A stretch of 64,000 nt of DNA, taken from Tribonema minus (taxonomy: Eukaryota > Sar > Xanthophyceae > Tribonematales > Tribonemataceae). Made by a program: the position numbers and the translations under genes. The notes under the pieces are model-generated. The model saw only the letters and a program-made list of their open reading frames with translations. It was not told the DNA's origin and ran no database searches. Positions 1 through 64,000 of this stretch are shown piece after piece (positions within the stretch are counted from its first letter, which is position 1; each line of letters starts with the position of its first letter). The DNA lies in assembly GCA_017506865.1 (NCBI GenBank), contig JAFCMP010000001.1, forward strand, positions 434,001 to 498,000. The letters are read 5' to 3'.

Positions 1-332
1 GCATGAGGTGTATATGAAGTCATGCGAACTGCAGGAAGTGTGCATGCAGACTGCAACAGAGTGGTGTGCCTACTCGGAAGCTCGGCCTGGTGTGCGGCTG
101 TGCATATTGTCGCCCTGCATGTGCACATCGACGCAAGTGCGCGCGATGTCGCGTCCGACTGCGACCGATGGCAGCGCTCAGCCAAAAGCGTGCAAAAACA
201 CATGTACCCGCCACGTGCGCGTTCGCGCCACGACACCCCATGGTGTACACGCACTCAGGCGCTTGCACACACACACTGGACATCCACGCGGAAGGCACAC
301 CGCCATCCACACTCATCCTGAACCACTATAAT

Positions 333-398
333 CCATGTATCCAACCCCCCTATGCCCCATGTATCCAACCCCTTGCCCCGTGTGTCCACACCGCTCAG
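333..398 (+). repeat. Tandem pyrimidine-rich repeat at an intron 3' end
   Basis: The 16-mer CCATGTATCCAACCCC occurs at 333-348 and again at 357-372. A more degenerate version follows, just before the acceptor AG at 397-398 of the DRC4 exon. It is the first of many cases in this window where sequence beside a splice site is locally repeated. Confidence 0.7.
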
Positions 399-653
399 GT
401 GCTGGCGCGCGCCGACGTGGACCCCGCCGCGGCGGCGCGCCTGCGCGGGCAGTTTGAGAACCTGCTCGCGACCAAGGCGCGCGCCGCCGCGGAGCTCGCC
501 GCGGAGGTCGCCAGCGTCAAGAGCGCGCACGCGCAGTTCATACACGCCGTCGGCGAGAAGCTCAGGGAGTACGGCGTGCCGAAGGAGGAGCTGGGGTTTG
601 TGCCCGCAGGACCGAGGCTGCGCGGCGGCGGGGTGGCGGTGACTGCGGCGTAG
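399..653 (+). CDS. DRC4: Dynein regulatory complex subunit 4 (DRC4/GAS8), last exon, partial
   Basis: Only the terminal exon is in the window; the rest lies to the left. It starts after the acceptor CTCAG (AG at 397-398) in phase 0 and ends at TAG 651-653, giving 84 codons. The peptide is a helical, coiled-coil-like segment, then EKLREYGVPKEELGFVPAG and a short Gly-rich tail. GAS8/DRC4 proteins are known to end in a helix followed by a motif of the form KL-x3-GIP-x2-LGF-x-P, and the match here is close in both sequence and distance from the C-terminus. DRC4 is a core coiled-coil subunit of the nexin-dynein regulatory complex of motile 9+2 cilia, so the organism probably makes flagellate cells. 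The call rests on about 60 residues of a coiled-coil protein; the terminal motif is what makes it specific. Confidence 0.72.
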   Translation: MLARADVDPAAAARLRGQFENLLATKARAAAELAAEVASVKSAHAQFIHAVGEKLREYGVPKEELGFVPAGPRLRGGGVAVTAA

Positions 654-3055
654 CTGCTGCACCACTGCTGGCCGGGCCGCTGTCGTAGCTGTTGAAGTGG
701 AATGGCAATGTACTAGTTTCGCTCTCGTTCAATGGGTGTCGTTGTCTTGCGCGGGTGAGGTTCTGCTGCCGCTGACCGCTGGTTGTTGAGTGCGGTGTTG
801 CATGCGCTGCTGATGCAATTAGACTCCTCTGATGTCAGGACGCAAGGAGCAATGCGATTGGTGAGGGTGACCAGTATGATACTTATCGTACTGGTCAGAA
901 GGCAACGTGCGTTGAGCAATGCAGAACACCACTTTGAGGTGAGACCTTGTGCATGAAGTCTTGGTCACCCCTACAAATATATTACGGAGACCTCACAATG
1001 TACTGTGCATAACGACATGGCAAGAGCAAACTTGCCTTCCCCCTGGATATCCGAATATGCAGCCTACCCTGCTCTGACTCAACGCAGAGCTTCGGGCCGT
1101 GCGCCCAAAATATGCCCCATTTGCCCCTTTTCTTGCTCACATGCCCAGTGTTGAATCATTCAGCTGCTGCCTGCAAGAAGGCCGGGTGATTGTTAGGTAT
1201 ATCTTGGACAGCTCTAGCTTTCCTGCCCGGCACTATATGCCGTCGTCATGGGCAGCGGTGTGCGCTGAGAGCACGGCTGAACAACTGCCCGCGGCAGCGC
1301 AACGGCCGCTGTCTGTCAGGCGTGGTGCTGGTTGCAGTGTGTCGCCATCACAACACAAACATCCAGCATTCATCAACAGCGGTGCGCTCCATCTGCTTCG
1401 ACACTCAACGGACAACGGCCAGAGGGTACAATAGGTGGCACGGACAAAAAATTCATTCAGGTGTGCATCTGATGGCCCATGGGGCGCGCTGCTGTAGCGC
1501 CGTCGACAGGCGCTGCGGCAGCTATCGTGACCAGCTGAGCGTATGCGGATCAGCGCAGGCGCCGTTGAAAAGTGCCCTGGCCAGTGAGGCACAGCTCATC
1601 TGCGGCAGCGGTGATATCCGTAGTAAAGCACGCGTTCATGGAGGTGTCAGGTTGTCACCTATGTCCTCTCAGGTGCCGCGGTATTTGATGTACCCTCGTG
1701 CCCTGTGCAAGGCGGGACAGAGCATCTAGCAAGGCGTGTACGCCGTGCACGCAGTGCAGTCCGCGCCGCTTATCGCCGTCGCGCCGGCGGCAGGTAGCCG
1801 TGGGGCATCTGGCGCGTACTTGCTTGAGGTTCGAGTGAAGGTCGGCGGCAGCACCATCAGCTGATAGCCAAGTACTTGCAAGTAAGCACTGATGGCCACG
1901 GAAGCCCTGGCCATGAATGCAGCTGCCCCGATCCAGCTTGAAGTGCAGGTTTCTTGAGCCAGGTTGCAACGCTGAAGCACTTGCGTCAGTTGCTCTCAGC
2001 GACGCCACATGCGGTGCTCTGGCTGGAGGATGGACTGCTGCTGTGCAGATGGCGGTGGGTCAACGGCAGTCGTCGCCATCCAAACTTCCAAGGCACCTCA
2101 TCAGCCCGCATGCAGGCTTGGATCCAGATTGCTGCTGTGGAGTACGGCCACTTAAGTGCCATTTGAGCTATAACTTGAGCCTGAATGCGTGTCTATGAAA
2201 TCTACTGCCCAAGCCGCCATGGCGGATGGCAAGGACTGCATGTGTGTCGGTCGGTGTCTGCCCAAAAGCATCGCCGCTTGTGGCGACACTTAGCCCGCTG
2301 GCCAGGTATGAAAGCCATCAGCCAATCAGTCCCCACACTATGTTGTCTCTGAACAGCAGCAGCAACGGGCATGCTGCCGCAGGCACGTCAAAGTTCTTGA
2401 GCTCTGCCAAGCGCAACGGCGGCGGCAGCTGACACGAGACCTGACCCTCCCCTGGGGGCATGCGTGCGTCGATTGTGCAGCGCCATGTTGCGAGAGGGAA
2501 GAATGCAGCGTTGCGGCAGCGGCGCAAGCAGACTGCCGCGGCAGAGGCGCCCCTCTCACCCGCAAAGATGTGCAGGGCGCCCTGTCGTCGTGCAAACTTT
2601 AAGCGATTTCGAGTCACACGAGTAAAAACTCGGTCAGCGTCATCGAGTAAACTGAGCAAGCTTGCTCCAGCACAAACAAAAGCGAACACCCCAACTTTCA
2701 CGATGGCCTGAAACTTTAGGATACGGGCGGCCTTCGCCCGTTAAAACACTCTGGGGCTACGACGGATGGTGCAGCCAATGCCGCTGCGCCAGCGAGCCGA
2801 CAGCAGTGAGGGTTGGACAGGTAATTTCAGATAACGTGCTTTTTTCAAAAAGAGATGACCAACGGCAAGGCTAGCCAGGAGATGAGGCTTTTTGAGAGCT
2901 CGTGTTACTGCATTGAGCCTGCGGAGCCATTGCTGCGCTTGACTTGCTGTTCACTTTCAGTCTCTTTTGGGCCAACATTCATGCTGCTTCTACAAACTGC
3001 ATGATTGCGAATAATGCGCCAGCTGCCGCACCACATGGGTTCCAGCAGCATCTGA
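654..3055. other. Intergenic stretch without a supported gene
   Basis: No open frame here has domain-like content or convincing flanking splice sites. A minus-strand frame at 2318-2701 begins with a hydrophobic, signal-like N-terminus (MKVGVFAFVCAGASLLSLL), but it has no recognisable domain and no partner exon. It is noted only as a weak candidate. A perfect 6-bp hairpin, CGGGCG/CGCCCG with a 5-nt loop, lies at 2724-2740; its role is unknown. Confidence 0.5.
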
Positions 3056-6000
3056 GTGCTGTCCTGGCTCCACCATCTATATGCAGCGGCGAATCGCGCC
3101 GGCAACAAGCAGCAGCGCAAGGCGAAGCGCGCCAACGATGCGAAGAAGATCCAAAAAAGGGAGTTGAGTCAAGACCTCTGGGGGAGGCAGCGGGGGGGAG
3201 GCAAGGGCCATTGGAAGAAGAAACTCCCTGGCAGGGGTGGGCACTACGGCAACGGCATCCGCAACCAGATCCATGATCAGATTCAGGCGATCACGGCTCT
3301 GGACGGCGCCAATGCTGACCTGGCCGAAACCACGGACCCTGCCTTGGAAACAGACGGCCCGCCCACGCCGCTCTCGGTGCCTGAATCCCCCTCGCAGCAG
3401 CGCCCCGCATGCGTCGCGTCCCCTCAGGTCGGCCACACCATCCGCTGGGGGTCCGCCGCAGCAGGCGTGGACGACTGGGCAACGCCGCGGCGCACTGCCG
3501 CGGTCTCCAGGCTCAACTACGGTGGCGCGGCGGCAGCGGCAGCAGCGACGGCGGCATCGCCTCCCCCCCCGCCAAGCCCTGCATCATCGGCGGTGTTTGG
3601 CGGCACGCTGCCATCGCTCACGCCCAAGACCAAGACCGGTCACAAGCGCATAGGGAGTGCCGCCGCGGCGCCGCCGCTGAGCCGCGACAGCATCGTGCAC
3701 GCCATCTTCGAGGCGCTGTTTGGGCGCCGCCAGGTGCGCCGCGGGCCACGGGAGAGCTACGGCGGCGCGTGGGACGAGTCCGACGATGTGAGTCCTGGCT
3801 GCGCGATTTACTGCTGCATGTGATGGAAGAACTGTATGTTGAAAAAGTGGCGTAATATGCGGTCCCAGGGGTCGGTGTGTGCAGGCCCATCGACAGTGGC
3901 TCGTGCGCATCTGCGGAGATGAAGTGAAACAGGGCGTTAAAGTGCCCCTGCAAACTCACACAAGTTTCTCGTGGTTGCATGGTGCCAGTGTGCCTCGGCA
4001 GGGGCACCAACTGCCACCTGACATGCGTGTTTCTACATGTGACTGTGTGCTGCGCTGCACGCTTCCAGTTGAGAGAAGTTCTCCGTTGTGAGTTCAGCGC
4101 TACCCTGCTGTGTTGTGGCTGTGGCCTGTTGGCTGTTGGCGGCGATGATCAGGCTCTGACGACAGTTTGAGTCGTTGCAGTTCTTCAGGCGAATCCAATG
4201 CTTTCAGGTTCACAGAGCACTTTTGTGACGCCTGTACCGTAGTGGGGTGTCAACGGTTTGCACACTTTCCTGTTGTAGAGCGCTTTGGTAGCAGTGTACA
4301 GAAGCGTTTGTCACGCTCTGCAAGTGCTGCAAGCCTCCATCTACCTCATTGACACATGCAGCGCCTGCAGTTTCACAGCTCTGGTGGGCGCATACTCAAC
4401 AGCACACGCCGAGTACACATCAAGTTGAAGTTTGTATTTCTGTGTGTTGTTTTGGCTGTCCCTCGACTACGCGTGTGGAGGCCTCACCTGCATCAAACAA
4501 GCCACCTCTCAGAATCTGATTTCATTTTGGCTGTTATGCCAGATATTGCCATCTTCTGCCCTGGCTGATAACATGGTGACAACACTCCCCACGGTGATAT
4601 CATGTTAATGCTCAAAAGACCGCGTGCTTGTACCTCTCAAAATGTCATTGTGACATCGAGTGCGGCACTGATGTACTCACTCTAGGGCTGTCTCCGCAGC
4701 ACTCTCGTGCCACTGATCAACAACGCGCTTGCGACGCTGCCCCCCGCACCAGCGTGACACACACCGCTCACCCAAACCCCATGACAACGCTCAGCTCACT
4801 CCACCCCCCCCACACTCACACGCGTTTGCTGAAAACGACGACAACGCTCACGGCAGCACCGCTCCCCCCCCCCCCCCCCCAAAACCCCCCTCAGGACGGC
4901 GACGACCCCGCGGCCGACGCCCCCGACGCCGTCGTGGACGAGTCCTGGATCAAGTCCTCCATGGACGTCTCCCTCTTCTCCTCCAAGGCGCTGCAGTTCG
5001 CGGTCTCCTCCGTGCGCGGCGCGGACCTGCTCTCGCGCTACGTCGACGCCGACGCCGTGTCGCGCCTGGTCGACGCGCTGCGCCGCGACGACCCGCGCGT
5101 CCCCTCGCCGCGCCTCGCCATCCTGCGCGCCGTGCACGAGCACTGCCGCCACCTGCGCCTGCCGATGCTGCGCGCGGCCGCGGCGGCGGCGCAGGAGAGG
5201 CTCGCGGCGGCGCGCGCGGCGGCGGCGCGTGCGCGCGACCTGGAGGTGGAGGCGGCGCCGGCAGCAGTGGGGGCGGGGGGGAAGGGGGCGGCGCGCGATC
5301 AGGGCCAGACGCTGCTGGAGCTGCTGCTGTACCTGCTCGAGCACATGCCGGAGCCGCAGGAGGTGGGGGCTGGCGGCGGCGGCGGCGGCGCGCTGCTGGC
5401 GCAGTTTGAGCAGGAGGCGGCGGCGGAGCTGCGGACGGCCGCACAGGCTGCTGCCGGAGACGGCGGCGCGCAATGTCGTGAGCCCGCCAAGGGTTACGCC
5501 GCGGTGGCGGCGGCGGCACGCGCGGCTCGGGAGGAGCGCGACGGCGAGTGGCCTGCCGGCGTGCGCGGGGACACGCTGCGCGAGTCGCTGCGGCTGCTGC
5601 TGTGCTCCGTGAAGTGCTACGGCACGGTGCCGACCAGCGGCGACGCCGGCGGCGGCAGCGGCGGCGCCGACGAGGACGAGCTCAACCTGCTGCAGCGCGC
5701 GGCAACGGCGCTGGTGACGCTCCACCCGCCCGCTGCTGAGCCGCTGATATCGCGCCTGTCCGCAGCGTGGCCCGCCGGCGACGGGCACAGGGAGGCGGGG
5801 TGCCTCGCGGTCGCGGGCGCGGCGCTGTCGGCGGCGACGGCGGCGCTGCGGCCGCTGCCGCCGCAGTCGCGCGCCGCGCGCGCGCTCATGCGGCGCGCGC
5901 TCGCCAGCGTGACGTCGCCCGGCACGCGCGTGGTGCAGGCGGCGGTGGCGCTGCTGCTGGCGCCGCCGGCGCTGCACGGGCTGCTCGCGCCGCGCCGCGA

Positions 6001-6109
6001 GAACCTGGTGGCGGCGACGGCGGCGCTGGCGGCGAACCGCGCGCACTGGAGCCCGCTCGTGCGCGACCTCAGCGAGCAGAGTTTCGACGCGCTGCTGGAC
6101 TTCTACTAG
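3056..6109 (+). CDS. Divergent PP2A B56-like regulatory subunit (HEAT-repeat protein)
   Basis: Two exons join in phase 0: 3056-3787 (donor GAT|GTGAGT) and 4895-6109 (acceptor CCTCAG after a C20 tract), ending in TAG. From the ATG at 3056 this is about 648 aa; the true 5' end may instead be an exon starting at 3087 after TATATGCAG. The first 240 residues are basic and then Pro/Ala/Ser-rich. The second exon is helical and Ala-rich. It aligns by eye with B56/PPP2R5 subunits in two places: LLSRYVDADAVSRLVDALRR with DDPRV (compare YIDQKFVLQLLELF, SEDPRE), and near the C-terminus the region with PLISRLSAAWP, SVTSPGTRVVQAA and ANRAHWSPLVRDL (compare CVSSPHFQVAERAL, NSKTHWN). B56 proteins target PP2A to LxxIxE partners. 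The pocket helix (family TLHRIYGK) reads ILRAVHEH here, so partner binding may differ. If B56 is wrong, a generic HEAT/ARM protein is the fallback. Confidence 0.6.
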
Positions 6110-7103
6110 GGGTCTGTAGGGGTATTGATGGGGGTGGGGGGGCACTGCGGAGGGGGGAGCGGCGCGCATGTATATTGTTTTCGGGGGATGGCGAAGCGAA
6201 CATTCGGGCGGCAGGCGGGGGGGGCGGGAGGAAGGGGGATTGGGGCCGGGCACAATGGCCGCTTGGCCGTGTTGTGGCGAGGCGCACCGCGCCTGAGCTG
6301 GGTCCAGGCTGACAGCTTTGCCACGTACCAACAGCAGGAGTATCCAAAGCAGAACGGAACGCACCTAGAGTCAGCAGAACTCAAACCAGGACCCCCCAGG
6401 CCTGCGGCAAGGGGACACGCAGGGGGTTGCATTGAGGCCTTCTGAGCGGTGCTCTGCGGCACGGTGCCGGGGAAGTCACGCGTTTTGAGCGCCAGGACAC
6501 GCGGGCAGAGTCATGTTTATATGTCGGTTTATCTGCACCGGTGGTAGGCCCGATTCTGGCTTTCTGCATAAGCTTTTTTGGCAGATGCCCGTCAGAGGGG
6601 GGGGGGGGAAGGGGGGTGTGGGGGCAGCCGGCGACTGAGGGTACACACACAAAGAGAGAAGAGAGCGCTAGTGTGGCATAGATGTATCTCCCTTGCCCCG
6701 CGGCCAGCCTCAGGGAAAACACAGGGGCTGCAGCTGAGAAGCGCGCGCGAGTACCCAATGCGACGCTCCCCAGGATACCCGGTCACCAAGTCAATGGGAT
6801 GTGCGCTGTGGGCAGCTAGCTCCCATGGCCCCCGCCACACACCACAGCGCTGGAGCACGCAGCTGCAGCCTCCAGGGGCTCATTCACCACCAGTACATAC
6901 ATGCCTCTGGAGAGCGCCCGCGTACTATGCACAGCGCGGCAGCGCTCATCGCAGCAAGCCTGCTGTCCACACCATCAATGAATGCGCAATGACAATTGCG
7001 CTGCCCCTTGCCCGTGTGTGTTTCAACTCTGTCTATGTGTGTTGATGGACGTGCACATTGCAACACCGTGTCGCATGCGCCTGCTGCAGCTAAGATGCAG
7101 GAT
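6110..7103. other. 3' flank and intergenic region
   Basis: This is the 3' flank of the B56-like gene. It is G-rich at first and contains an 11-12 bp poly-G run near 6598-6608. No gene, RNA or clear element boundary is visible before the LINE-derived array. Confidence 0.5.
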
Positions 7104-7264
7104 GTACATGTGGCGGCGGCGGCGGCTGAGTGGTTGTCGTTGCGACACTTTCAGACTGTCATACGACATGTAGATTCTTTACAGCTAGATGCCAATCATC
7201 TGGGCTTTTTCGCGCCCTGAGCGAGAATTAATACAAAGTACATGCGAGAATTAATAAAAAGTAC
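7104..7264 (+). mobile_element. LINE 3'-end copy 1 (5'-truncated)
   Basis: This is the 3' terminal sequence of a non-LTR retrotransposon. It shares with the next copies a block running from TGAGTGGTTGTCGTTGCGAC through CATCTGGGCTTTTTCGCGCC to the tail GAGAATTAATAAAAAGTAC. Its tail is partly duplicated: GAGAATTAAT occurs twice, 24 bp apart, each followed by AGTACATGCG. No coding sequence is left. Confidence 0.75.
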
Positions 7265-7864
7265 ATGCGGCGCATCCTGCGGCAATACCTCAAAACGGGA
7301 CTGGTGGACGAGGACTACACGCCGTTTCTGGGGTCCGCCGGGCCGCCGGGGAGTCGCAGCATGGACATCGTGCTGCCTGCCGATGCCTTCCCGGTGACCG
7401 GCTACGACGACCCGACACGCCACCTACCGCTCATGGTGGACGTTACCTGCTTCGAGGCACAGGTGGCGTCGCGGGCGGCGAAGACTGCAGTAGACCCCGA
7501 GCGATGCTGCCGCGACCAAGAGGCCGCCAAGACTACCCACTATTCTGGTCATTATGATCAGAATTGCTACAAACTTGCCACTTTGGCAATAGGGTCATTT
7601 GGCAGCATCGGGGAGCAGGGGCGGAAGCTGCTGGAGGCTGTGGCGACGGAGTATGCCAGCAGGATGTCAGTGCCCGGAGGAGCGCGCCCTAAAGCTCTCA
7701 AGGGCATCGCCCTGGCGCGCTTACGCTCGGCACTGTTGGCAGCGCTCCACATGGCGTACTCTGGCCGTGTCATGACACACATGGCAGAATCCAGGGGGGG
7801 GGGGCACATGGAGGAGGACGTAGGGGAGGGCCCCGAGATGCCATTTGGCGGCGGCGGCGTTTGA
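7265..7864 (+). CDS. LINE replicase C-terminal fragment (post-RT, endonuclease-like region)
   Basis: This is a 199-codon frame ending in TGA. It has no reverse transcriptase palm motif, so it is the 5'-truncated end of an ORF2-type protein. The region around RHLPLMVDVTCFEAQ, then H-Y-S-G-H-Y-D and YKLATLAIGSFGSIGEQ, followed by a long Ala/Arg helix, matches the layout of the C-terminal domain of many non-LTR replicases: a D-V-T strand, then LA-x4-FG-x2-G-x2-G, then helix. That domain belongs to restriction-like or related endonuclease regions, and I cannot tell which subtype from this fragment. The ATG at 7265 is fortuitous. A G11 tract at 7794-7804 sits near the end of the frame. The fragment should not be functional alone. 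Confidence 0.6.
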   Translation: MRRILRQYLKTGLVDEDYTPFLGSAGPPGSRSMDIVLPADAFPVTGYDDPTRHLPLMVDVTCFEAQVASRAAKTAVDPERCCRDQEAAKTTHYSGHYDQNCYKLATLAIGSFGSIGEQGRKLLEAVATEYASRMSVPGGARPKALKGIALARLRSALLAALHMAYSGRVMTHMAESRGGGHMEEDVGEGPEMPFGGGGV

Positions 7865-7976
7865 GTGGTTGTCGTTGCGACACTTTCACACTGTCATACG
7901 ACATGTAGATTCCTTACAGCTAGATGCCAATCATCTGGGCTTTTTCGCGCCCTGAGCGAGAATTAATAAAAAGTAC
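7265..7976 (+). mobile_element. LINE copy 2 with end of ORF2, 5'-truncated
   Basis: This is the longest LINE copy in the window. It carries the C-terminal part of the replicase (7265-7864) and then the 3' UTR block shared with the other copies, ending AATAAAAAGTAC at 7976. It is immediately followed by copy 3 with no spacer. The flank ACATGCGG occurs before copy 2 and after copy 3, as expected if both entered at the same short target. Confidence 0.75.
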
Positions 7977-8144
7977 AGGAGGACGTAGGGGAGGACCCCG
8001 AGATGCCATTTGGCGGCGGCGGCGTTTGAGTGGTTGTCGTTGCGACACTTTCAGACTGTCATACGACATGTAGATTCCTTACAGCTAGATGCCAATCATC
8101 TGGGCTTTTTCGCGCCCTGATGAGCGAGAATTAATAAAAAGTAC
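7977..8144 (+). mobile_element. LINE 3'-end copy 3 (168 bp)
   Basis: It begins at AGGAGGACGTAGGGGAGGAC, exactly abutting the end of copy 2, and runs to the tail AATAAAAAGTAC. It is almost identical to copies 2 and 4 apart from a 3-bp TGA insertion in the CGCCCTGA-TGAGCGAG region. It holds only 3' UTR and the last few codons. Confidence 0.8.
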
Positions 8145-8154
8145 ATGCGGCTCT

Positions 8155-8180
8155 GTGTGCGTAGGGGTAGGGGTAGGGTC
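8155..8180 (+). repeat. Degenerate telomere-like repeat
   Basis: GTAGGGGTAGGGGTAGGGTC lies directly beyond the LINE array. It is a short run of TAGGG variants, one of more than a dozen such patches in the window. Confidence 0.5.
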
Positions 8181-8767
8181 AGCAGCGCATCACGCATCGC
8201 ATTCGCGGGCTTGACAGCTGTGGCGGAGGCAAGAAGGGGAGTGCACTCTGTCACATGTGTTCACTGCACAGCACAGTGCAGATGCCGTTCACCGTAAACA
8301 GTGCAGTACTGCTAGAACATTACTATAGTCAAAGTAGCCATCGTGTGTTGTTCTGAGCCTGAACGACATCTATGATCAGTACATGTGATCACTTTGGACA
8401 TGTGGCAACATTGGTGACAGAGGCAGCAGAAGCCGCCTGAAAATAGTCTGCCTGAACCTGAATTAGCCACGCCTCTGGGCAAGGAGGTGAGCACCGGTAC
8501 CCAATGCGCTCCGCCCTTCATGCAACGTTCAATGTCAAGAGCCGCTCGCCATGACGCACACATGGCGGAAGGCATGGACAAGTGGATGAGCTTCACACAA
8601 GTGAGAAGCTGTAAGTATGGAGACGACATCTTTCTTTCGTTACTCAGCAGTTCGCAGCGTCATTTGATGGCACAGACCACAGGCTGAGTCAGTCTCTCTG
8701 AGGTACAATGGATCATGTGGTTTTGTGGGCGGTCTTACAGTGTGACAGGAGCAAGAAGTAGTAGAAG

Positions 8768-8930
8768 CACATGGAGGAGGACGTAGGGGAGGACCCCGAG
8801 ATGCCATTTGGCGGCGGCGGCGTTTGAGTGGTTGTCGTTGCGACACTTTCAGACTGTCATACGACATGTAGATTCCTTACAGCTAGATGCCAATCATCTG
8901 GGCTTTTTCGCGCCCTGAGCGAGAATTAAT
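8768..8930 (+). mobile_element. LINE 3'-end copy 4 with perfect 15-bp target-site duplication
   Basis: The 163-bp insert runs from CACATGGAGGAGGACGTAGG to GAGAATTAAT and matches the 3' end of copy 2. It is flanked by the perfect direct repeat AAGAAGTAGTAGAAG at 8753-8767 and 8931-8945. This is the hallmark of target-primed reverse transcription. A perfect duplication suggests a recent insertion, and so an active LINE elsewhere in the genome. Confidence 0.85.
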
Positions 8931-8945
8931 AAGAAGTAGTAGAAG

Positions 8946-9860
8946 ACCATGTGAAGAAGCGCTTTTGTGGGCGCCCCACAAAATTTTGTAGAAAAACATG
9001 TGAAGAAGCACATCTTCACATGTTGAAGGTCAACATCCTGCTTCTGAGGGTTAGGCATCGCGCTGCTGCGCCGCTCAGGCTATGGGCGCGATGAGCATAC
9101 GGGAGGCACGATGAGCTGCCAGTAGATACGAGAGTTTACGGCAGTACTCCACTCACGCCAGGCGCAATCTGCGGCGCGTGGTTTCACGACCCCTGCAGAC
9201 CGTTCAGCAGCCTCCGCTCAACTCTTCGCACACAGCAGCTGTCTCTGTGGAGAGCACCAGTGCAGGGCTGCGTCAACCGCGCGACTTACACAACGGTCAT
9301 GACAAGGTCCATCCGTGTTTTGCTAAGATCCAAGGTGCCTTCAGAACGCGCGAGCGCATCATCAAGATGCTCTTGATGCACTTGCTGTTCTAAAAGCTGC
9401 GCAGGCACCCTCACCAGCGAGCCTCCTTGAGCTTTTTTGTTTTTTAAGAAGTTGCAAAACTTCAACATTGCGTGATGATGAGCAACGAGAGTTTCGCAGT
9501 CAAATCGAACTTCAACAAAACATACAACTTCAAATCGCGTGATGATGAGCAGAGAGTCAGTTTCTGTCGTTCTTCGCCGCCGGCCTCTACAGCAGCGTGA
9601 AGTGGCGACGAGGCAGCTTAAAAGCAACGCGACCACCTTTTAAGCTTTAGGCACAACTAAAAGCCGGTTTCCCAGCCCCTGGCACTCAAGCCGAGCCGCT
9701 CTCTTAAACCCCGCAGAGGGCGGGAAGCCACAGTTCAGAAGGCTGAGTCGTGATGCGAGGTTCTTTGCAGTAGATTCAGCTGCGCAGAGGCAGCCAAGGC
9801 CTGCTTGGAGCCCAAGCGGCCTCACGGGCGCACAGCACCGGCAGACAGAGGCTTAACGCC
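8946..9860. other. Intergenic region and 5' flank of the UBZ gene
   Basis: No gene is seen. A local duplication, GCGTGATGATGAGCA, occurs near 9470-9484 and again near 9536-9550. TTCAA/TTGAA-type words (for example CGAACTTCAAC) lie between the copies, as in other noncoding parts of the window. The promoter of the next gene should lie at the right end, but no TATA or Inr element can be asserted. Confidence 0.45.
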
Positions 9861-10834
9861 ATGTCGTCGCGCACCAGACGCAACAAGGCTGAATGCCCCG
9901 TCTGTGGTATCTCGTTCTCAATGTCCTCGCTGGCAGAGCATGCCGACAACTGCGCTGCTCGCCAGGCCAGAGCCGAGGCGGCCGCAGCGGCCAGACTGCG
10001 ACGAGAACAGCGTGCTGCTGAGGCGGCCGCCAAGAGCAACCAGAGCAAAAGTGCTCACCAGAGCGCAAACGCTGGTAAAAGCAACAACGCCTCGCCGCCG
10101 GAGCAGCCATCCAAGTGGCTTGCCGTGCAGCCAGTGCATCCTAAACGCAAAACTGGTCATGGGCCATCGAAGAAAGCCAGCAGCGCCAGCAAGAGGCTGA
10201 AGGTGGACGAAACCGTCGAGGAGTGGAGCTCCGACGAAGTGGATGGCCTCATCATCTACAGCAGGGCGTCAAGTGCCGCGCCAACGCATGACAGCCATGT
10301 CGCCAGTGCTGCCGCAGCTTTGCCACCATTAGCAGTCATCAGTGCCATCAAGGCTGAACTCGCTGCTGCTGAACGCCTGCGCGCTGGCAGCGGCGGTGCC
10401 GGCAGCGTAGCGCATGTCGCCGCAGGTGTGGCATTGTCAAAACACACAGATCCTGCCACTGGCGTCAAAGCCGAGCATCAACTGTCTGCCGCCGCTGTGG
10501 CGGCAGCTCCCTGGCGCGGTGCTGCTGCTGCGCAGCCTGAGGCCGCCCCGCACATTGCTGCGGCCGCAGTTGCCTCCACCGCCGCCACCAACAGTGGCAG
10601 CAGCAGCAGCAGCAAAGCAGCAGTGGCAGCACATACACCGGACAGGCCGGAGCCACAGAAGGCCACATACAAGTCATCGCGGCGGCGCAAGCCCAAAGCG
10701 CGTGACTCGGACGAGGAGGACTTCCTGCGCCAGGTGCACGAGGCGATGGAGCGCAGCTTGGAGGATGCTGCGCAGGCGCCGCAAGCGTCAGGCGCTTGGC
10801 ATGATGCGGCGGCAGCTGGCGCCAGCAAAGGTGT

Positions 10835-10888
<54 letters not shown>

Positions 10889-12023
10889 GGGGGGATCGCG
10901 TCAGGATTGCCCATCAGGCGATGTGATGCGGGGCCTCAACAAGGGGGGGGGCAGCAGCGGCGGCGGCCGCAGCAGCGGCAATGGCGACGGCGCGGACATC
11001 GCAGGGGGAGAGGAGGCAGCGCATGCAGATGCTGGCGCTGGCAAGGGACCAAGCCAAGGTCCTGATCAGCTGCAGGCAAGTGGCGAGGTACAGTCAAACA
11101 GCAAGTGCCACAACAGCGGCGAAGGCGTCGACAGCAATGTTCGTGCCGATGCTGTCAGCAGCTCTGGCGGCAATGTCTACGTGCTGGACTGGTGCTCTCC
11201 AGCAAAAGAGCAGCACCACGGTAGTGCCTGTGGCAGCAGCAGCATCAAAGCTGGTGGAATCGCACTTCAGCGGAGCAATGGCCACAGCAGCAGCTGCGAC
11301 AGCATCGAGCTGTTGAACGACTGGCAGCAGACAGGCGGCGGCGGCGGCAGAGGCATCGGCAGCAGCAGCAGCAGCCCCAGTGCCATCTCGTTAGGCAGTC
11401 CGTTGCACCAGCAGGAAGATGCCGATGGCAGCTGCAGTGATGGCGAAGCAGCAGCCGGGGTCGGCAGCGAAGGCAACCAGCGCCACAGCAGCGATGCCAG
11501 CGAGCACACCCTCACGGACAGCAAGGCAGAGCTGGCAGCAGTGCAGCAGCACACTGGGCATCAGCAACACCAGCAGCAGCCGCACTCCGGAGCCGCACAC
11601 ATCAAAGCCTACACAGCGCCACGTAGCGCAGTCGCCGCCACTGCTGCCGCTGCCGCCACCGCCGCTGCCTCCCCCGCCGCTGCCTCCCCAGGCGCGGCGC
11701 GCGCCGCCGCCGTGCTGTCGCCACCGACGCCGTGGGAGCTGCTGTCACCCGCCCGCGTCAGCGCTCCACCGAGTCCCCCCAGGACGCTGCTGAGCTTTGC
11801 GTACGGCGCAGATGCGGACGTCCCTGTCCCCAAGGTGCGCCAGCACAGCAGCATTGGCAGCAGCCACAGCCTGCTCACCGACACGGAGGATCAGGATTTG
11901 CCCCCCCCGGGCAAGGAGGCTGCGTGCGGGGGCAGCGGCGGCGGCGGCGGCGGTGGCGACATCGTGAAGCCGCCGTGGGCGCAGTCGCCGCTGCAAGATC
12001 GCACGCACACCATCTGTCAGTAG
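9861..12023 (+). CDS. UBZ zinc-finger and UIM ubiquitin-binding protein, low-complexity
   Basis: A single uninterrupted frame of 720 aa runs from ATG (CTTAACGCCATG) to TAG. Residues 12-31 read CPVCGISFSMSSLAEHADNC, a C-x2-C-x11-H-x3-C finger of the UBZ4 (Rad18/Wrnip1-like) kind. At about 285-302, EEDFLRQVHEAMERSLED fits a ubiquitin-interacting motif: an acidic start, then A-x3-S. Between and after them the chain is disordered and rich in Ala, Ser, Gly and Gln, with a basic patch near 95-115 (KRKTGH, KKASSASKRLKV) that could be a nuclear signal, and a poly-Gly run encoded by GGC repeats at about 10838-10890. UBZ4 proteins commonly act in DNA-damage tolerance or chromatin ubiquitin signalling, so a nuclear ubiquitin reader is a reasonable inference. 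No catalytic domain is present. Beyond the two short modules nothing is recognisable, and no ortholog is claimed. Confidence 0.6.
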
Positions 12024-15014
12024 TCTTGTCAGAAGGCGAGCGCTCAACACAGAGGGCGGCGAACGGAAGCGAGTGTCTGTTCTGATGCCTTGCAGTCGCT
12101 CCGCAGCATGGCCCCCAGACAGGGGGCTAGCAGAATAGCGGCGCGGCGGATCGGATAGGTAGGGGTGGTGGCTTGCAGCAGCGCGGCGGTCCATGCGCTG
12201 CCGAGCGTTGCCATTCATGTCAATGTGCAGTGCGTGTGTTGTATGAGCAAATCGACGCTTCCTTGTGCTCTGTTCATGTTGTGCGCTTGGTTCCCACCAT
12301 CGCCCATTGCCATGCGTTTTTTTGTGCATCGCCGCTCGCATGTTTGACATCTGGCAGTCATGCACACAATCTGCTGAGAGGAGCACCTAGCCACATGCAC
12401 ACGCGTGTCTTTGCACATTCATCGAGCTGATGTCTCCTGACATTTGAGTTGTCACCATAGCTGCATTATGAGGCCTGGCCCTTGGAGCCTCATAATGGGC
12501 TCTGGTATACCCTACAGGCGAATTTTTCATGTAGCAGGGCAGAATGTTTGGGAACTAATTAAGAAGGGGGAAAAGGAAGGGAGAAAGGACAAGGAAAGCG
12601 AGAGGGAGAAGGAGGCCTAAAGAGGGCAACAAATGAGCTGCAGGCGCAAAGGGCATGCATTTTCTTGCAGTGGTACACAAGCAGCTTGCAGTGGCTGTCG
12701 GAGCAGGCATGAACACTTGGCTTATCAGTTGCTACAGCACCGCAATGTTGCACTTTTTTTGGCAGTTGCAGCATGGAGCAAAGCAGACATGGCATGTCAG
12801 ACACCCAAACATCACACAAAAACCCTGCAATTATGCCATAGGATTTTCAACTTGTTCATTATCAGTAATGTGGTGTGTGTGCCAACAAAAAAGCGGCTTC
12901 ACTCTCATGTAAAGAGACTGTCCGTGCCAAGTAAGGAGCTATCAAGCAAGTTCTAAGACCTTTATAAAAAAAGTGCCTGATACGCACACATAAGCAACTT
13001 GAACAGAGGGGCTTGTGATCAGCTGATGCTGGCTGATTCAAGTGCTGGTAACCTCCTGCGAGTGCACTGCGCATGCTCCGTCGTGGCATGCCTGCTAATT
13101 GGCTGCGAGGCCCAGCCACACTATGACAGCAGGCGTGCCAGAACATCCGCTGCTGAGCGCACAAGCCGCGCTTCTGGTTTTTGCGCTGATCAGCTGACCA
13201 TCAACGCACCGCGGTGGGATTCAGTTAGCTCCGCTGATGCAGCGCGCGCTCATCCAGCAACGCCCTGTACAGCAATGCTGATCGTAGTTCATTCACAACC
13301 TGCGATCAGGGACGACCGCCAGCACTACCAGCAATGGTGGTGGCGGCGGCTGCGGCGGCAGCAGCAGCAGCAGCAGCAGCAGCAGCTTGCACAGCACATG
13401 CGGCGCAGCAGCATCAACAAGACTACACTGCTGCTTGAGCCTGTGTTCAGTGTGAGCGGTAATGCACATATATACTTGTGAAGGTACACCTCTTGTATGC
13501 TACTTGTAGGTACTGGAGCTTGTGTCTACTTGAGGGCAATCTGCGAATTGCTCATCTTCAATTTATGCTAACGCCTGGCCATGGTGACTGATCGCCACAC
13601 GTCGTGATCACGCTGGCAGCACGCTGTACAATGGCGGGCTGATGCAGTCGATGAAGCACAACTGAGTGAAACAACAAGTGCTTGCACCTGCACACAATAT
13701 TCCGCAGTACATCGCATGACAAAGGTGGCATATCAGGCTGTACTTGTACGCAGCAAAGTGACGGTTGTGCTCTGGCAGTGGCATTTGACAAGTGCCCAGG
13801 CCATTCTTTTAAAATTTAATACAATCCATCCTTCAACGAGCACATAAATGTGACTGCACTGTTGACGTAGTGGTCCACACTTGCTTCTCGCAGTCACACG
13901 CGATCGGTTGAGACCAGCGCCTTTCACTGAAAAATTGGCTGTAGCCTCAGGGCCGCAAGCACCTCTTGTCAACAGCAGACGAAGCAGATCTGCAGAAACC
14001 CCATCAGTTCTTGCAGTTTCCTGAACGTAACATATAATCAAGAGATTATGTCCACATGCATTCTGACACCCTTTGCTAAGGCACTGCAAATCAACTTCTG
14101 TGCTCAACAAGTGGCTTCTTAAAACGCTGCATTCAGTGCAATACTGCGAGAACATCATAAAACAATGATTTAACGTCGTGCTGCACGTGCATCAACGGCG
14201 CAGCCTGCATGGCAGGCTGCAATGGCATAACAGCCTTATTCAATACAAAGCGTCGCAGTCGACGCCGATCGGTGCCCTGCGATGACAACATTACGGAAAT
14301 GCTCGCTCGGCATCAGCAAAGTGCTTTTGCTGCAGTTTTCGCACTCTTCCTCAACACCAGCTCTTATATATAATACTGCTGATTACCTTGAGAATTGGTG
14401 CGGTCTGGCCAGGTTTGCCACGAGCAACGCGCCCACGGCAGCTCCGCCTCTGCTTCAGCTTTCGTACTCTCCTCACCACCAGCAGCGTTCCCCCAGTAAA
14501 TTTTCGCAAAGCCCCATCAACCACACCAGCAGCAAACACGTCCTGCGATCACTGTACACGTACAGCTGCGCCAGAGAGCCGCCAAAGTCCAGTGATTCCT
14601 CAAGGTGGCGCAGCAGCTTTTGTGTGGTTCACTCCATGCCCGGAGCGCCCAAGAGCTGCAGCAATGATGCAATACTCACTAGCATCGACGCCAAGCGCAC
14701 AACACGTGCCAAGCGCTTGTGCATCGCCATGGTGGTGGTGCTGCTGCGAGCAGCTTGCCAGACCCAGGACTTGGAAGACCCAGGAGGCTTGTTGCAGAGC
14801 AAGCGATCTGATTGGATGGCCTTGTCGTAGGGCACACAAAGGAGGGCTTTAAACCACTTAATCACATCGTGAGCTGCCCTGTCACCATATACTCGCTGCG
14901 GACCCATCAAGATCTAGTTGGAGTGTCACCTCCACAACCTCAACTTTAATGGTCCTCCCAGGCCTGCAGGCTTCGAGCTCTAGCCCAAGGGTGCAGGTGT
15001 ACACAAGCAGCGTG
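12024..15014. other. Long intergenic stretch with a (CAG)n tract
   Basis: No supported gene. It contains an AT-richer patch (about 12500-13000) and a CAG/GCA microsatellite at 13358-13386. Two minus-strand frames (13733-14158 and 14629-14910) have some protein-like content, the first with an ankyrin-like stretch GVSADLLRLLLTRGA. Neither has a partner exon or a clear domain. The right end should carry the promoter of the release-factor gene. Confidence 0.45.
13358..13386 (+). repeat. (CAG)n microsatellite
   Basis: About nine GCA/CAG units follow a GGC-rich run. It lies outside any supported gene. Confidence 0.85.
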
Positions 15015-15773
15015 ATGTCGTTGAGAGCACTTGGCCCTGTTGTGTGCGGATGTTGCGCTCGTCTCAGAGCCTTGCATCAGCCCAGATGCACTGCAGCGCG
15101 ACTAAAGGCCTTGTCCTGGCAGGTGCACCGCCATCATGTGCTGTCAGCAGCTTTCAGCAGCAATGCCAGCGCCAGCGAAACAGGATCCGTCAACAATTTC
15201 ATGCACGATTGCGAGGCGGTTCAGGCCAGCGTTGATGACATCGCAACCCGCATGGATGCAGGCAGGTACCTGATCCGCTTGCATCGATGCAGCAGCAAGC
15301 AGCACTGCCAGTGTGTGATTGCTAGGGAATCACTGCCAACATCAGGAAGCACTCAGGATTGCCCGCTCGCTGGCTGTGGCGTGTCACGAAAGCTGATTGT
15401 GCTGTACAAGTGTGCATGCTTCAACATCACATTATCACAAGCACGTCTCATTCCATGAATGCAGACTGAAGAAACGACTGCAACAGCTCACGGCTCAGGC
15501 GGCCAGCCCCGACCTCTACCAGGACCCCACCGCCGCTACGGCGATACTGCAGGATAAGGCCGCCATCGAGTCGCAGCTCTCAGCGGTGTCGCGACTCACA
15601 GCGGAGCTGGCAACGTGGCGCGAGCTGCATGAGCTGGCGCAGCAGGACGGCGAGGAGGCGCTGCTGCGGGAGTGCGCAGGGCGCGTGGCCGCGCTGCGCG
15701 CCGAGGCGCACGCGCTGCGCCTGGAGGCGCTGCTCAGCAGCGCAGGTGAGCGCTGCTGCTGCTCCAGCTGCTG

Positions 15774-15818
<45 letters not shown>

Positions 15819-18766
15819 CTGCTGCGTATTGTTGAACACTGCTGCCCCGCTGTTCACCTTGTCCATCGCGCTCCTCCATGCTGCGGGCATTACGCACTGG
15901 CCTGTCGTGGCACAGCCTGAGCAGTGCATTCCTGTGTGCGGCGACCTTGTGAGGCTTTACGATGTCGTCAGCACAGCCTTGACAACCCATCGGTTACAAC
16001 GAAGCCATGCTGACAAGGAAGCAGATGGTCACCTGGCTGTCGTCGCCTGCATCACTCGTAGCCAGTGGTCAGTCACTGCAGTGTCCGGCACCCTAAACCT
16101 GACTCTGATCTCGATGCTTGCGCACTAGCACAGCGCATCTACAGCAGTCACTCACGCACCAGCAAGCGCAGAGCAGTCACTATGCACCAACGAACGCTCT
16201 GCGCGCAGGCGAGGCATCGCACGCTGGAGCATACGTGGAGCTCGCCGCGGGCGCCGGCGGCGCGGAGGCGGCGGAGTGGTCGGGCATGCTGCTGACCATG
16301 TACGAGCGGTGGGCCAAGCGCCGGCACTTCAGGGCGCAGGTCATCGCGGGTGCGTCGCTGCTTGCAGCTGGAGATGTTGCAGTAGGTGAAGGTTGGGCGC
16401 TGTTGCTGCGGTGCGTTGTCAGAGGCCGTCCGGCTGCGGTAGCTGGTGATGGGGGTGGCGTCAGTTGGCTGTAGGTAGCTCTGTCCATCAGTGTCGGTGT
16501 ATGTGTGCTGGCATGCCGGCGGTGTCCATGCAGTTGAATGTCAAGCGCGAAACCATGCACTGTTGAAATGCTGGTGCCAGTGGTAATGAGCGCGGAGCAG
16601 AGGCACAGGCGCAGAGTCGCATTCTTGACAACCAACCCCTCCCTTAGGGTTAAGGTCTGGGCTACCGCTGAACGCCCATGCGCAGCGTTGAAAACCACCG
16701 CTTGCGGCCCCGCAATCCTTACCGTTCTCGCCATTTCGTTGGCACCGCTGCGTGCACGCAGCGGCGCGCAGCGGCGAGGGCGTGCGCAGCGCGACGCTGC
16801 TGGTGGACGGCCACTGCGCGTACGGGTGGCTGAGCCGTGAGGCAGGCGTGCACAGAATGGTCAGCTCGCAGTCCGGCAAGCGGCACACCAGCTTCTGCCA
16901 GGTGAGGCGGTGCTGCTGCCGAGCGCTGCTGTGACCGCACTGCTGGCAATATACACAGGTACTTCGCTGCCGTGACTGCACTGCAGGTATGCATGTAGGT
17001 CACATCTACGACCTTGACCTGTATGTTTCGTCAGCGCGCGGTGCGCTGAGCGCCGCACCAGCTTCTATCCGGTGCGAGAACGCTGCGGTGTTGAGCGCTG
17101 CTGCAACATAGTTGTTGTTGAGTGCTGCTGGTATGTATGCACTGCTGAAGTGTATGTGTCGTCAGCCCGCAGTTCGACAAGCGGCACGCCACTCTTCAGC
17201 TGCAGCGAAGTAGTTGATTAATGAGCACTGTGGCGATGCTCACCGGTGCTCAAATGTATTCGATGTCGGGGCCACGACTACCGACATGCTACTGTAAAGT
17301 GTCCTGTGCTGACTGTGCGTAGGGTTAGGGTAAGGCACAATGACCACAACCCCAGGGCTTGTGGGCCGCATCAGATGCGCCGCTGGTGCTTTTGTGGCGA
17401 CTATCGCCTTTCTACCAGTTGTGAGTAATGACGCATGCCGAGGAACGTCTTACCGCATGTTGCATAGTATGAAGGTGGCCCCGTGCAGCAGGTGACACTG
17501 GGGGATGAGCTTTTCTCAGCCCTCACTGCCCTGTGTTGACGCGTGTGAATACACACACACACACACACACACACACGCACTTACCCCCCCCCCCCCCAAC
17601 GACACACACACACACACACAAATCTTGTGCAGGTGCAGGTATATCCCTGCTTGGAGGACGCGGACGGCGCGGCGGGCGGCGCGCGCGACTTACCCCCAGG
17701 CGACCTGAGGGTGGAGACGATGCGCTCGCAGGGGGCAGGGGGGCAGCACGTCAACACCACGGACAGCGCCGTGCGGCTGACGCACCTGCCCACAGGTGCG
17801 ACGTAACCCTAACCCGAAGTCTAACCCTAATCCTAACCCTAAGCGCTTGACGCACCTGCCCACAGGTGCGGTACAGGCGTTGTGCTCATGTGCTTGCGGG
17901 GGGGCTTGACTCGCTCGGGCCAGTCAGCGGGGCTCGTTGGCACCCCCCTCGATTATGTGGCGAGCAAAACGGAGACGCAAGGGGAAAGGTGTACGCGCGG
18001 GGAGAGGGGGGGGGGGGGTCAGCGCTGTGGACAGCGCCGTGTGGCGGACACACCCGCTGACAGGCGCGACGTGTGCCGGCAGCGCAACTGTGCCTAAAGG
18101 CGCTGACAAGCGGAAGGCTCGTGTGGGTGCGTCCACGTGCTTCGACAAGGCCGCAACCGGCACCTTCTGCGTCTGCGTCGTGCTGCTGCCGTGGCGGATG
18201 TCCATGTGGCTTGCGACACTGCGCTTCACACTGCGCTCTCTCTGTCTAACTGTGACAATTTCAGCACATTGTAAGCTCATTGATTTCAGTGGCCTGGCAC
18301 GATTGCGCATGTATATCAGAGTGTCGCATACTGCACCAGGCTCTGTGCAATCGCAGCTGAACTCTCGGCAGCCTCGCATTATCTGGCACAGCGTACCACA
18401 GCGCAACAGTCGCGCACCCTCACACACGTGGATACCCCGCTCTCGTGCACCGCCGCACCGCACCGCGCAGGCATCACCGTCATGTGCCAGAGCGACCGCT
18501 CGCAGCACCGCAACCACGAGTCGGCGCTGCGGCAGCTGCGCGGCAAGCTGCTCGCGCGCGAGGAGGCGGAGCGCGCAGCGGCGCGGGCGCAGCAGCGCGC
18601 GAGCCTCGGGGCCAACGCGTGGGGGAGCCAGATACGCAGCTACGTGTTCGCGCCGTATCAGATGGTGAAGGACCATCGGACGGGGCACAAGACGGCGGAC
18701 GTCGCCGGCGTTATGGACGGGGACATTGACGGTTTTGTCGAGAGCGCGCTGCTCCAACACTTGTGA
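15015..18766 (+). CDS. Organellar class-2 peptide chain release factor (RF2-type) lacking the SPF motif
   Basis: Six exons keep frame throughout: 15015-15265, 15465-15745, 16209-16349, 16762-16901, 17633-17795, 18471-18766; 423 aa. The first 50 residues are Arg/Ala/Ser-rich without acidic residues, like a mitochondrial presequence. Then come the RF2 N-terminal helical domain ([20 protein letters not shown]), the [20 protein letters not shown] motif, the [20 protein letters not shown] core and the catalytic [20 protein letters not shown] loop with GGQ. The RF2 C-terminus ([20 protein letters not shown]) follows. GGQ triggers peptidyl-tRNA hydrolysis. The odd point is that RF2 should read about HRLVRxSPFDxxxRRHTSF, whereas this one reads [15 protein letters not shown]. 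It is about four residues shorter, and the SPF stop-codon tripeptide is missing inside exon 4, not at a junction. It could be a rescue-type factor rather than a canonical UAA/UGA reader. Confidence 0.9.
15776..15815 (+). repeat. (CTG)n microsatellite next to a donor site
   Basis: A TGC/CTG run of about 13 units starts some 30 bp after the intron-2 donor (GCAG|GTGAGC) of the release-factor gene. A less regular CTG-rich stretch lies between. Confidence 0.85.
17030..17204 (+). repeat. Two decayed copies of the RF2 exon-4 3' edge in intron 4
   Basis: The true exon edge, at 16859-16906, reads GTCAGCTCGCAGTCCGGCAA then GCGGCACACCAGCTTC and the donor. Diverged copies lie at about 17030-17077 (GTCAGCGCGCGG..., CGCCGCACCAGCTTC) and 17161-17204 (GTCAGCCCGCAGTTCGACAA, GCGGCACGCCACTCTTCAG). 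Both are preceded by GTATGT(T/G)T-like sequence, so the unit is about 130 bp. The donor is lost or altered in the copies. Confidence 0.7.
17550..17622 (+). repeat. (AC)n, C14 and (AC)n tracts before the RF2 exon-5 acceptor
   Basis: (AC)n at 17550-17576, a C-homopolymer at 17584-17597 and a second (AC)n at 17601-17620 fill the last 80 bp of RF2 intron 4. They act in place of a T-rich pyrimidine tract. Confidence 0.85.
17778..17870 (+). repeat. 23-bp exon/donor duplication flanking a telomeric repeat (RF2 intron 5)
   Basis: TGACGCACCTGCCCACAG plus GTGCG occurs perfectly at 17778-17800 and 17848-17870. The first copy spans the real exon-5 end and donor (CACAG|GTGCG). Between them lie degenerate CCCTAA units (17803-17842). 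Use of the second donor would run through a TAA just after the first junction, so the first is the likely site. A third, older copy of the same exon end, GGACAGCGCCGTGTGGCGGA..., lies at 18029-18072. Confidence 0.85.
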
Positions 18767-19467
18767 TGCGGCGCTGCGCGCGCGCTGTGGTTGAAGCGCA
18801 CGGCACTGGGGAGCACGTGACACGCAGCTGCGGGGGCAGGGCACAATAAACGCAAGCAATCAATCTCTCCTTCTTGTTGATCGCATCGGTGCATTGCGAG
18901 GTGTGTAGGCCCCCTTCGTACATCTGTCTCTTTTCTGCACCTCATTGACTCTTGATTGACAGGATTGACATGTTTCCTCAGTAAATGCAGCACTGGAGGG
19001 CATTGCATGCGACAATCAAGTCTCAGCCTGCTGGTGAGTTTCAGGCATCAGGCCGGCTCAGCTGGCAATGCCGACCATGATGACCATGCCGATTATATGG
19101 CATTCACCACAGCGACAGCTTATGTTGGTACGCGGGTCTTGTGATTGCTGACCAAAGACTTCTTCAAAAAAGCACGCTTGAAAAGCGTGCTGAGCAATGT
19201 ACAGCTGAGGAAGAAGTGTCATGACAGTTACTGTACCGTTACCGCCGAAAAGGTGCTGAAATTTTGATCCCCGGTGGATTTACAGGATGCCGCTTTCGCA
19301 GCACGTCATCCTTGTAAGCCAGCTCCTGTGAAGCCATCAATAACGAGAGTTAGAGCTAAGTGCTGCAGAGCCTGCACCAGCAACGACCGCCACCACGCTG
19401 TTCCGTCTCGGAGTTTGAGTCTTAACTCCGTGGTGCGTGTGTCACCACGCACGAAATGGTGTGCGCC
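18767..19467. other. Intergenic region between the RF2 and TAZ genes
   Basis: It contains the RF2 3' UTR and then unremarkable sequence. A short inverted repeat, AAAGCACGCTTG/AAAAGCGTGCT, lies near 19168-19190. No gene is seen. Confidence 0.45.
18845..18850 (+). terminator. AATAAA polyadenylation signal of the release-factor gene
   Basis: A perfect AATAAA lies 79 bp after the TGA stop at 18764-18766. It is the only clear cleavage signal this close to a stop in the window. Confidence 0.5.
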
Positions 19468-21897
19468 ATGCAGCAGACCATGAGCAAGTCAGTGCAGGTA
19501 CACGACCAGCACAGCGCCTCAGTGGACAAGCAACGAAGGCTCGACATCCTTACCGAAATGTAAGTGTCTTGCGTGGTCGCAGCAGCAGCTGCTAGTGGTT
19601 CAACTGCAACGTGTGCAGTGTTGACGGAGTTCACGCTGACCGCTGCACCACCTTACACTGCCATCCTCACCTGTCTCTCAGAGCCCGCCACATACAGCGA
19701 AAGCGACCTGACTGGGCAAGAAACCGCGTGCTGATCAGAGCCTCGGAACTCGAGGAGTACCTGTACAGCCACAGCGCGCCTGCCGACTACGCGGATTTGC
19801 CAACGCTCGGCGCCAGAGTAGACCAAGCTTGTTACACGCTGCTGATGGCCAAGAAAGCCAAGTGTTTAAGTCCCGCCCTCAATCAACAACAGCTGCAGCA
19901 TACGGCTGTACACAACGCCATGGCGTTCAGCAGCTGCGACGCTAATGCCGCCGCGGGCCCAGAGTTGTCTCGGTCTTTCGGCGGCACGGCAGCCACATCG
20001 AGGTGCGCTGCACAAGCAGCGTACCCCCAGCTCATACGCAGTAATCCTTATTCGTGCGCGGCGGCATTCCAGGCCGCGCAGCGACCCGGTGCCTCGCTCG
20101 GCGCCGGCCTTCTGCACGATCCCCTGAGCCAGCCCGCCCTGGCCCCAGCCGCAGCGGACGACACGCCGCAGTCGCCGCCGCCGTGCGGCACGACCCCCCC
20201 TCTCAACGCCTCCGCCCTCTACCGCAGGGGCATCAGCTTCGACGACGGCGTGCTGCTGCAGGGGCGGCTGCTGCTGCTCATGCACGCGCGCGCATGCGCG
20301 GTGCCGCGCTGCGCGCTGCTGCCCAAGTGCGCGCACGCCAAGGCGCTGCTCGCGCACCTCGCGCGCTGCCGCGGCGGCGCCGGCTGCGCCGTCCCGCAGT
20401 GTGCGCCCGCGCGCTGCCTGCTGGAGCACCACGCGGCGTGCCACAACTCGGGCTGCGCGCTGTGTGCGCCGGCGCGCGCGACGCTCGCCGCGCTTGCTGC
20501 GCGCCCCCACGCCCTGCAGCACCTGGTGAGTTGTGCTAGTGTGTTCGGCTGCAGTGACGCACTGCGCTGCGAGGCGGCTTTGCCTCTGCACTTGCAAGTG
20601 TGGCTGCTAAACACACTGCTTTGCTCCCATGATTTTAGCATGACGTCTTGTGCGTTGCTTCGATGTTGCCGTTGCGGGGGCAGTGGCGCTTGGTACCATT
20701 GTGAACAACACGTGTTCTGCAGCTGCCGCTTGTGGCACCGTTGAACAGCAATTGCAGCCACCGCTTGTGGCGCTGTTGTACAGTAATGCTTTCTTAGCAC
20801 CAACAGCTCTGAAGCTTGCATAATGTCGCGTTCATATGCAGTGCTGCGCTCCCGAGTACAGCATCTGGTCTTCGCAGCTGCACCACATAGGACGCAGAGA
20901 GACAGTGACGTCAGCAGCATGTATGCAGGTGGCAGTCGCTTTGTGCGCTCATGTCGAACTGTGACCCCCCCTCCCCATTGCTGTGGCCCTCTCCGTCCCG
21001 TGCGCCATGGGCAAAGCGTTGAGCGCAGTGACAACAACACTGACTGCGTTGTCTCTCTCCAAACGACTGCGGCTGCAGGCGCAACTTCAAGAGGAGCGCA
21101 AGCGCAAGCGCGCCATCTCCGACGTCGGGCCGGGCATCCCTGCCCCAGCTCACCCCCGCAACGCCGCCGCCACCAGCAGCACCACCATCACGGAGGATCA
21201 GCCCTCTCATTCACCCCCTTCAGCTCCCCCTGCCGCCGCCACCGCCGCCGGTGGTGGCTGCACCGGTGCGACAGTGGCGATGGACACCGCGTCGGACAGC
21301 GCACAGAACCAGAGCACTGCTGCCGCTGCCGCGGAGGCTGGTGCGTCATTGCCGCCCGGCCTCTGCTTCGTGCGCAGCCTGAGCGACAGCACCTCCTGCG
21401 GCGGCCTCGCCGAGCGCTGCGATGGCAGCAGCGCTCAGGACGCAGCGCCGGAGCGCGCCGCGTGCAGCTTCAGCGACGCCACGTCGTGCGGCGGCGTCGC
21501 CGCGGGCGGCGACGGCTGCGAGGCCGCCGCCGCTGCTGCCGGCGCCGCCGCCGCTGCTGCTGCGGCACCCACCAAAGCTGTCGAGCACGGCGACGCGACG
21601 CCGCATGGCGACGGCGCCGTCCTGGGCAGCAGCGGCGGCGAGATGGGCGCAGCGGCACACGCGCGCGCGTCGCCGCCGCCGTTGCAGGACGACCCCATGC
21701 AGGGCGTGCAGCCGCTCAGCGAGCGCGCCGTCGCCGCCGCCACCGCAGCGAGCGACGTTTCACCGACATTGCCGCTGCAGGCAAATCCGTTCGCGCAGGG
21801 CGCCGGCGCAGAGCCGCAGCAGCGCTCATCCTGCGCCGCCAGCGCCGCCGCCGCCGCCACCGCCACCGTGGCGTCAGCAACGGGCCTGCCTCAGTAA
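19468..21897 (+). CDS. KIX-like and TAZ zinc-finger protein (transcription adaptor)
   Basis: Proposed exons are 19468-19559 (donor ACCGAAAT|GTAAGT), 19682-20525 (donor CACCTG|GTGAGT) and 21079-21897 (acceptor GGCTGCAG). Phases agree, giving 584 aa. The first join is firm; the last is the best of several acceptors. Residues about 12-80 (RRLDILTEIARHIQRKRP, ELEEYLYSHSAPADYADL) resemble a KIX-type three-helix domain. Residues about 222-305 are a TAZ finger: RLLLLMHARAC, then regularly spaced Cys/His through CRGGAGCAVPQCAPARCLLE, HHAAC, CALCAPAR. TAZ and KIX domains bind activation domains and are known from CBP/p300 and plant HAC acetyltransferases. No acetyltransferase, bromodomain or ZZ module is present, so this looks like an adaptor. 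The C-terminal exon starts basic (EERKRKR) and is then Ala/Ser-rich and disordered. Confidence 0.65.
20640..20800 (+). repeat. Short tandem copies in TAZ intron 2
   Basis: CAGCTGCCGCTTGTGGC, then ...GTTGAACAGCAAT, is repeated about 40 bp on as CAGCCACCGCTTGTGGC, then ...GTTGTACAGTAAT. A weaker third version lies just upstream. These are local intron duplications of the same kind as those in other genes here. Confidence 0.55.
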
Positions 21898-23115
21898 GCC
21901 GGGCGGGTTGCAAAACTTCTCCGCCCCCGCACCTCTTTTTCACCTGTCTCTAGTCCTTTTTGGGGTTGCATTCGAGCGCATGTACCCCATAGCATCGCCT
22001 CTTGCGCTCAGAGCGGCGGCGGTGGCGGCGGCGTGGATGGCAGCGGCAAAACAGCCGCGCCGGCACGCGCCGCCAGCACGCCATGCATGTGTTTTGTAGC
22101 TTGTGGCGCGCGGCGCAGCGGCGCTGCGTCCGCGCGCCCTGTGTATGTTGGTGGCCATGAATGCCTGTGCTGATTGGGTGTGCTTTTGACGTCCGCACGA
22201 AGAGGGCAGTTGTCTGACAGGCAAGGGGGGGTTTCATTGTGTGAGCGCTGCTGCAGCAGAGGGCGTGTTGGCCGGGGGTGCTGGTAGGCACCGCGGCCGC
22301 GCATCCGCAGCGGCGCCAGAGTCTCTGCGCGCACTACAGCGCTCAGCAGCAGCCCCCCACTTCACAATTGAAGTTGAAGTGTTTTCCCCCCGTCGCAAGC
22401 AGCTTCCCCGCATGCGGCAAGAGAGCGAGAGCGCCATACATACATACGCCAGCGGACGCGAGTGGCACGCCAATCATCGGTCGCACATATAGAGGACCGC
22501 CCCGCGAGTGCAGTAATACATTGTCCTTGCATGGATGTCAGAGAGCTATGTAGTGCGTCCTCCGCATGCGTGTGCTTGCTTCTGCTATGAGAGCAGTGGT
22601 TCGCTCCTGCTGCGAGCACTTAGGTACACGCTCTATCGCCTGTTCAAATTGCAGCGACTCTGGGCTCACTTGCCGTTGTGCATGATGTGCCACACGTCTC
22701 GCATGCGCCGTCCACCGACTCTGGGTTTGACGCATGTTACGAGTACACCAGCGAATGCCACATAAATTACCCGTCTACTGTGGCACAATAAGGTCATCAT
22801 GATCTCGAAAACCATTATTGAATTGACGCGATGACAACTAGTGCACAGCTAGAGTGATGGGCCACATACTTCGTATGCTTTCAAAGGATGGTACTACGTA
22901 TTAGTACTGGCATCTTACGGTGCAGTCATGGAAAGGCACAAGCGGTCTCGACCTGCTTCTACAAGTGCGCTGTCAGTCAATAAACTTCAATCATGTACTT
23001 CAACCATCAAGTTGAACTTCCTCAGAGAGTTGAACTCCTGGTTCACCTGCTTCACGCGTTTTAGCCTCTACAGTGTTGCATTGCCGGACATAGAGAGCCT
23101 GCTACCGCAATCAAT
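21898..23115. other. Intergenic region, TAZ gene to UBL-thioredoxin gene
   Basis: No gene is seen. The last 200 bp hold several TTCAA/TTGAA words (CAATCATGTACTTCAACC, AAGTTGAACTTCC, GAGTTGAACTCC) in inverted arrangement. They may be promoter-proximal to the next gene but could equally be a dispersed motif. Confidence 0.45.
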
Positions 23116-26100
23116 ATGAGGGCAGTTCGAAGCTGCGTGGTGGCGTGCATGGCATGTCTGCTGCTCGCGCTCTCGCAGCCAACTGGTGCTTCGTCCGTCA
23201 GCAAGCCTGCTGCCATCAGCAAGCCAGCTGCTGGCGCCAGCAGCGGCCTCGTATTGCGCGTAAGGCTTCCAGATGGCAGCGTCAAGAGAGTTGATGCAAG
23301 TCCCTCCGATAGCGTCGCAGATGTGTGCGAGAAGGTGAGAGGTGGATGACGGTGAAGTTGAACATGTGTTGCACGCATGATGCGATGCCGTCCTTCCCCA
23401 CAAACCATCACCATCGGGTGGTGGTGCTTCCTTGATGAAACTCAGTTCAGCTCCGTCCACGTATGGTCGCGTGTCAGGGTGCCTTCGCGCGCCTGCCTCG
23501 GCGCACGAGTTGACACGTGTCCGCAGATGACTGCTTGTGCGCCGTACGCAACACCATGTGGGAAGTTGATGCCATGCAGTTGAATCAGCGTGTAATTTCC
23601 TAGTTTGGCCCGTCTGCTTCCCCACGAAGATCGACTGCGACTACGAGCACGGCGTGGCGACGGACGCGGACTTTGCCAACTGCGTCGAGGGCACCTCCTC
23701 CGTCAAGGAGCTGAAGCTCGCGAATGGCGCGTGGCTGTACTTGCGGCGAGACCCCGCGGAGGCAGGTCGCAGCAATGCAGAGGCGATCATGCGCATGAAA
23801 AAGCGGCGGGAACGAGAGCTCAAGGTGAGCGCGGGAAGCTCTCCCAGAGCCTGCCATTTGTGACCCTGCCATTTAGTGACATTAATCTCGGCATTTTGGT
23901 GGTGAACACATCGTCGAAGAAATTTCCAGAGCCTGCCATTTTTGGCATTGATCTCGGCATTTTGGTGGTGATCACATTGGTGAAGAGAATGCCAGGCAGT
24001 TCATGTGCAGTGGAGAGCCACGACTTGAAGGAAGCAATTGGGCACGGCTCTGAACATGAAGTGCGCTTGGACCAGTGCTGGCGAAGACGTGTCAGAGCCT
24101 GTGTGCAGTGGACTGCGTGGCTCGCAGCATTCATTATAGCACAAAGGACACGATGATACGCATCATTCAACATCACACACTCTTCAGCATCCAATGTCAT
24201 TGATGTTGGGCCCTGCTATGCAAGAAGTATGTTTGCTGGCAGCAGCATCACTGCCAGTCAACGCATTCAGATCCGCTTGCCACCAAGCCCTGATTATCCA
24301 CCGGCTGCCGCATAACCGCATGTCATCATTCTGGTATAGCTTAAGCAACTTTGCACACAACAGCACGCAGGGCGACCGCGTCTGTTACTCATGCCCTGCA
24401 ACGTGACAGTGCTGTTCACATTCAGGCCGTAAGTGCGCATTCCCATGCTCGCGAGCGTGTAGTGTAACGCAGCTGACCTTTTCTGCTGTGCACTGCCATC
24501 TTGCCAGGGCGGTGGCGTAGTGGAGTGCTTGACCGTGGCCAAGCTGGATCAGGAGATAAAGGAGGCGGGGAACATGCTGGTGGTGGTGGATTTCTTTGCA
24601 GACTGTGAGTGTGTATGTACATGTATGCTGGCGCTCATGCTTCAAGTTGCACATCCGCTTGATACGTTAAAGGCATCAAGCAGCATGCCAGTGACACGCT
24701 GCTGGTGTCCTGCATCCCAGAGGTGCTGTGTGCCTGCTCAGTGCAGTCGAGATTGTGCGGCATGCTGTACGGGGGGGGGGGGGGGGGGGGCAACGGTGGC
24801 AGGCGCAAGACAACCTACCCTAATTACTGGTGGTCACGGTGAGGATTAGGGTTATGCTGCCTCTCATTTCACCAGTGAGAGGCACAGCTTTGACTACAGC
24901 ACAACAATATTCAGTGGCTCGTAGTTGCATCCCACTTGTACGCATCACACGTCGTGGTGCACCGTCGTCAGCAGGCTGTAATGCTCCGAAGGCTGCTTAC
25001 ATGCCGAACCCATTTGTGGGCGAGGGACCCTTAGGGTTAGGGTTAGGGTTAGGGTTAGGGTTAGGGCGCGAGCCTTCTTAAGTCATGGCGCGCGAAGTCT
25101 CCGCACTACTGATGCATCTGGGCGTGCTGATTTTTACGAGCCGGGTACGCGTACGTGCGTACCACTACAACTGCTCACCAATCAGCGCATTGTGGCCGTG
25201 GCCAGCTTGCACATCTTGTCATGCCTGCCTCGTTACCTCATGTTCTACATGCTCCTACATGAAGCATGCATATCATTAGCTGATGCTCTACATAAATATG
25301 TAAAGCGTGCAAACATTGTGCCGACGTGCCTGACCCCCGCTCCCTGTCGCCTGGCATGCTCTGTGTATCAGGGTGTGGGCCTATCATTAGTCTACCCGAT
25401 GCTCTATCTGTCCATCCGCTGCTTTGCCGCGTCGCCGTGCAGCTGCCGAGCAACGACATCTTCCACTCAGGAGGAGCGTCGTACGTGCTCAACGTGGCAG
25501 CGCTCGATGCGCTTGTGTCCAACCATATGAAGCGTGCATACATTGCATAGGCATGTCTGACCCCCGCTCCCTGTTCTCTGGCATGCTCTGTACACGTGTA
25601 TCAGGGTGTGGGCCCTGCAAGGCCATCGCGCCCAAGTACAAGGCCATGGCAGAGGAGTTCCCCAAGGCAGTGCTCCTCAAGGTCAACGTCGACAAGAACA
25701 AGTGAGTCCCGCACTGCGCCTCCAGCTTGATAGCAATGTCATGGCCGCCTTGACAGTACGGTCCTGATTCCAGGTCATGAGCTGGCTGAAGCGTCTCGTG
25801 ATATCCTTTGTCTCAGGGTCAGGGTGAGGGTGAGGGTCAGAGTTACTTGTGGAGCGAGAAGACGTGATACCTTTTTCATTTGCCCTGGTGAGAGGGTCTG
25901 TGGTCTGGCAATGATCCAGCCCGATATGTGCACTACGGTATAGGCAGGTGGATACACTTTGTACTTGTCGTCCTGTCACGGTGACTGCGGAATCGGTCGT
26001 GTCTGTATTGCTCAAGCCTCAACTCACAGCAAGCAGGTGTAATCAGTCAGGGTCCGCACCATCACATTTGCCCACGTCCATTTGCTCGTGCAAAGATGCC

Positions 26101-26905
26101 AGTCAGGCTCTGCCATCCTTGCGCTGGGCAATTGCAGTGCATATGCACATTATGTATGTATCACCTAGAGCTCTACGATCTTTTGATTCGTTTCCATGTA
26201 TGTAGCAATGTGTAATCGCTCCTGTCCACATCGAGCACACACGGCTGTGACTCACATGTCTAGTCTATGTAGTGCACTCTACGACACATATTGTGCGCTG
26301 CGCAATGGTAGTACTGCTCATGTGCCTCATCCGTGCAACAGTCGTGAGGGTCACTTGCTTCGCGCGCAGTTGGACCTGATCTTGTACTGTAATTTAGCCA
26401 CACGTGCAAGCACTTACACTGTGCGCTTGCTGGACACTTTGCGCTTGTTCGTCCCAATCTCACCACTAGCACCACTCCAAGCACCTCTCGCTCAGTTTGA
26501 ATTCGTGTACAACGCTCTTGTGCATACATATGTGCATAGGTACATCAAGAGTATTGAAACATATCGCACTTGTGCATACATGTGTGCATACGCATAAAAC
26601 ACGAAGTATTGAAAACATGCTGATGCTGATGCTACATACCTGGTGGCGCGCGCAGGGCCGCGTCGGAACGGTACAGCGTGAGCAGCATGCGTGCATGTGT
26701 GAATACCTATACTTCTATATATAAAAGCAGTGTTGATCTATATTGATGCATACATACCCCTGCTGCTGCGCGCAGGGCCGCGTCGGAACGGTACAGCGTG
26801 AGCAGCATGCCCACGTTCGTCTTCCTCAAGGGCGGCAGGGTGGTAGACACGCTCAAGGGGGCGGACGAGGGGACGCTGCGCACCAAGATCAAGTCGTACA
26901 TGTGA
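23116..26905 (+). CDS. Secreted-pathway ubiquitin-like-thioredoxin fusion protein
   Basis: Five exons are in phase at every join: 23116-23334, 23630-23824, 24508-24604, 25605-25701, 26776-26905; 245 aa. Residues 1-25 (MRAVRSCVVACMACLLLALS...) form a signal peptide. Residues about 44-118 look like a ubiquitin-like fold of the NPL4 N-terminal type: LVLRVRLPDGSVKRV, a segment ending ADVCEKIDCDY, and SSVKELKLANGAWLYL. A basic linker (MKKRRERELK) leads to a thioredoxin: LVVVDFFADWCGPCKAIAP with the active-site Trp codon split by intron 3, LLKVNVDKNK, and the cis-Pro motif SSMPTFVFLKGGR. There is no KDEL-type ending. Thioredoxins reduce disulphides through CxxC. Joining this to a UBL behind a signal peptide suggests action in the ER, the periplastid space or another compartment reached through the ER. 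An alternative is two genes, but the phase-0 joins at exons 2 and 3 argue for one. Confidence 0.75.
23870..23995 (+). repeat. Tandem copies after the UBL-thioredoxin exon-2 donor
   Basis: CTCGGCATTTTGGTGGTGA occurs twice, about 65 bp apart, with flanking copies of CCAGAGCCTGCCATTT. The array starts about 20 bp after the exon-2 donor (CTCAAG|GTGAGC). Confidence 0.8.
25028..25066 (+). repeat. Interstitial telomeric repeat (TTAGGG)6
   Basis: This is an almost perfect TTAGGG array, six units after CCC, inside intron 3 of the UBL-thioredoxin gene. No clear target duplication flanks it. Smaller patches lie in the same intron at 24842-24853 and in intron 4 near 25815-25845 (degenerate GGGTGAGGG). 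Confidence 0.95.
25327..25612 (+). repeat. Duplicated acceptor edge of thioredoxin exon 4
   Basis: The real acceptor region, 25559-25612, reads GACCCCCGCTCCCTGT, TCTCTGGCATGCTCTGTAC, TATCAGGGTGTGGGCC. A copy at about 25330-25386 carries the same words and its own TATCAG|GGTGTGGGCC. It then runs out of the homology at CTATC, before the CxxC codons. The two are about 230 bp apart. Confidence 0.85.
26645..26811 (+). repeat. Duplicated acceptor edge of thioredoxin exon 5
   Basis: GCGCGCAGGGCCGCGTCGGA, then ACGGTACAGCGTGAGCAGCATGC, occurs at about 26649-26691 and again, as the real exon start, at about 26769-26811. The upstream copy keeps a good AG acceptor and about 40 bp of exon, but then diverges. 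Confidence 0.9.
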
Positions 26906-26966
26906 TGCAGCTTACCGCTGCACATGATCCTGTAGTACCAAGATGCAGTCGTACATGTGATGCAGT
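26886..26966 (+). repeat. Duplicated stop-codon region of the thioredoxin gene
   Basis: ACCAAGATCAAGTCGTACAT then GTGATGCAG, which contains the stop, is followed about 56 bp later by a near copy ending GTCGTACATGTGATGCAG (26937-26966). Here the duplication lies at the 3' end of the gene rather than at a splice site. Confidence 0.8.
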
Positions 26967-29588
26967 GCTCAGCGCTGCTCACTGGTACAGTATTAACTTC
27001 AACACATACAAGGGCGCATACACCTTGCCTGCTTGCAATACACAGGCTGAGGCAACAGAGTGGTGGTGGTGGTCGCTGTGTGTGCTTTCTCGCTGGGCGG
27101 CTTGCTCACAGGTCATTGCCACACAGCCTGCTGCCTGCTCTGGATTAAATAGATTTGAGGCGTGTGTACAGCTGTTCGCTCTTCTTTTTCGATGCATTTG
27201 CGTATGTATGATATCACGCAGCAGAGGCATGGCAGGCACCTGCATGTGGAAAGGGCGCATGATTGTCATGGGAACTGCCTTGAATGCAAGTAAAACAACT
27301 GCTCTGCGGAAGTGACAATGACTTGAAGGTTTCGTCAGCCTTAGGATGGTGAAGACAGGGCGCGTCTGAGCTGCAACATGGTGCTTGCCAATCAGGTACA
27401 GGATTATGCGCTCACTTGCAGCATTCTTGAATGCGACATGGCCTACATGCCGCTCTGTGAGACTACTAAGTACCAGTTGTACATATGTAGCGGACATGCA
27501 CTGAGGCGCTGTGGCACCTGTTTGCACATTTATACACTTCGTGTATACATCGGTGAAAAGCATCTGCATCTAATTTGATACATCTTCAGGTGTACTGGTC
27601 TGCCTGATCATGTTTTTCATGACATCAACTCTGCAGATTACTCTTTGTCACAAGTCGTCAACACTCTACTTGCTGAGTCTCTGGAAGCTCCTGAGCTGTT
27701 CCCCTCGATGCTGTATCAGCTCATCCACAAAGATACGGGCATGAGCGTGGCGCAAAACCGCAAAGCTGCCGCTGTCATCGTCCAAGGCCCTCATGTATAC
27801 CTCTCGCTCCTTGCATCGCGCTGGCTCTACGATCTCGAGCAATTGCCCGCCGCACCAGGCGGACGCTCGTTTTTCGCTCCCCGCCACAGGCCGCATGTAG
27901 CTGCACGCATACTTGACCAGCAGTGGCGTTGACCTGAAGGCCTCGCGGCGTGCCCGGCAGCAGGTTGCACCGGACGGTGGTCGTGAGCTGCAGCCATGCA
28001 GGCATCGAATTTCGCGGAGTCTGTCGCCTTCAACTGACTGGGCGGCGCTGGAGCGGTGTAGCACGATGCCTGCGCCAGCAACAACCACGCGCAACCGGCA
28101 GTGATGGTCCACCTCATCAAAATCAGTGTGGGGAATTTGGCGACGGCTTGGAGTGTGCGCGTGTGAGTGCTCTACAGTGCAGTGAAAGCCAGCTCCCGAA
28201 CGCCAGCTTCAACTTGGGCGCGAGGATTCGAAAAGGGGTCACCAAGCCAATCACGTTGATGCAGATGCAGGGGTGGGCAAGCGGTGGCTGATGGGGTGCC
28301 GGCCGAATGTTGCATCAGCAACTGCAGTTTGCCTGACGTTAAGCCTCAGCAGCCAGTACTGCAAACTTCCAGTACACCACCAGTGTGCTGATGCTCTCAT
28401 TCCCACTGAGCTTGACGGGGTGATGATTGTACCAGGAACGCCAATTTGCGACGTCTGCTTCAGATAGCGCGCCAAATTTACTTCCTCAGAGTTGACTCGC
28501 AATGCCACATTGGTGATGTGCCCGCCCGAGGTGGTTCGACAGTGACTGTCGCAAGAGGCCTAGAACGTCAGTGACTGTCAGCCAGCGAGAGTGAGCATGC
28601 TAGCATAGCATGCGTGCAGTGGGTACAGCAATGTTGCGGGTTGTAATCATGACTATGTGCAACACGGTGTGCATAGCCACTGCTGCCTCTGCTCAATTCA
28701 CGTGTGTCCTATTGCACATTGCAGTCGTGCCTCATATCACCTGCCAGTGCTTCAATGCAACGTGATGTGATTCGGACTGTCTTGTTACTAACAATTGCCC
28801 AATGGATAATGTGACAATGTGTGCACCAGCCTGTGTTTCCTTTTCATGCATGCATGTCATGCGCTGCACGCTTGTTGTGTGCGTAGGCCTGGGTTGCCTA
28901 TTGCATGTGCGTGTGTGTGTGCACTGACAGTTTCCTGCTGGTCTGCAGTCATACATTGATAGATGGATTGGCTATTCTGAATGATCAATGTACACATGAA
29001 TTGCACTGCGCTCTGATACTCGCATTTGATGGTGGGCTGGTGATGCCTGTACTAACTAGCAGGCTGGATCAAGCGCGAAAAACAAATTTCTTGCTAGGAA
29101 AAATACAAAAGCCAAAAATGGCATTCCTGGCCTGGAGCCCCTAAAAATTTCGGATCCCTTCTAAATTGTTCTGCCCTCGTGCTGATTCGCTTTGCGGTGG
29201 CAACTCTCAAAATTTGCGAATCGATCGCGATACACACACCGTACGGAGGACAACAACAGAGGAAGAGACAATAATCCGAAATGACGGAGAAGAGAAAATT
29301 TACTGACGGACCGCACCGCAATCGCTCGCATCTCTTCGAAAATCGTATGCATGCACGTGCACACATTAACAAAAGAGGTGAATCCGCGTGCAGTGCCACA
29401 GCTACAGAGTGTGCGCGCCGCTGTTAGGCAACTGCCGCTCTATTGTGCCGCGAAGGGGCGTGATGGTGACCATCACGCCCCTTTTGCCACCACCACCGCC
29501 ATCACAATTACAGCCTCCGCCACTGCTCCCGTTTACAGTCACCGTTGCCCACCAACTTGAACGCCGCCAGCAACTTGAAGCATGGCGC
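26906..29588. other. Convergent intergenic region
   Basis: It lies between two genes that run toward each other. It contains one copy of a dispersed repeat (27947-28229) and an AT-richer patch (29090-29360). A plus-strand frame at 27645-27932 has protein-like composition but no recognisable domain and no partner exon; it may be a relic linked to the dispersed repeat. Confidence 0.45.
27947..28229. repeat. Dispersed repeat family B, copy 1
   Basis: It runs from GGCGTGCCCGGCAGCAGG to TTCAACTTGGGCGCGAGGATT. It is about 85% similar by eye over its whole length to 31008-31296. Conserved blocks include GGAGCGGTGTAGCACGATGC and GGCTTGGAGTGTGCGCGTGT. There is no tail, target duplication or coding capacity that I can support, so its class is unknown. 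Confidence 0.75.
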
Positions 29589-30819
29589 TCAGTTGCAGGC
29601 CGTGAAGAACTTGCTCAACTGCCAGCTGTAGCCGTTGCAGCAGTAGTTGCACGTCGTGCCAGCGCCGCAGACCGTGCCGGCTCCCCAGCAGTTGCCGCCG
29701 CACCTGGCGACGCAGCGACACCGTGAAGGTTGGTTTGTCAGTCTCTGTCAGCGGGGGTCGTGGTCCACAAGAGCACGCCCCCCTCCCTCAATTGATATCT
29801 CTTTTCACCAACAGGAGACAAGCTTATCAAGTAGGCTTTTGCAAGCAACGGGTTCTGATACTGGCGCAAAGCAAACTTGAACATTTGAAAATGCTGCTCA
29901 CTCACTTTGTTCCAAGCGCGTCGCGGGCAGTATTGCAGCACTGGGAGCAGGTCGTGCCTGCAAGGCAGACGGTGCCATCCGGCCAACACGGCTCCACCCC
30001 GCAATGGTGGGTGGCGTCGGCCCAGAAGGTCGCTGCCTTGCAGCAGTGAATGCACGATGGCGTGACTGGGATGGAACCCCCAGGCACCAGTGGTCCCGTG
30101 GGGATCTTGACGTCACAGACGGCCCCGTCTTGAAGGCAGGGGCCGTTGTAAGGAAAACCAGTGTCGATGGGGCGGGGGGACTCTTGCATGCTGCTTGCTG
30201 AGGGGCAGCACGGCCGTATGCGGAGCGCCCGCACGAACACATCACACAGCGCCAACGGGTGCAGACATTGTCAGTGCAAAAACGGTTACTTCAGGTGATT
30301 GCAGCAGTAATCGCAGCAGCAATTGCAGCATAACAGGGTTTGGGCGCGCACGCGGCGGGTGTCGGCTGCGCCACTGATCTCAAGTCTCAGAGCCGCACCG
30401 TGTCACTGACCTGTGGCGATGCAGTCGCAGTTGTCGTCGCACTGGCAGGAGTTGCACTGATCACACTTATTGCTGCCGCTGCTGGTTGTCATCGTCGCAG
30501 TGCCGCTGCCGCTGCCAGTTGTGGTCGCAGTGCCGCTGCTGCCGGTAGCCGTGGTCGCAGTGCCGCCGCTGCCGCTGCCGGTTGCCGTCGTCGCAGCGCT
30601 GCCGCTGCCGCTGCCAGTTGCCGTCGTCGCAGTGCCGCTGCTGCCGGTAGCCGTGGTCGCAGTGCTGCCGCTGCTGCTGCCGGTTGCCGTCGTCGCAGCG
30701 CTGCCGCTGCCAGAGCTCTGGAGCAGGCGGACCAGGGAGCGCTGCTTCTCCCTGGGCTGCCCTGCCGAAGCCGCAGCTGCGCTGAGGCAGATCAGTAAGA
30801 GGAATGCCATCCACCTCAT
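29589..30819 (-). CDS. Secreted Ser/Thr-rich and cysteine-rich repeat protein
   Basis: Three minus-strand exons join in phase: 30819-30411 (donor ACAG|GTCAGT), 30197-29906 (donor ACAAA|GTGAGT) and 29703-29589, ending in TGA; 271 aa. Residues 1-20 (MRWMAFLLLICLSAAAASAG) are a signal peptide. Residues about 35-115 are a mucin-like Ser/Thr/Gly/Ala tract of repeating TATGS units. A Cys cluster follows (KCDQCNSCQCDDNCDC), then three disulphide-type repeats ending C-x2-C-C: CLQDGAVC...CIHCC, CWPDGTVCLAGTTCSQCC and CWGAGTVCGAGTTCNYCC. The repeated C-x6-C-x5-C-x2-CC spacing resembles small knottin-like extracellular modules. I do not recognise the family. Likely places are the cell surface, cell wall or secreted matrix. 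The Cys repeats start in the second exon and the last repeat occupies its own exon. Confidence 0.7.
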
Positions 30820-31007
30820 CAGTGAGCCGCTGAGAGGGAATGGGTCGGGGGTTGCTGTCCGGGTGTCTGGGGGCGTGTCTGTGCGTGAGTTAGGGCGTTC
30901 CGTGAGGGGCGCGTGTTCTTGGAAAGTTGCGGAATTTTGTTGATGTCCCTAGCAAATGTAATAAAAATCGGGGCGCGATTTCCAAAAACTTAGGTTACGT
31001 AGTGATG

Positions 31008-31296
31008 GCGTGCCCGGCAGCAGCTTGCATCGGGCCGTGGTCGTGAGCTGCAGCCACGCAGGCATCGGATTTCGCGGAGTCTGTGTGTCGCCTTCCGTTG
31101 ACTGGGCAGCGCTGGAGCGGTGTAGCACGATGCTTGCGCCAGAAGCGACGCACACAACCGGCAGTGATGGCCCGCCTCAGTAAATCCAGTAGTTTGGAAA
31201 CTGGCGGCGGCTTGGAGTGTGCGCGTGTGAGTGCCCAAAGGGAGTGAGAGCCATCTTACACCTTCACGCGCCAGCTTCAACTTAGGCGCGAGGATT
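31008..31296. repeat. Dispersed repeat family B, copy 2
   Basis: It is homologous over its full length to 27947-28229, with scattered substitutions and a few small indels (for example GTGTGTCGCC against GTCGCC). It ends at the same CGCGAGGATT boundary as copy 1. Confidence 0.75.
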
Positions 31297-31483
31297 GTCC
31301 TGGCCTGTGAAGTCCAGCTCCAGCTCTGCGTCTCTCAAATTTTGCAGGAGTAGCAGTGCGTAGTACTGCATTGCGGTTCACGGCGCGGCGTGTTGGTGGT
31401 GCCCCTTCCACACAAGATGCATAGTGAACAGCGACATGAGCCATTTACGATTGCAATTTGCCAGCGAAGTATATATATATATT

Positions 31484-31664
31484 GGGGGGGGGCACATGGA
31501 GGAGGACGTAGGGGAGGATCCCGAGATGCCATTTGGCGGCGGCAGCGTTTGAGTGGTTGTCGTTACGACACTTTCAGACTGTCATACGACATGTAGATTC
31601 CGTACAGCTAGTTGCCGATCATCTGGGCTTTTTCGCGCCCTGAGCGAGAATTAATAAAAAGTAC
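31484..31664 (+). mobile_element. LINE 3'-end copy 5
   Basis: It begins with a G9 run followed by CACATGGAGGAGGACGTAGG and ends AATAAAAAGTAC. It belongs to the same 3' end family as the array at 7.1-8.9 kb, with a few substitutions (GATCCCGAG, GTTACGACAC, CCGTACAGCTAGTTGCC). The left flank GAAGTATAT and right flank AAGTACAT are only weakly alike, so the target duplication is uncertain. Confidence 0.8.
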
Positions 31665-33255
31665 ATATCATACAAAGCAATTTTGTTTGCCCATGCACAC
31701 AGGACGCACAAGTGCGTGTACATGTGCATGTAGTATATATACTTTCAATGTAGTATATATACTTTCAAAGTACAAGTGTGACACGCCTGCCATCAGCAGA
31801 GTTGGCAGGCCCAACGTGAGGTCAACAAGTTGATGACAAGGATGCATGACAATGATGAAAAGCAAGCCTGTCAGATGTACGCATGTATTACAATGTGCTT
31901 CTTGTGGGAAGGGCCTCCGCCCACTGCCACATTGTGCGCCACGTGTGAGGTGCCCAGGAAGTATGTGTACAGCGCCGAAATGCGCGTGACACCAGCTACT
32001 GGGAAAGAAAAGAAATCTACCCCTGCGTGCTTCTTGTAGGAGGGCCGCCGCCCGCTGCCGCATTGTGAGCCACCTCACAACTCAGGAAATATGTGTACAA
32101 CGCATGTGCCGCACCAAAGTTGCGCACGACACTGGCTGGAGGGGGGGGGGGCGGGTACCTCAAGCGCACTGAAGTGGACCACAGTGTGCCAATTCGAAAC
32201 ATCAAAACTACCTGAAGTCTCTGTTCTCGCAGTGCACCAAACAACAACGTCTATGCCAAGCACTTCGCGAGAACAACGCTGCCAGGACTGCAATACCCAC
32301 TGGTAGGGAATACCAGCTGCGCAAGAGGAGGGTGCTGGCCTATGCGGCCTCAGAAAAGGCCTAGACTCTCGGAGGTGCGCAGCACTTGGGGATCTTACTT
32401 CAAGTTGGGTACAGGAGAGTCACTGTGCTCAGGCACTCAAAGCGTTGCAACCGCAACGAAGCCAGCGCATGTAGGACCCTCGCAGTTCGGGTTCTTCTTG
32501 ACCTGTGAATGCCGCAGCGGGAGAAAGCAGGACAAACGTGCCGAGGTTTGAGTGTATCTCCAAGCGATTCACACGCACACAGGGCCATGGTGCAATGGTT
32601 GACTCTAATCTGTGAGTACCGTGATGGTGATGACGTGGCTCGAGTTAACGCACTTCAGGCATACTTGAGTATATGAGCTCTGCAGTTGGAGGACATGATA
32701 CCATCCTGGCAATGGAGTCTATGGGAGGGAGCACAGTTTGTGTCAGCCGGCTTGCCTGTTGCCTTTAAGCTGATGACTACAGTGGCTGCGGCGCTAGCTC
32801 CATTGACAATTTCGAAGCCGCACTTTGCTGCTCTCGAGTGGCGATCTGCCCAAGGATACTGCGCTAACAAGCCATCACCACAACCGTGGCTCATTCAATT
32901 TGGCATGTTTAAAAAATGTGCATCAGACCATTGCGGCGCTACGGCAAATCTCAAAACGTGTCAGTGAAAGTAGCAACAGGCGACGACATTCATGACTGTG
33001 GACTCGTGCATGCACACCCTGCCTGGGCGCAGCGGGACAGCCTCTCGTAGATCAGTTACGCAGATCCTCTCACCAGCTCCATTGCCTCAAAATGTGACGC
33101 TACATACGCGCGACTGCGTGCACTATGTGCATTAACATGAAACAGCCCTGACCGTGCCCACTGCGTCGCCAGTGCAGCACGCTCTGCCTGTCCTTCACTT
33201 CGCCAATTCATCAGTCCGCCAATTCATCACGTTCCGCCAATCCATCACCACTCAC

Positions 33256-36200
33256 CCCGATGGTGTACTTGCCGGGGCCCAGCGGCGGCGTCACCTCAAA
33301 CGCCTCGGGCGCGCCGGCCACCAGCTGCCGCAGCTGCAGGCGGTGCCACTTCCCATCGGCGTCGACGCTGAACACCTGAAAGGCCGCCGCCGCCGCGGGC
33401 CCGTACACGCGCGGCGGCGGCTGCGCGAACGTGTTGCAGTTGCTGATGAAGACGCGCCCGGTGGCCATGCTAACTTCAACTTTGGCCCGCGCGGCGGCGC
33501 TGGTGAACTTCATGCACGAGCGGTAGGCGAGGGTGCCCACGTCGTCTTCGATGATGTCCACGGCGTCGATGAGTACGGGCGCGTGGCCGTTGTCCCTGCC
33601 GCTCTCGCGCACGATGGCGCAGTCGAAGCGCGCCTGCGCAGCGTCGAAGGGGGGGGGGGGGGGGGTGGGGGGGTCGCGCGGGGGCCCCCGTCAGGTTTGA
33701 GCCGGTTGTGTGCCCGCATCATGCTGCCCTGTACAGATCGTAGTACAAACCCTAAACTCAGTGGGCACTTGCTTTCAGATGCTAGTACAAATATGGGTTA
33801 CGCTTGTTTTCAGCTGAGCTTGCAGATGCGGCTGTGAGCGCTGAGCACTGTGCATCGCACAAGCGTGAGAGTTGCATATCTTGCATGTGTCATGGGATTG
33901 CCGGTGTTGCGCCCCTTAAGCAAAGGTGAATGATGTATGAACCTGCTCTTCGAGCCTCAATGTAGCAACAGCGCCTGCGCTGCTCTGCTCAGTGCTGGCG
34001 GTGCCGTCAGGCCGCGTTCGTTAACCCTAACCCTAACCCTAACCCTAACCCTAAGCAGCGCGGCGTGACATGGCGGCTCAGGCTCTTGACATCCGCGGGC
34101 ACAGCCGTGCAACCATCAGCCTATGACACATGCTACTGCTGCTAAATGACTGGTCTTCAAGCAGGGTGGCATCATTTAGCACATGCCACCAAGTGCATGA
34201 ACATCACTGTACCGCATCGGCGTGCTTGTCAAGCAGACCGATATCAAAGTTATCGGTTGACTAGTGCTGAACTTCACGACTTGCGATGAACTCCAATGTG
34301 TTGAGCAGCTATGCGTCAGGGCATGTAGGTGCACACTGCCACATGACACCTCAAAGTGCACGTGCCAAAGGTTCAGTGATTTGCCATGTAGGAGCGGTGC
34401 GGCTCAGTGTTGCCTGCGGGCACTGACTGCACCTCATACAGGCATGCGTGACTTGCAGTGCTGCCCTTAGGGTTCCGTTAGCCCGGCCAGCTGGATAACG
34501 AATCCGCATGTTCAGCACCGCTCTGCGTGACCAACTACTGCTTCCGAAACCGAGCACTCAAGTCACTATCACACTTCAAACTGTCAGCGCTGGCAGGTTG
34601 CACAGGGCTGCATTTGCTCGATAACTTGCATCATGCCTCAATGTCTCTGGATGCTTCCTCGAGTCCGGGTAGAATACATGTGCACAACTGCAAAGGGCTT
34701 GACGACGTTTACTGCACGCTGACATGCAAGGATGTCCGAGGAAAGGAGCATTTCAGGACGCAGCCAGCTCACCTTATTCAGTTTGTAGCCCGCGAGGATG
34801 TCCTTGTTCGCTGCACTGGGGGCAGGCAGCGGCACCCTGTCCTTGCCGTCCGTGGTGCTCGCAGTCCCGTCTATGGCGCCGTCGACCCACTTGACAAACT
34901 TCAAGTTGATGTAGAAAAACAGCAGGTCCGCGGTGAGCTGCTCCACCGCGAGCGACGGGTGCAGGCCGTCCAGCGTGCACTCCTGCTTGGTGGCGAAGGG
35001 CTCGCGCTGACTCTTGTAGTACGGCCAGATGGCGTCGCGAATAGAGATGGCCGTCAGGTCGTACGCCTCCGAGAGTGCGACGAGCGCCGCCTGCGGCGAC
35101 TTGAACTCGAAGCGGCTGCCCCAGAAGTGCAGCGTGAGCAGCGCGGGCGGGTGGTCGAAGGCGGACAGGAGCGTGCGCAGCATGAGCTCGTACGGCAGCG
35201 AGTCGAAGGCGCCGCCGATGTCGTACTTGATGCCGTCGTTGAGGGTGAACTCGGCGACGGCGAGGTCGAGGCGCGTGGGGCTGCCCATGGCGTCCTCCGC
35301 GCACATGCCTGCGGCGCTGGCCGGCCGGGCGGCGTGCGCAGTGAGTGGGGTCGTCAGTGCGGCGAGTTCATCATCTACAGTTACAAAAGTGGCACCGAGC
35401 ATCGTGTTTGGAACACGGCGCCGAAGCAAAGAAGTACCGTTGGATTCCACGGACGGAGTTGGCCGGCGGCGTGCGCATCGGGGGCATCGGTCAGTGCTGC
35501 GCTTTTTTCAAAGTTGAACATCCAAGAGTGGCGCTGAGCAGCCGTGTTTGGAACACAGCGCTGCAGCAGAGAAGAGCCATTGGATCCCATGGGCCTTGAC
35601 TTTCCACCACGCCTGCCTGGCGCGAAAGCCACATTATTGATCACTATGTCACATGTGGTCAAATGCACACTTGGGGCTTGGGATTAGGGCTTGGCTCAGG
35701 GTCAGATTGATGTGGACTGGCCCAGGTCCTGCATTTGCCTACTGTATCATTCAGAATCGAACTAGTAGCACGACACTCTGACCAATCGCCTCGACAGCTG
35801 CATGAATAGCTTTTGCACTTTGAGTATGCGGGCTCCCTGTTGAGGCCTGCAGCACTGCAGAGCACGTCTATCAATACTGTGCCCCTGTTGAGCCTGCACA
35901 CACTGAGACATATGCAAATCATGCCAAGGGAACTTGGGCAACTGCTTCAAACTTGAAGTCGCCTGCCACGCTTTGTGGTGCGTGTAGTGCATGAGCAGCG
36001 GATGCCTACTGCAACTTGCGATGGAATATGTGCACATAAAACCCTCCTTGTTTCAAAAAGTGCAGATATACGGCACATGTGATTCGGCCTGATTGCGACA
36101 AGGGTGTGCTAGACCTTGCAGCATCAAAGGGCATAAATCACAACGCCAATGCACGGCATCATAATCCCTTCGCAATGCAGCTATGGTTGTCGCCGCAACG

Positions 36201-39200
36201 CGCGCATTGCTCACTCAGAGACTGCTGCAGGTCATGATGCCGGCGGCTGTCACGATGCTGCAAGCAGACTCCCAAGCACACCAGCTGAAGTTCTGGTGAA
36301 GTGCATGCTGGGCTAGATATGTCCGATAGGTCGGCTTGTGATGATGCTTGCATCATTGCCTGTACACAAAGATGAGTCATCAATGAACAGTGTGCCGATG
36401 GCAAATGGCGCAGGGTTTCTTCTTGTTTTTGTCGCATATGGCCTACAATGCTGATAATGCGCACCTGCTGCCAGCACACTGCCAGGTTCTAGAGGTACCT
36501 CAAGTTGCTTCAACATCATCCAGCCTTGCCCATACACTGCCAGGCCCTACTTATGTTATCATCGCCATTGACAAATTGTATATGCTGTACCTAGTGTCAG
36601 CGAGCCCGTGCCCGCGCGCGCGCCATTGAAGACCTTCACATTGGCACTAGGGCACATCTCCGTGATGTACTTCACCAGCTGCACGTAGTAGCTCTCCGGC
36701 CGGATGGAGATGCTGCCGCCCAAGATGCCGATGCTGATGGTCGTCCCCGGGCTGACGCACTTGCGGAAGAGGTTCTGCAGCTGCGCGTCCGTCAGGCCGC
36801 CGCGCGTCTTGAGGCTCTTCTGGAGGCGCAGGTCGGGGGGGTAAGTGTCCTTCATCCTGGCGATGAACGCCTTCGAGTACTTCTTGGCCGCCACCGCGGC
36901 ATCCTTGTTGATCGCCTGGGAAAAACCATTTGTTTGTATGTTGGATATGGCGCATGTAAGACGCTTTCACACACGAGTAGCATCGAGCGCGGCAGTGAGT
37001 GTGATCTGACGCAATGATTACTGGAGCGTCGACGCATGCGCGCATGCCGCGTTGAATGCCGCAGCGTGCAATCCGAAGCTCACATTGGCTGCTATTGCCG
37101 GTCATAAGCAGAGAAAGCAACTGGCAACTGAAGCCGCATTCCACTCATGTGTGACAGGCATTGCCTCATCGGACTTAGTAGTTTTGATAAGAGTCGATGG
37201 TTCACTTGCTGATCATGCCGACAGTTTCAGGCTGGGAGTCACACCCATCTGAAAAGCTATCAACAGCGGTGTTGACAAGTGGGTTGTGAACCATAGGTGA
37301 TGAAAACGGCTACTAGTGCTGCCAGTGCCTTCACAAGCTGCTGAGCACTGTGGATGCACAGACAAGTACTTGAAGGGCTGCAGACACAATCACTCGTCAT
37401 ACTGAAGCACCTCACCCCGGGTCGCAATCGGTACGTCTGTCAAGACTCTTGAAGACTACCACGCTCAACAACGACACTGCTGATCACCATGGCCAAATGG
37501 AACACCTTGACAGCCCTCCAATGCAGCCTCATAATATTGTTACATTCATGGACGGACACACTGTGCCCCCCCCCCCCCCCCCCTCCAATTTTGAAGGGGC
37601 CGAGGGGGGGGCGGATGAGGCAACCTTGTCATCGACCTTGCGTGCCGCCGATTCTCACGTTTGAGCCGCTCCGATATGGCGTCATGCAATCAACGCACCT
37701 CCGCTCTGACAGCGAGACGATGTCAATGCCTACAAGTCTCAAGACCTACTAGTAGTAGTTCAGCCAAGCTGTGCTTTGGCAAATTGCGTCTGTTGCCAGG
37801 CCAAAACGTCAATGGCATGAGGGCACACACTATCATAATAGTATCATGCCACAACCTGAGACTACACGCAGTGCATGCTTGCCAACAGTGTATGCGGGTG
37901 TGCTACTCCATATCCGTTACTCATTGACAAGTTGATGAGGCCTAGCGTGGAAGCATAGCAAGGTTCAGCTGGTGGTTTCCACAACCAACTTTGTGCGTGG
38001 TAAGGTTACCCCATATCCGCTACTCAACTTGAAGTTGATGAGGCCGAGTGTGAAAGCAAAGCAAGTTTCAGCTGGTGGTGTCCACAACCAACACTTCAAC
38101 TTTGTGCATGTTGAAGTTACAGCAGCCACCAGCCTGAGCCTTGACCTCAAACATTGCTACCCCTAGAGCTAGCTCTGTCGCTCGCACATTGTAAAGGAGC
38201 AGGGTCAACTTCTACTATGATAGCCTCATTGATAGGCCAAAACTCAAGGTGATGGCGGCAAGTTTCAAAGAGAAACTGAAGTGACTGACCCGTCATGCAA
38301 ACATTTCTCAATCACAACCCATTGCCAAGCTGCCACCGTGGCCACAACACATCTTCCGATCCGATACAGGTCGCCCACCAGCTGTGCCAGAGGACACTGA
38401 GGCAGACATTGTGTGACACTCCTGCAGGCTGTTGCAGCAGTGACCCGACCGCTTTCAGGAGTAGTACAAACTTTGAACAATGTCGCACGTCAATCATTAT
38501 GAGAGTCTTCAGAGTTTCTGAACTTGCAGTTGAGCGCCTACACATGGCTCAAGCTGCCACAGTGAGTGTGACAGTCACGGTGTCACTGAACTTCTGCCAG
38601 AGGATGGCAGCGGAAAGCAACTTGAACTTCAAAAACTTCGTTGAACTGAATGCCGACACGCCGCGCCGCGGCCCCATCCGATGATCACCATGATGACCTT
38701 ACGGCAGTCTGCAGCAGCTACGCGACTGCAGTGCCCGCTGGCGGCGGTCACCGGCACTGCATGTGTGCCCCCAATCACCGTAGGATGGGCGCCTTAATGA
38801 CAGTGCCACGGTGGCATGCAGCGTCAGCTGCCAGTCAGCCACTGGCAGTGAACCAGATGCAGTACAATGGCATGCCAACATTGCACAGCCACGCCGTATG
38901 ACTCTCCAGGTCAGAGTCTGAGTCACTGACTGACACTCTCAGAACGCCTGCTGCAGCGCGCAAGAACCTCATTTCAAACTTCAAGTTGTTGAGCTTGAAG
39001 TTCCTGAAGACTGACTACTAGCCTGAGGCTAGCCTAAGCTACTAGGATCCTCGACAGTCATGGTTCCATGCAAGAAGCTGAGCGGAGTGCGTGCACAACA
39101 ACTTAGTTGAATTTACTATTAGTAAGTTCAACAAGACGAATTTTGTTGAACTTGGTAAGTGTTAGGCAACTTCAAGAGTCCGAGTCCTCAGAGCCCTTAG

Positions 39201-40177
39201 GCTAGGTTGAACTCTCAGAACTTCGGAATGCCTGACTCAACGGTATCGTTGCCTATCAGTGATGGTCAACCCCGTAGGTAGTGGTGTACTGTCGGACTTA
39301 TTGGATCTAGGCTACTAGTACTATCATAATGATGATCTGGGTTGTTCTTCGCGCCCTCGCGGAGAATGAACAAAAAGTACTACTAGTATAATACTACTGG
39401 TAGTACTTTAACTTGTCAACTTCCGTAAAGTTTGTCTAGCCTACCGGTAGTCATACGTGTTGTCTACTGTAACCGTTGTGACAATACTACTTGTATTAGT
39501 ATCTTGAACTTCTTCTAGAAGGTGCGGAATAGGGTCACAGCTTTCCGCCCGCGGGCCTCAACTTGAAGCGGAAGTAAATTATTTGAGAATCAAACTGAAG
39601 TATACTTATAACTACTAGTATAGTCTTACTAGTAGACTAGTAGTCACTGGTAGTCACGGTGGCCGGCTTATGAGTTCAAGTTTTTGCTCGTAGTTTCAGT
39701 GCCAGTGGACAGTCACTGTGTTCGAAATAGTTCGGAAATATCGTGTCCAACTCCAAGTTGAAGAACCGATCGGTCATCACGTGCTAAGCCTTATGTGCCG
39801 TAGTACGCTGTCACTACCACATGATCATGCCATCAGTGATGAGAATGACTCAGTCAGACAGTCACTTAGTCAGATCAATCACTGTCTATGTACGAACAGT
39901 TTTAAAATCAAGATATATGCATCACATGTCCCGTTCCATCAAAGATGCTGCTACGTGCTGTCCTACATAAGCAACTGGAGCTTGAAGTTCTCGTCAGCAT
40001 GCGCGAGGGGAAGCCGCGGCAACCTCCAAATGCGTTTGATAAAAGTGCAAGCAGTTGACGCGAGAGAAGCCCATCACTTAGAGCACCTACCTCAGCTTGA
40101 GCCGCGTTGGTGACGCTCGTCAGCAGCGCGAACGACAGCAGCAGCAGCCGTTGCAGATCCACGCCAGTTGCGCGCAT
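33256..40177 (-). CDS. Secreted SGNH-type hydrolase, 3' end not found
   Basis: Minus-strand exons join in frame: 40177-40091, 36915-36591, 35308-34773 and 33633-33256, giving 442 codons and then a GGG|GTGAGT donor, so at least one more exon is expected. Exon 1 (MRATGVDLQRLLLLSFALLT...) is a signal peptide ending GAG|GTAGGT. The SGNH blocks are complete: SIGILGGSISI (Ser nucleophile), NGARAGTGS (oxyanion Gly), AVAEFTLNDG (Asn) and LDGLHPSLA (Asp-His). SGNH enzymes are esterases or lipases, often acting on acylated polysaccharides; the substrate here is unknown. After the hydrolase domain, exon 4 is strand-rich with a Cys pair (VFSVDADGKWHRLQLRQL, PLGPGKYTIG) and looks like an extracellular beta-sandwich. 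Intron 1 is 3.2 kb and unusually AT-rich. Intron 3 holds a telomeric array. Confidence 0.75.
34021..34054 (+). repeat. Interstitial telomeric repeat (CCCTAA)5
   Basis: TTAACCCTAACCC... is an uninterrupted array in SGNH intron 3. On the gene's own (minus) strand it reads TTAGGG. The flanks show no direct repeat. Confidence 0.95.
35395..35605. repeat. Tandem pair upstream of SGNH exon 3
   Basis: GTGTTTGGAACACGGCGCCG, then AAGCAAAGAAGTACCGTTGGAT, at about 35402-35445 recurs about 145 bp on as GTGTTTGGAACACAGCGCTG, then CAGCAGAGAAGAGCCATTGGAT. The pair lies in the intron near the exon-3 acceptor. Confidence 0.8.
37905..38126. repeat. Tandem duplication with ACTTCAAC motif differences
   Basis: Two units of about 105-115 bp (37905-38008 and 38010-38126) share CAGCTGGTGGT and TCCACAACCAAC. 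They differ where the second unit has extra or changed TTGAAG/CTTCAAC words: an 8-bp ACTTCAAC insertion after CAACCAAC, TCAACTTGAAGTTGA in place of TCATTGACAAGTTGA, and ATGTTGAAGTTAC in place of GTGGTAAGGTTAC. They lie in SGNH intron 1. Confidence 0.75.
39337..39381 (+). mobile_element. LINE 3'-tail relic
   Basis: GATCTGGGTTGTTCTTCGCG, then CCCTCGCGGAGAATGAACAAAAAGTAC, matches the last 45 bp of the LINE 3' end found elsewhere in the window, with several changes. It is an old, extremely short copy in SGNH intron 1. Confidence 0.65.
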
Positions 40178-42297
40178 TGCCCTGAAGCCACGAGAGGCAC
40201 GTCGAATGAAAAAAATCAATGCCCGCTCGTCGGTGTATACTAAGGCGAGGGTTGTTTACAAGTAGGTCACAATGGTCATCATCAAGGGTAGAGTCACTGT
40301 AGGAGTTCATGACTAGGCTATCTTTGCCCTAAAGACAGAGTTGGGACATTCCAGGCACCTGAGGAGTCACAGACATTGACTGTTAAATGCACTACTGTAG
40401 TGCATCTCGCATCTGACAAGCGGTGTACACCTTCCTGGCACCATATGGCAGCTGGTGACTGTTGTGGCGGCAGATTGTACCAAAGCTGAAATTGTGCGTT
40501 TTTTTAACTTAAAAGCACAAGTCGGACCAAAAACATGTAATCTCAGCATTGGCAAAATTAAGAGTCCAGGTTTCGAGCCAGACGCAACTGCTATCAGGGT
40601 GTGTCATGCTCTGAAATGTTCATGAATGAACAAAGGCACGTCATGCTTGCACAAGGGCCAGGGGATAGGGCTACGGTCACCAACCCTAGGTCTGAAGCAA
40701 GACTCGTGAGTAAACTCGCGAATCCACAAAAGCGAGTTCAGTTTAGGCGTTTCTGTGTCTACAGGTTGTGAAGTGCTGTAGTATGCATGTTTCATACACC
40801 TGAAGCAGTTTGATTACTAGTAGTTGCAATCGTGTGTCAAGTGATGTCGAATATTGCCATGATGTTGCAAACCTCTGCAGCTATTCATAAAGAACACATG
40901 GGTTCACCAAGCCTGATGAAAAACAGCTGCAGCGCATTGGCAGCACAGATGTAAGCTGCAAGAGTGCTGAATAAGCAAGCCCCCAAGCGGCATCGTATCC
41001 ATTATGGGCAGAGCAAACAAGATGTTGCATTTACAAGCGAAATACTTACAGAAATGGCAAGCTGCACCAGGTCGGCAGTCTGCGCACAGGGGGTGTACAG
41101 ATTCACATGTGTAACTTCAACTTCAATGACACACATAGCTTCGAGGCAGTCGAATGTATGCACGCCGCCTCTCTCCTAGTCCGCTCTGCCTGTACACGGT
41201 TATTTCAGTTCCTGACGCAATGATGTGCATTGCCCGCCGAGCAGCTCATACAAGCGACTTCAACCAGCGCCTTAACATTGCGCTGCGTCAGAGCCCCGCG
41301 CCGCCGTGCCTAACCTGGCTAAATCTTACCAGCGCTCTGTACACATGAGGAGCGTCGCGCAACTCGCAGTAATTCCTGTCGTGTGCGACCATTCGGGCAC
41401 CGCCCCTGGCGCCGTGCGGAAGGGATTGCTTAAATGTCAGCGGCGGCACTCGCTGGCCATCAGGAGCTCGCTCTGCGGTGGCCGAATTTGAGAATCACGC
41501 CTCCCACTGATGAAGCAGTCGAGGCCGCCAGAGAGGCACTGCGGCCTCAACGCCCCGCTGTCGCCCCTTTGGCCGGTCAGCTCGGCGAGGCATGTGCTGA
41601 GCATAGCTGCAGAACGGATTGTCGCTGCGTCAGCACCAGTGGGCGTATGTGCGCTGGCGAGCGCACTGCCGCATGACGCATGTTCGCCGTTGCAGGCGTC
41701 GCGGTGCACCACCGCAGCACGCAAGCAGAAGCTTGGAGGCATGTGGCTTGGACACATGCGCTCTGCCGTCACGTGGTGCTGGCAGTGTGCCGGGCAGGGA
41801 GGCAGCTGCGCGGAGTACGCGGGCCTGAGGCTGAGCACCGCTGCATGCGCGTCCGTGGTGAGCAACGCTGCACCCGCGTTCATGAGCTGTCACTTTGTTG
41901 ACTCTTGCTGGCGCCTGGGGTGGCGCGTCATGTACTATGTAGAGCAGGCACGACTGCCGTGCACCAACGCAGGCTTGCGCTGCGCCTCCGCCTGGTGCCG
42001 CCAGCGACCAGCGGCACGCGCGACGCGCAGCGGCACGCGCAGACTTGGCGGGCCCCATACTTGGCTGGCTCTGAGCAGTCTGTACGGTCAGGCACTGGAG
42101 CGCCGGCAACTGCTCTGCACAGCGTCCCTGCGCCAGGGCCTGCGCCAGCAGCCGGTGCGCATGCGCGCCCGCAACTGCAGCGCCCGCGCCGGCTCCCGCC
42201 GCCTGCGCGCTGCCCCCATGTGGAGCCCCTGGCGCCCCCCTCCCCGCGCCCACATACCTCAAGGGGCTGAGAGGTGAACAAGGGACGCTGCTACATA
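40178..42297. other. Intergenic region between two minus-strand genes
   Basis: It runs from the SGNH start codon to the stop of the PX-GOLD gene, so it holds the promoter of the former and the 3' UTR of the latter. Overlapping long frames at 41.4-42.3 kb on both strands are Ala/Arg/Cys-rich, as expected of GC-rich noncoding DNA, and show no domain. Confidence 0.5.
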
Positions 42298-45200
42298 TCA
42301 CACGGACGCGCGCTGTCGCGCCTCGGCCTGGTGCTCCGCGAGCAGGCGGCGCACGCGCGCCTGCAGCTGCAGCACCTGCGCCTCCAGCTCGTCCTCCATG
42401 CGCTGGCTGTCGCCGTCGGGGAAGGGGCTGCGGCGCACGTCCTCGCGCAGCTGCTGCTGGCGCTCGCGCAGGTGGACGAGCTGGCGCGAGAGCTGCGGCA
42501 GCGAGCAGCGCGCGACGCAGAGTGATGTCGAGAGTAGGACTACGTGTGTGAGGGGGCACTGCCTTGCAGACAAGAGGGCTGCGCAGAGAGCAGCGTGACG
42601 CAAAGTGACCTCGCGGGGCAAGGCGACTGTGAGCGAGTGCTGCCTTGCAGGCGAGCGCTGTGAGGCAGAGTGGCCTGGAGCAAGGCTACTGTGAGGGAGC
42701 GCTGCCTGGAGGCGAGTAATGGGAGGCAACGAGCAGCGACGCAGCTACCAGGTTGCGTGATACCTGCGAGTCCGCTGTCTGCAGGCGAGCGCGGCATGGC
42801 ACAGCGGAGCACCTAGGACAGGCGTTGCACTGGCTCGCACTGGCGGGGAGAGGCTGCACCCATGAGATCATCGCACGGTTGCTGCTGGCGCCGGCACAGG
42901 TGCATATGCGGCCGCGAGAGCAGCGGCGAGCGAGGCAGATGCCCACTGCTGCACAACTAACAGTTACAGGCACGTCATCTTCAGGTTTCAATGTGAGCAG
43001 GCTACTTCAACAGTGAGCGTGACCATGCGCTAATGTGTGTAGACACGAAAGCAGCGCAGGCCTGAGGACGGCGAACACACCTGCTTGATGACGCTCGGGC
43101 GGTCATACGTCTCCGCCTTAACGGCAGCAGCAGCAGCCGTCGTCGCCATCACCGCGCCCGCCTTCCCTCCCCCCTCCCGCGCCCCCTCCCCCGCCCCCTC
43201 CCCCCGCCCCCCAACCCCCACACTCGGGGGGCGCACATCCCCCACCTCCCCCCTCTCCCCTTCATCGTCGCTGGCGATGTCGGAGGCGGCGCTGCGCTCG
43301 CTGCCTGTCGCGCTGCCGCTGCCGGCGGCGGACGCGGCGGCGCCGCCGTGGTTGCCACAGCGGCGGAGTTCCGCGACGAGGACGCGGCGCTCGGCGCGCA
43401 GGCGCTGCAGCTTGGCCTCGCAGATGGCGAGCTGTGCGCGGCCGGGGGCGCCCTCGCCCTCCAGCTGCATGCACGCGCGTGGAAATACACAGTGCCGTGC
43501 GGCGGGGGGGGGGGCGCAAACGCGTGTGTTATAGAGTTAGGGTTTAGAGTAAGGGTTAAACCTTGATGTGTATGCTTGTGTGAAACTGGGCCCTGAGCAC
43601 GGCGAACAGCGGCTGCTGCGATGTCGGCGCCCTCGCCCTCCAGCTGCACGCGCGCGCTTAACAACGGAGCCGCGGTTGGGGTGTGTTGTATGGTGAGGGT
43701 GAGGGTTAGGGGTCAATTGTAACGTTCATGCTGATGCGGGGAGCAGTGCTAACAGTGGATGTTGCAAGGTCGGTGCCACCGCTGGCAAGCAGATGCATGC
43801 GTCAATTGTGAGGTTCGTACGGGGAGATGCAGGGATGTACAGCATGGCCCGATACCGCCATGGCCGGTGATTTGCAGGCGGTGGTGTTGCAGTTTCTGCC
43901 TTGCACATATGCATGTGCCACACCCTACATCCGTCTCATGGCAAAAACAGGGGGTCAAGATAGCGAATTTGAAAGGTGAGGGGGACAACTCAAAGGTGAG
44001 GGGGACAACTCAGTTTGTAAGAACTGTCAGGGTGCTAGTCTACAACCTTTGCAAGCGATGTGTCCAGCATCACAGCGCATTTCAACTGAAGTGCAAGTAA
44101 ATGTTGAACTACGCAGCGCACCTTCTTCAGGCGCGTCTCCGCGGCCCGTTGCATCATGCGCGCCTCCTCCGCCTCCGCTTGCACAGCACTCAGCTGCAAA
44201 CAAACGACGCAGACACAGAGCGTGCAGACAAAGGAACCGTTAACTTGTCAACATCCAAATCCGCATCACTATCAATGTGGCCACGGCTGGCAGCTCAAAC
44301 ACACAGGCGTTTTACGCACTGCGCTTGCGCTGCACAAAGGTACTTGTGTTGAAGTTGGATGGGCACAATTGATCCAGCGCGTAACGCTGACTGTGAAGTA
44401 GATGCAGCTGCAATAAGCGAGCACGGCATGGGAACAGTACAGACGCAGCTGCGCAACATGGGCGCACACGGCTGGCCAGAAAGAGCTGCGGACGGCATTG
44501 CATACGGCCCCACAGGGAGAGTCACATACGCAGGGAGAGTCACACCACGTAGTTGGCACAAATAACCCTCACCTCAACCCTAGCCCAACTAACCTCAACT
44601 GTGATGCTCCAACCAACGGCATGCTTGTGCACCATGATCGTGCAGTGCAGTGCAATCTGCGCTGCGCGCGGCCTTTGCATCGCACTTCAAACTTCAATAG
44701 CGCCAGCGCCCATTCGCGCTGCCGCACCACCGCATTGCGCCGCGGCGGCCCACCTGATCCAGAAACGCCTTCTTCTGCTGCCGCAACTCCACCACCAGAA
44801 GCCGCTTCTGCGCTGACAGTTTTGCCGTTTCCGCCTCCACTTCCGCCAGCGCCACGCGGACGTCCTCCGATTCTGCCCGCGCCGCCGCCGCCTCCTGCGA
44901 TGGGGCGGCGAGCGAGTAGTGCATTTGAGATGACGCGGAGCGGTAGCGTCGTGATGGGGGTTGCGTTGTTGTTCTGAATGTATTGATGCAATTCTGCAAT
45001 TGAAGTCGTGGCCTGACAACACCGTGCACAGTATGTGAAACTCTGGTTTGTATGCCAGGCCTCGCCCGACCCCGACCCTAATCCCAGCCCTAACACTGAC
45101 CCCAATGCCAGCCCTAATTCCATAATAACCTTGACCCCTCACTTCGACTCACATGTAAAGCCCCATACCCTGTACTGATCTGAGTGCGCTGGTGCACATC

Positions 45201-48200
45201 AGTTTGGATTAGGACACGAGTTGCCGTCACACGTGCCTTGATCTCTTGGCACATGAGACAAGGATACAGGAACATGCTCGGAAGACTGCACAGTCACAAA
45301 CTGCCAGGTGTTGGTCATCAGCACAGGAGTTTTTTGGCTCATGCGCCCTTGGCTGTTGATGTTCATCACACGCACGGGCAAGAGCCGTACCGACACTTGC
45401 ATGATATTATCAGATGCGTTCTCAGCGCAGTGGTGCCTGTGAAAGGGCGAAAAAAGGGTTTTCGCCAGCACGATTAAACTGGTATTTCATGGTGAGCAGC
45501 TCATCAGTTCTGCCATCCGCAAAACGTCTCTAATGAAATATACAGTACTTACTTGGAAGTATTTATCTAACCTCGAACCTAATCCTAACCCTAACCCTAA
45601 TTCAGGGTCGTGCAACCAAGCACAGTGCTCAGCACACGCGCCGCGCGCACCTCTTTGAGCCGCTCCTGCGCCTCCCTGTCGCCCGCTGCGGCCACGCGCT
45701 CTGCCAGGCGCTGGCGCTCCGCCTCCAGACGCTCCACGGCGGTCTGGCAGCACAAGGAGCATGTGCGTAAACAGCAGTAGGTTAGGGGGCATGTGTAACA
45801 GCAGTACTTGGGGGGCACGCACAACAGCAGTACAGGGCAGCACAACAGCAGTACTTGAGGTGCCTGTTCAAGTTCAGCACATAGCTTGCAGATGCCGACA
45901 GCACATCATGCCATAAGCTGCGCACCAGCAGTTTGGCGCAGTTCACGTTAGGGTCAGTACCATCAGCTGTGCCAGTGTCAATAGCTCAACATCAATCAGC
46001 GACAGGATATGTGCCACCAGAGGCTCCGCCGGCCGCTGGCGCACCGCTCTGCGCAGAGCAGCCTGCTGAGCGCGCGCACCTGCGACTGCTTGAGACTTAG
46101 GGTTGAGGTCAGGGGTCGTGTCAGAGTGAGGGTAAAGGGGAGCACACCCCGCCATGCCACCGGCTTCAACTTCAAGTCAGTGCTTCCGACTCTTTTGCGC
46201 CCGCCACCGCCACCGTCATCGCGATACTGCGCGCCTGCGAGCGCCCTGAGCGCGGGGCGCGCGTGCGGTGCTGAGCAGCGCTGCATCAGGCTGCGCAGCC
46301 GAGCGCTGGGCGCTCTGTTCGCGCTCGGCGGCCGTTGGCGCGCGCCCTCTGCTGAGGCGCACCCTGTTGAGCAATGCTGTACGAGACCCTGATGCTGCGC
46401 GCTGATGATCTGCCTCTCTGTTCGCCGCTATGCGCGCGCCTCCGGCTGCACTCAAGCACCCGCGCCGCCCGCCTCAACTTCAACTCAGTTCTCAAACTCA
46501 AGTCAGTGCTGCAAGGTCAACCCTTGAGCGCCTGCCGCCATTACCGTCATCGCGGCACTGCGCGCCTGTGAGCGCTGCACGTGCATCGCGCGGTGCTGGG
46601 TAGCCGCAGTATCGGGCCACCCCGCCATCACCATCATCGCGGCACCGCCCGCCTGCGAGCGCCCGAGAGCTCCGTGAGGACCGCCCGCACACTGAGGCAC
46701 GCGATGCTGAACAATGCTGTAATAAACCCTAATGTTGAGCACTGACCTGCAAGCGCTTGAGCGCTGCGCGCGCGTCCTCATGGACGTGCGTCTCCGTCTC
46801 TCGAGCGCAAAGGCATCGTCACTTTAAAGGGGGCTGAGCAACAAGGAAAACATGACCTTGGACAAAACAGAACAGCACGGGGGCTCCCTACGTGGTCGCC
46901 CACCGTAGTACTAGCTCCGCTCAGGGGTGCTTTTGACTTCAACATCGACGATCGGACGACTGCGCACCTGCGAGCGCTTGAGCGCTGCGCGCGCGTCCTC
47001 ACGGGCGTACTTCTCCTGCGCACTGAGGCGCGCGGTACTGAGCAATGCTGTACGAGACTGTACCGCTGAGCACTGACCTGAGAGCGCTTGAGCGCTGCGC
47101 GCGCGTCCTCGTGGGCGTGCTTCTCCGTCTCCAGTGCGCCCACGGCGCGCGCGAGCTCGCTCTGGATGCCGCTGCGCGCGACCTGCCACACGCTGCGCTC
47201 CGCCTGCAGCAGCTCGCACTCGCGCCGCGCAGCCAGCAGCCTGCGAGGCGCAGGGGATATGGGAGAATTCCATGTAAATCAGTGCGACGCCGAACGTGAA
47301 TGCAGTAGGTAGATGAGGGAGGAGGTGAAGTTGAGAAAGTGCCGCTCGTGCTCCTGCCGTGCAAGCCGTCGGCAGCGCGGACGAGCGCCTCGTTAACGCA
47401 TGAGATGACTGCCTTGTCGCGGCGCGCGGCCAGCAGCCTGCGAGGCGCGGGGGAGATGGAGATTCCATGTGATTCAGTGCGATGACGCTGAGCATAATTG
47501 CACTACGAGGACGAGGGAGGAGGTGAAGTTGAGGGAGTGCCGCGCGCGCTGTCGCCGCGCAGAGTGCCGTTGGAGCCAAGATGAGTTCGTACGCGCATAG
47601 ATAAAAAACTCCAGAGCGTTTTGTTGACACAACAAACTTATTCGAAGCATGTACTTGTGCGCTTGCTGGCGCGGCTCGACTCCACACAAGTGCTTCGTGC
47701 ATATGGTTCAAGTAGTATCTTCCAAAGCACTTTGAGGCATGTGCTTCAAGCGCTGGGCACTGCTGCGTCGGGCACACATCTGCAAAGCGCAGCAAGATAA
47801 CCAAGCGCGCACGTCTCATCCGCCTGCAGCTGCGCCCTCTCTACGCCGTGCGGAATACCAAGATGAGATGGAGCAATCAGCCAAGAACCAATGTGCTAGC
47901 TGCTGCGGCCGCGGTCACACACCTCTCCTCCGCCTGCAGCTGCGCCCTCTCTATGCCGTGGGGAATGCAAGCGCAAGTCGTCGTCACCCGGATGAAGTGA
48001 ACCAATCAACCAAGAACCCATGCGCTGGCTGCTGCAGCCGCTCTACGGTCTCTCGATTCGTTTCCACGCAAGCTAACAACGCACGCGCACCTCTCCTCTG
48101 CCTGCAGCTGCGCCCTTTCCGCGCTGTGCGCCTCCTGCAGCGCCTCCTCCCTCTCCAGCGCCATGTCATCCGCGCGCCGCGTCATCTCGCACAGCTCCGC

Positions 48201-49621
48201 CCGTGTGCCCTGCCAGCCCTCCTGCGCGCTCGCGACGTCCGCCTTCGCGCGCTGCAGCTGCGCCAGCAGCACCTGCACTCAACACCGCGCACCGCAACAC
48301 GCGTTGAGGCTCGGCTACAATGGAGCGGTGCAGTGTCAGCAGCACCTGCCCGCAGCGCCGCGCGCCGCAACACGCATCGAGGCTCAGTTACATAGAGCGG
48401 TGCTCTGCGTTCGCGGCTAGACGGAGTGAGCAACGCCCCAGAGTACTCGACTAGCACCTGCACTAATTGAAATCAAGCATTAACATGAGTGTAGAGTACT
48501 ACTACTACTACTTCGCATGCAGTGTGTCAACAAAGCAGTCTTACCTGCCCGCCGCGCTGCGCACCGCAACACGCATCGAGGCTCATTTACAGAGAAGCGG
48601 TATATAGGAGCGGTGCACTGCGCCCTCAGCTAGACGGAGTGAGCAATGCCCAGAGTTTGCGCATGTCGCCACCTGGCCTCTCATCCATGATGCCTATGAG
48701 CACTGCTCTGAAAGAAGACATGCGGCTGTCGTCTTCGTCTGCGCTTCAAAGCGCCCAAAATGCGGTGCGCCCGCAGCTAGAGCGAGCGGCAAGTGTCCCG
48801 AAATGCTTACATCACGTCAGTGCACATCCTGACAGGCTCTCCTGTATGCTGCCTGCTGCATTAACCCAGTGAGCACTGCCAGAAAAAGAACTGCAATGCT
48901 CACCTTCGTCTGCACTGCAAAGCACACATGATGCGGTGCGCCAACGGCTAGAGCCAGTGGCAAGTGTCCCGAAATGCTTGCATAATGTTGATGTCTACAT
49001 GCTGTCAGGGCCTGCGACCTGCTGTGGTGCCTAAAAACAAAACGACACACTAGGCGCTGCACTATGAAGCACCAGCGCTCACCTTCGTCTGGGCTTCCGC
49101 TTGCGCCCGCCGTGCGCTCATGCCCGCCAGCTCGTCCTCCAGCCTCTGTAGCACGCCTCAGCACACAACATCACAGGCAGCAACAATCAGCGCGGCGGAC
49201 GGGAGGCCGAAACTGTCAGGAAACAGGGACTTGTCGCCACGCGCGGGTGGTGGTGCTGAAGCAGGGCTCCACTGTCGGTGGCGGGGGAGCGGTCTCGTTG
49301 CTGCAACAGGTGACGCTCCCTGCTGCAGTCGCCACCTTCCGCGCTGGCTGCATGGGACTCTAAAACCGTCAGAAAACACATGCTTGTGACTGAACTCCAC
49401 GTACGATTGGATGTGCAAAAGACTTGCTCTGCGGCCTGGTTGTGAGGAAGCAGTTTCATTGCTATCGGCGGCACAGGTGACACGCCCTGCTGTAGTAGCG
49501 GTCGTGCCGCCCAATCCAGCCAGGAGGCATTTGGAGCGATTTTTGCAGTGCTATGGCTGCTCAGTCGCTGCCAGAGATGCACCTGCGGGCCGTCAAATTC
49601 GCGCAGAATTTTCAGGTAGAT

Positions 49622-49660
<39 letters not shown>

Positions 49661-52600
49661 AATGCCTACGTTGGTTCAAATCTAACCCGGCCCAATAAAA
49701 AATCATAAAATTGATATTTTAAATTATATTAGTCATTGTTTATGGTAGGGGTAGAGGGAATTTCCAGTGGAGCCTCAAAAAATGCCAATGAACAATAAAA
49801 AAAAATAAAATATGTGGGGCATTTTTTCTGATTTATTTCTTTTTGTTTATGGGCTTGTTTGACCAAAACCACCAACATAGCGAGGCTACATTGCCTGCGC
49901 AGACGCGCGCGGTCTCGGCTTGGCGACGGTCTTAGTGGCACGCTGTACGTAGGTCATGTCTAACCCTAGGTCATGTGCTAGCCCCAACCCTAAGCATATG
50001 GCACATGAGGCATCCGTTCGACAAAAGCACGGCACGCAAGGGCAATCGTGCTTTCGTCAGGGACCGCGACATCGATGGCATGCACTTCAACACCTACTTC
50101 AACTCCAAGTACCACATCGCCAACCGCAAGTACGCACCTCGTAGTTGACCAGGAGCGTGGCGACGCGCTCCTCGTACTCCGACAGCCCCCCCCCCTCCCT
50201 CCCGCCCCCGCCCCCCTCCCCCGCGGCGGGGGGCAGCGCCGCTCGCCCCCCCCCCGCCCCCCCCTGCCCCCCCCCCGCCCCCAGCCCGTAGTACGGCGAC
50301 AGCCTCAGCACGTTCCACACGAGGTTATAAGCGGAGCGCGTGAGGCTAAAGCGGCCGGCAGGGGGGTCGCCCCCCCCTGGGGACAGCGTGGCATCGCTCG
50401 TCGCCGCGTCCGAGGGCGCCGCGGACGCGCGGAGCGCTGCAACGTCGACGCTGACGGCAGCGCCGGGCGTGATGCGCTGCTGCGCGGAGCCGCCGCGCGC
50501 CGCCTGCAAGAGGGGGGTATGCGGCAGCGGAGGAGGAGAGTTCGTTGACGGCGGTTCAAAAGGGGCTCTGCATGAGCGCTGCGCGGGCGCTGCTGCGTGG
50601 CAAGGGCAGCGGCGGCAGTTGAAGGGGGGGCGCAGCAATGACAGTCGCACGCTGCAATTTGATGGCCTGGTTATGAGCGGGGCATAACCCCAGCCCGACT
50701 TTGACAATCTCCCCCTATATCACGCAACGCCATAGGACAGAAGACATCACAGGTCTGCACACCACCTTCGTGTACGTCTCATTGTGGCCTTCCGAGGGTA
50801 AGGATTAGCTTAGATTGCTGCGTGCGCATGTCCGGAACGCCCTCCCTCTGTCGTTTCCAGCCCCCCACCCCCCCCTCCCCCTGCTGCATGAACGCGCACA
50901 CACAGCGCATGTGCATGCCCCATGCCGCCGCCGCGTTACCCCCTGCCACCCACCCACCACAGTTCATCCGGCAATCACCACACTGTCCCCGCTCACCGAA
51001 GCCTTGAAGGCGCAGGCGTCTGCGGCCTGAACGGCGGCGCGCATCGCAGCAGCGTCCACCGCCTCCGCGACAAAGTACAGGCGCTTGCCGCGCAGGCGCG
51101 AGTGGCCGTTGCCCCAGCGCAGCGCGCACAGGCCGTCCGCGGCGGACGTGCAGCTGCCCTGCACGCGCGCGCCGCCGGGGTAGCGCGTGCGCCGGTGCAC
51201 GAGGACGCTGCGCGGGGCCTGCGGCAGTGGCGCAATGGGATGAACACATGGTGAATTGTGTGAATTGTGGTTGCAGGTGATCTAAGGAACGCTTCGTGTG
51301 CACGGTGTTGTGAGTACAAATCTGCCCGGCACGCGCGCGCCGCCGGGGTAGCGCGTGCGCCTGTGCACGAGGACGCTGCGTGGAAACTGCGGCGGTGGAG
51401 CGATGAGACACACGGTCAATTGTGTGCATTGTCATTTTTCATACGTGTAGGGGCGAACACGTGGTGGATTGTGTGAATTGTGGTTGCAGGTGATCTACGG
51501 AACGCTTCGTGTGCACGGTGTTGTGAGTGCATAGCTGTGCTGCACGCGCGCGCCGCCGGGGTAGCGCTTGCGCCGATGCACGAGCACGCTGCGCGGGGCC
51601 TGCGGCGGGGAAGGGAGGGGGTAAACACGTCATCGCAAATAATGATACATGAAAGGTTTGGGTGAATCAAAGGGACCGGTGGAGTGCATGTCTCGGCAAA
51701 CTGGTGAGTTGTGGTCCAATGACACGCTCCGTGTGCACAGTATCGTGAGCGCAATTCTTGCGGGCGCTGCCAGGGTAGCGCGTGCGCCGGAGCACGAGCA
51801 CGCTGCGCGCGGCCTGCGGCAGTGGCGCGATGAAGCGAAGACATGGTGAATTGTGTAAGTTGTCGTCGTTGGTGATCTGCAACACACTTCGTGCAACACG
51901 CTCTGTGTCTACGGCTATGTGAGTGCATAGCTGCGCTGCACGCGCACGCCGGCGGCGCAGCGCGTTCGCCGCTGCATGAGGACACTGCGTAGGGTATGTG
52001 TATGTGTGACACTGCGTAGGGTATGTGTGTGTGGGGGGGGGGTGCTCGCGTCACACATGGTAATCGTCTAGGTTGAACTTGCATTGAGCTACTCCTTAGT
52101 GATAGAAATAAAGAAAGGCATAGGGTTGCTAACCCTAAGTGCGCACTCGCATGCACAATGCTCGCATTGCGATGCTGGAAGGGATGGCCATTTGCGTGCG
52201 CCGGTGCAAAGCGCGTAGAGTGCATGAGCGTCGGGCTGAGGCATGAAAGGCGCAGCTGCTTGCACGTGCGGAGCGTGGCACCATGCACACAAACAAACGG
52301 AATGAACTCTGTCAGACCAAAACACGGTCTGTTCACTAGCTGGAGCAGGGATGCGCAACCGCATCGGCGGCGTTGCCGCGCAGCTTGAAGCTCATGTCCC
52401 GCAGAGCATAACCGTGGCGTTGGCAGCGTCAGCATCATGACATCATAACCTACGCATCACCAGGACGAGAGCGCCGCCACTGAAGCATCAACAGCATCCT
52501 GTTTCGCTAGAGACATTTGTGCATTGCACTGTTTTGGGCTGTGCTTGAAGCAACAGCAGTGCAATAATCAAATTCCTGGATTAACCTCAACTTCAACTCA

Positions 52601-54139
52601 CCCCTTCCACGCCGTCCCCAGTACAACCCCCCGCCCCCTCCGATGCGGGGCTCACGTACCCCAGCCAGCCGCGCTGCCGCCGCCCCTCGCCGGACACGAG
52701 CGCTGAGCGCTGGTGCACTTCACACGGCGTAAATTCAACTGTGAAGTCGATGTCCAGCCCGCAGTCCACGTCGAACCGCCACGCGACGCTTTCGCCCTGG
52801 GGCAGCGTATGAAGTTTTGTGTTTGTTGAACGTGGTCAGTATCATGACTCGTTGCATTGCTGAGCTCATAATCGTGCGGGTAGCGCTGATGCACACTGCA
52901 CGTGAGCGCAAGTATTAAATGTGAAATCCAGTGACCGGTGCTTGCAGCGTCCGCGTCACAGCGCCGAGCAGCGTCCTCATTTCAAACTGCAACAGTAGCA
53001 GGCATATCACAGGCTCGTTGCACGGCTCAGCTGATCACCAGTGCAGCGGCATACAGTGTATTCATATATATACGCCCATGCGCTCACCTTCAGTATCACC
53101 AGCTCCCGCGAGTACTCCTGCCGCCGCGGCACGTACACGCAGTGCGGCGCGAAGGGCTGTAACAGGAACCCTATCGCCGTCTGCGGCTCCCCGCGCCCCC
53201 CCGCCTCGCCCCCCTCCCCCTCCCCGCCCCCCGCGCTCCCCCCCTCAGGCGGCGACCCCCCGTCGCCCCCCAGAAACCCGCTGAACTTGGCGCTCGCCAG
53301 CACCGCGGGGACCGCCAGCAGGCGCTGCATGTAGGAGTTGAGCGCTGCCGCGGTGGCGTCGGCGTCGCCGGGCGCGAGCGTGGGGAGCGGCGGCAGCAGC
53401 GCTTTCACGGCGTCGTCGCAGCCGAATTCGTCCGTCAGGAGGAGGTAGTGCAGGCGCTGGAAGTCGCTCCACGCCTTCCTCAGGCACGCGTGCTTTGCCG
53501 GGGGCGGCGGCGGCGGCGGCGTGCCTGGCTGTTGAGGGTCTGGTGAGGCGGCGAGGTGGATGATGACCTCGAACCAGGGCTCCTGCGCGTGCAGCATTTA
53601 CGCAGTCATCAAAACTTGCGTCATGCTTGTGTCAATGGGGGCGCAATGGTGAGAGACAACAGAAACAGGACGGGGCGCGTGACACGTGTAAGTCGCAGAA
53701 CCCCCCCGGTCCTAAGTGCATATAGCTGCTAAAAGCTGCTAGGCGGCACTGATGCTTGCGACCAAAACGCTTGGGAAGAAAAACAGGCTTGCTGCATGGC
53801 TTAAGATGTGAAAGACGTGGTGTTTCAAAGTAACGAACCATCTTCAAGTTCAAATTATATCACCTGGTCGTCGATCTGGTCTATGATGCTGCTCTCCAGC
53901 TCGCTTGCCTCCATTTCCCTGACATAGTTCACTATTCCAGCGAGCTCTTCCTCCGTGACAGTCGCCGTGGTGGCCGCTCCTTTTGCCACATCGCTGTCCT
54001 CGTCCTTGTCACGTTGTGTCTCCTCTTGCTCCTGCTCCATGCCTGTCCCAACTGGCAGTGTCAAACAAACCTGGAAGGCGCCAGCGGTTGCGGCAGGATG
54101 CAGCGCTCCTCTCTGAGGCTTCGTTTCCGGCTCCGACAC
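42298..54139 (-). CDS. PX-GOLD domain protein with long C-terminal coiled coil
   Basis: Fifteen minus-strand exons keep frame: 54139-53864, 53582-53088, 52796-52656, 51218-50997, 50503-50138, 49145-49083, 48272-48091, 47240-47078, 47015-46968, 46797-46747, 45743-45651, 44894-44754, 44193-44122, 43464-43081, 42492-42298; about 960 aa. The N-terminus is acidic. Exon 2 encodes a PX domain: EPWFEVIIHLA, LRKAWSDFQRLHYLL, LLPPLP, and AVLASAKFSGFL. Exons 2-4 form a GOLD beta-sandwich: ESVAWRFDVDCGLDIDFTVE, ALRWGNGHSRLRGKRLYF. From exon 5 on the chain is a coiled coil (LEDELAGMSARRAQAEAQTK, LEAERQRLAERV). PX domains bind phosphoinositides and GOLD domains serve in membrane traffic, so an endosomal or Golgi tether is plausible. 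Exons 9 and 10 are near-copies of the end of exon 8 and may be optional. Almost every intron carries copies of exon edges. Confidence 0.75.
42500..42800 (-). repeat. Decayed tandem copies beside the acceptor of the last PX-GOLD exon
   Basis: About five units of some 55-70 bp share GCGAGCGCTG, GACGCAGAGTG and GGGGCAAGGC-type words, and lead back to GCAGCGAGCAGCGCGCGACG beside the last exon's acceptor. They are too diverged to act as exons. Confidence 0.6.
43440..43665 (-). repeat. Copy of the acceptor edge of PX-GOLD exon 14
   Basis: The real edge at 43446-43480 (plus strand GGCGCCCTCGCCCTCCAGCT, GCATGCACGCGCG) has a copy at about 43624-43656 (GGCGCCCTCGCCCTCCAGCT, GCACGCGCGCG). This includes the acceptor AG and about 17 bp of exon. 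Confidence 0.85.
45576..45602 (+). repeat. Interstitial telomeric repeat (CCTAAC)n
   Basis: AATCCTAACCCTAACCCTAA lies about 50 bp beyond the donor of PX-GOLD exon 11 (GAG|GTGCGC on the minus strand). On the transcript strand it reads TTAGGG. Confidence 0.9.
46220..47078 (-). repeat. Serial copies of the 3' edge of PX-GOLD exon 8
   Basis: On the plus strand, GCGAGCGCTTGAGCGCTGCG, then CGCGCGTCCTC, recurs with its donor at about 47079, 46968 and 46750. More decayed forms lie at about 46650 and 46235 (CTGCGAGCGCCCTGAGCGC). The copies at 46968-47015 and 46747-46797 keep frame, an acceptor and a donor; those further left have lost the GT donor. AGCAATGCTGTACGAGAC recurs between units. Confidence 0.85.
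47231..47535 (-). repeat. Copy of the 5' edge of PX-GOLD exon 8
   Basis: GCCAGCAGCCTGCGAGGCGC, then GGGGAGATGG..ATTCCATGT, recurs about 198 bp apart (47231 and 47429). Each is followed by GAGGGAGGAGGTGAAGTTGA. The distal copy includes a usable-looking acceptor on the minus strand. Confidence 0.85.
47800..48130 (-). repeat. Three copies of the 3' edge of PX-GOLD exon 7
   Basis: CCGCCTGCAGCTGCGCCCTC occurs near 47819 and 47931, and as CTGCCTGCAGCTGCGCCCTT at the real exon near 48099. The first two are followed by TAYGCCGTG, then ACCAATCA.CCAAGAACC-type sequence, so the unit is about 110-165 bp. Confidence 0.8.
48262..48625 (-). repeat. Copies of the 5' edge of PX-GOLD exon 7
   Basis: CAGCAGCACCTGCACTCAAC at the real acceptor is followed by CAGCAGCACCTGCCCGCAGC about 70 bp on. 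A third version lies near 48542. Each leads into CGC(A/G)CCGCAACACGC(A/G)T, GAGGCTC and GGAGCGGTG. Confidence 0.8.
48730..49090 (-). repeat. Copies of the donor edge of PX-GOLD exon 6
   Basis: GCTCACCTTCGTCTG occurs at about 48899 and at the real exon near 49078; a decayed form (GTCGTCTTCGTCTGCGCTTC) lies near 48727. Each upstream copy is followed by a shared intron block ending AAGTGTCCCGAAATGCTT, with a unit of about 180 bp. Confidence 0.8.
49625..49694 (+). pseudogene. Mitochondrial LSU rRNA and tRNA fragments (nuclear insertion)
   Basis: CGAAGCCCCGGTGAACGGCG, then GCCGTAACTATAACGG (49625-49660), matches the conserved domain IV/V core of bacterial-type 23S rRNA; E. coli differs by one base as I recall it. 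The next bases, 49661-49694, look like a tRNA 3' half: a T-arm GTTGG-TTCAAAT-CTAAC and then an acceptor strand CCGGCCC plus A. The tRNA 5' half is missing, so this is a mosaic. AT-rich sequence to about 49860 may be from the same source. It sits in an intron of the PX-GOLD gene. Confidence 0.8.
49695..49865. other. AT-rich block joined to the organelle fragments
   Basis: The sequence is far richer in A and T than its surroundings (TTGATATTTTAAATTATATT and similar) and returns to GC-rich DNA at about 49870. It is most simply a continuation of the organelle-derived insert. No gene was recognised in it. Confidence 0.55.
51160..52010 (-). repeat. Five-copy tandem array of the PX-GOLD exon-4 acceptor edge
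   Basis: The unit of about 180-210 bp holds the first 60 bp or so of exon 4 (plus strand GCCGCCGGGGTAGCGCGTGC), the acceptor, and intron words TGGTGAATTGTG and ACGCTTCGTGTGCACGGTG. Copies lie near 51170 (real), 51340, 51550, 51765 and 51940. The nearest keep the peptide PRSVLVHRR(T/K)RYPGGAR and an acceptor, and the farthest is badly decayed. Confidence 0.9.
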
Positions 54140-54224
54140 ACGTTTTTTTTTAAAAAGAGAGAGAGTTCAAGTTGCATTTGAAGTTGTGAGTTGAGGGGGG
54201 GTGCTGTGTTTGTGTGAGGCCCCA
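54140..54224. promoter_or_regulatory. Bidirectional promoter region between head-to-head genes
   Basis: Only 85 bp separate the ATG of the PX-GOLD gene (minus, 54139) from the ATG of the dehydrogenase gene (plus, 54225). It contains a T10/A5 run, (GA)n, and CAAGTTGCATTTGAAGTTG, an inverted CAAGTTG/TTGAAG pair. Both 5' UTRs and the core promoter must fit here, or transcription starts inside a neighbour. The role is inferred from position only. Confidence 0.6.
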
Positions 54225-56486
54225 ATGCCGGCAGCGCTTTCGCTGGCTGATGCAGGCTGGCTCTGGGCCCTGCTGCCATTGGGCCTGGCCGCGGCGGCGG
54301 CGGCAGCAACGACTGGACGCCGCCGCCGAAGGCAAGTAACATGCCATCTGCAACTGGTACTACTTCTGGCGGTGGTGCTGCCTCATTGCATCGATGCTTT
54401 CGTGCATGCTCCTGCTGCTCCGACTAATGCGATACAATTCGGCTGGGGGGGCCGTCAAACGGCGCTGATGACCATAGATACGATATCAAGGTAGGAGAAA
54501 GCACTGGCATGTTGCCCCAAGATGTACGCGTTTTGCTGCAGACAGTCATAATGCGTCATACCCCACCTGCTGCTGCTGTGCAGCGCAACGAGGGTAAAAT
54601 GCCATGAGCCCACACGTGAGCGCTCCAATGTATGAAAAATCCCGTCTGCACTCAGGCTGCTGACGATGTGACTGCTGCCTTCTCTGCCCCTCCCCGACTA
54701 CAGCCCTACGGCGCATCTGAAAGCCAGGGTAGTGTGGGTGACAGGTGCGTCTTCAGGACTGGGCGAGCAGCTGGCCATACAGGCAGCGGCGGGGGCGCCC
54801 AAACTCCTCATCATCAGCGGTCGCAACGAAGACGCTCTGCGCCGGGTAGCGGAGGCCTGCGCAGCCGCTGCAAGCCCCGCTGCCACCGACTCCAGGGTGC
54901 TGGTGGTGCCGTTCGACGTGAGCGACGCGGGCGCGCGCGAGAGAGCGGCCAAGGAGGTGCTGGAAGCGGCGGGGGGGGCGGTGGACGTGCTGGTGAACTG
55001 CGCAGGAGTTAGCGTGCGCGCCGCCGTGGAGAGCACTAGCATGGAGGTCGATAGGATGGTGAGCGCGCGTGAGCGTCAGTCCGAGGTGTGGCCACAGTGG
55101 TGCTGCGTCAGTGACGTAAGCACCACCTTTGATATACTTCAGGTTTACGCATGCGATCCGCTGCCCCAGCCAGGGCGATGTGCACCGCCCAAAAGCGATG
55201 CATCCAGCGCACATGGGACGTGCGGAGATGTGAGCGCGGCCTATGCTGCTACCACGTTGTGTTGACAGGCACACACCTTGTGAAATGTCGAATGGGAGTG
55301 GCTGAACGAGGCCATGATATGAGTGCGCGACCTCTGATGCTGCCACATTGTGTTGCAAGGCGCACACCTTGTGCAATGCCGAATGGGAATGACTAAATGA
55401 TGCTATGATGATTGCACGCGCGCCAAGCGCAACGCCAAACGGTGCTACAGCTGGCTGGCCAGCCAGCGTATACTTCTGATGTTCACTTTTGTGAAAGATT
55501 GAAAGTGGTTAGTGGCAAGTCAGAACATGCTCCGCGGTATGCAGCAACAGTACTGAAGAGTCAGCATAGTGCGCCGTTCAAATAATGACCCGCGTCTTCA
55601 GCAAACTGCTCATGCCGGAACGCCACCGTTGCTGCGCCCTCTGTTGTGCCCCGCAGCTCATGGAGACCAACTTCTACAGCGCGGTGGACCTGACAAAGGC
55701 GGTTCTGCCAGGCATGGTCAACCAGAAGTCGGGCAGCATCATCGCCATCAACAGGTGATGTGCCAATCCATTCACCACCAGCATTGCACTGTATGCACTG
55801 TAGAGCACTGCCGTTAACTTGGAGCGGGACGGCCCATTCGAACCATTCTGATGTGTGCATGACATCACAACTAGTAGGTGACGTGTCAACCCATTCAAAC
55901 ATGCACTGCAGGGCGTGGCGAACAGTACAGAGGTAGGGCAGTGGCCCTTGCAACAGATGTGGGGCGGGGGGGGGCGCAGGCTCATGTGCACTATGCATCC
56001 GACAACGACAAGCAGTCGGCTTACAACAGCAGATACGCCAGCATCATCCCCTCACCCCCCGCCCCCCCTCCGCTCCCCCCCCCTAACCCTAACAGCGTGC
56101 AGGGCAAGCTCGGCCTCGCGTACCGCGCGGGCTACAGCGCGTCCAAGCACGCGCTCTCCGGCTACTGCGACGCGCTGCGCGCGGAGGTCGCGCCACACGG
56201 CGTGCGCGTCCTGAGCGCCTGCCCCGGCTACGTGCGCACGGCGCTCTGTCTCAACGCGCTGCGCGGCGACGGGTCGCGCCACGCGCGCATGGACGCGAGC
56301 ACTGCTGCCGGCGCGGATCCCGCCGATGTGGCAGCGAGCATCTGGAGGGGGGACGCCGAGGGGCGCGGGGAACTGGTGCTGGCGCCGCTGTACGTGCGCG
56401 TGGCGTGCGTGCTGCGCGCGCTCGCGCCGTGGGTCGTGTTCCGCGCAGCGGCGCGGCGTGCGGAGAGGGAGGCTGCTGACTTGTAG
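54225..56486 (+). CDS. ER-type short-chain dehydrogenase/reductase (DHRS7-like)
   Basis: Four exons are in frame: 54225-54331, 54704-55058, 55657-55754 and 56096-56486; 316 aa. An N-terminal hydrophobic segment (WLWALLPLGLAAAAAAA) followed by RRRRR suggests a membrane anchor. The Rossmann core is classical: VVWVTGASSGLGEQLA (TGxxxGxG cofactor loop), VPFDVSD, VLVNCAGVS (NAG), then IAINSVQGK with the catalytic Ser 13 residues before the Tyr of YSASK, and CPGYVRT. Such enzymes oxidise or reduce sterols, retinoids or other lipid alcohols with NAD(P)H. DHRS7-like proteins are the closest type I recall; the substrate is unknown. Intron 1 appears to use a GC donor (CGAAG|GCAAGT), supported by phase. 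Intron 3 ends in telomeric repeats (CCCTAACCCTAACAG). Copies of donor edges lie in introns 2 and 3. Confidence 0.88.
55222..55410 (+). repeat. Tandem copies in SDR intron 2
   Basis: Two units of about 95 bp, near 55222-55316 and 55317-55410, share GTGAGCGCGGCCTATGCTGC/GTGCGCGACCTCTGATGCTG, CACRTTGTGTTG and GCACACCTTGTG.AATG. Their starts resemble the real exon-2 donor region ATGGTGAGCGCGCGTGAGCG. Confidence 0.75.
55751..55920 (+). repeat. Copy of the SDR exon-3 donor edge
   Basis: CAGGTGATGTGCCAATCCAT, then TCACCA...ATGCACTG, at the true donor is echoed about 122 bp on by TAGGTGACGTGTCAACCCAT, then TCAAACATGCACTG. The GT is still present in the copy. Confidence 0.75.
56081..56095 (+). repeat. 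Telomeric repeat forming the end of SDR intron 3
   Basis: CCCTAACCCTAACAG directly abuts the exon starting at 56096. The CTAAC units match the branch-site consensus and the last AG is the acceptor. Confidence 0.85.
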
Positions 56487-58328
56487 CGGCGCGTTGGCTG
56501 CGGCGGTTCATTGGGGGGGTGGGGGGGGGGGGGCGCAGGAGGGGAGGAAGGGGGGGCACAGGGGGCGGTGCCGCTGCTGGGTGTCGCCCCCAACAGGTGG
56601 CTCTGGAGTGGTGCTTGTGAGTACGCAAGCGACAGCGGCGCCACGGCGCTACGTGCTGAGGCGGAACCTCCGCCTCTGCCTGCTGCTCAGCTTGCGTGTG
56701 CCCCCGGTTCTCGAGTTAACGCTCATGCGGCGGCTGCCGACTTGAGCGGCTCGATCGCGCACGGCATTGCTCAGCGCGCACACTGCACACATGCTGCTGG
56801 TTGAAGTTGCCGCTGTCAGCACTGGCATATCGCCATTGTCTGCAGTGGTTGCTGACGCGCCGCACAGGACCTTTTGCGTCGAGGTCACCTCCGCGTCATT
56901 AGAAAGCGCGCCCAAACAGTGGCTGACTTGAACTGATGCTCAGCGTCTAGCAGATTATGGCGCCAGCCGAGCATAGAGCGCTTGGCCAATTGGGGGGGGC
57001 TGGTGTAATGTGTAGGCGAGGGGGAGCAGCCGCACCCTGCCTCCAGGGGTGTCGTCACGGACTAGCCCTGACCCCAACCCTAGCCCTAACCCTTCCAGCC
57101 ACGGGCAGGCGGTGTTGCTGACATGCCAATGGCTGGCGGCCATTGGCGGTGCAGAAGCTGTTGTGTGACCACGCGTTGCAGCCACCGCAGCGTTGGACTG
57201 CGGCATGAGCGCTTGTGCAAGTTCAAGTTCAACAACGTGTGGAACGGACACGCAGTCCATGGCGCTGATATATGCGCCATTGCTAAAATCTGGCAGCCAG
57301 ATCAGGCGGACGGTCTGATGGTCGCACAGTGCGACTGGATATCGATGCGCGCTAAACCTGAACCCTTCACCTTAACCTGCATCGCCGGCCGCAAGTGCTA
57401 TCGCCTGAATACAAAACAACATGTCCTGACCGGCGTGGATGCAACTCTGCCATCTTTTTGCTGCACTCAATTGCGCCTCTGTCAGACTGTCGTAAACGTT
57501 TGTGGAATCTGCATTGCAGCGTCCACATTCTTGATGCGTCATTGTGCATGCCGTGCATTATGTTTTCATTGAGCGCAAGTGAAGATTGGCCACATTAGTA
57601 TAGTCTGCAGTGCTGGGACATGCACCTAACCCTAACCCTACAGTAGGTGGCCAATGTGACAGTGGATTGATATGTGCACGCCCCTCGCATTGGCACGCAG
57701 GTCAACTACGTCACCCTTCAACAGCAAACATCGAGTTGCGCCAATGAAGCAGCCTTCTTGTCAGAATTTCACAACGAAGCCTCGAGCACACGAGAGCACA
57801 GCAGTGTGCAAGGCACGCGACGGCGAGGCCCGTGCAGAGCAGTAAGTTGCGCCAAGTCCATCTTTCATGTATGGAAATTGCATTCTGCAAGTGTGCACAC
57901 CATGTGCCCTGTGTGGTCGGTGCTGTGTTACCAGTAATCTTTCAAGTACAGAAACTCACTGCACGGAACAAGATGCCAACCATTAGCTTTATACACTATG
58001 CGTCGCTGCCTGTGCTCATGTGGGTGCATCCATGAAATCGATCGTACTACTGCATTATATTGCACAGTGTCAGGCTGTGTTATCGCGACTTTTGCCAGCA
58101 CAGCACAGTGTAACAACGCAAACACAACTCTGCTGAGCTCTTGCACTCATGCACAACAACTGACCCCCCCAACACATGCCGTCACCGCACCTTAAGTATG
58201 CTCTCTCCCTCCCATCGACCGTAATCATCTCACTCCCAAGTAGGTACCAGCTATGCATGACTGGACGCCCTCGCACACAGCAGAGCGCTGATTCTGCACC
58301 ACTTCGCAGGTACCTGCGCTGTGTGCCC
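56487..58328. other. Convergent intergenic region with telomeric patches
   Basis: It lies between the SDR stop and the gelsolin-type gene's last recognised codon. A G-rich run (56512-56532) follows the SDR stop. Telomere-like patches lie at 57063-57093 (degenerate) and 57625-57641 (CTAACCCTAACCCTA). If the gelsolin-type gene has a further exon it should be here, but none is convincing. Confidence 0.5.
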
Positions 58329-61300
58329 CTAGCTTACCCCCTGCAAAACGCCACCTCCGCTGACAAGCTGATACGCCACGGGCTGCGCGCGGTGGTGGCG
58401 ATACCCCTCGCGCTGCGGCGCGCGCAGCATCGCCTCGTACTTCTTGAGCTGCTGCCGCGTGGCAGCGTCGTCGCCGCCGTCCTCTATCGCCGCGCGCCGC
58501 AGCGCCGCGCAGCGCGCTTTCTGCGCCGCATACGGGTGTTGCGCATCGGCATACGCAGCGCCCCAGCTGACGCTGCTGCTGCCGGTGCCGCTGCCGAGCT
58601 GCACACTGCCGCCGCCGCCGCTGCGGTCCGCAACCTCGCTGTCACAGCTGCTGCTGCCGCCGCCGCTGCTGCTGCCGCCGCTGCTGCTGCCGCCGCTGCT
58701 GCTGCTGCTGCCGCCGCTGCTGCTGCCGCTGCCGCCGCCCGCGAGCGCGCCGCTGCTGCCGCCGTCAGGCGCGGCCGGCGCCGCGCGCCGCGCCAGCAGC
58801 GCGGCGAGGCGGCCGTGCACGTCGCGCAGCTGCGCGTGCGTCAGCGTGCACGCGCCATCTGGGGGCGGGGGCACCGCGATGCCGCACAGGTAGTCCAGCG
58901 GCTGCGTCGGCTGCCACGCGAACCACCGGGTCCTGGGCGGCGGCGCGCTGGCGACGCTGCCGGCGGCGGCGGCGGCGGCGGCGGCTGCGTGCACTGCTGC
59001 AGTATCCGCAGCACCAGCTGCGACCGCGCGTGCTGCAGCACTGGAGGCATCAGCGGCGGCGCAGGAGGTACCAGCAGGCATGGCAGACCATGTGCGGGCT
59101 GCGCCCGTCGTTGCAGCTGCCTGCGCCGCTGAGCTGATTTCTGGCACACGTTGCTCTGCAGCGGGCACTACCGCCGCTGCCGCCAATGCGGACGCAGCTG
59201 CGACTGGCTCTGATTCTGCCGCTGCTGCCGCCGCATCCACTGCGCACGCTGGCAGCTGGGCTGGTTGCGGCTGTTGAAAGCGAGTACGGCAGCGCCCGAC
59301 CAGGCTACTGCGGCCGTGCACGCGCGCCGCGCTCTCGTCCTCACTGTCGCTGCCGGTCGCGCGGCAGGCGGACTTGCGCGGCGGCGCTGCGGCAGCGACC
59401 GAGTGCGTGTGCGCTGGCGCATCTGCTGCTGCTGCCGCTGCTGCTGCCGCTGCTGCTGCGGCGCCTGTGCTCTGTGCTGCTGCCTCGTCTTCGGCCTCAG
59501 AGGCAGCGCTCCGCAGGCGCTCCATGGTGCGGCCGACGAGTGCGGCGCCCAGAGACTGGCGCGGGTTGTGCGAGCGCTGCCGCTTTGAGCACTGCTGCTG
59601 CTGCTGCTGCTGCTGCTGGAAGTCCTGCTGGCGCTGCCACTCCAGAGCGCGCGCCACCACGACTATGGCCTGGGCAGCGGCAGTGCAAGGCTTGGGTAAG
59701 AGTTGCAGCCGCCGTGTGTGCGCAGCGTTTCAAATCATGTTAATGCTATAATACCCAGGCAATGGATGCTGTTGCTCATACCTAGATGCACATCAGGTAC
59801 TTTCGAACACACCATAGTACTGCAAGTGCCTGAATGCTGCCGTACAGGCACACGCCAGGCCATGTTTTGTGGGTGGTTTGTGTTCACCTTCAGCAGCAGT
59901 CAAGTAGCATTGCTGGTGTGTTTTGTGAGCTAGCCTACTTGCACGCGCGCTGAGCTCCGTCATGCACAGGTCAGTCATTGGCATGGAGATGATAGGAGCT
60001 CTTAGCGCGTTGGTTTGCCATGCGCGTTGTTGCCAACCTCCAGGTTACTGGTCCATCGCAATTTCATGAACATTATACACAAGTTTGCTTATTGAAAGAG
60101 AAAATTGACGCATTCAGCGCACTGCGGGATGGCATGCAGTGCGCACACGCCAGGTACTCTGTGCTGGCCGCAAGCAACGCAACGGTTACTGCCATGCTGT
60201 CGCCACACAAGCGCGCTACCCTCAGTACCCTGCGGTCCCTTAGGGTTAGGGCTAGACATGAGCGCAGGCGCCCACCCTAGTAATCGAGCGGCACTTGCAG
60301 CAGTTACAGCGCGCGAAACCGCCACCGCGCGACTCACTCACTCACCGGCATGCTCTGCCGCCTGCAGTGCCGCCCGCGCGCCGCCTCGCGCGCCGCCGCC
60401 GCCAGCATGATGTCCGCCGCAGCCGCGTCCTCTGCGTCTAGCTCAGCCCCTCCAAATGGCCGGCGCGTGCCTGCGCCGTCCGCTGCTTCCGCCGCAGCCT
60501 CCGCGACGACGGCGTCGTGCTCCTGCGCAGCAGCGCCGCCGTCACCGCCGAGTACGGCATCGAAAGCGCCCATTGCGGGGCCGGAACCGCCCAGCAGCGG
60601 ACGGGCGGCGGCCACACGCTGCTGAGCATCGGCGCCGTTGCTGGTCGTGGCTGCAGTCGCTCCGTCGGCGGCGTCGCTGGCCGCCGCTGCCGCCGCGCTG
60701 TGCGCGCGCTGCTGCGGAGCAAGCGTCGTGACGAGCGCCACTGCTGCTGCTGCTGCGGCGCGTGACAAACGAGCATCCGCAGTGTCTCTCGCATCCGCGC
60801 TGACCGCTGATGACTGCTGAGCATGTGCCTCACCGCCGTATGCGTCCGCATCTTGCTCACCGGTCACCGCGTCAGCGTCGGCCGTGCCGCCGTCCGCAGC
60901 CGCGGCTGCTGCCTCGGTGCTGCTCGGCTGCGTTGCTGTCTCAACTGCATCGCACCCCGCTGCTGCAGCGGGCGCTGCGCCGATTGGAACAGCAGCGGCA
61001 GTGGTGACAGTCCACTGCTGAGGATCTGCAGCATCACACGTGGCTAGCGCCTCCGCCGCTGCTGCTGTAGCTGCCGCAGTTGCGGTGTCCGTTGCAGCAG
61101 CCGGCGGCTCTGCTGCCGCCACGGACGCTGCGTCTGCTTGCCATGACACTGCTGATTGCTCTGCGGCACTTGTCGGTGCCACCTTGCACGGCGCTGCCAC
61201 CGCCGCTGACGCCGCAGACTCCATATGCGCATCTACGTGCGCGGTGTCACGCTGATACTGTCGCAGCAGCGACGGCGGCGGCAGCAGCGCTGGGGCCCCG

Positions 61301-63787
61301 TCGGCCACCGCCGCTGCCTCCGGTGCTGCCGCTGCCGGTGTCATCGGTGTGTGTGATGAGCGCTGCCTCGGTGGCCACGGCGGGGAGTGCTGCTGCCTCG
61401 ATGACGATTGAGGCGAGCGTCTCTGCGGCACGGCCGGCGCGGCGCCCGCGTCGGTCATCGCCGCTGCCGCCGCCGCCGCTGCTCCCGCTTCCGCTGCCAG
61501 CGCGCTGTCCGCGGCGCACCGCTGCCGCGGCGGCGACGCGGACGAGCGCTGCCGCGGCGGCGACGGCGACGGCGACGGAGTGGGCGTCGCCCTGGCGTTG
61601 ATCTTCTGGCTGAGCTGGCGCACCAGGCCCGAGCCCTGCAGCCTGTCCAGGCTCTGCCGCGGCGGCTTCTCGGCGCTGCTGCTGCTGCTGCATCTGCCGC
61701 CGCCACGTCCGTCGCCGTCGCCTCCAGCAGCCCCGCCGCTGCTGCTGCGACCACCACTGCTGATGCGGGTGCTGCCGCCGCCGCCGCCGCTGGGGGTACC
61801 GCCGCCGGTGCTGCTGCGGGGCCGACCATGCGGCGAGCGCGGCGAGTTCGACTTGCGTGCGGCGCCGCCCTCTCCTGCTGCTGCTGCAGCGCAGCCCGCG
61901 ATGGCAGTACTCAGCGTGAGGCTCGAGCGGCGGCGCGCCGGCAGCGGCGGCATCGCATTGGCAGCGGGGAGTACGAGCGGCGGAGGCATGCTCACAACGC
62001 CAGAAGCTTGAGCGGCAGCGCTGCTGGTCTGCATCTGTCGCCGCGGCGGCAGCGGCGGGGGCGGCGATGCAGATGGCGACAGAGGCTGCGGCGGCGGCGG
62101 TCGCGCATCGGCGGCGTGCGGCGGCAGCGGCAGCGCCACAGAGTGGGGGCGTCGGGGCGGCAGCAGCGGCGGCGGATAGACGATTGTCACGGCACCGTGC
62201 GTGTGTTGCGCAGCCGATGGGGCGCCGCCATGCACTGCGCAGGTCGATGGCGGCAGCGGCGGCAGCGGCCTTGCTGGGCATGACATTGGGCGCACCGCGT
62301 GCTGCGCAGCAGGCGGCGCCGCAACGGCGGCGGTATGCTGCTCGCTGCACACTTGCGCTCCCTGTGCCGCGCCGCCGCTGCCGTAGCTTTGAGATGCAGT
62401 GCCGCGCCCTCCAGCGAGCGCAGCACACTCTGCAGCAGCACCAGCGCTCAGCCAGCCGCCAGCAGCACCGGCGCCATCGGCCGCAACGCTGCTGCCAGCA
62501 CGACCGTCGCCGTCATCGCCGCAGGCGCTGCCGTCGTCCGCAGAGGAGAAGCTGAGCGCTGCCGCAGCGCGCGGCGACCCCGCGCAGCTGCCGCCGCCGC
62601 CGCCGCCGCCGCTGGGCGCCACCGAGAACCGGCATGCGCTGCGGAAGAAGAGGCTGGCGCGGTCGGGGTTGGAGAGGCGCGACGGCGACGCGGTAGCGCT
62701 GGAGCACAGCGAGCCGCGCCCGCCGCCGCCGCCGCTGCTGCTGCTGCTGCTGCTGAGCGGCGACATGGTCCCCACCCCCTCCACGAGGTCGAGCGGCGTG
62801 GCGAAGGCGCATTCGCCGAGCGCCAGCTCCTGCTCGAGCGGTGAGCCGTTGTCGCTTGCGTCGGGGGCGGGCGGGGGCTGCGCGAAGCAGCCCCTGCTGC
62901 CGCTGCGCGGCGGCGTCAGCGGCGGCGTCGCGCTGAAGTGGCTCGTGGCGCTGCCAGCGGCGGAGCTGGGGCGCTGCTTGAGGCAGTGCTCTGAAAGCGG
63001 CGGCGGCGTGCGCGGATGTTTTCTGCTGGCCTCGCAGTCGGCTGCCGCTGCTGTCGTCGCGGCTGCTGCTGCTGAGACACAGACGCTGAGGCAGGTGCCA
63101 TCGCTGCCGCTGCCGCTGCTGCCGCCCCTGCCGCTGCTGCCGCCGCTGCCGCTGCTGCCGCCGCGCGCCGCAGCTGCCAAGGGTGGCTGAGGACACGGCT
63201 CGTGGCACGCCTCAGCAGCGTCCTTCGCGCCATCCTTCGTTGCCGGCACCCACCCCCTGAAGCAGTCCAGAAACCCCACGGGCTCCTCCCCAGGCGTCAC
63301 GACGAGGGGCTCCGCACCCACCGCCGCGGCGTACGTCGCGAGAACGCGCGCAGCCACGCGCCCGCGCCGTTCCTCGCAGCGTGGACCGTTCCACAGGAAG
63401 ACGGCGCCGTGCCCGGCGTCGAGCACGTAGGCACCGGGCGGCGCGAGGTGGCGCTGCGCGAAGGTGCACGCCGCGCCGACCTCCGCGACGCGCAGCGCGC
63501 GCGGCGGCGGCGGCGGCGGCGCAGCAGCAGCAACAGTGGCTGCAGCGCTTGACGCCAGCGGGCCCGCCGGCTGCGCGCTCAGCGCGACGGAGAAGAGGCG
63601 CGGGGGGCGCAGACGGGGGGGGGGGGGAGGCAGCGCGCGGGGCGCAGGGCCGGACGCCAAGCGCTGCTGCTGCTGCTTGGACGGCGAGGATGGGGGGCAG
63701 CTGGCGGGGGCTGGCTTGGGGGTCAGGGGCAGAGGCAGTGCGCGAGATGTGTGGAGCTCATTTGAGTTGCGGATCGTTTCCAGGCAC
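58329..63787 (-). CDS. Gelsolin-repeat protein with very long low-complexity region, partial
   Basis: Two minus-strand exons are visible. The first is 63787-60346, with the acceptor inferred at CCCCTCTCAG; the frame is open further right and the gene may continue beyond the window. The second is 59669-58329. They join in phase 0 (ATGCCG|GTGAGT to CCCAG|GCCATA). Near the start is one gelsolin/villin-type repeat: RLFSVALSA, RVAEVGAACTFAQRHLAPPG, AYVLDAGHGAVFLWNG, then a helix and PLVVTPGEEPVGFLDCFRGW. Gelsolin repeats bind actin or calcium; a lone repeat also occurs in Sec23/24-like and other proteins. About 1000 residues of Ala/Pro/Ser/Gly low complexity follow, then in exon 2 poly-Gln, an Ala/Ser-rich stretch and a small ordered patch (RTRWFAWQPTQPLDYLCGIA). 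The frame ends in TAG, but a GGG|GTAAGC donor lies just before, so further exons are possible. Confidence 0.55.
60238..60254 (+). repeat. Short telomeric patch in gelsolin-gene intron
   Basis: CCCTTAGGGTTAGGGCTAG lies about 90 bp past the donor of the first gelsolin-gene exon, on the plus strand. The gene is on the minus strand. Confidence 0.75.
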
Positions 63788-64000
63788 CTGAGAGGGGTGT
63801 GGAGGGGCGTGGAGAAGGGGGGGAGCGGGGACGCGCAATCAGGGGTCGCGTTACACGGGGGGGGGGGGGGCGGGGGGGGGAGCAGCGTGGTTGATTCTGG
63901 AAGAGCTCCACCGGACGAAATCGTGCAGCTGATTGCTTGGCACCAGTGCATCAGCAGTGACAGCGGAGCAGGGATATGTGTGTGTGTGATAGAGGTGGTC

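Follow-up and report, generated by a model that had tools for sequence, protein, structure and literature searches.

Border-biased tandem duplication of exon edges as a probable route of intron growth in Tribonema minus

The window analysed here is a stretch of 64,000 nucleotides (contig positions 434001-498000) from the 158-Mb, 554-contig genome of Tribonema minus. The region flagged within it is occupied by a single minus-strand gene, which carries a PX domain in exon 2 (E=3.2e-05) and whose later exons appear coiled-coil-like by eye. The model of this gene is our own prediction, built from the sequence alone; it comprises 13 exons, and all 12 introns have GT-AG ends. For the PX exon of this model (53088-53582, minus strand), one protein relative at E<=1e-5 was recovered among 1317 scored candidates, namely P0001, of JGI source and with 52% identity. 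An Rfam scan of the window returned no match reaching the gathering score. Short telomere-like tracts were seen by eye in introns of the PX-domain gene, and telomere-like TAACCC or TTAGGG tracts also lie inside the contig, at window positions 17804-17842, 25031-25066 and 34022-34054.

Self-BLAST of window positions 38001-58000 (E<=1e-3, low complexity masked) yielded 23 repeat pairs, all of them direct. With exon letters alone as the query, copies of exon edges were found at 5 of the 24 junctions of the PX-domain gene, namely the exon 4 acceptor, the exon 7 and exon 8 donors, and the exon 12 and exon 13 acceptors, and each of these was also recovered by self-BLAST and as a repeat family. The clearest case is the exon 4 acceptor array (51152-51990, minus strand, as are all features of this gene), in which exon 4 itself (50997-51218 in our model) is the source and four upstream copies lie at 51322-51383, 51527-51599, 51760-51813 and 51923-51989. 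Each of these copies consists of the intron end, the AG and 54-71 nt of exon; they are 84-95% identical to the exon and stand at distances of 168, 381, 595 and 777 nt. At the exon 7 donor (feature 47792-48130, exon 48272-48091) the last 29-40 nt of the exon are recopied downstream at 47923-47951 and 47814-47852, and at the exon 8 donor (feature 46166-47139, exon 47240-47078) the last 49-62 nt are recopied at 46968-47016 and 46752-46808, with other intron copies as well. The exon 12 acceptor (feature 43447-43657, exon 43464-43081) has an exact 18-nt edge copy at 43626-43643, and the acceptor of the last exon, exon 13 (feature 42399-42934, exon start 42492), has a weak copy, 71% identical, at 42830-42920.

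Three further features were recovered by self-BLAST and as repeat families. The family at the exon 7 acceptor (48264-48656) has a 73-bp tandem unit with only 9 exon nucleotides inside it, the upstream copy at the exon 8 acceptor (47220-47561) holds 21 exon nucleotides, and a repeat pair (48697-48983) lies in the intron after exon 6 (49145-49083), its units including, by eye, a copy of ~9-15 nt of the donor edge. Overall, the gene has eight repeat families: six contain 10 or more exon nucleotides, one contains 9, and the remaining one, that of exon 6, begins 99 nt from the donor. The original prediction had named at least seven copied edges in this gene. The exon 4 acceptor and the exon 7 and exon 8 donors stand on exon letters alone, while the exon 7 and exon 8 acceptors are visible only in whole-sequence families, and the claim for the exon 6 donor comes down to a family that starts 99 nt into the intron and a short exon-like part judged by eye. 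The edge it assigned to an exon 14 probably corresponds to exon 13 of the present model.

Elsewhere in the window, a tandem direct repeat with a unit of ~91-94 bp (55225-55409, plus strand, self-BLAST) sits between two stretches matching the SDR family; the original prediction had extended the pattern to the RF2, thioredoxin, SGNH and SDR genes, and this repeat is what was seen of it for the SDR gene. The search for window repeats also returned a 165-bp tandem duplication, 97% identical, at 7812-8145 (plus strand). The unit of the latter contains the last 16 codons and the stop of an open frame, followed by 3' sequence, and its geometry reads as similar, at an apparent coding/non-coding border; the second unit has an acceptor-like TACAG just before it. 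A 103-bp tandem duplication (86%) lies at 37904-38092, outside genes in the rough annotation of the window. In that rough gene-finder annotation, repeated segments numbered 139 of 2368 in introns, 98 of 1652 outside genes and 47 of 845 in exons, such that repeats were no commoner in introns than in other DNA of the window; the largest repeat outside introns is the 165-bp duplication, which itself lies across a stop codon.

Almost all of the statistics given below derive from one gene family, the kinesins, in this one genome. A Pfam kinesin search of the genome listed 132 exon-level matches, from which 20 multi-exon genes were taken, and introns were placed using a profile made from the genome's own kinesin exons together with our own spliced-alignment program, the junctions thus being predictions from protein-profile alignment. 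The 20 genes contain 104 introns with a median length of 712 bp, and their splice consensus is AG/GTGAG at donors and GCAG/G at acceptors (the slash marking the splice site). The best kinesin protein matches were to Chrysoparadoxa (80%), Heterosigma (73%) and Phaeothamnion (70%), which we take to group together as photosynthetic stramenopiles. A direct local match was found for 2645 of 18214 40-nt kinesin segments, against 5 when reversed and 17 when reverse-complemented, and chance is excluded as the source of these repeats. Using the outer 50 nt of each exon as the query, and with edges of insufficient length or low complexity dropped from the counts, a copy in the exon's own intron was found for 47 of 194 edges (21 of 99 donors and 26 of 95 acceptors). 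Copies were found in 1 of 157 introns on the wrong side (1/79 and 0/78) and for 1 of 71 exon interiors, the difference between edges and interiors being significant (Fisher p=2.7e-6), and controls with reversed sequence for the kinesin edge copies gave 0 throughout. Exon-edge copies in introns are real in the PX-domain gene, as had been claimed, and they occur in the kinesins too.

A deeper search of the kinesin genes recovered 91 copies at 49 junctions (27 acceptors and 22 donors), reaching 21-90 nt into the exon (the query being cut at 90 nt) and lying 97-1123 nt away from their own junction. The earlier statement that copies always include 15-60 bp of exon is thus roughly right. The share of copied 40-nt segments drops from ~20% at the exon edge to 1 of 327 at a depth of 60-100 nt. 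A replication set comprising 14 other loci with 22 introns yielded copies for 7 of 37 edges and 1 of 136 interiors, and all 8 repeat families were junction-linked. Copies are concentrated in long introns: the junctions with copies rise with intron length from 1 of 30 below 450 bp, through 7 of 72 and 9 of 50, to 27 of 56 in introns of at least 1 kb. Copied sequence accounts for 24% of all intron bases, for 34% where the intron is at least 1 kb long and for 6% where it is shorter than 450 bp.

The copies are local tandem duplications, direct, head to tail and beside their source. The kinesin repeats comprised 195 direct pairs versus 9 inverted rows, the latter listed in both orders, and adjacency is head to tail wherever the intron part still aligns, as at 4341-4460 and 4461-4588 of locus L051; some copies align only in the exon part plus a few intron nucleotides. 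They lie downstream of donors and upstream of acceptors, within the exon's own intron. Repeat offsets form a hump at 100-240 and fall above 250, and in 45 of 52 junction families the smallest offset falls in the range 93-245. At least 45 intron nucleotides belong to the unit closest to the exon (distance minus depth, by hand). This holds even at donors, where the need for a branch point is no explanation, and none of the 91 kinesin copies stands less than 97 nt from its junction. The median depth of copies was 55-59 nt in exons of at least 160 nt, a depth at which breakpoints at exon centres are rejected, and copies tend to be slightly deeper in longer exons (Spearman 0.35, p=0.029, 38 junctions). 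The repeated fraction was 4.9% below 40% GC and 8.9-10.6% above, an effect too weak for GC content to be the cause.

A coding function of the copies is ruled out by frame-breaking indels and stops: the 91 copies contain 28 indels of 1 nt, 9 of 2 nt, 3 of 4 nt and none of 3 nt, together with 8 stops, and they are not open and in frame. Mismatches by codon position numbered 123, 88 and 256 (467 in total), and the excess at third positions may result from silent change in the exon and from GC-rich third positions. At the exon 7 acceptor of L058 (reverse strand), the copies at -111 and -224 nt carry 5 and 6 differences, all of them silent. Over the same alignments, substitutions amounted to 11.2% between exon and copy and 16.3% between intron and intron, near the ratio of ~0.6 expected if the exon is held while the copy drifts. 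In 73 of the 91 copies the alignment comes within 2 nt of the junction; among these, the splice dinucleotide was kept as AG in 36 of 42 acceptor copies and as GT or GC in 28 of 31 donor copies. The original prediction that copies are more decayed with distance from the exon finds weak expression in these data, in that the nearest copy beats the farthest in 15 of 21 arrays and identity falls with distance at Spearman -0.20 (p=0.058).

The exon part of the copies is better kept than simple decay predicts. Mean identity between exon and copy (82 pairs) was 0.87 in the exon part and 0.61 in the adjacent 40 intron nucleotides, and between copies (62 pairs) 0.81 and 0.62, with 0.45 expected by chance in both comparisons. 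Part of this gap may be ascertainment bias, because it was the exon part that served to find the copies and because more indels accumulate in introns; gap openings per 100 were 0.74 in exon-derived parts and 5.24 in intron parts. The exon 3 donor of L042 (reverse strand) goes beyond such bias: copies of its 66-nt edge at +233 and +533 nt are 97-100% identical, the one 533 nt away in 66 of 66 nt, while the intron side is 78% identical or cannot be aligned. Possible explanations for this case are gene conversion from exon to copy or recent copying that ended at the splice site. Gene conversion as a general rule is not needed given the paired substitution rates, though the better-kept exon parts and L042 leave room for it.

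It had been proposed that ordinary repeats would not centre on exon borders, a premise that is incomplete, since random tandem duplication combined with purifying selection on exons would leave copies there as well. If duplications of 60-300 bp arose uniformly, those internal to exons would be purged, those crossing a junction would be tolerated, and the conserved exon would keep the pairs recognisable. Such a process predicts copies of exon edges, on the right side only and without coding constraint, all of which are observed, and for this reason the border bias had to be assessed by simulation. The null was our own, with simplified mutation and no large deletions; exon lengths were the real ones, intron lengths were scaled, duplication lengths were as measured and the detectors were identical. 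One of 16 simulated settings produced as few deep copies as the data (0.002 vs 0.003 observed), and the 165-bp duplication of similar geometry noted above lies over a stop codon instead of a splice site, both as uniform duplication would allow. However, the observed ratio of repeated segments at exon edges to those in exon interiors, ~1.3 (0.20 vs 0.15), compares with 0.22-0.91 across the 16 settings, the ratio of exon edge to intron edge was ~2.2 against at most 1.65 when simulated, and exon depth exceeded 75 nt in 10% of junctions with copies against 14-41% in seven simulated settings. Junction-linked families numbered 52 of 76 (51 of 76 by a slightly different rule), a fraction of 0.67-0.68, whereas the simulated fraction was 0.18-0.39 in seven settings and, over 60 replicates, had means of 0.29-0.47 and a maximum of 0.59. 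Counting the 52 families with at least 10 exon nucleotides and 12 more, 64 of the 76 cross a junction or end within 40 nt of one. Of the 24 intron-only families, 12 are no farther than 40 nt from a junction, where 3.1 are expected; with the two that touch a junction removed, the excess is 10 of 22 vs 2.98 at 40 nt (P=1.4e-4) and 12 vs 4.48 at 60 nt (P=1.5e-4), with a weak excess at 20 nt (4 vs 1.49, P=0.054). The cleanest test of border bias is provided by introns from which the exon letters had been removed. Of 62 intron families so defined, 45% are no more than 10 nt and 73% no more than 40 nt away from a junction, compared with 14-25% and 24-35%, respectively, in uniform simulations, the highest of 32 replicates reaching 48% at 40 nt. 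The bias therefore does not stem from exon conservation alone. The 40-nt segments just inside introns were not more repeated than deeper ones (~9% vs 8.5-24%), and the bias is seen in where families begin, not in sequence coverage. Uniform duplication filtered by selection is consequently an unlikely account of the whole pattern, and the original proposal of a recurrent, local, border-biased duplication process that lengthens introns is supported, with the simulated null under-predicting the bias.

Other origins appear less probable still. Extra splice-site copies could be retained as useful, whether they serve as spare sites, as decoys or as alternatives, or aid recognition of the true exon in the manner of exon-like enhancers, and the frequent retention of the dinucleotide, together with exon-derived parts that have fewer gap openings and are more alike between copies, is in keeping with this. 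However, dinucleotide retention is approximately what a divergence of roughly 10% would give, the scarcity of indels may only reflect a scarcity of simple tracts, the frame is unconstrained and interrupted by stops, and the substitution ratio is near the neutral expectation, all of which make retention for use very unlikely. The copies could also be remnants of a Rogers-type intron birth, in which an AGGT-bearing exon segment is duplicated and the piece between becomes an intron. Tandem duplication is a known route to new introns (PMC4974935), but this model puts the upstream exon end directly before the acceptor, whereas the copies here stand at a distance from their own junction and often include intron sequence, and it is regarded as highly improbable. 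Insertion of mobile intron elements (introners) with target repeats, although introners are reported from 5% of species in one survey (PMC9860276), can be given almost no weight, the repeated sequence being each exon's own edge and confined to its own intron. An assembly artefact is barely conceivable, given that the copies diverge from the exon by 0-28%, occur on many contigs in positions that track gene structure, and form repeat pairs that are nearly all direct.

The reading preferred here is that introns of this genome grow by recurrent, border-biased, head-to-tail tandem duplication, mostly of ~95-240 bp, and this is considered quite probable. A tandem duplication with one end near a splice junction would put a copy into the intron; the original splice site would stay in use and hence the protein would be unchanged while the intron lengthens, and further duplication of the same border unit would build arrays. 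The zone around the junction would then act as a mutational hotspot at both exon ends. With somewhat less confidence, but still favoured on balance, exon-intron borders can be viewed as genome-wide hotspots at which one breakpoint of a short tandem duplication tends to fall, such that introns of this algal lineage lengthen by copying their own exon edge again and again; such a process would differ from transposons, introners and models of intron birth. Least certain is what sets the breakpoints, which might be chromatin-phased intermediates of replication or repair. The candidate cause favoured among these, though held only tentatively and with low confidence, is ligation of unprocessed Okazaki-fragment flaps with ends phased by the exon nucleosome. 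Flap ligation is described as producing duplications in mutant mouse cells (FEN1 R192Q or Jmjd1b-/-), with most mutations near Okazaki-fragment junctions (PMC12632346, preprint); that system, however, is one of mutant mammalian cells, and the cited passages of the preprint make no link to exon edges. Fill-in of staggered nicks and transcription-linked breaks are other candidate causes, and break repair or template switching, put forward in the original prediction, likewise keeps the rank of a suggestion.

Gao and Lynch (2009) reportedly found that gene-internal segments are often duplicated and that such events can alter intron structure, and a concentration of breakpoints within tens of nucleotides of splice junctions is not known to be part of that account. 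The open full-text literature, outside which most subscription papers lie, yielded no paper on border-concentrated duplication as a general process of intron growth. A single duplication over an intron end and the adjoining exon edge has, however, been described in the potato RdRp gene (PMC4974935), in a paper that also calls internal gene duplication common, citing Gao and Lynch. The potato unit likewise comprises the 3' part of an intron with its branch site, polypyrimidine tract and AG, followed by the 5' part of the next exon, and an internal 83-bp duplication is also present in intron 1 of that gene (PMC4974935). For one event, the anatomical resemblance is close. In the description given in PMC4974935, the potato case is a single event in which activation of a cryptic donor gave rise to a new intron, unlike Tribonema minus, in which many genes are affected at donors as well as acceptors and the copies form arrays. 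Introners likewise represent a recurrent, genome-wide change of intron content but spread one sequence to many genes, whereas introns of Tribonema minus each copy their own exon edge (comparison with PMC9860276).

The copied splice sites and exon edges represent a hazard for annotation, as they mimic exons, and our own gene finder called several of them as such. The origin of intron sequence and the lengthening of introns are old questions for which transposons are the usual answer. In Tribonema minus, the process can be seen at many ages, with the slowly changing exon serving as the reference for each copy. Should the border bias prove mutational, it would link gene architecture to DNA breakage or to errors of replication.
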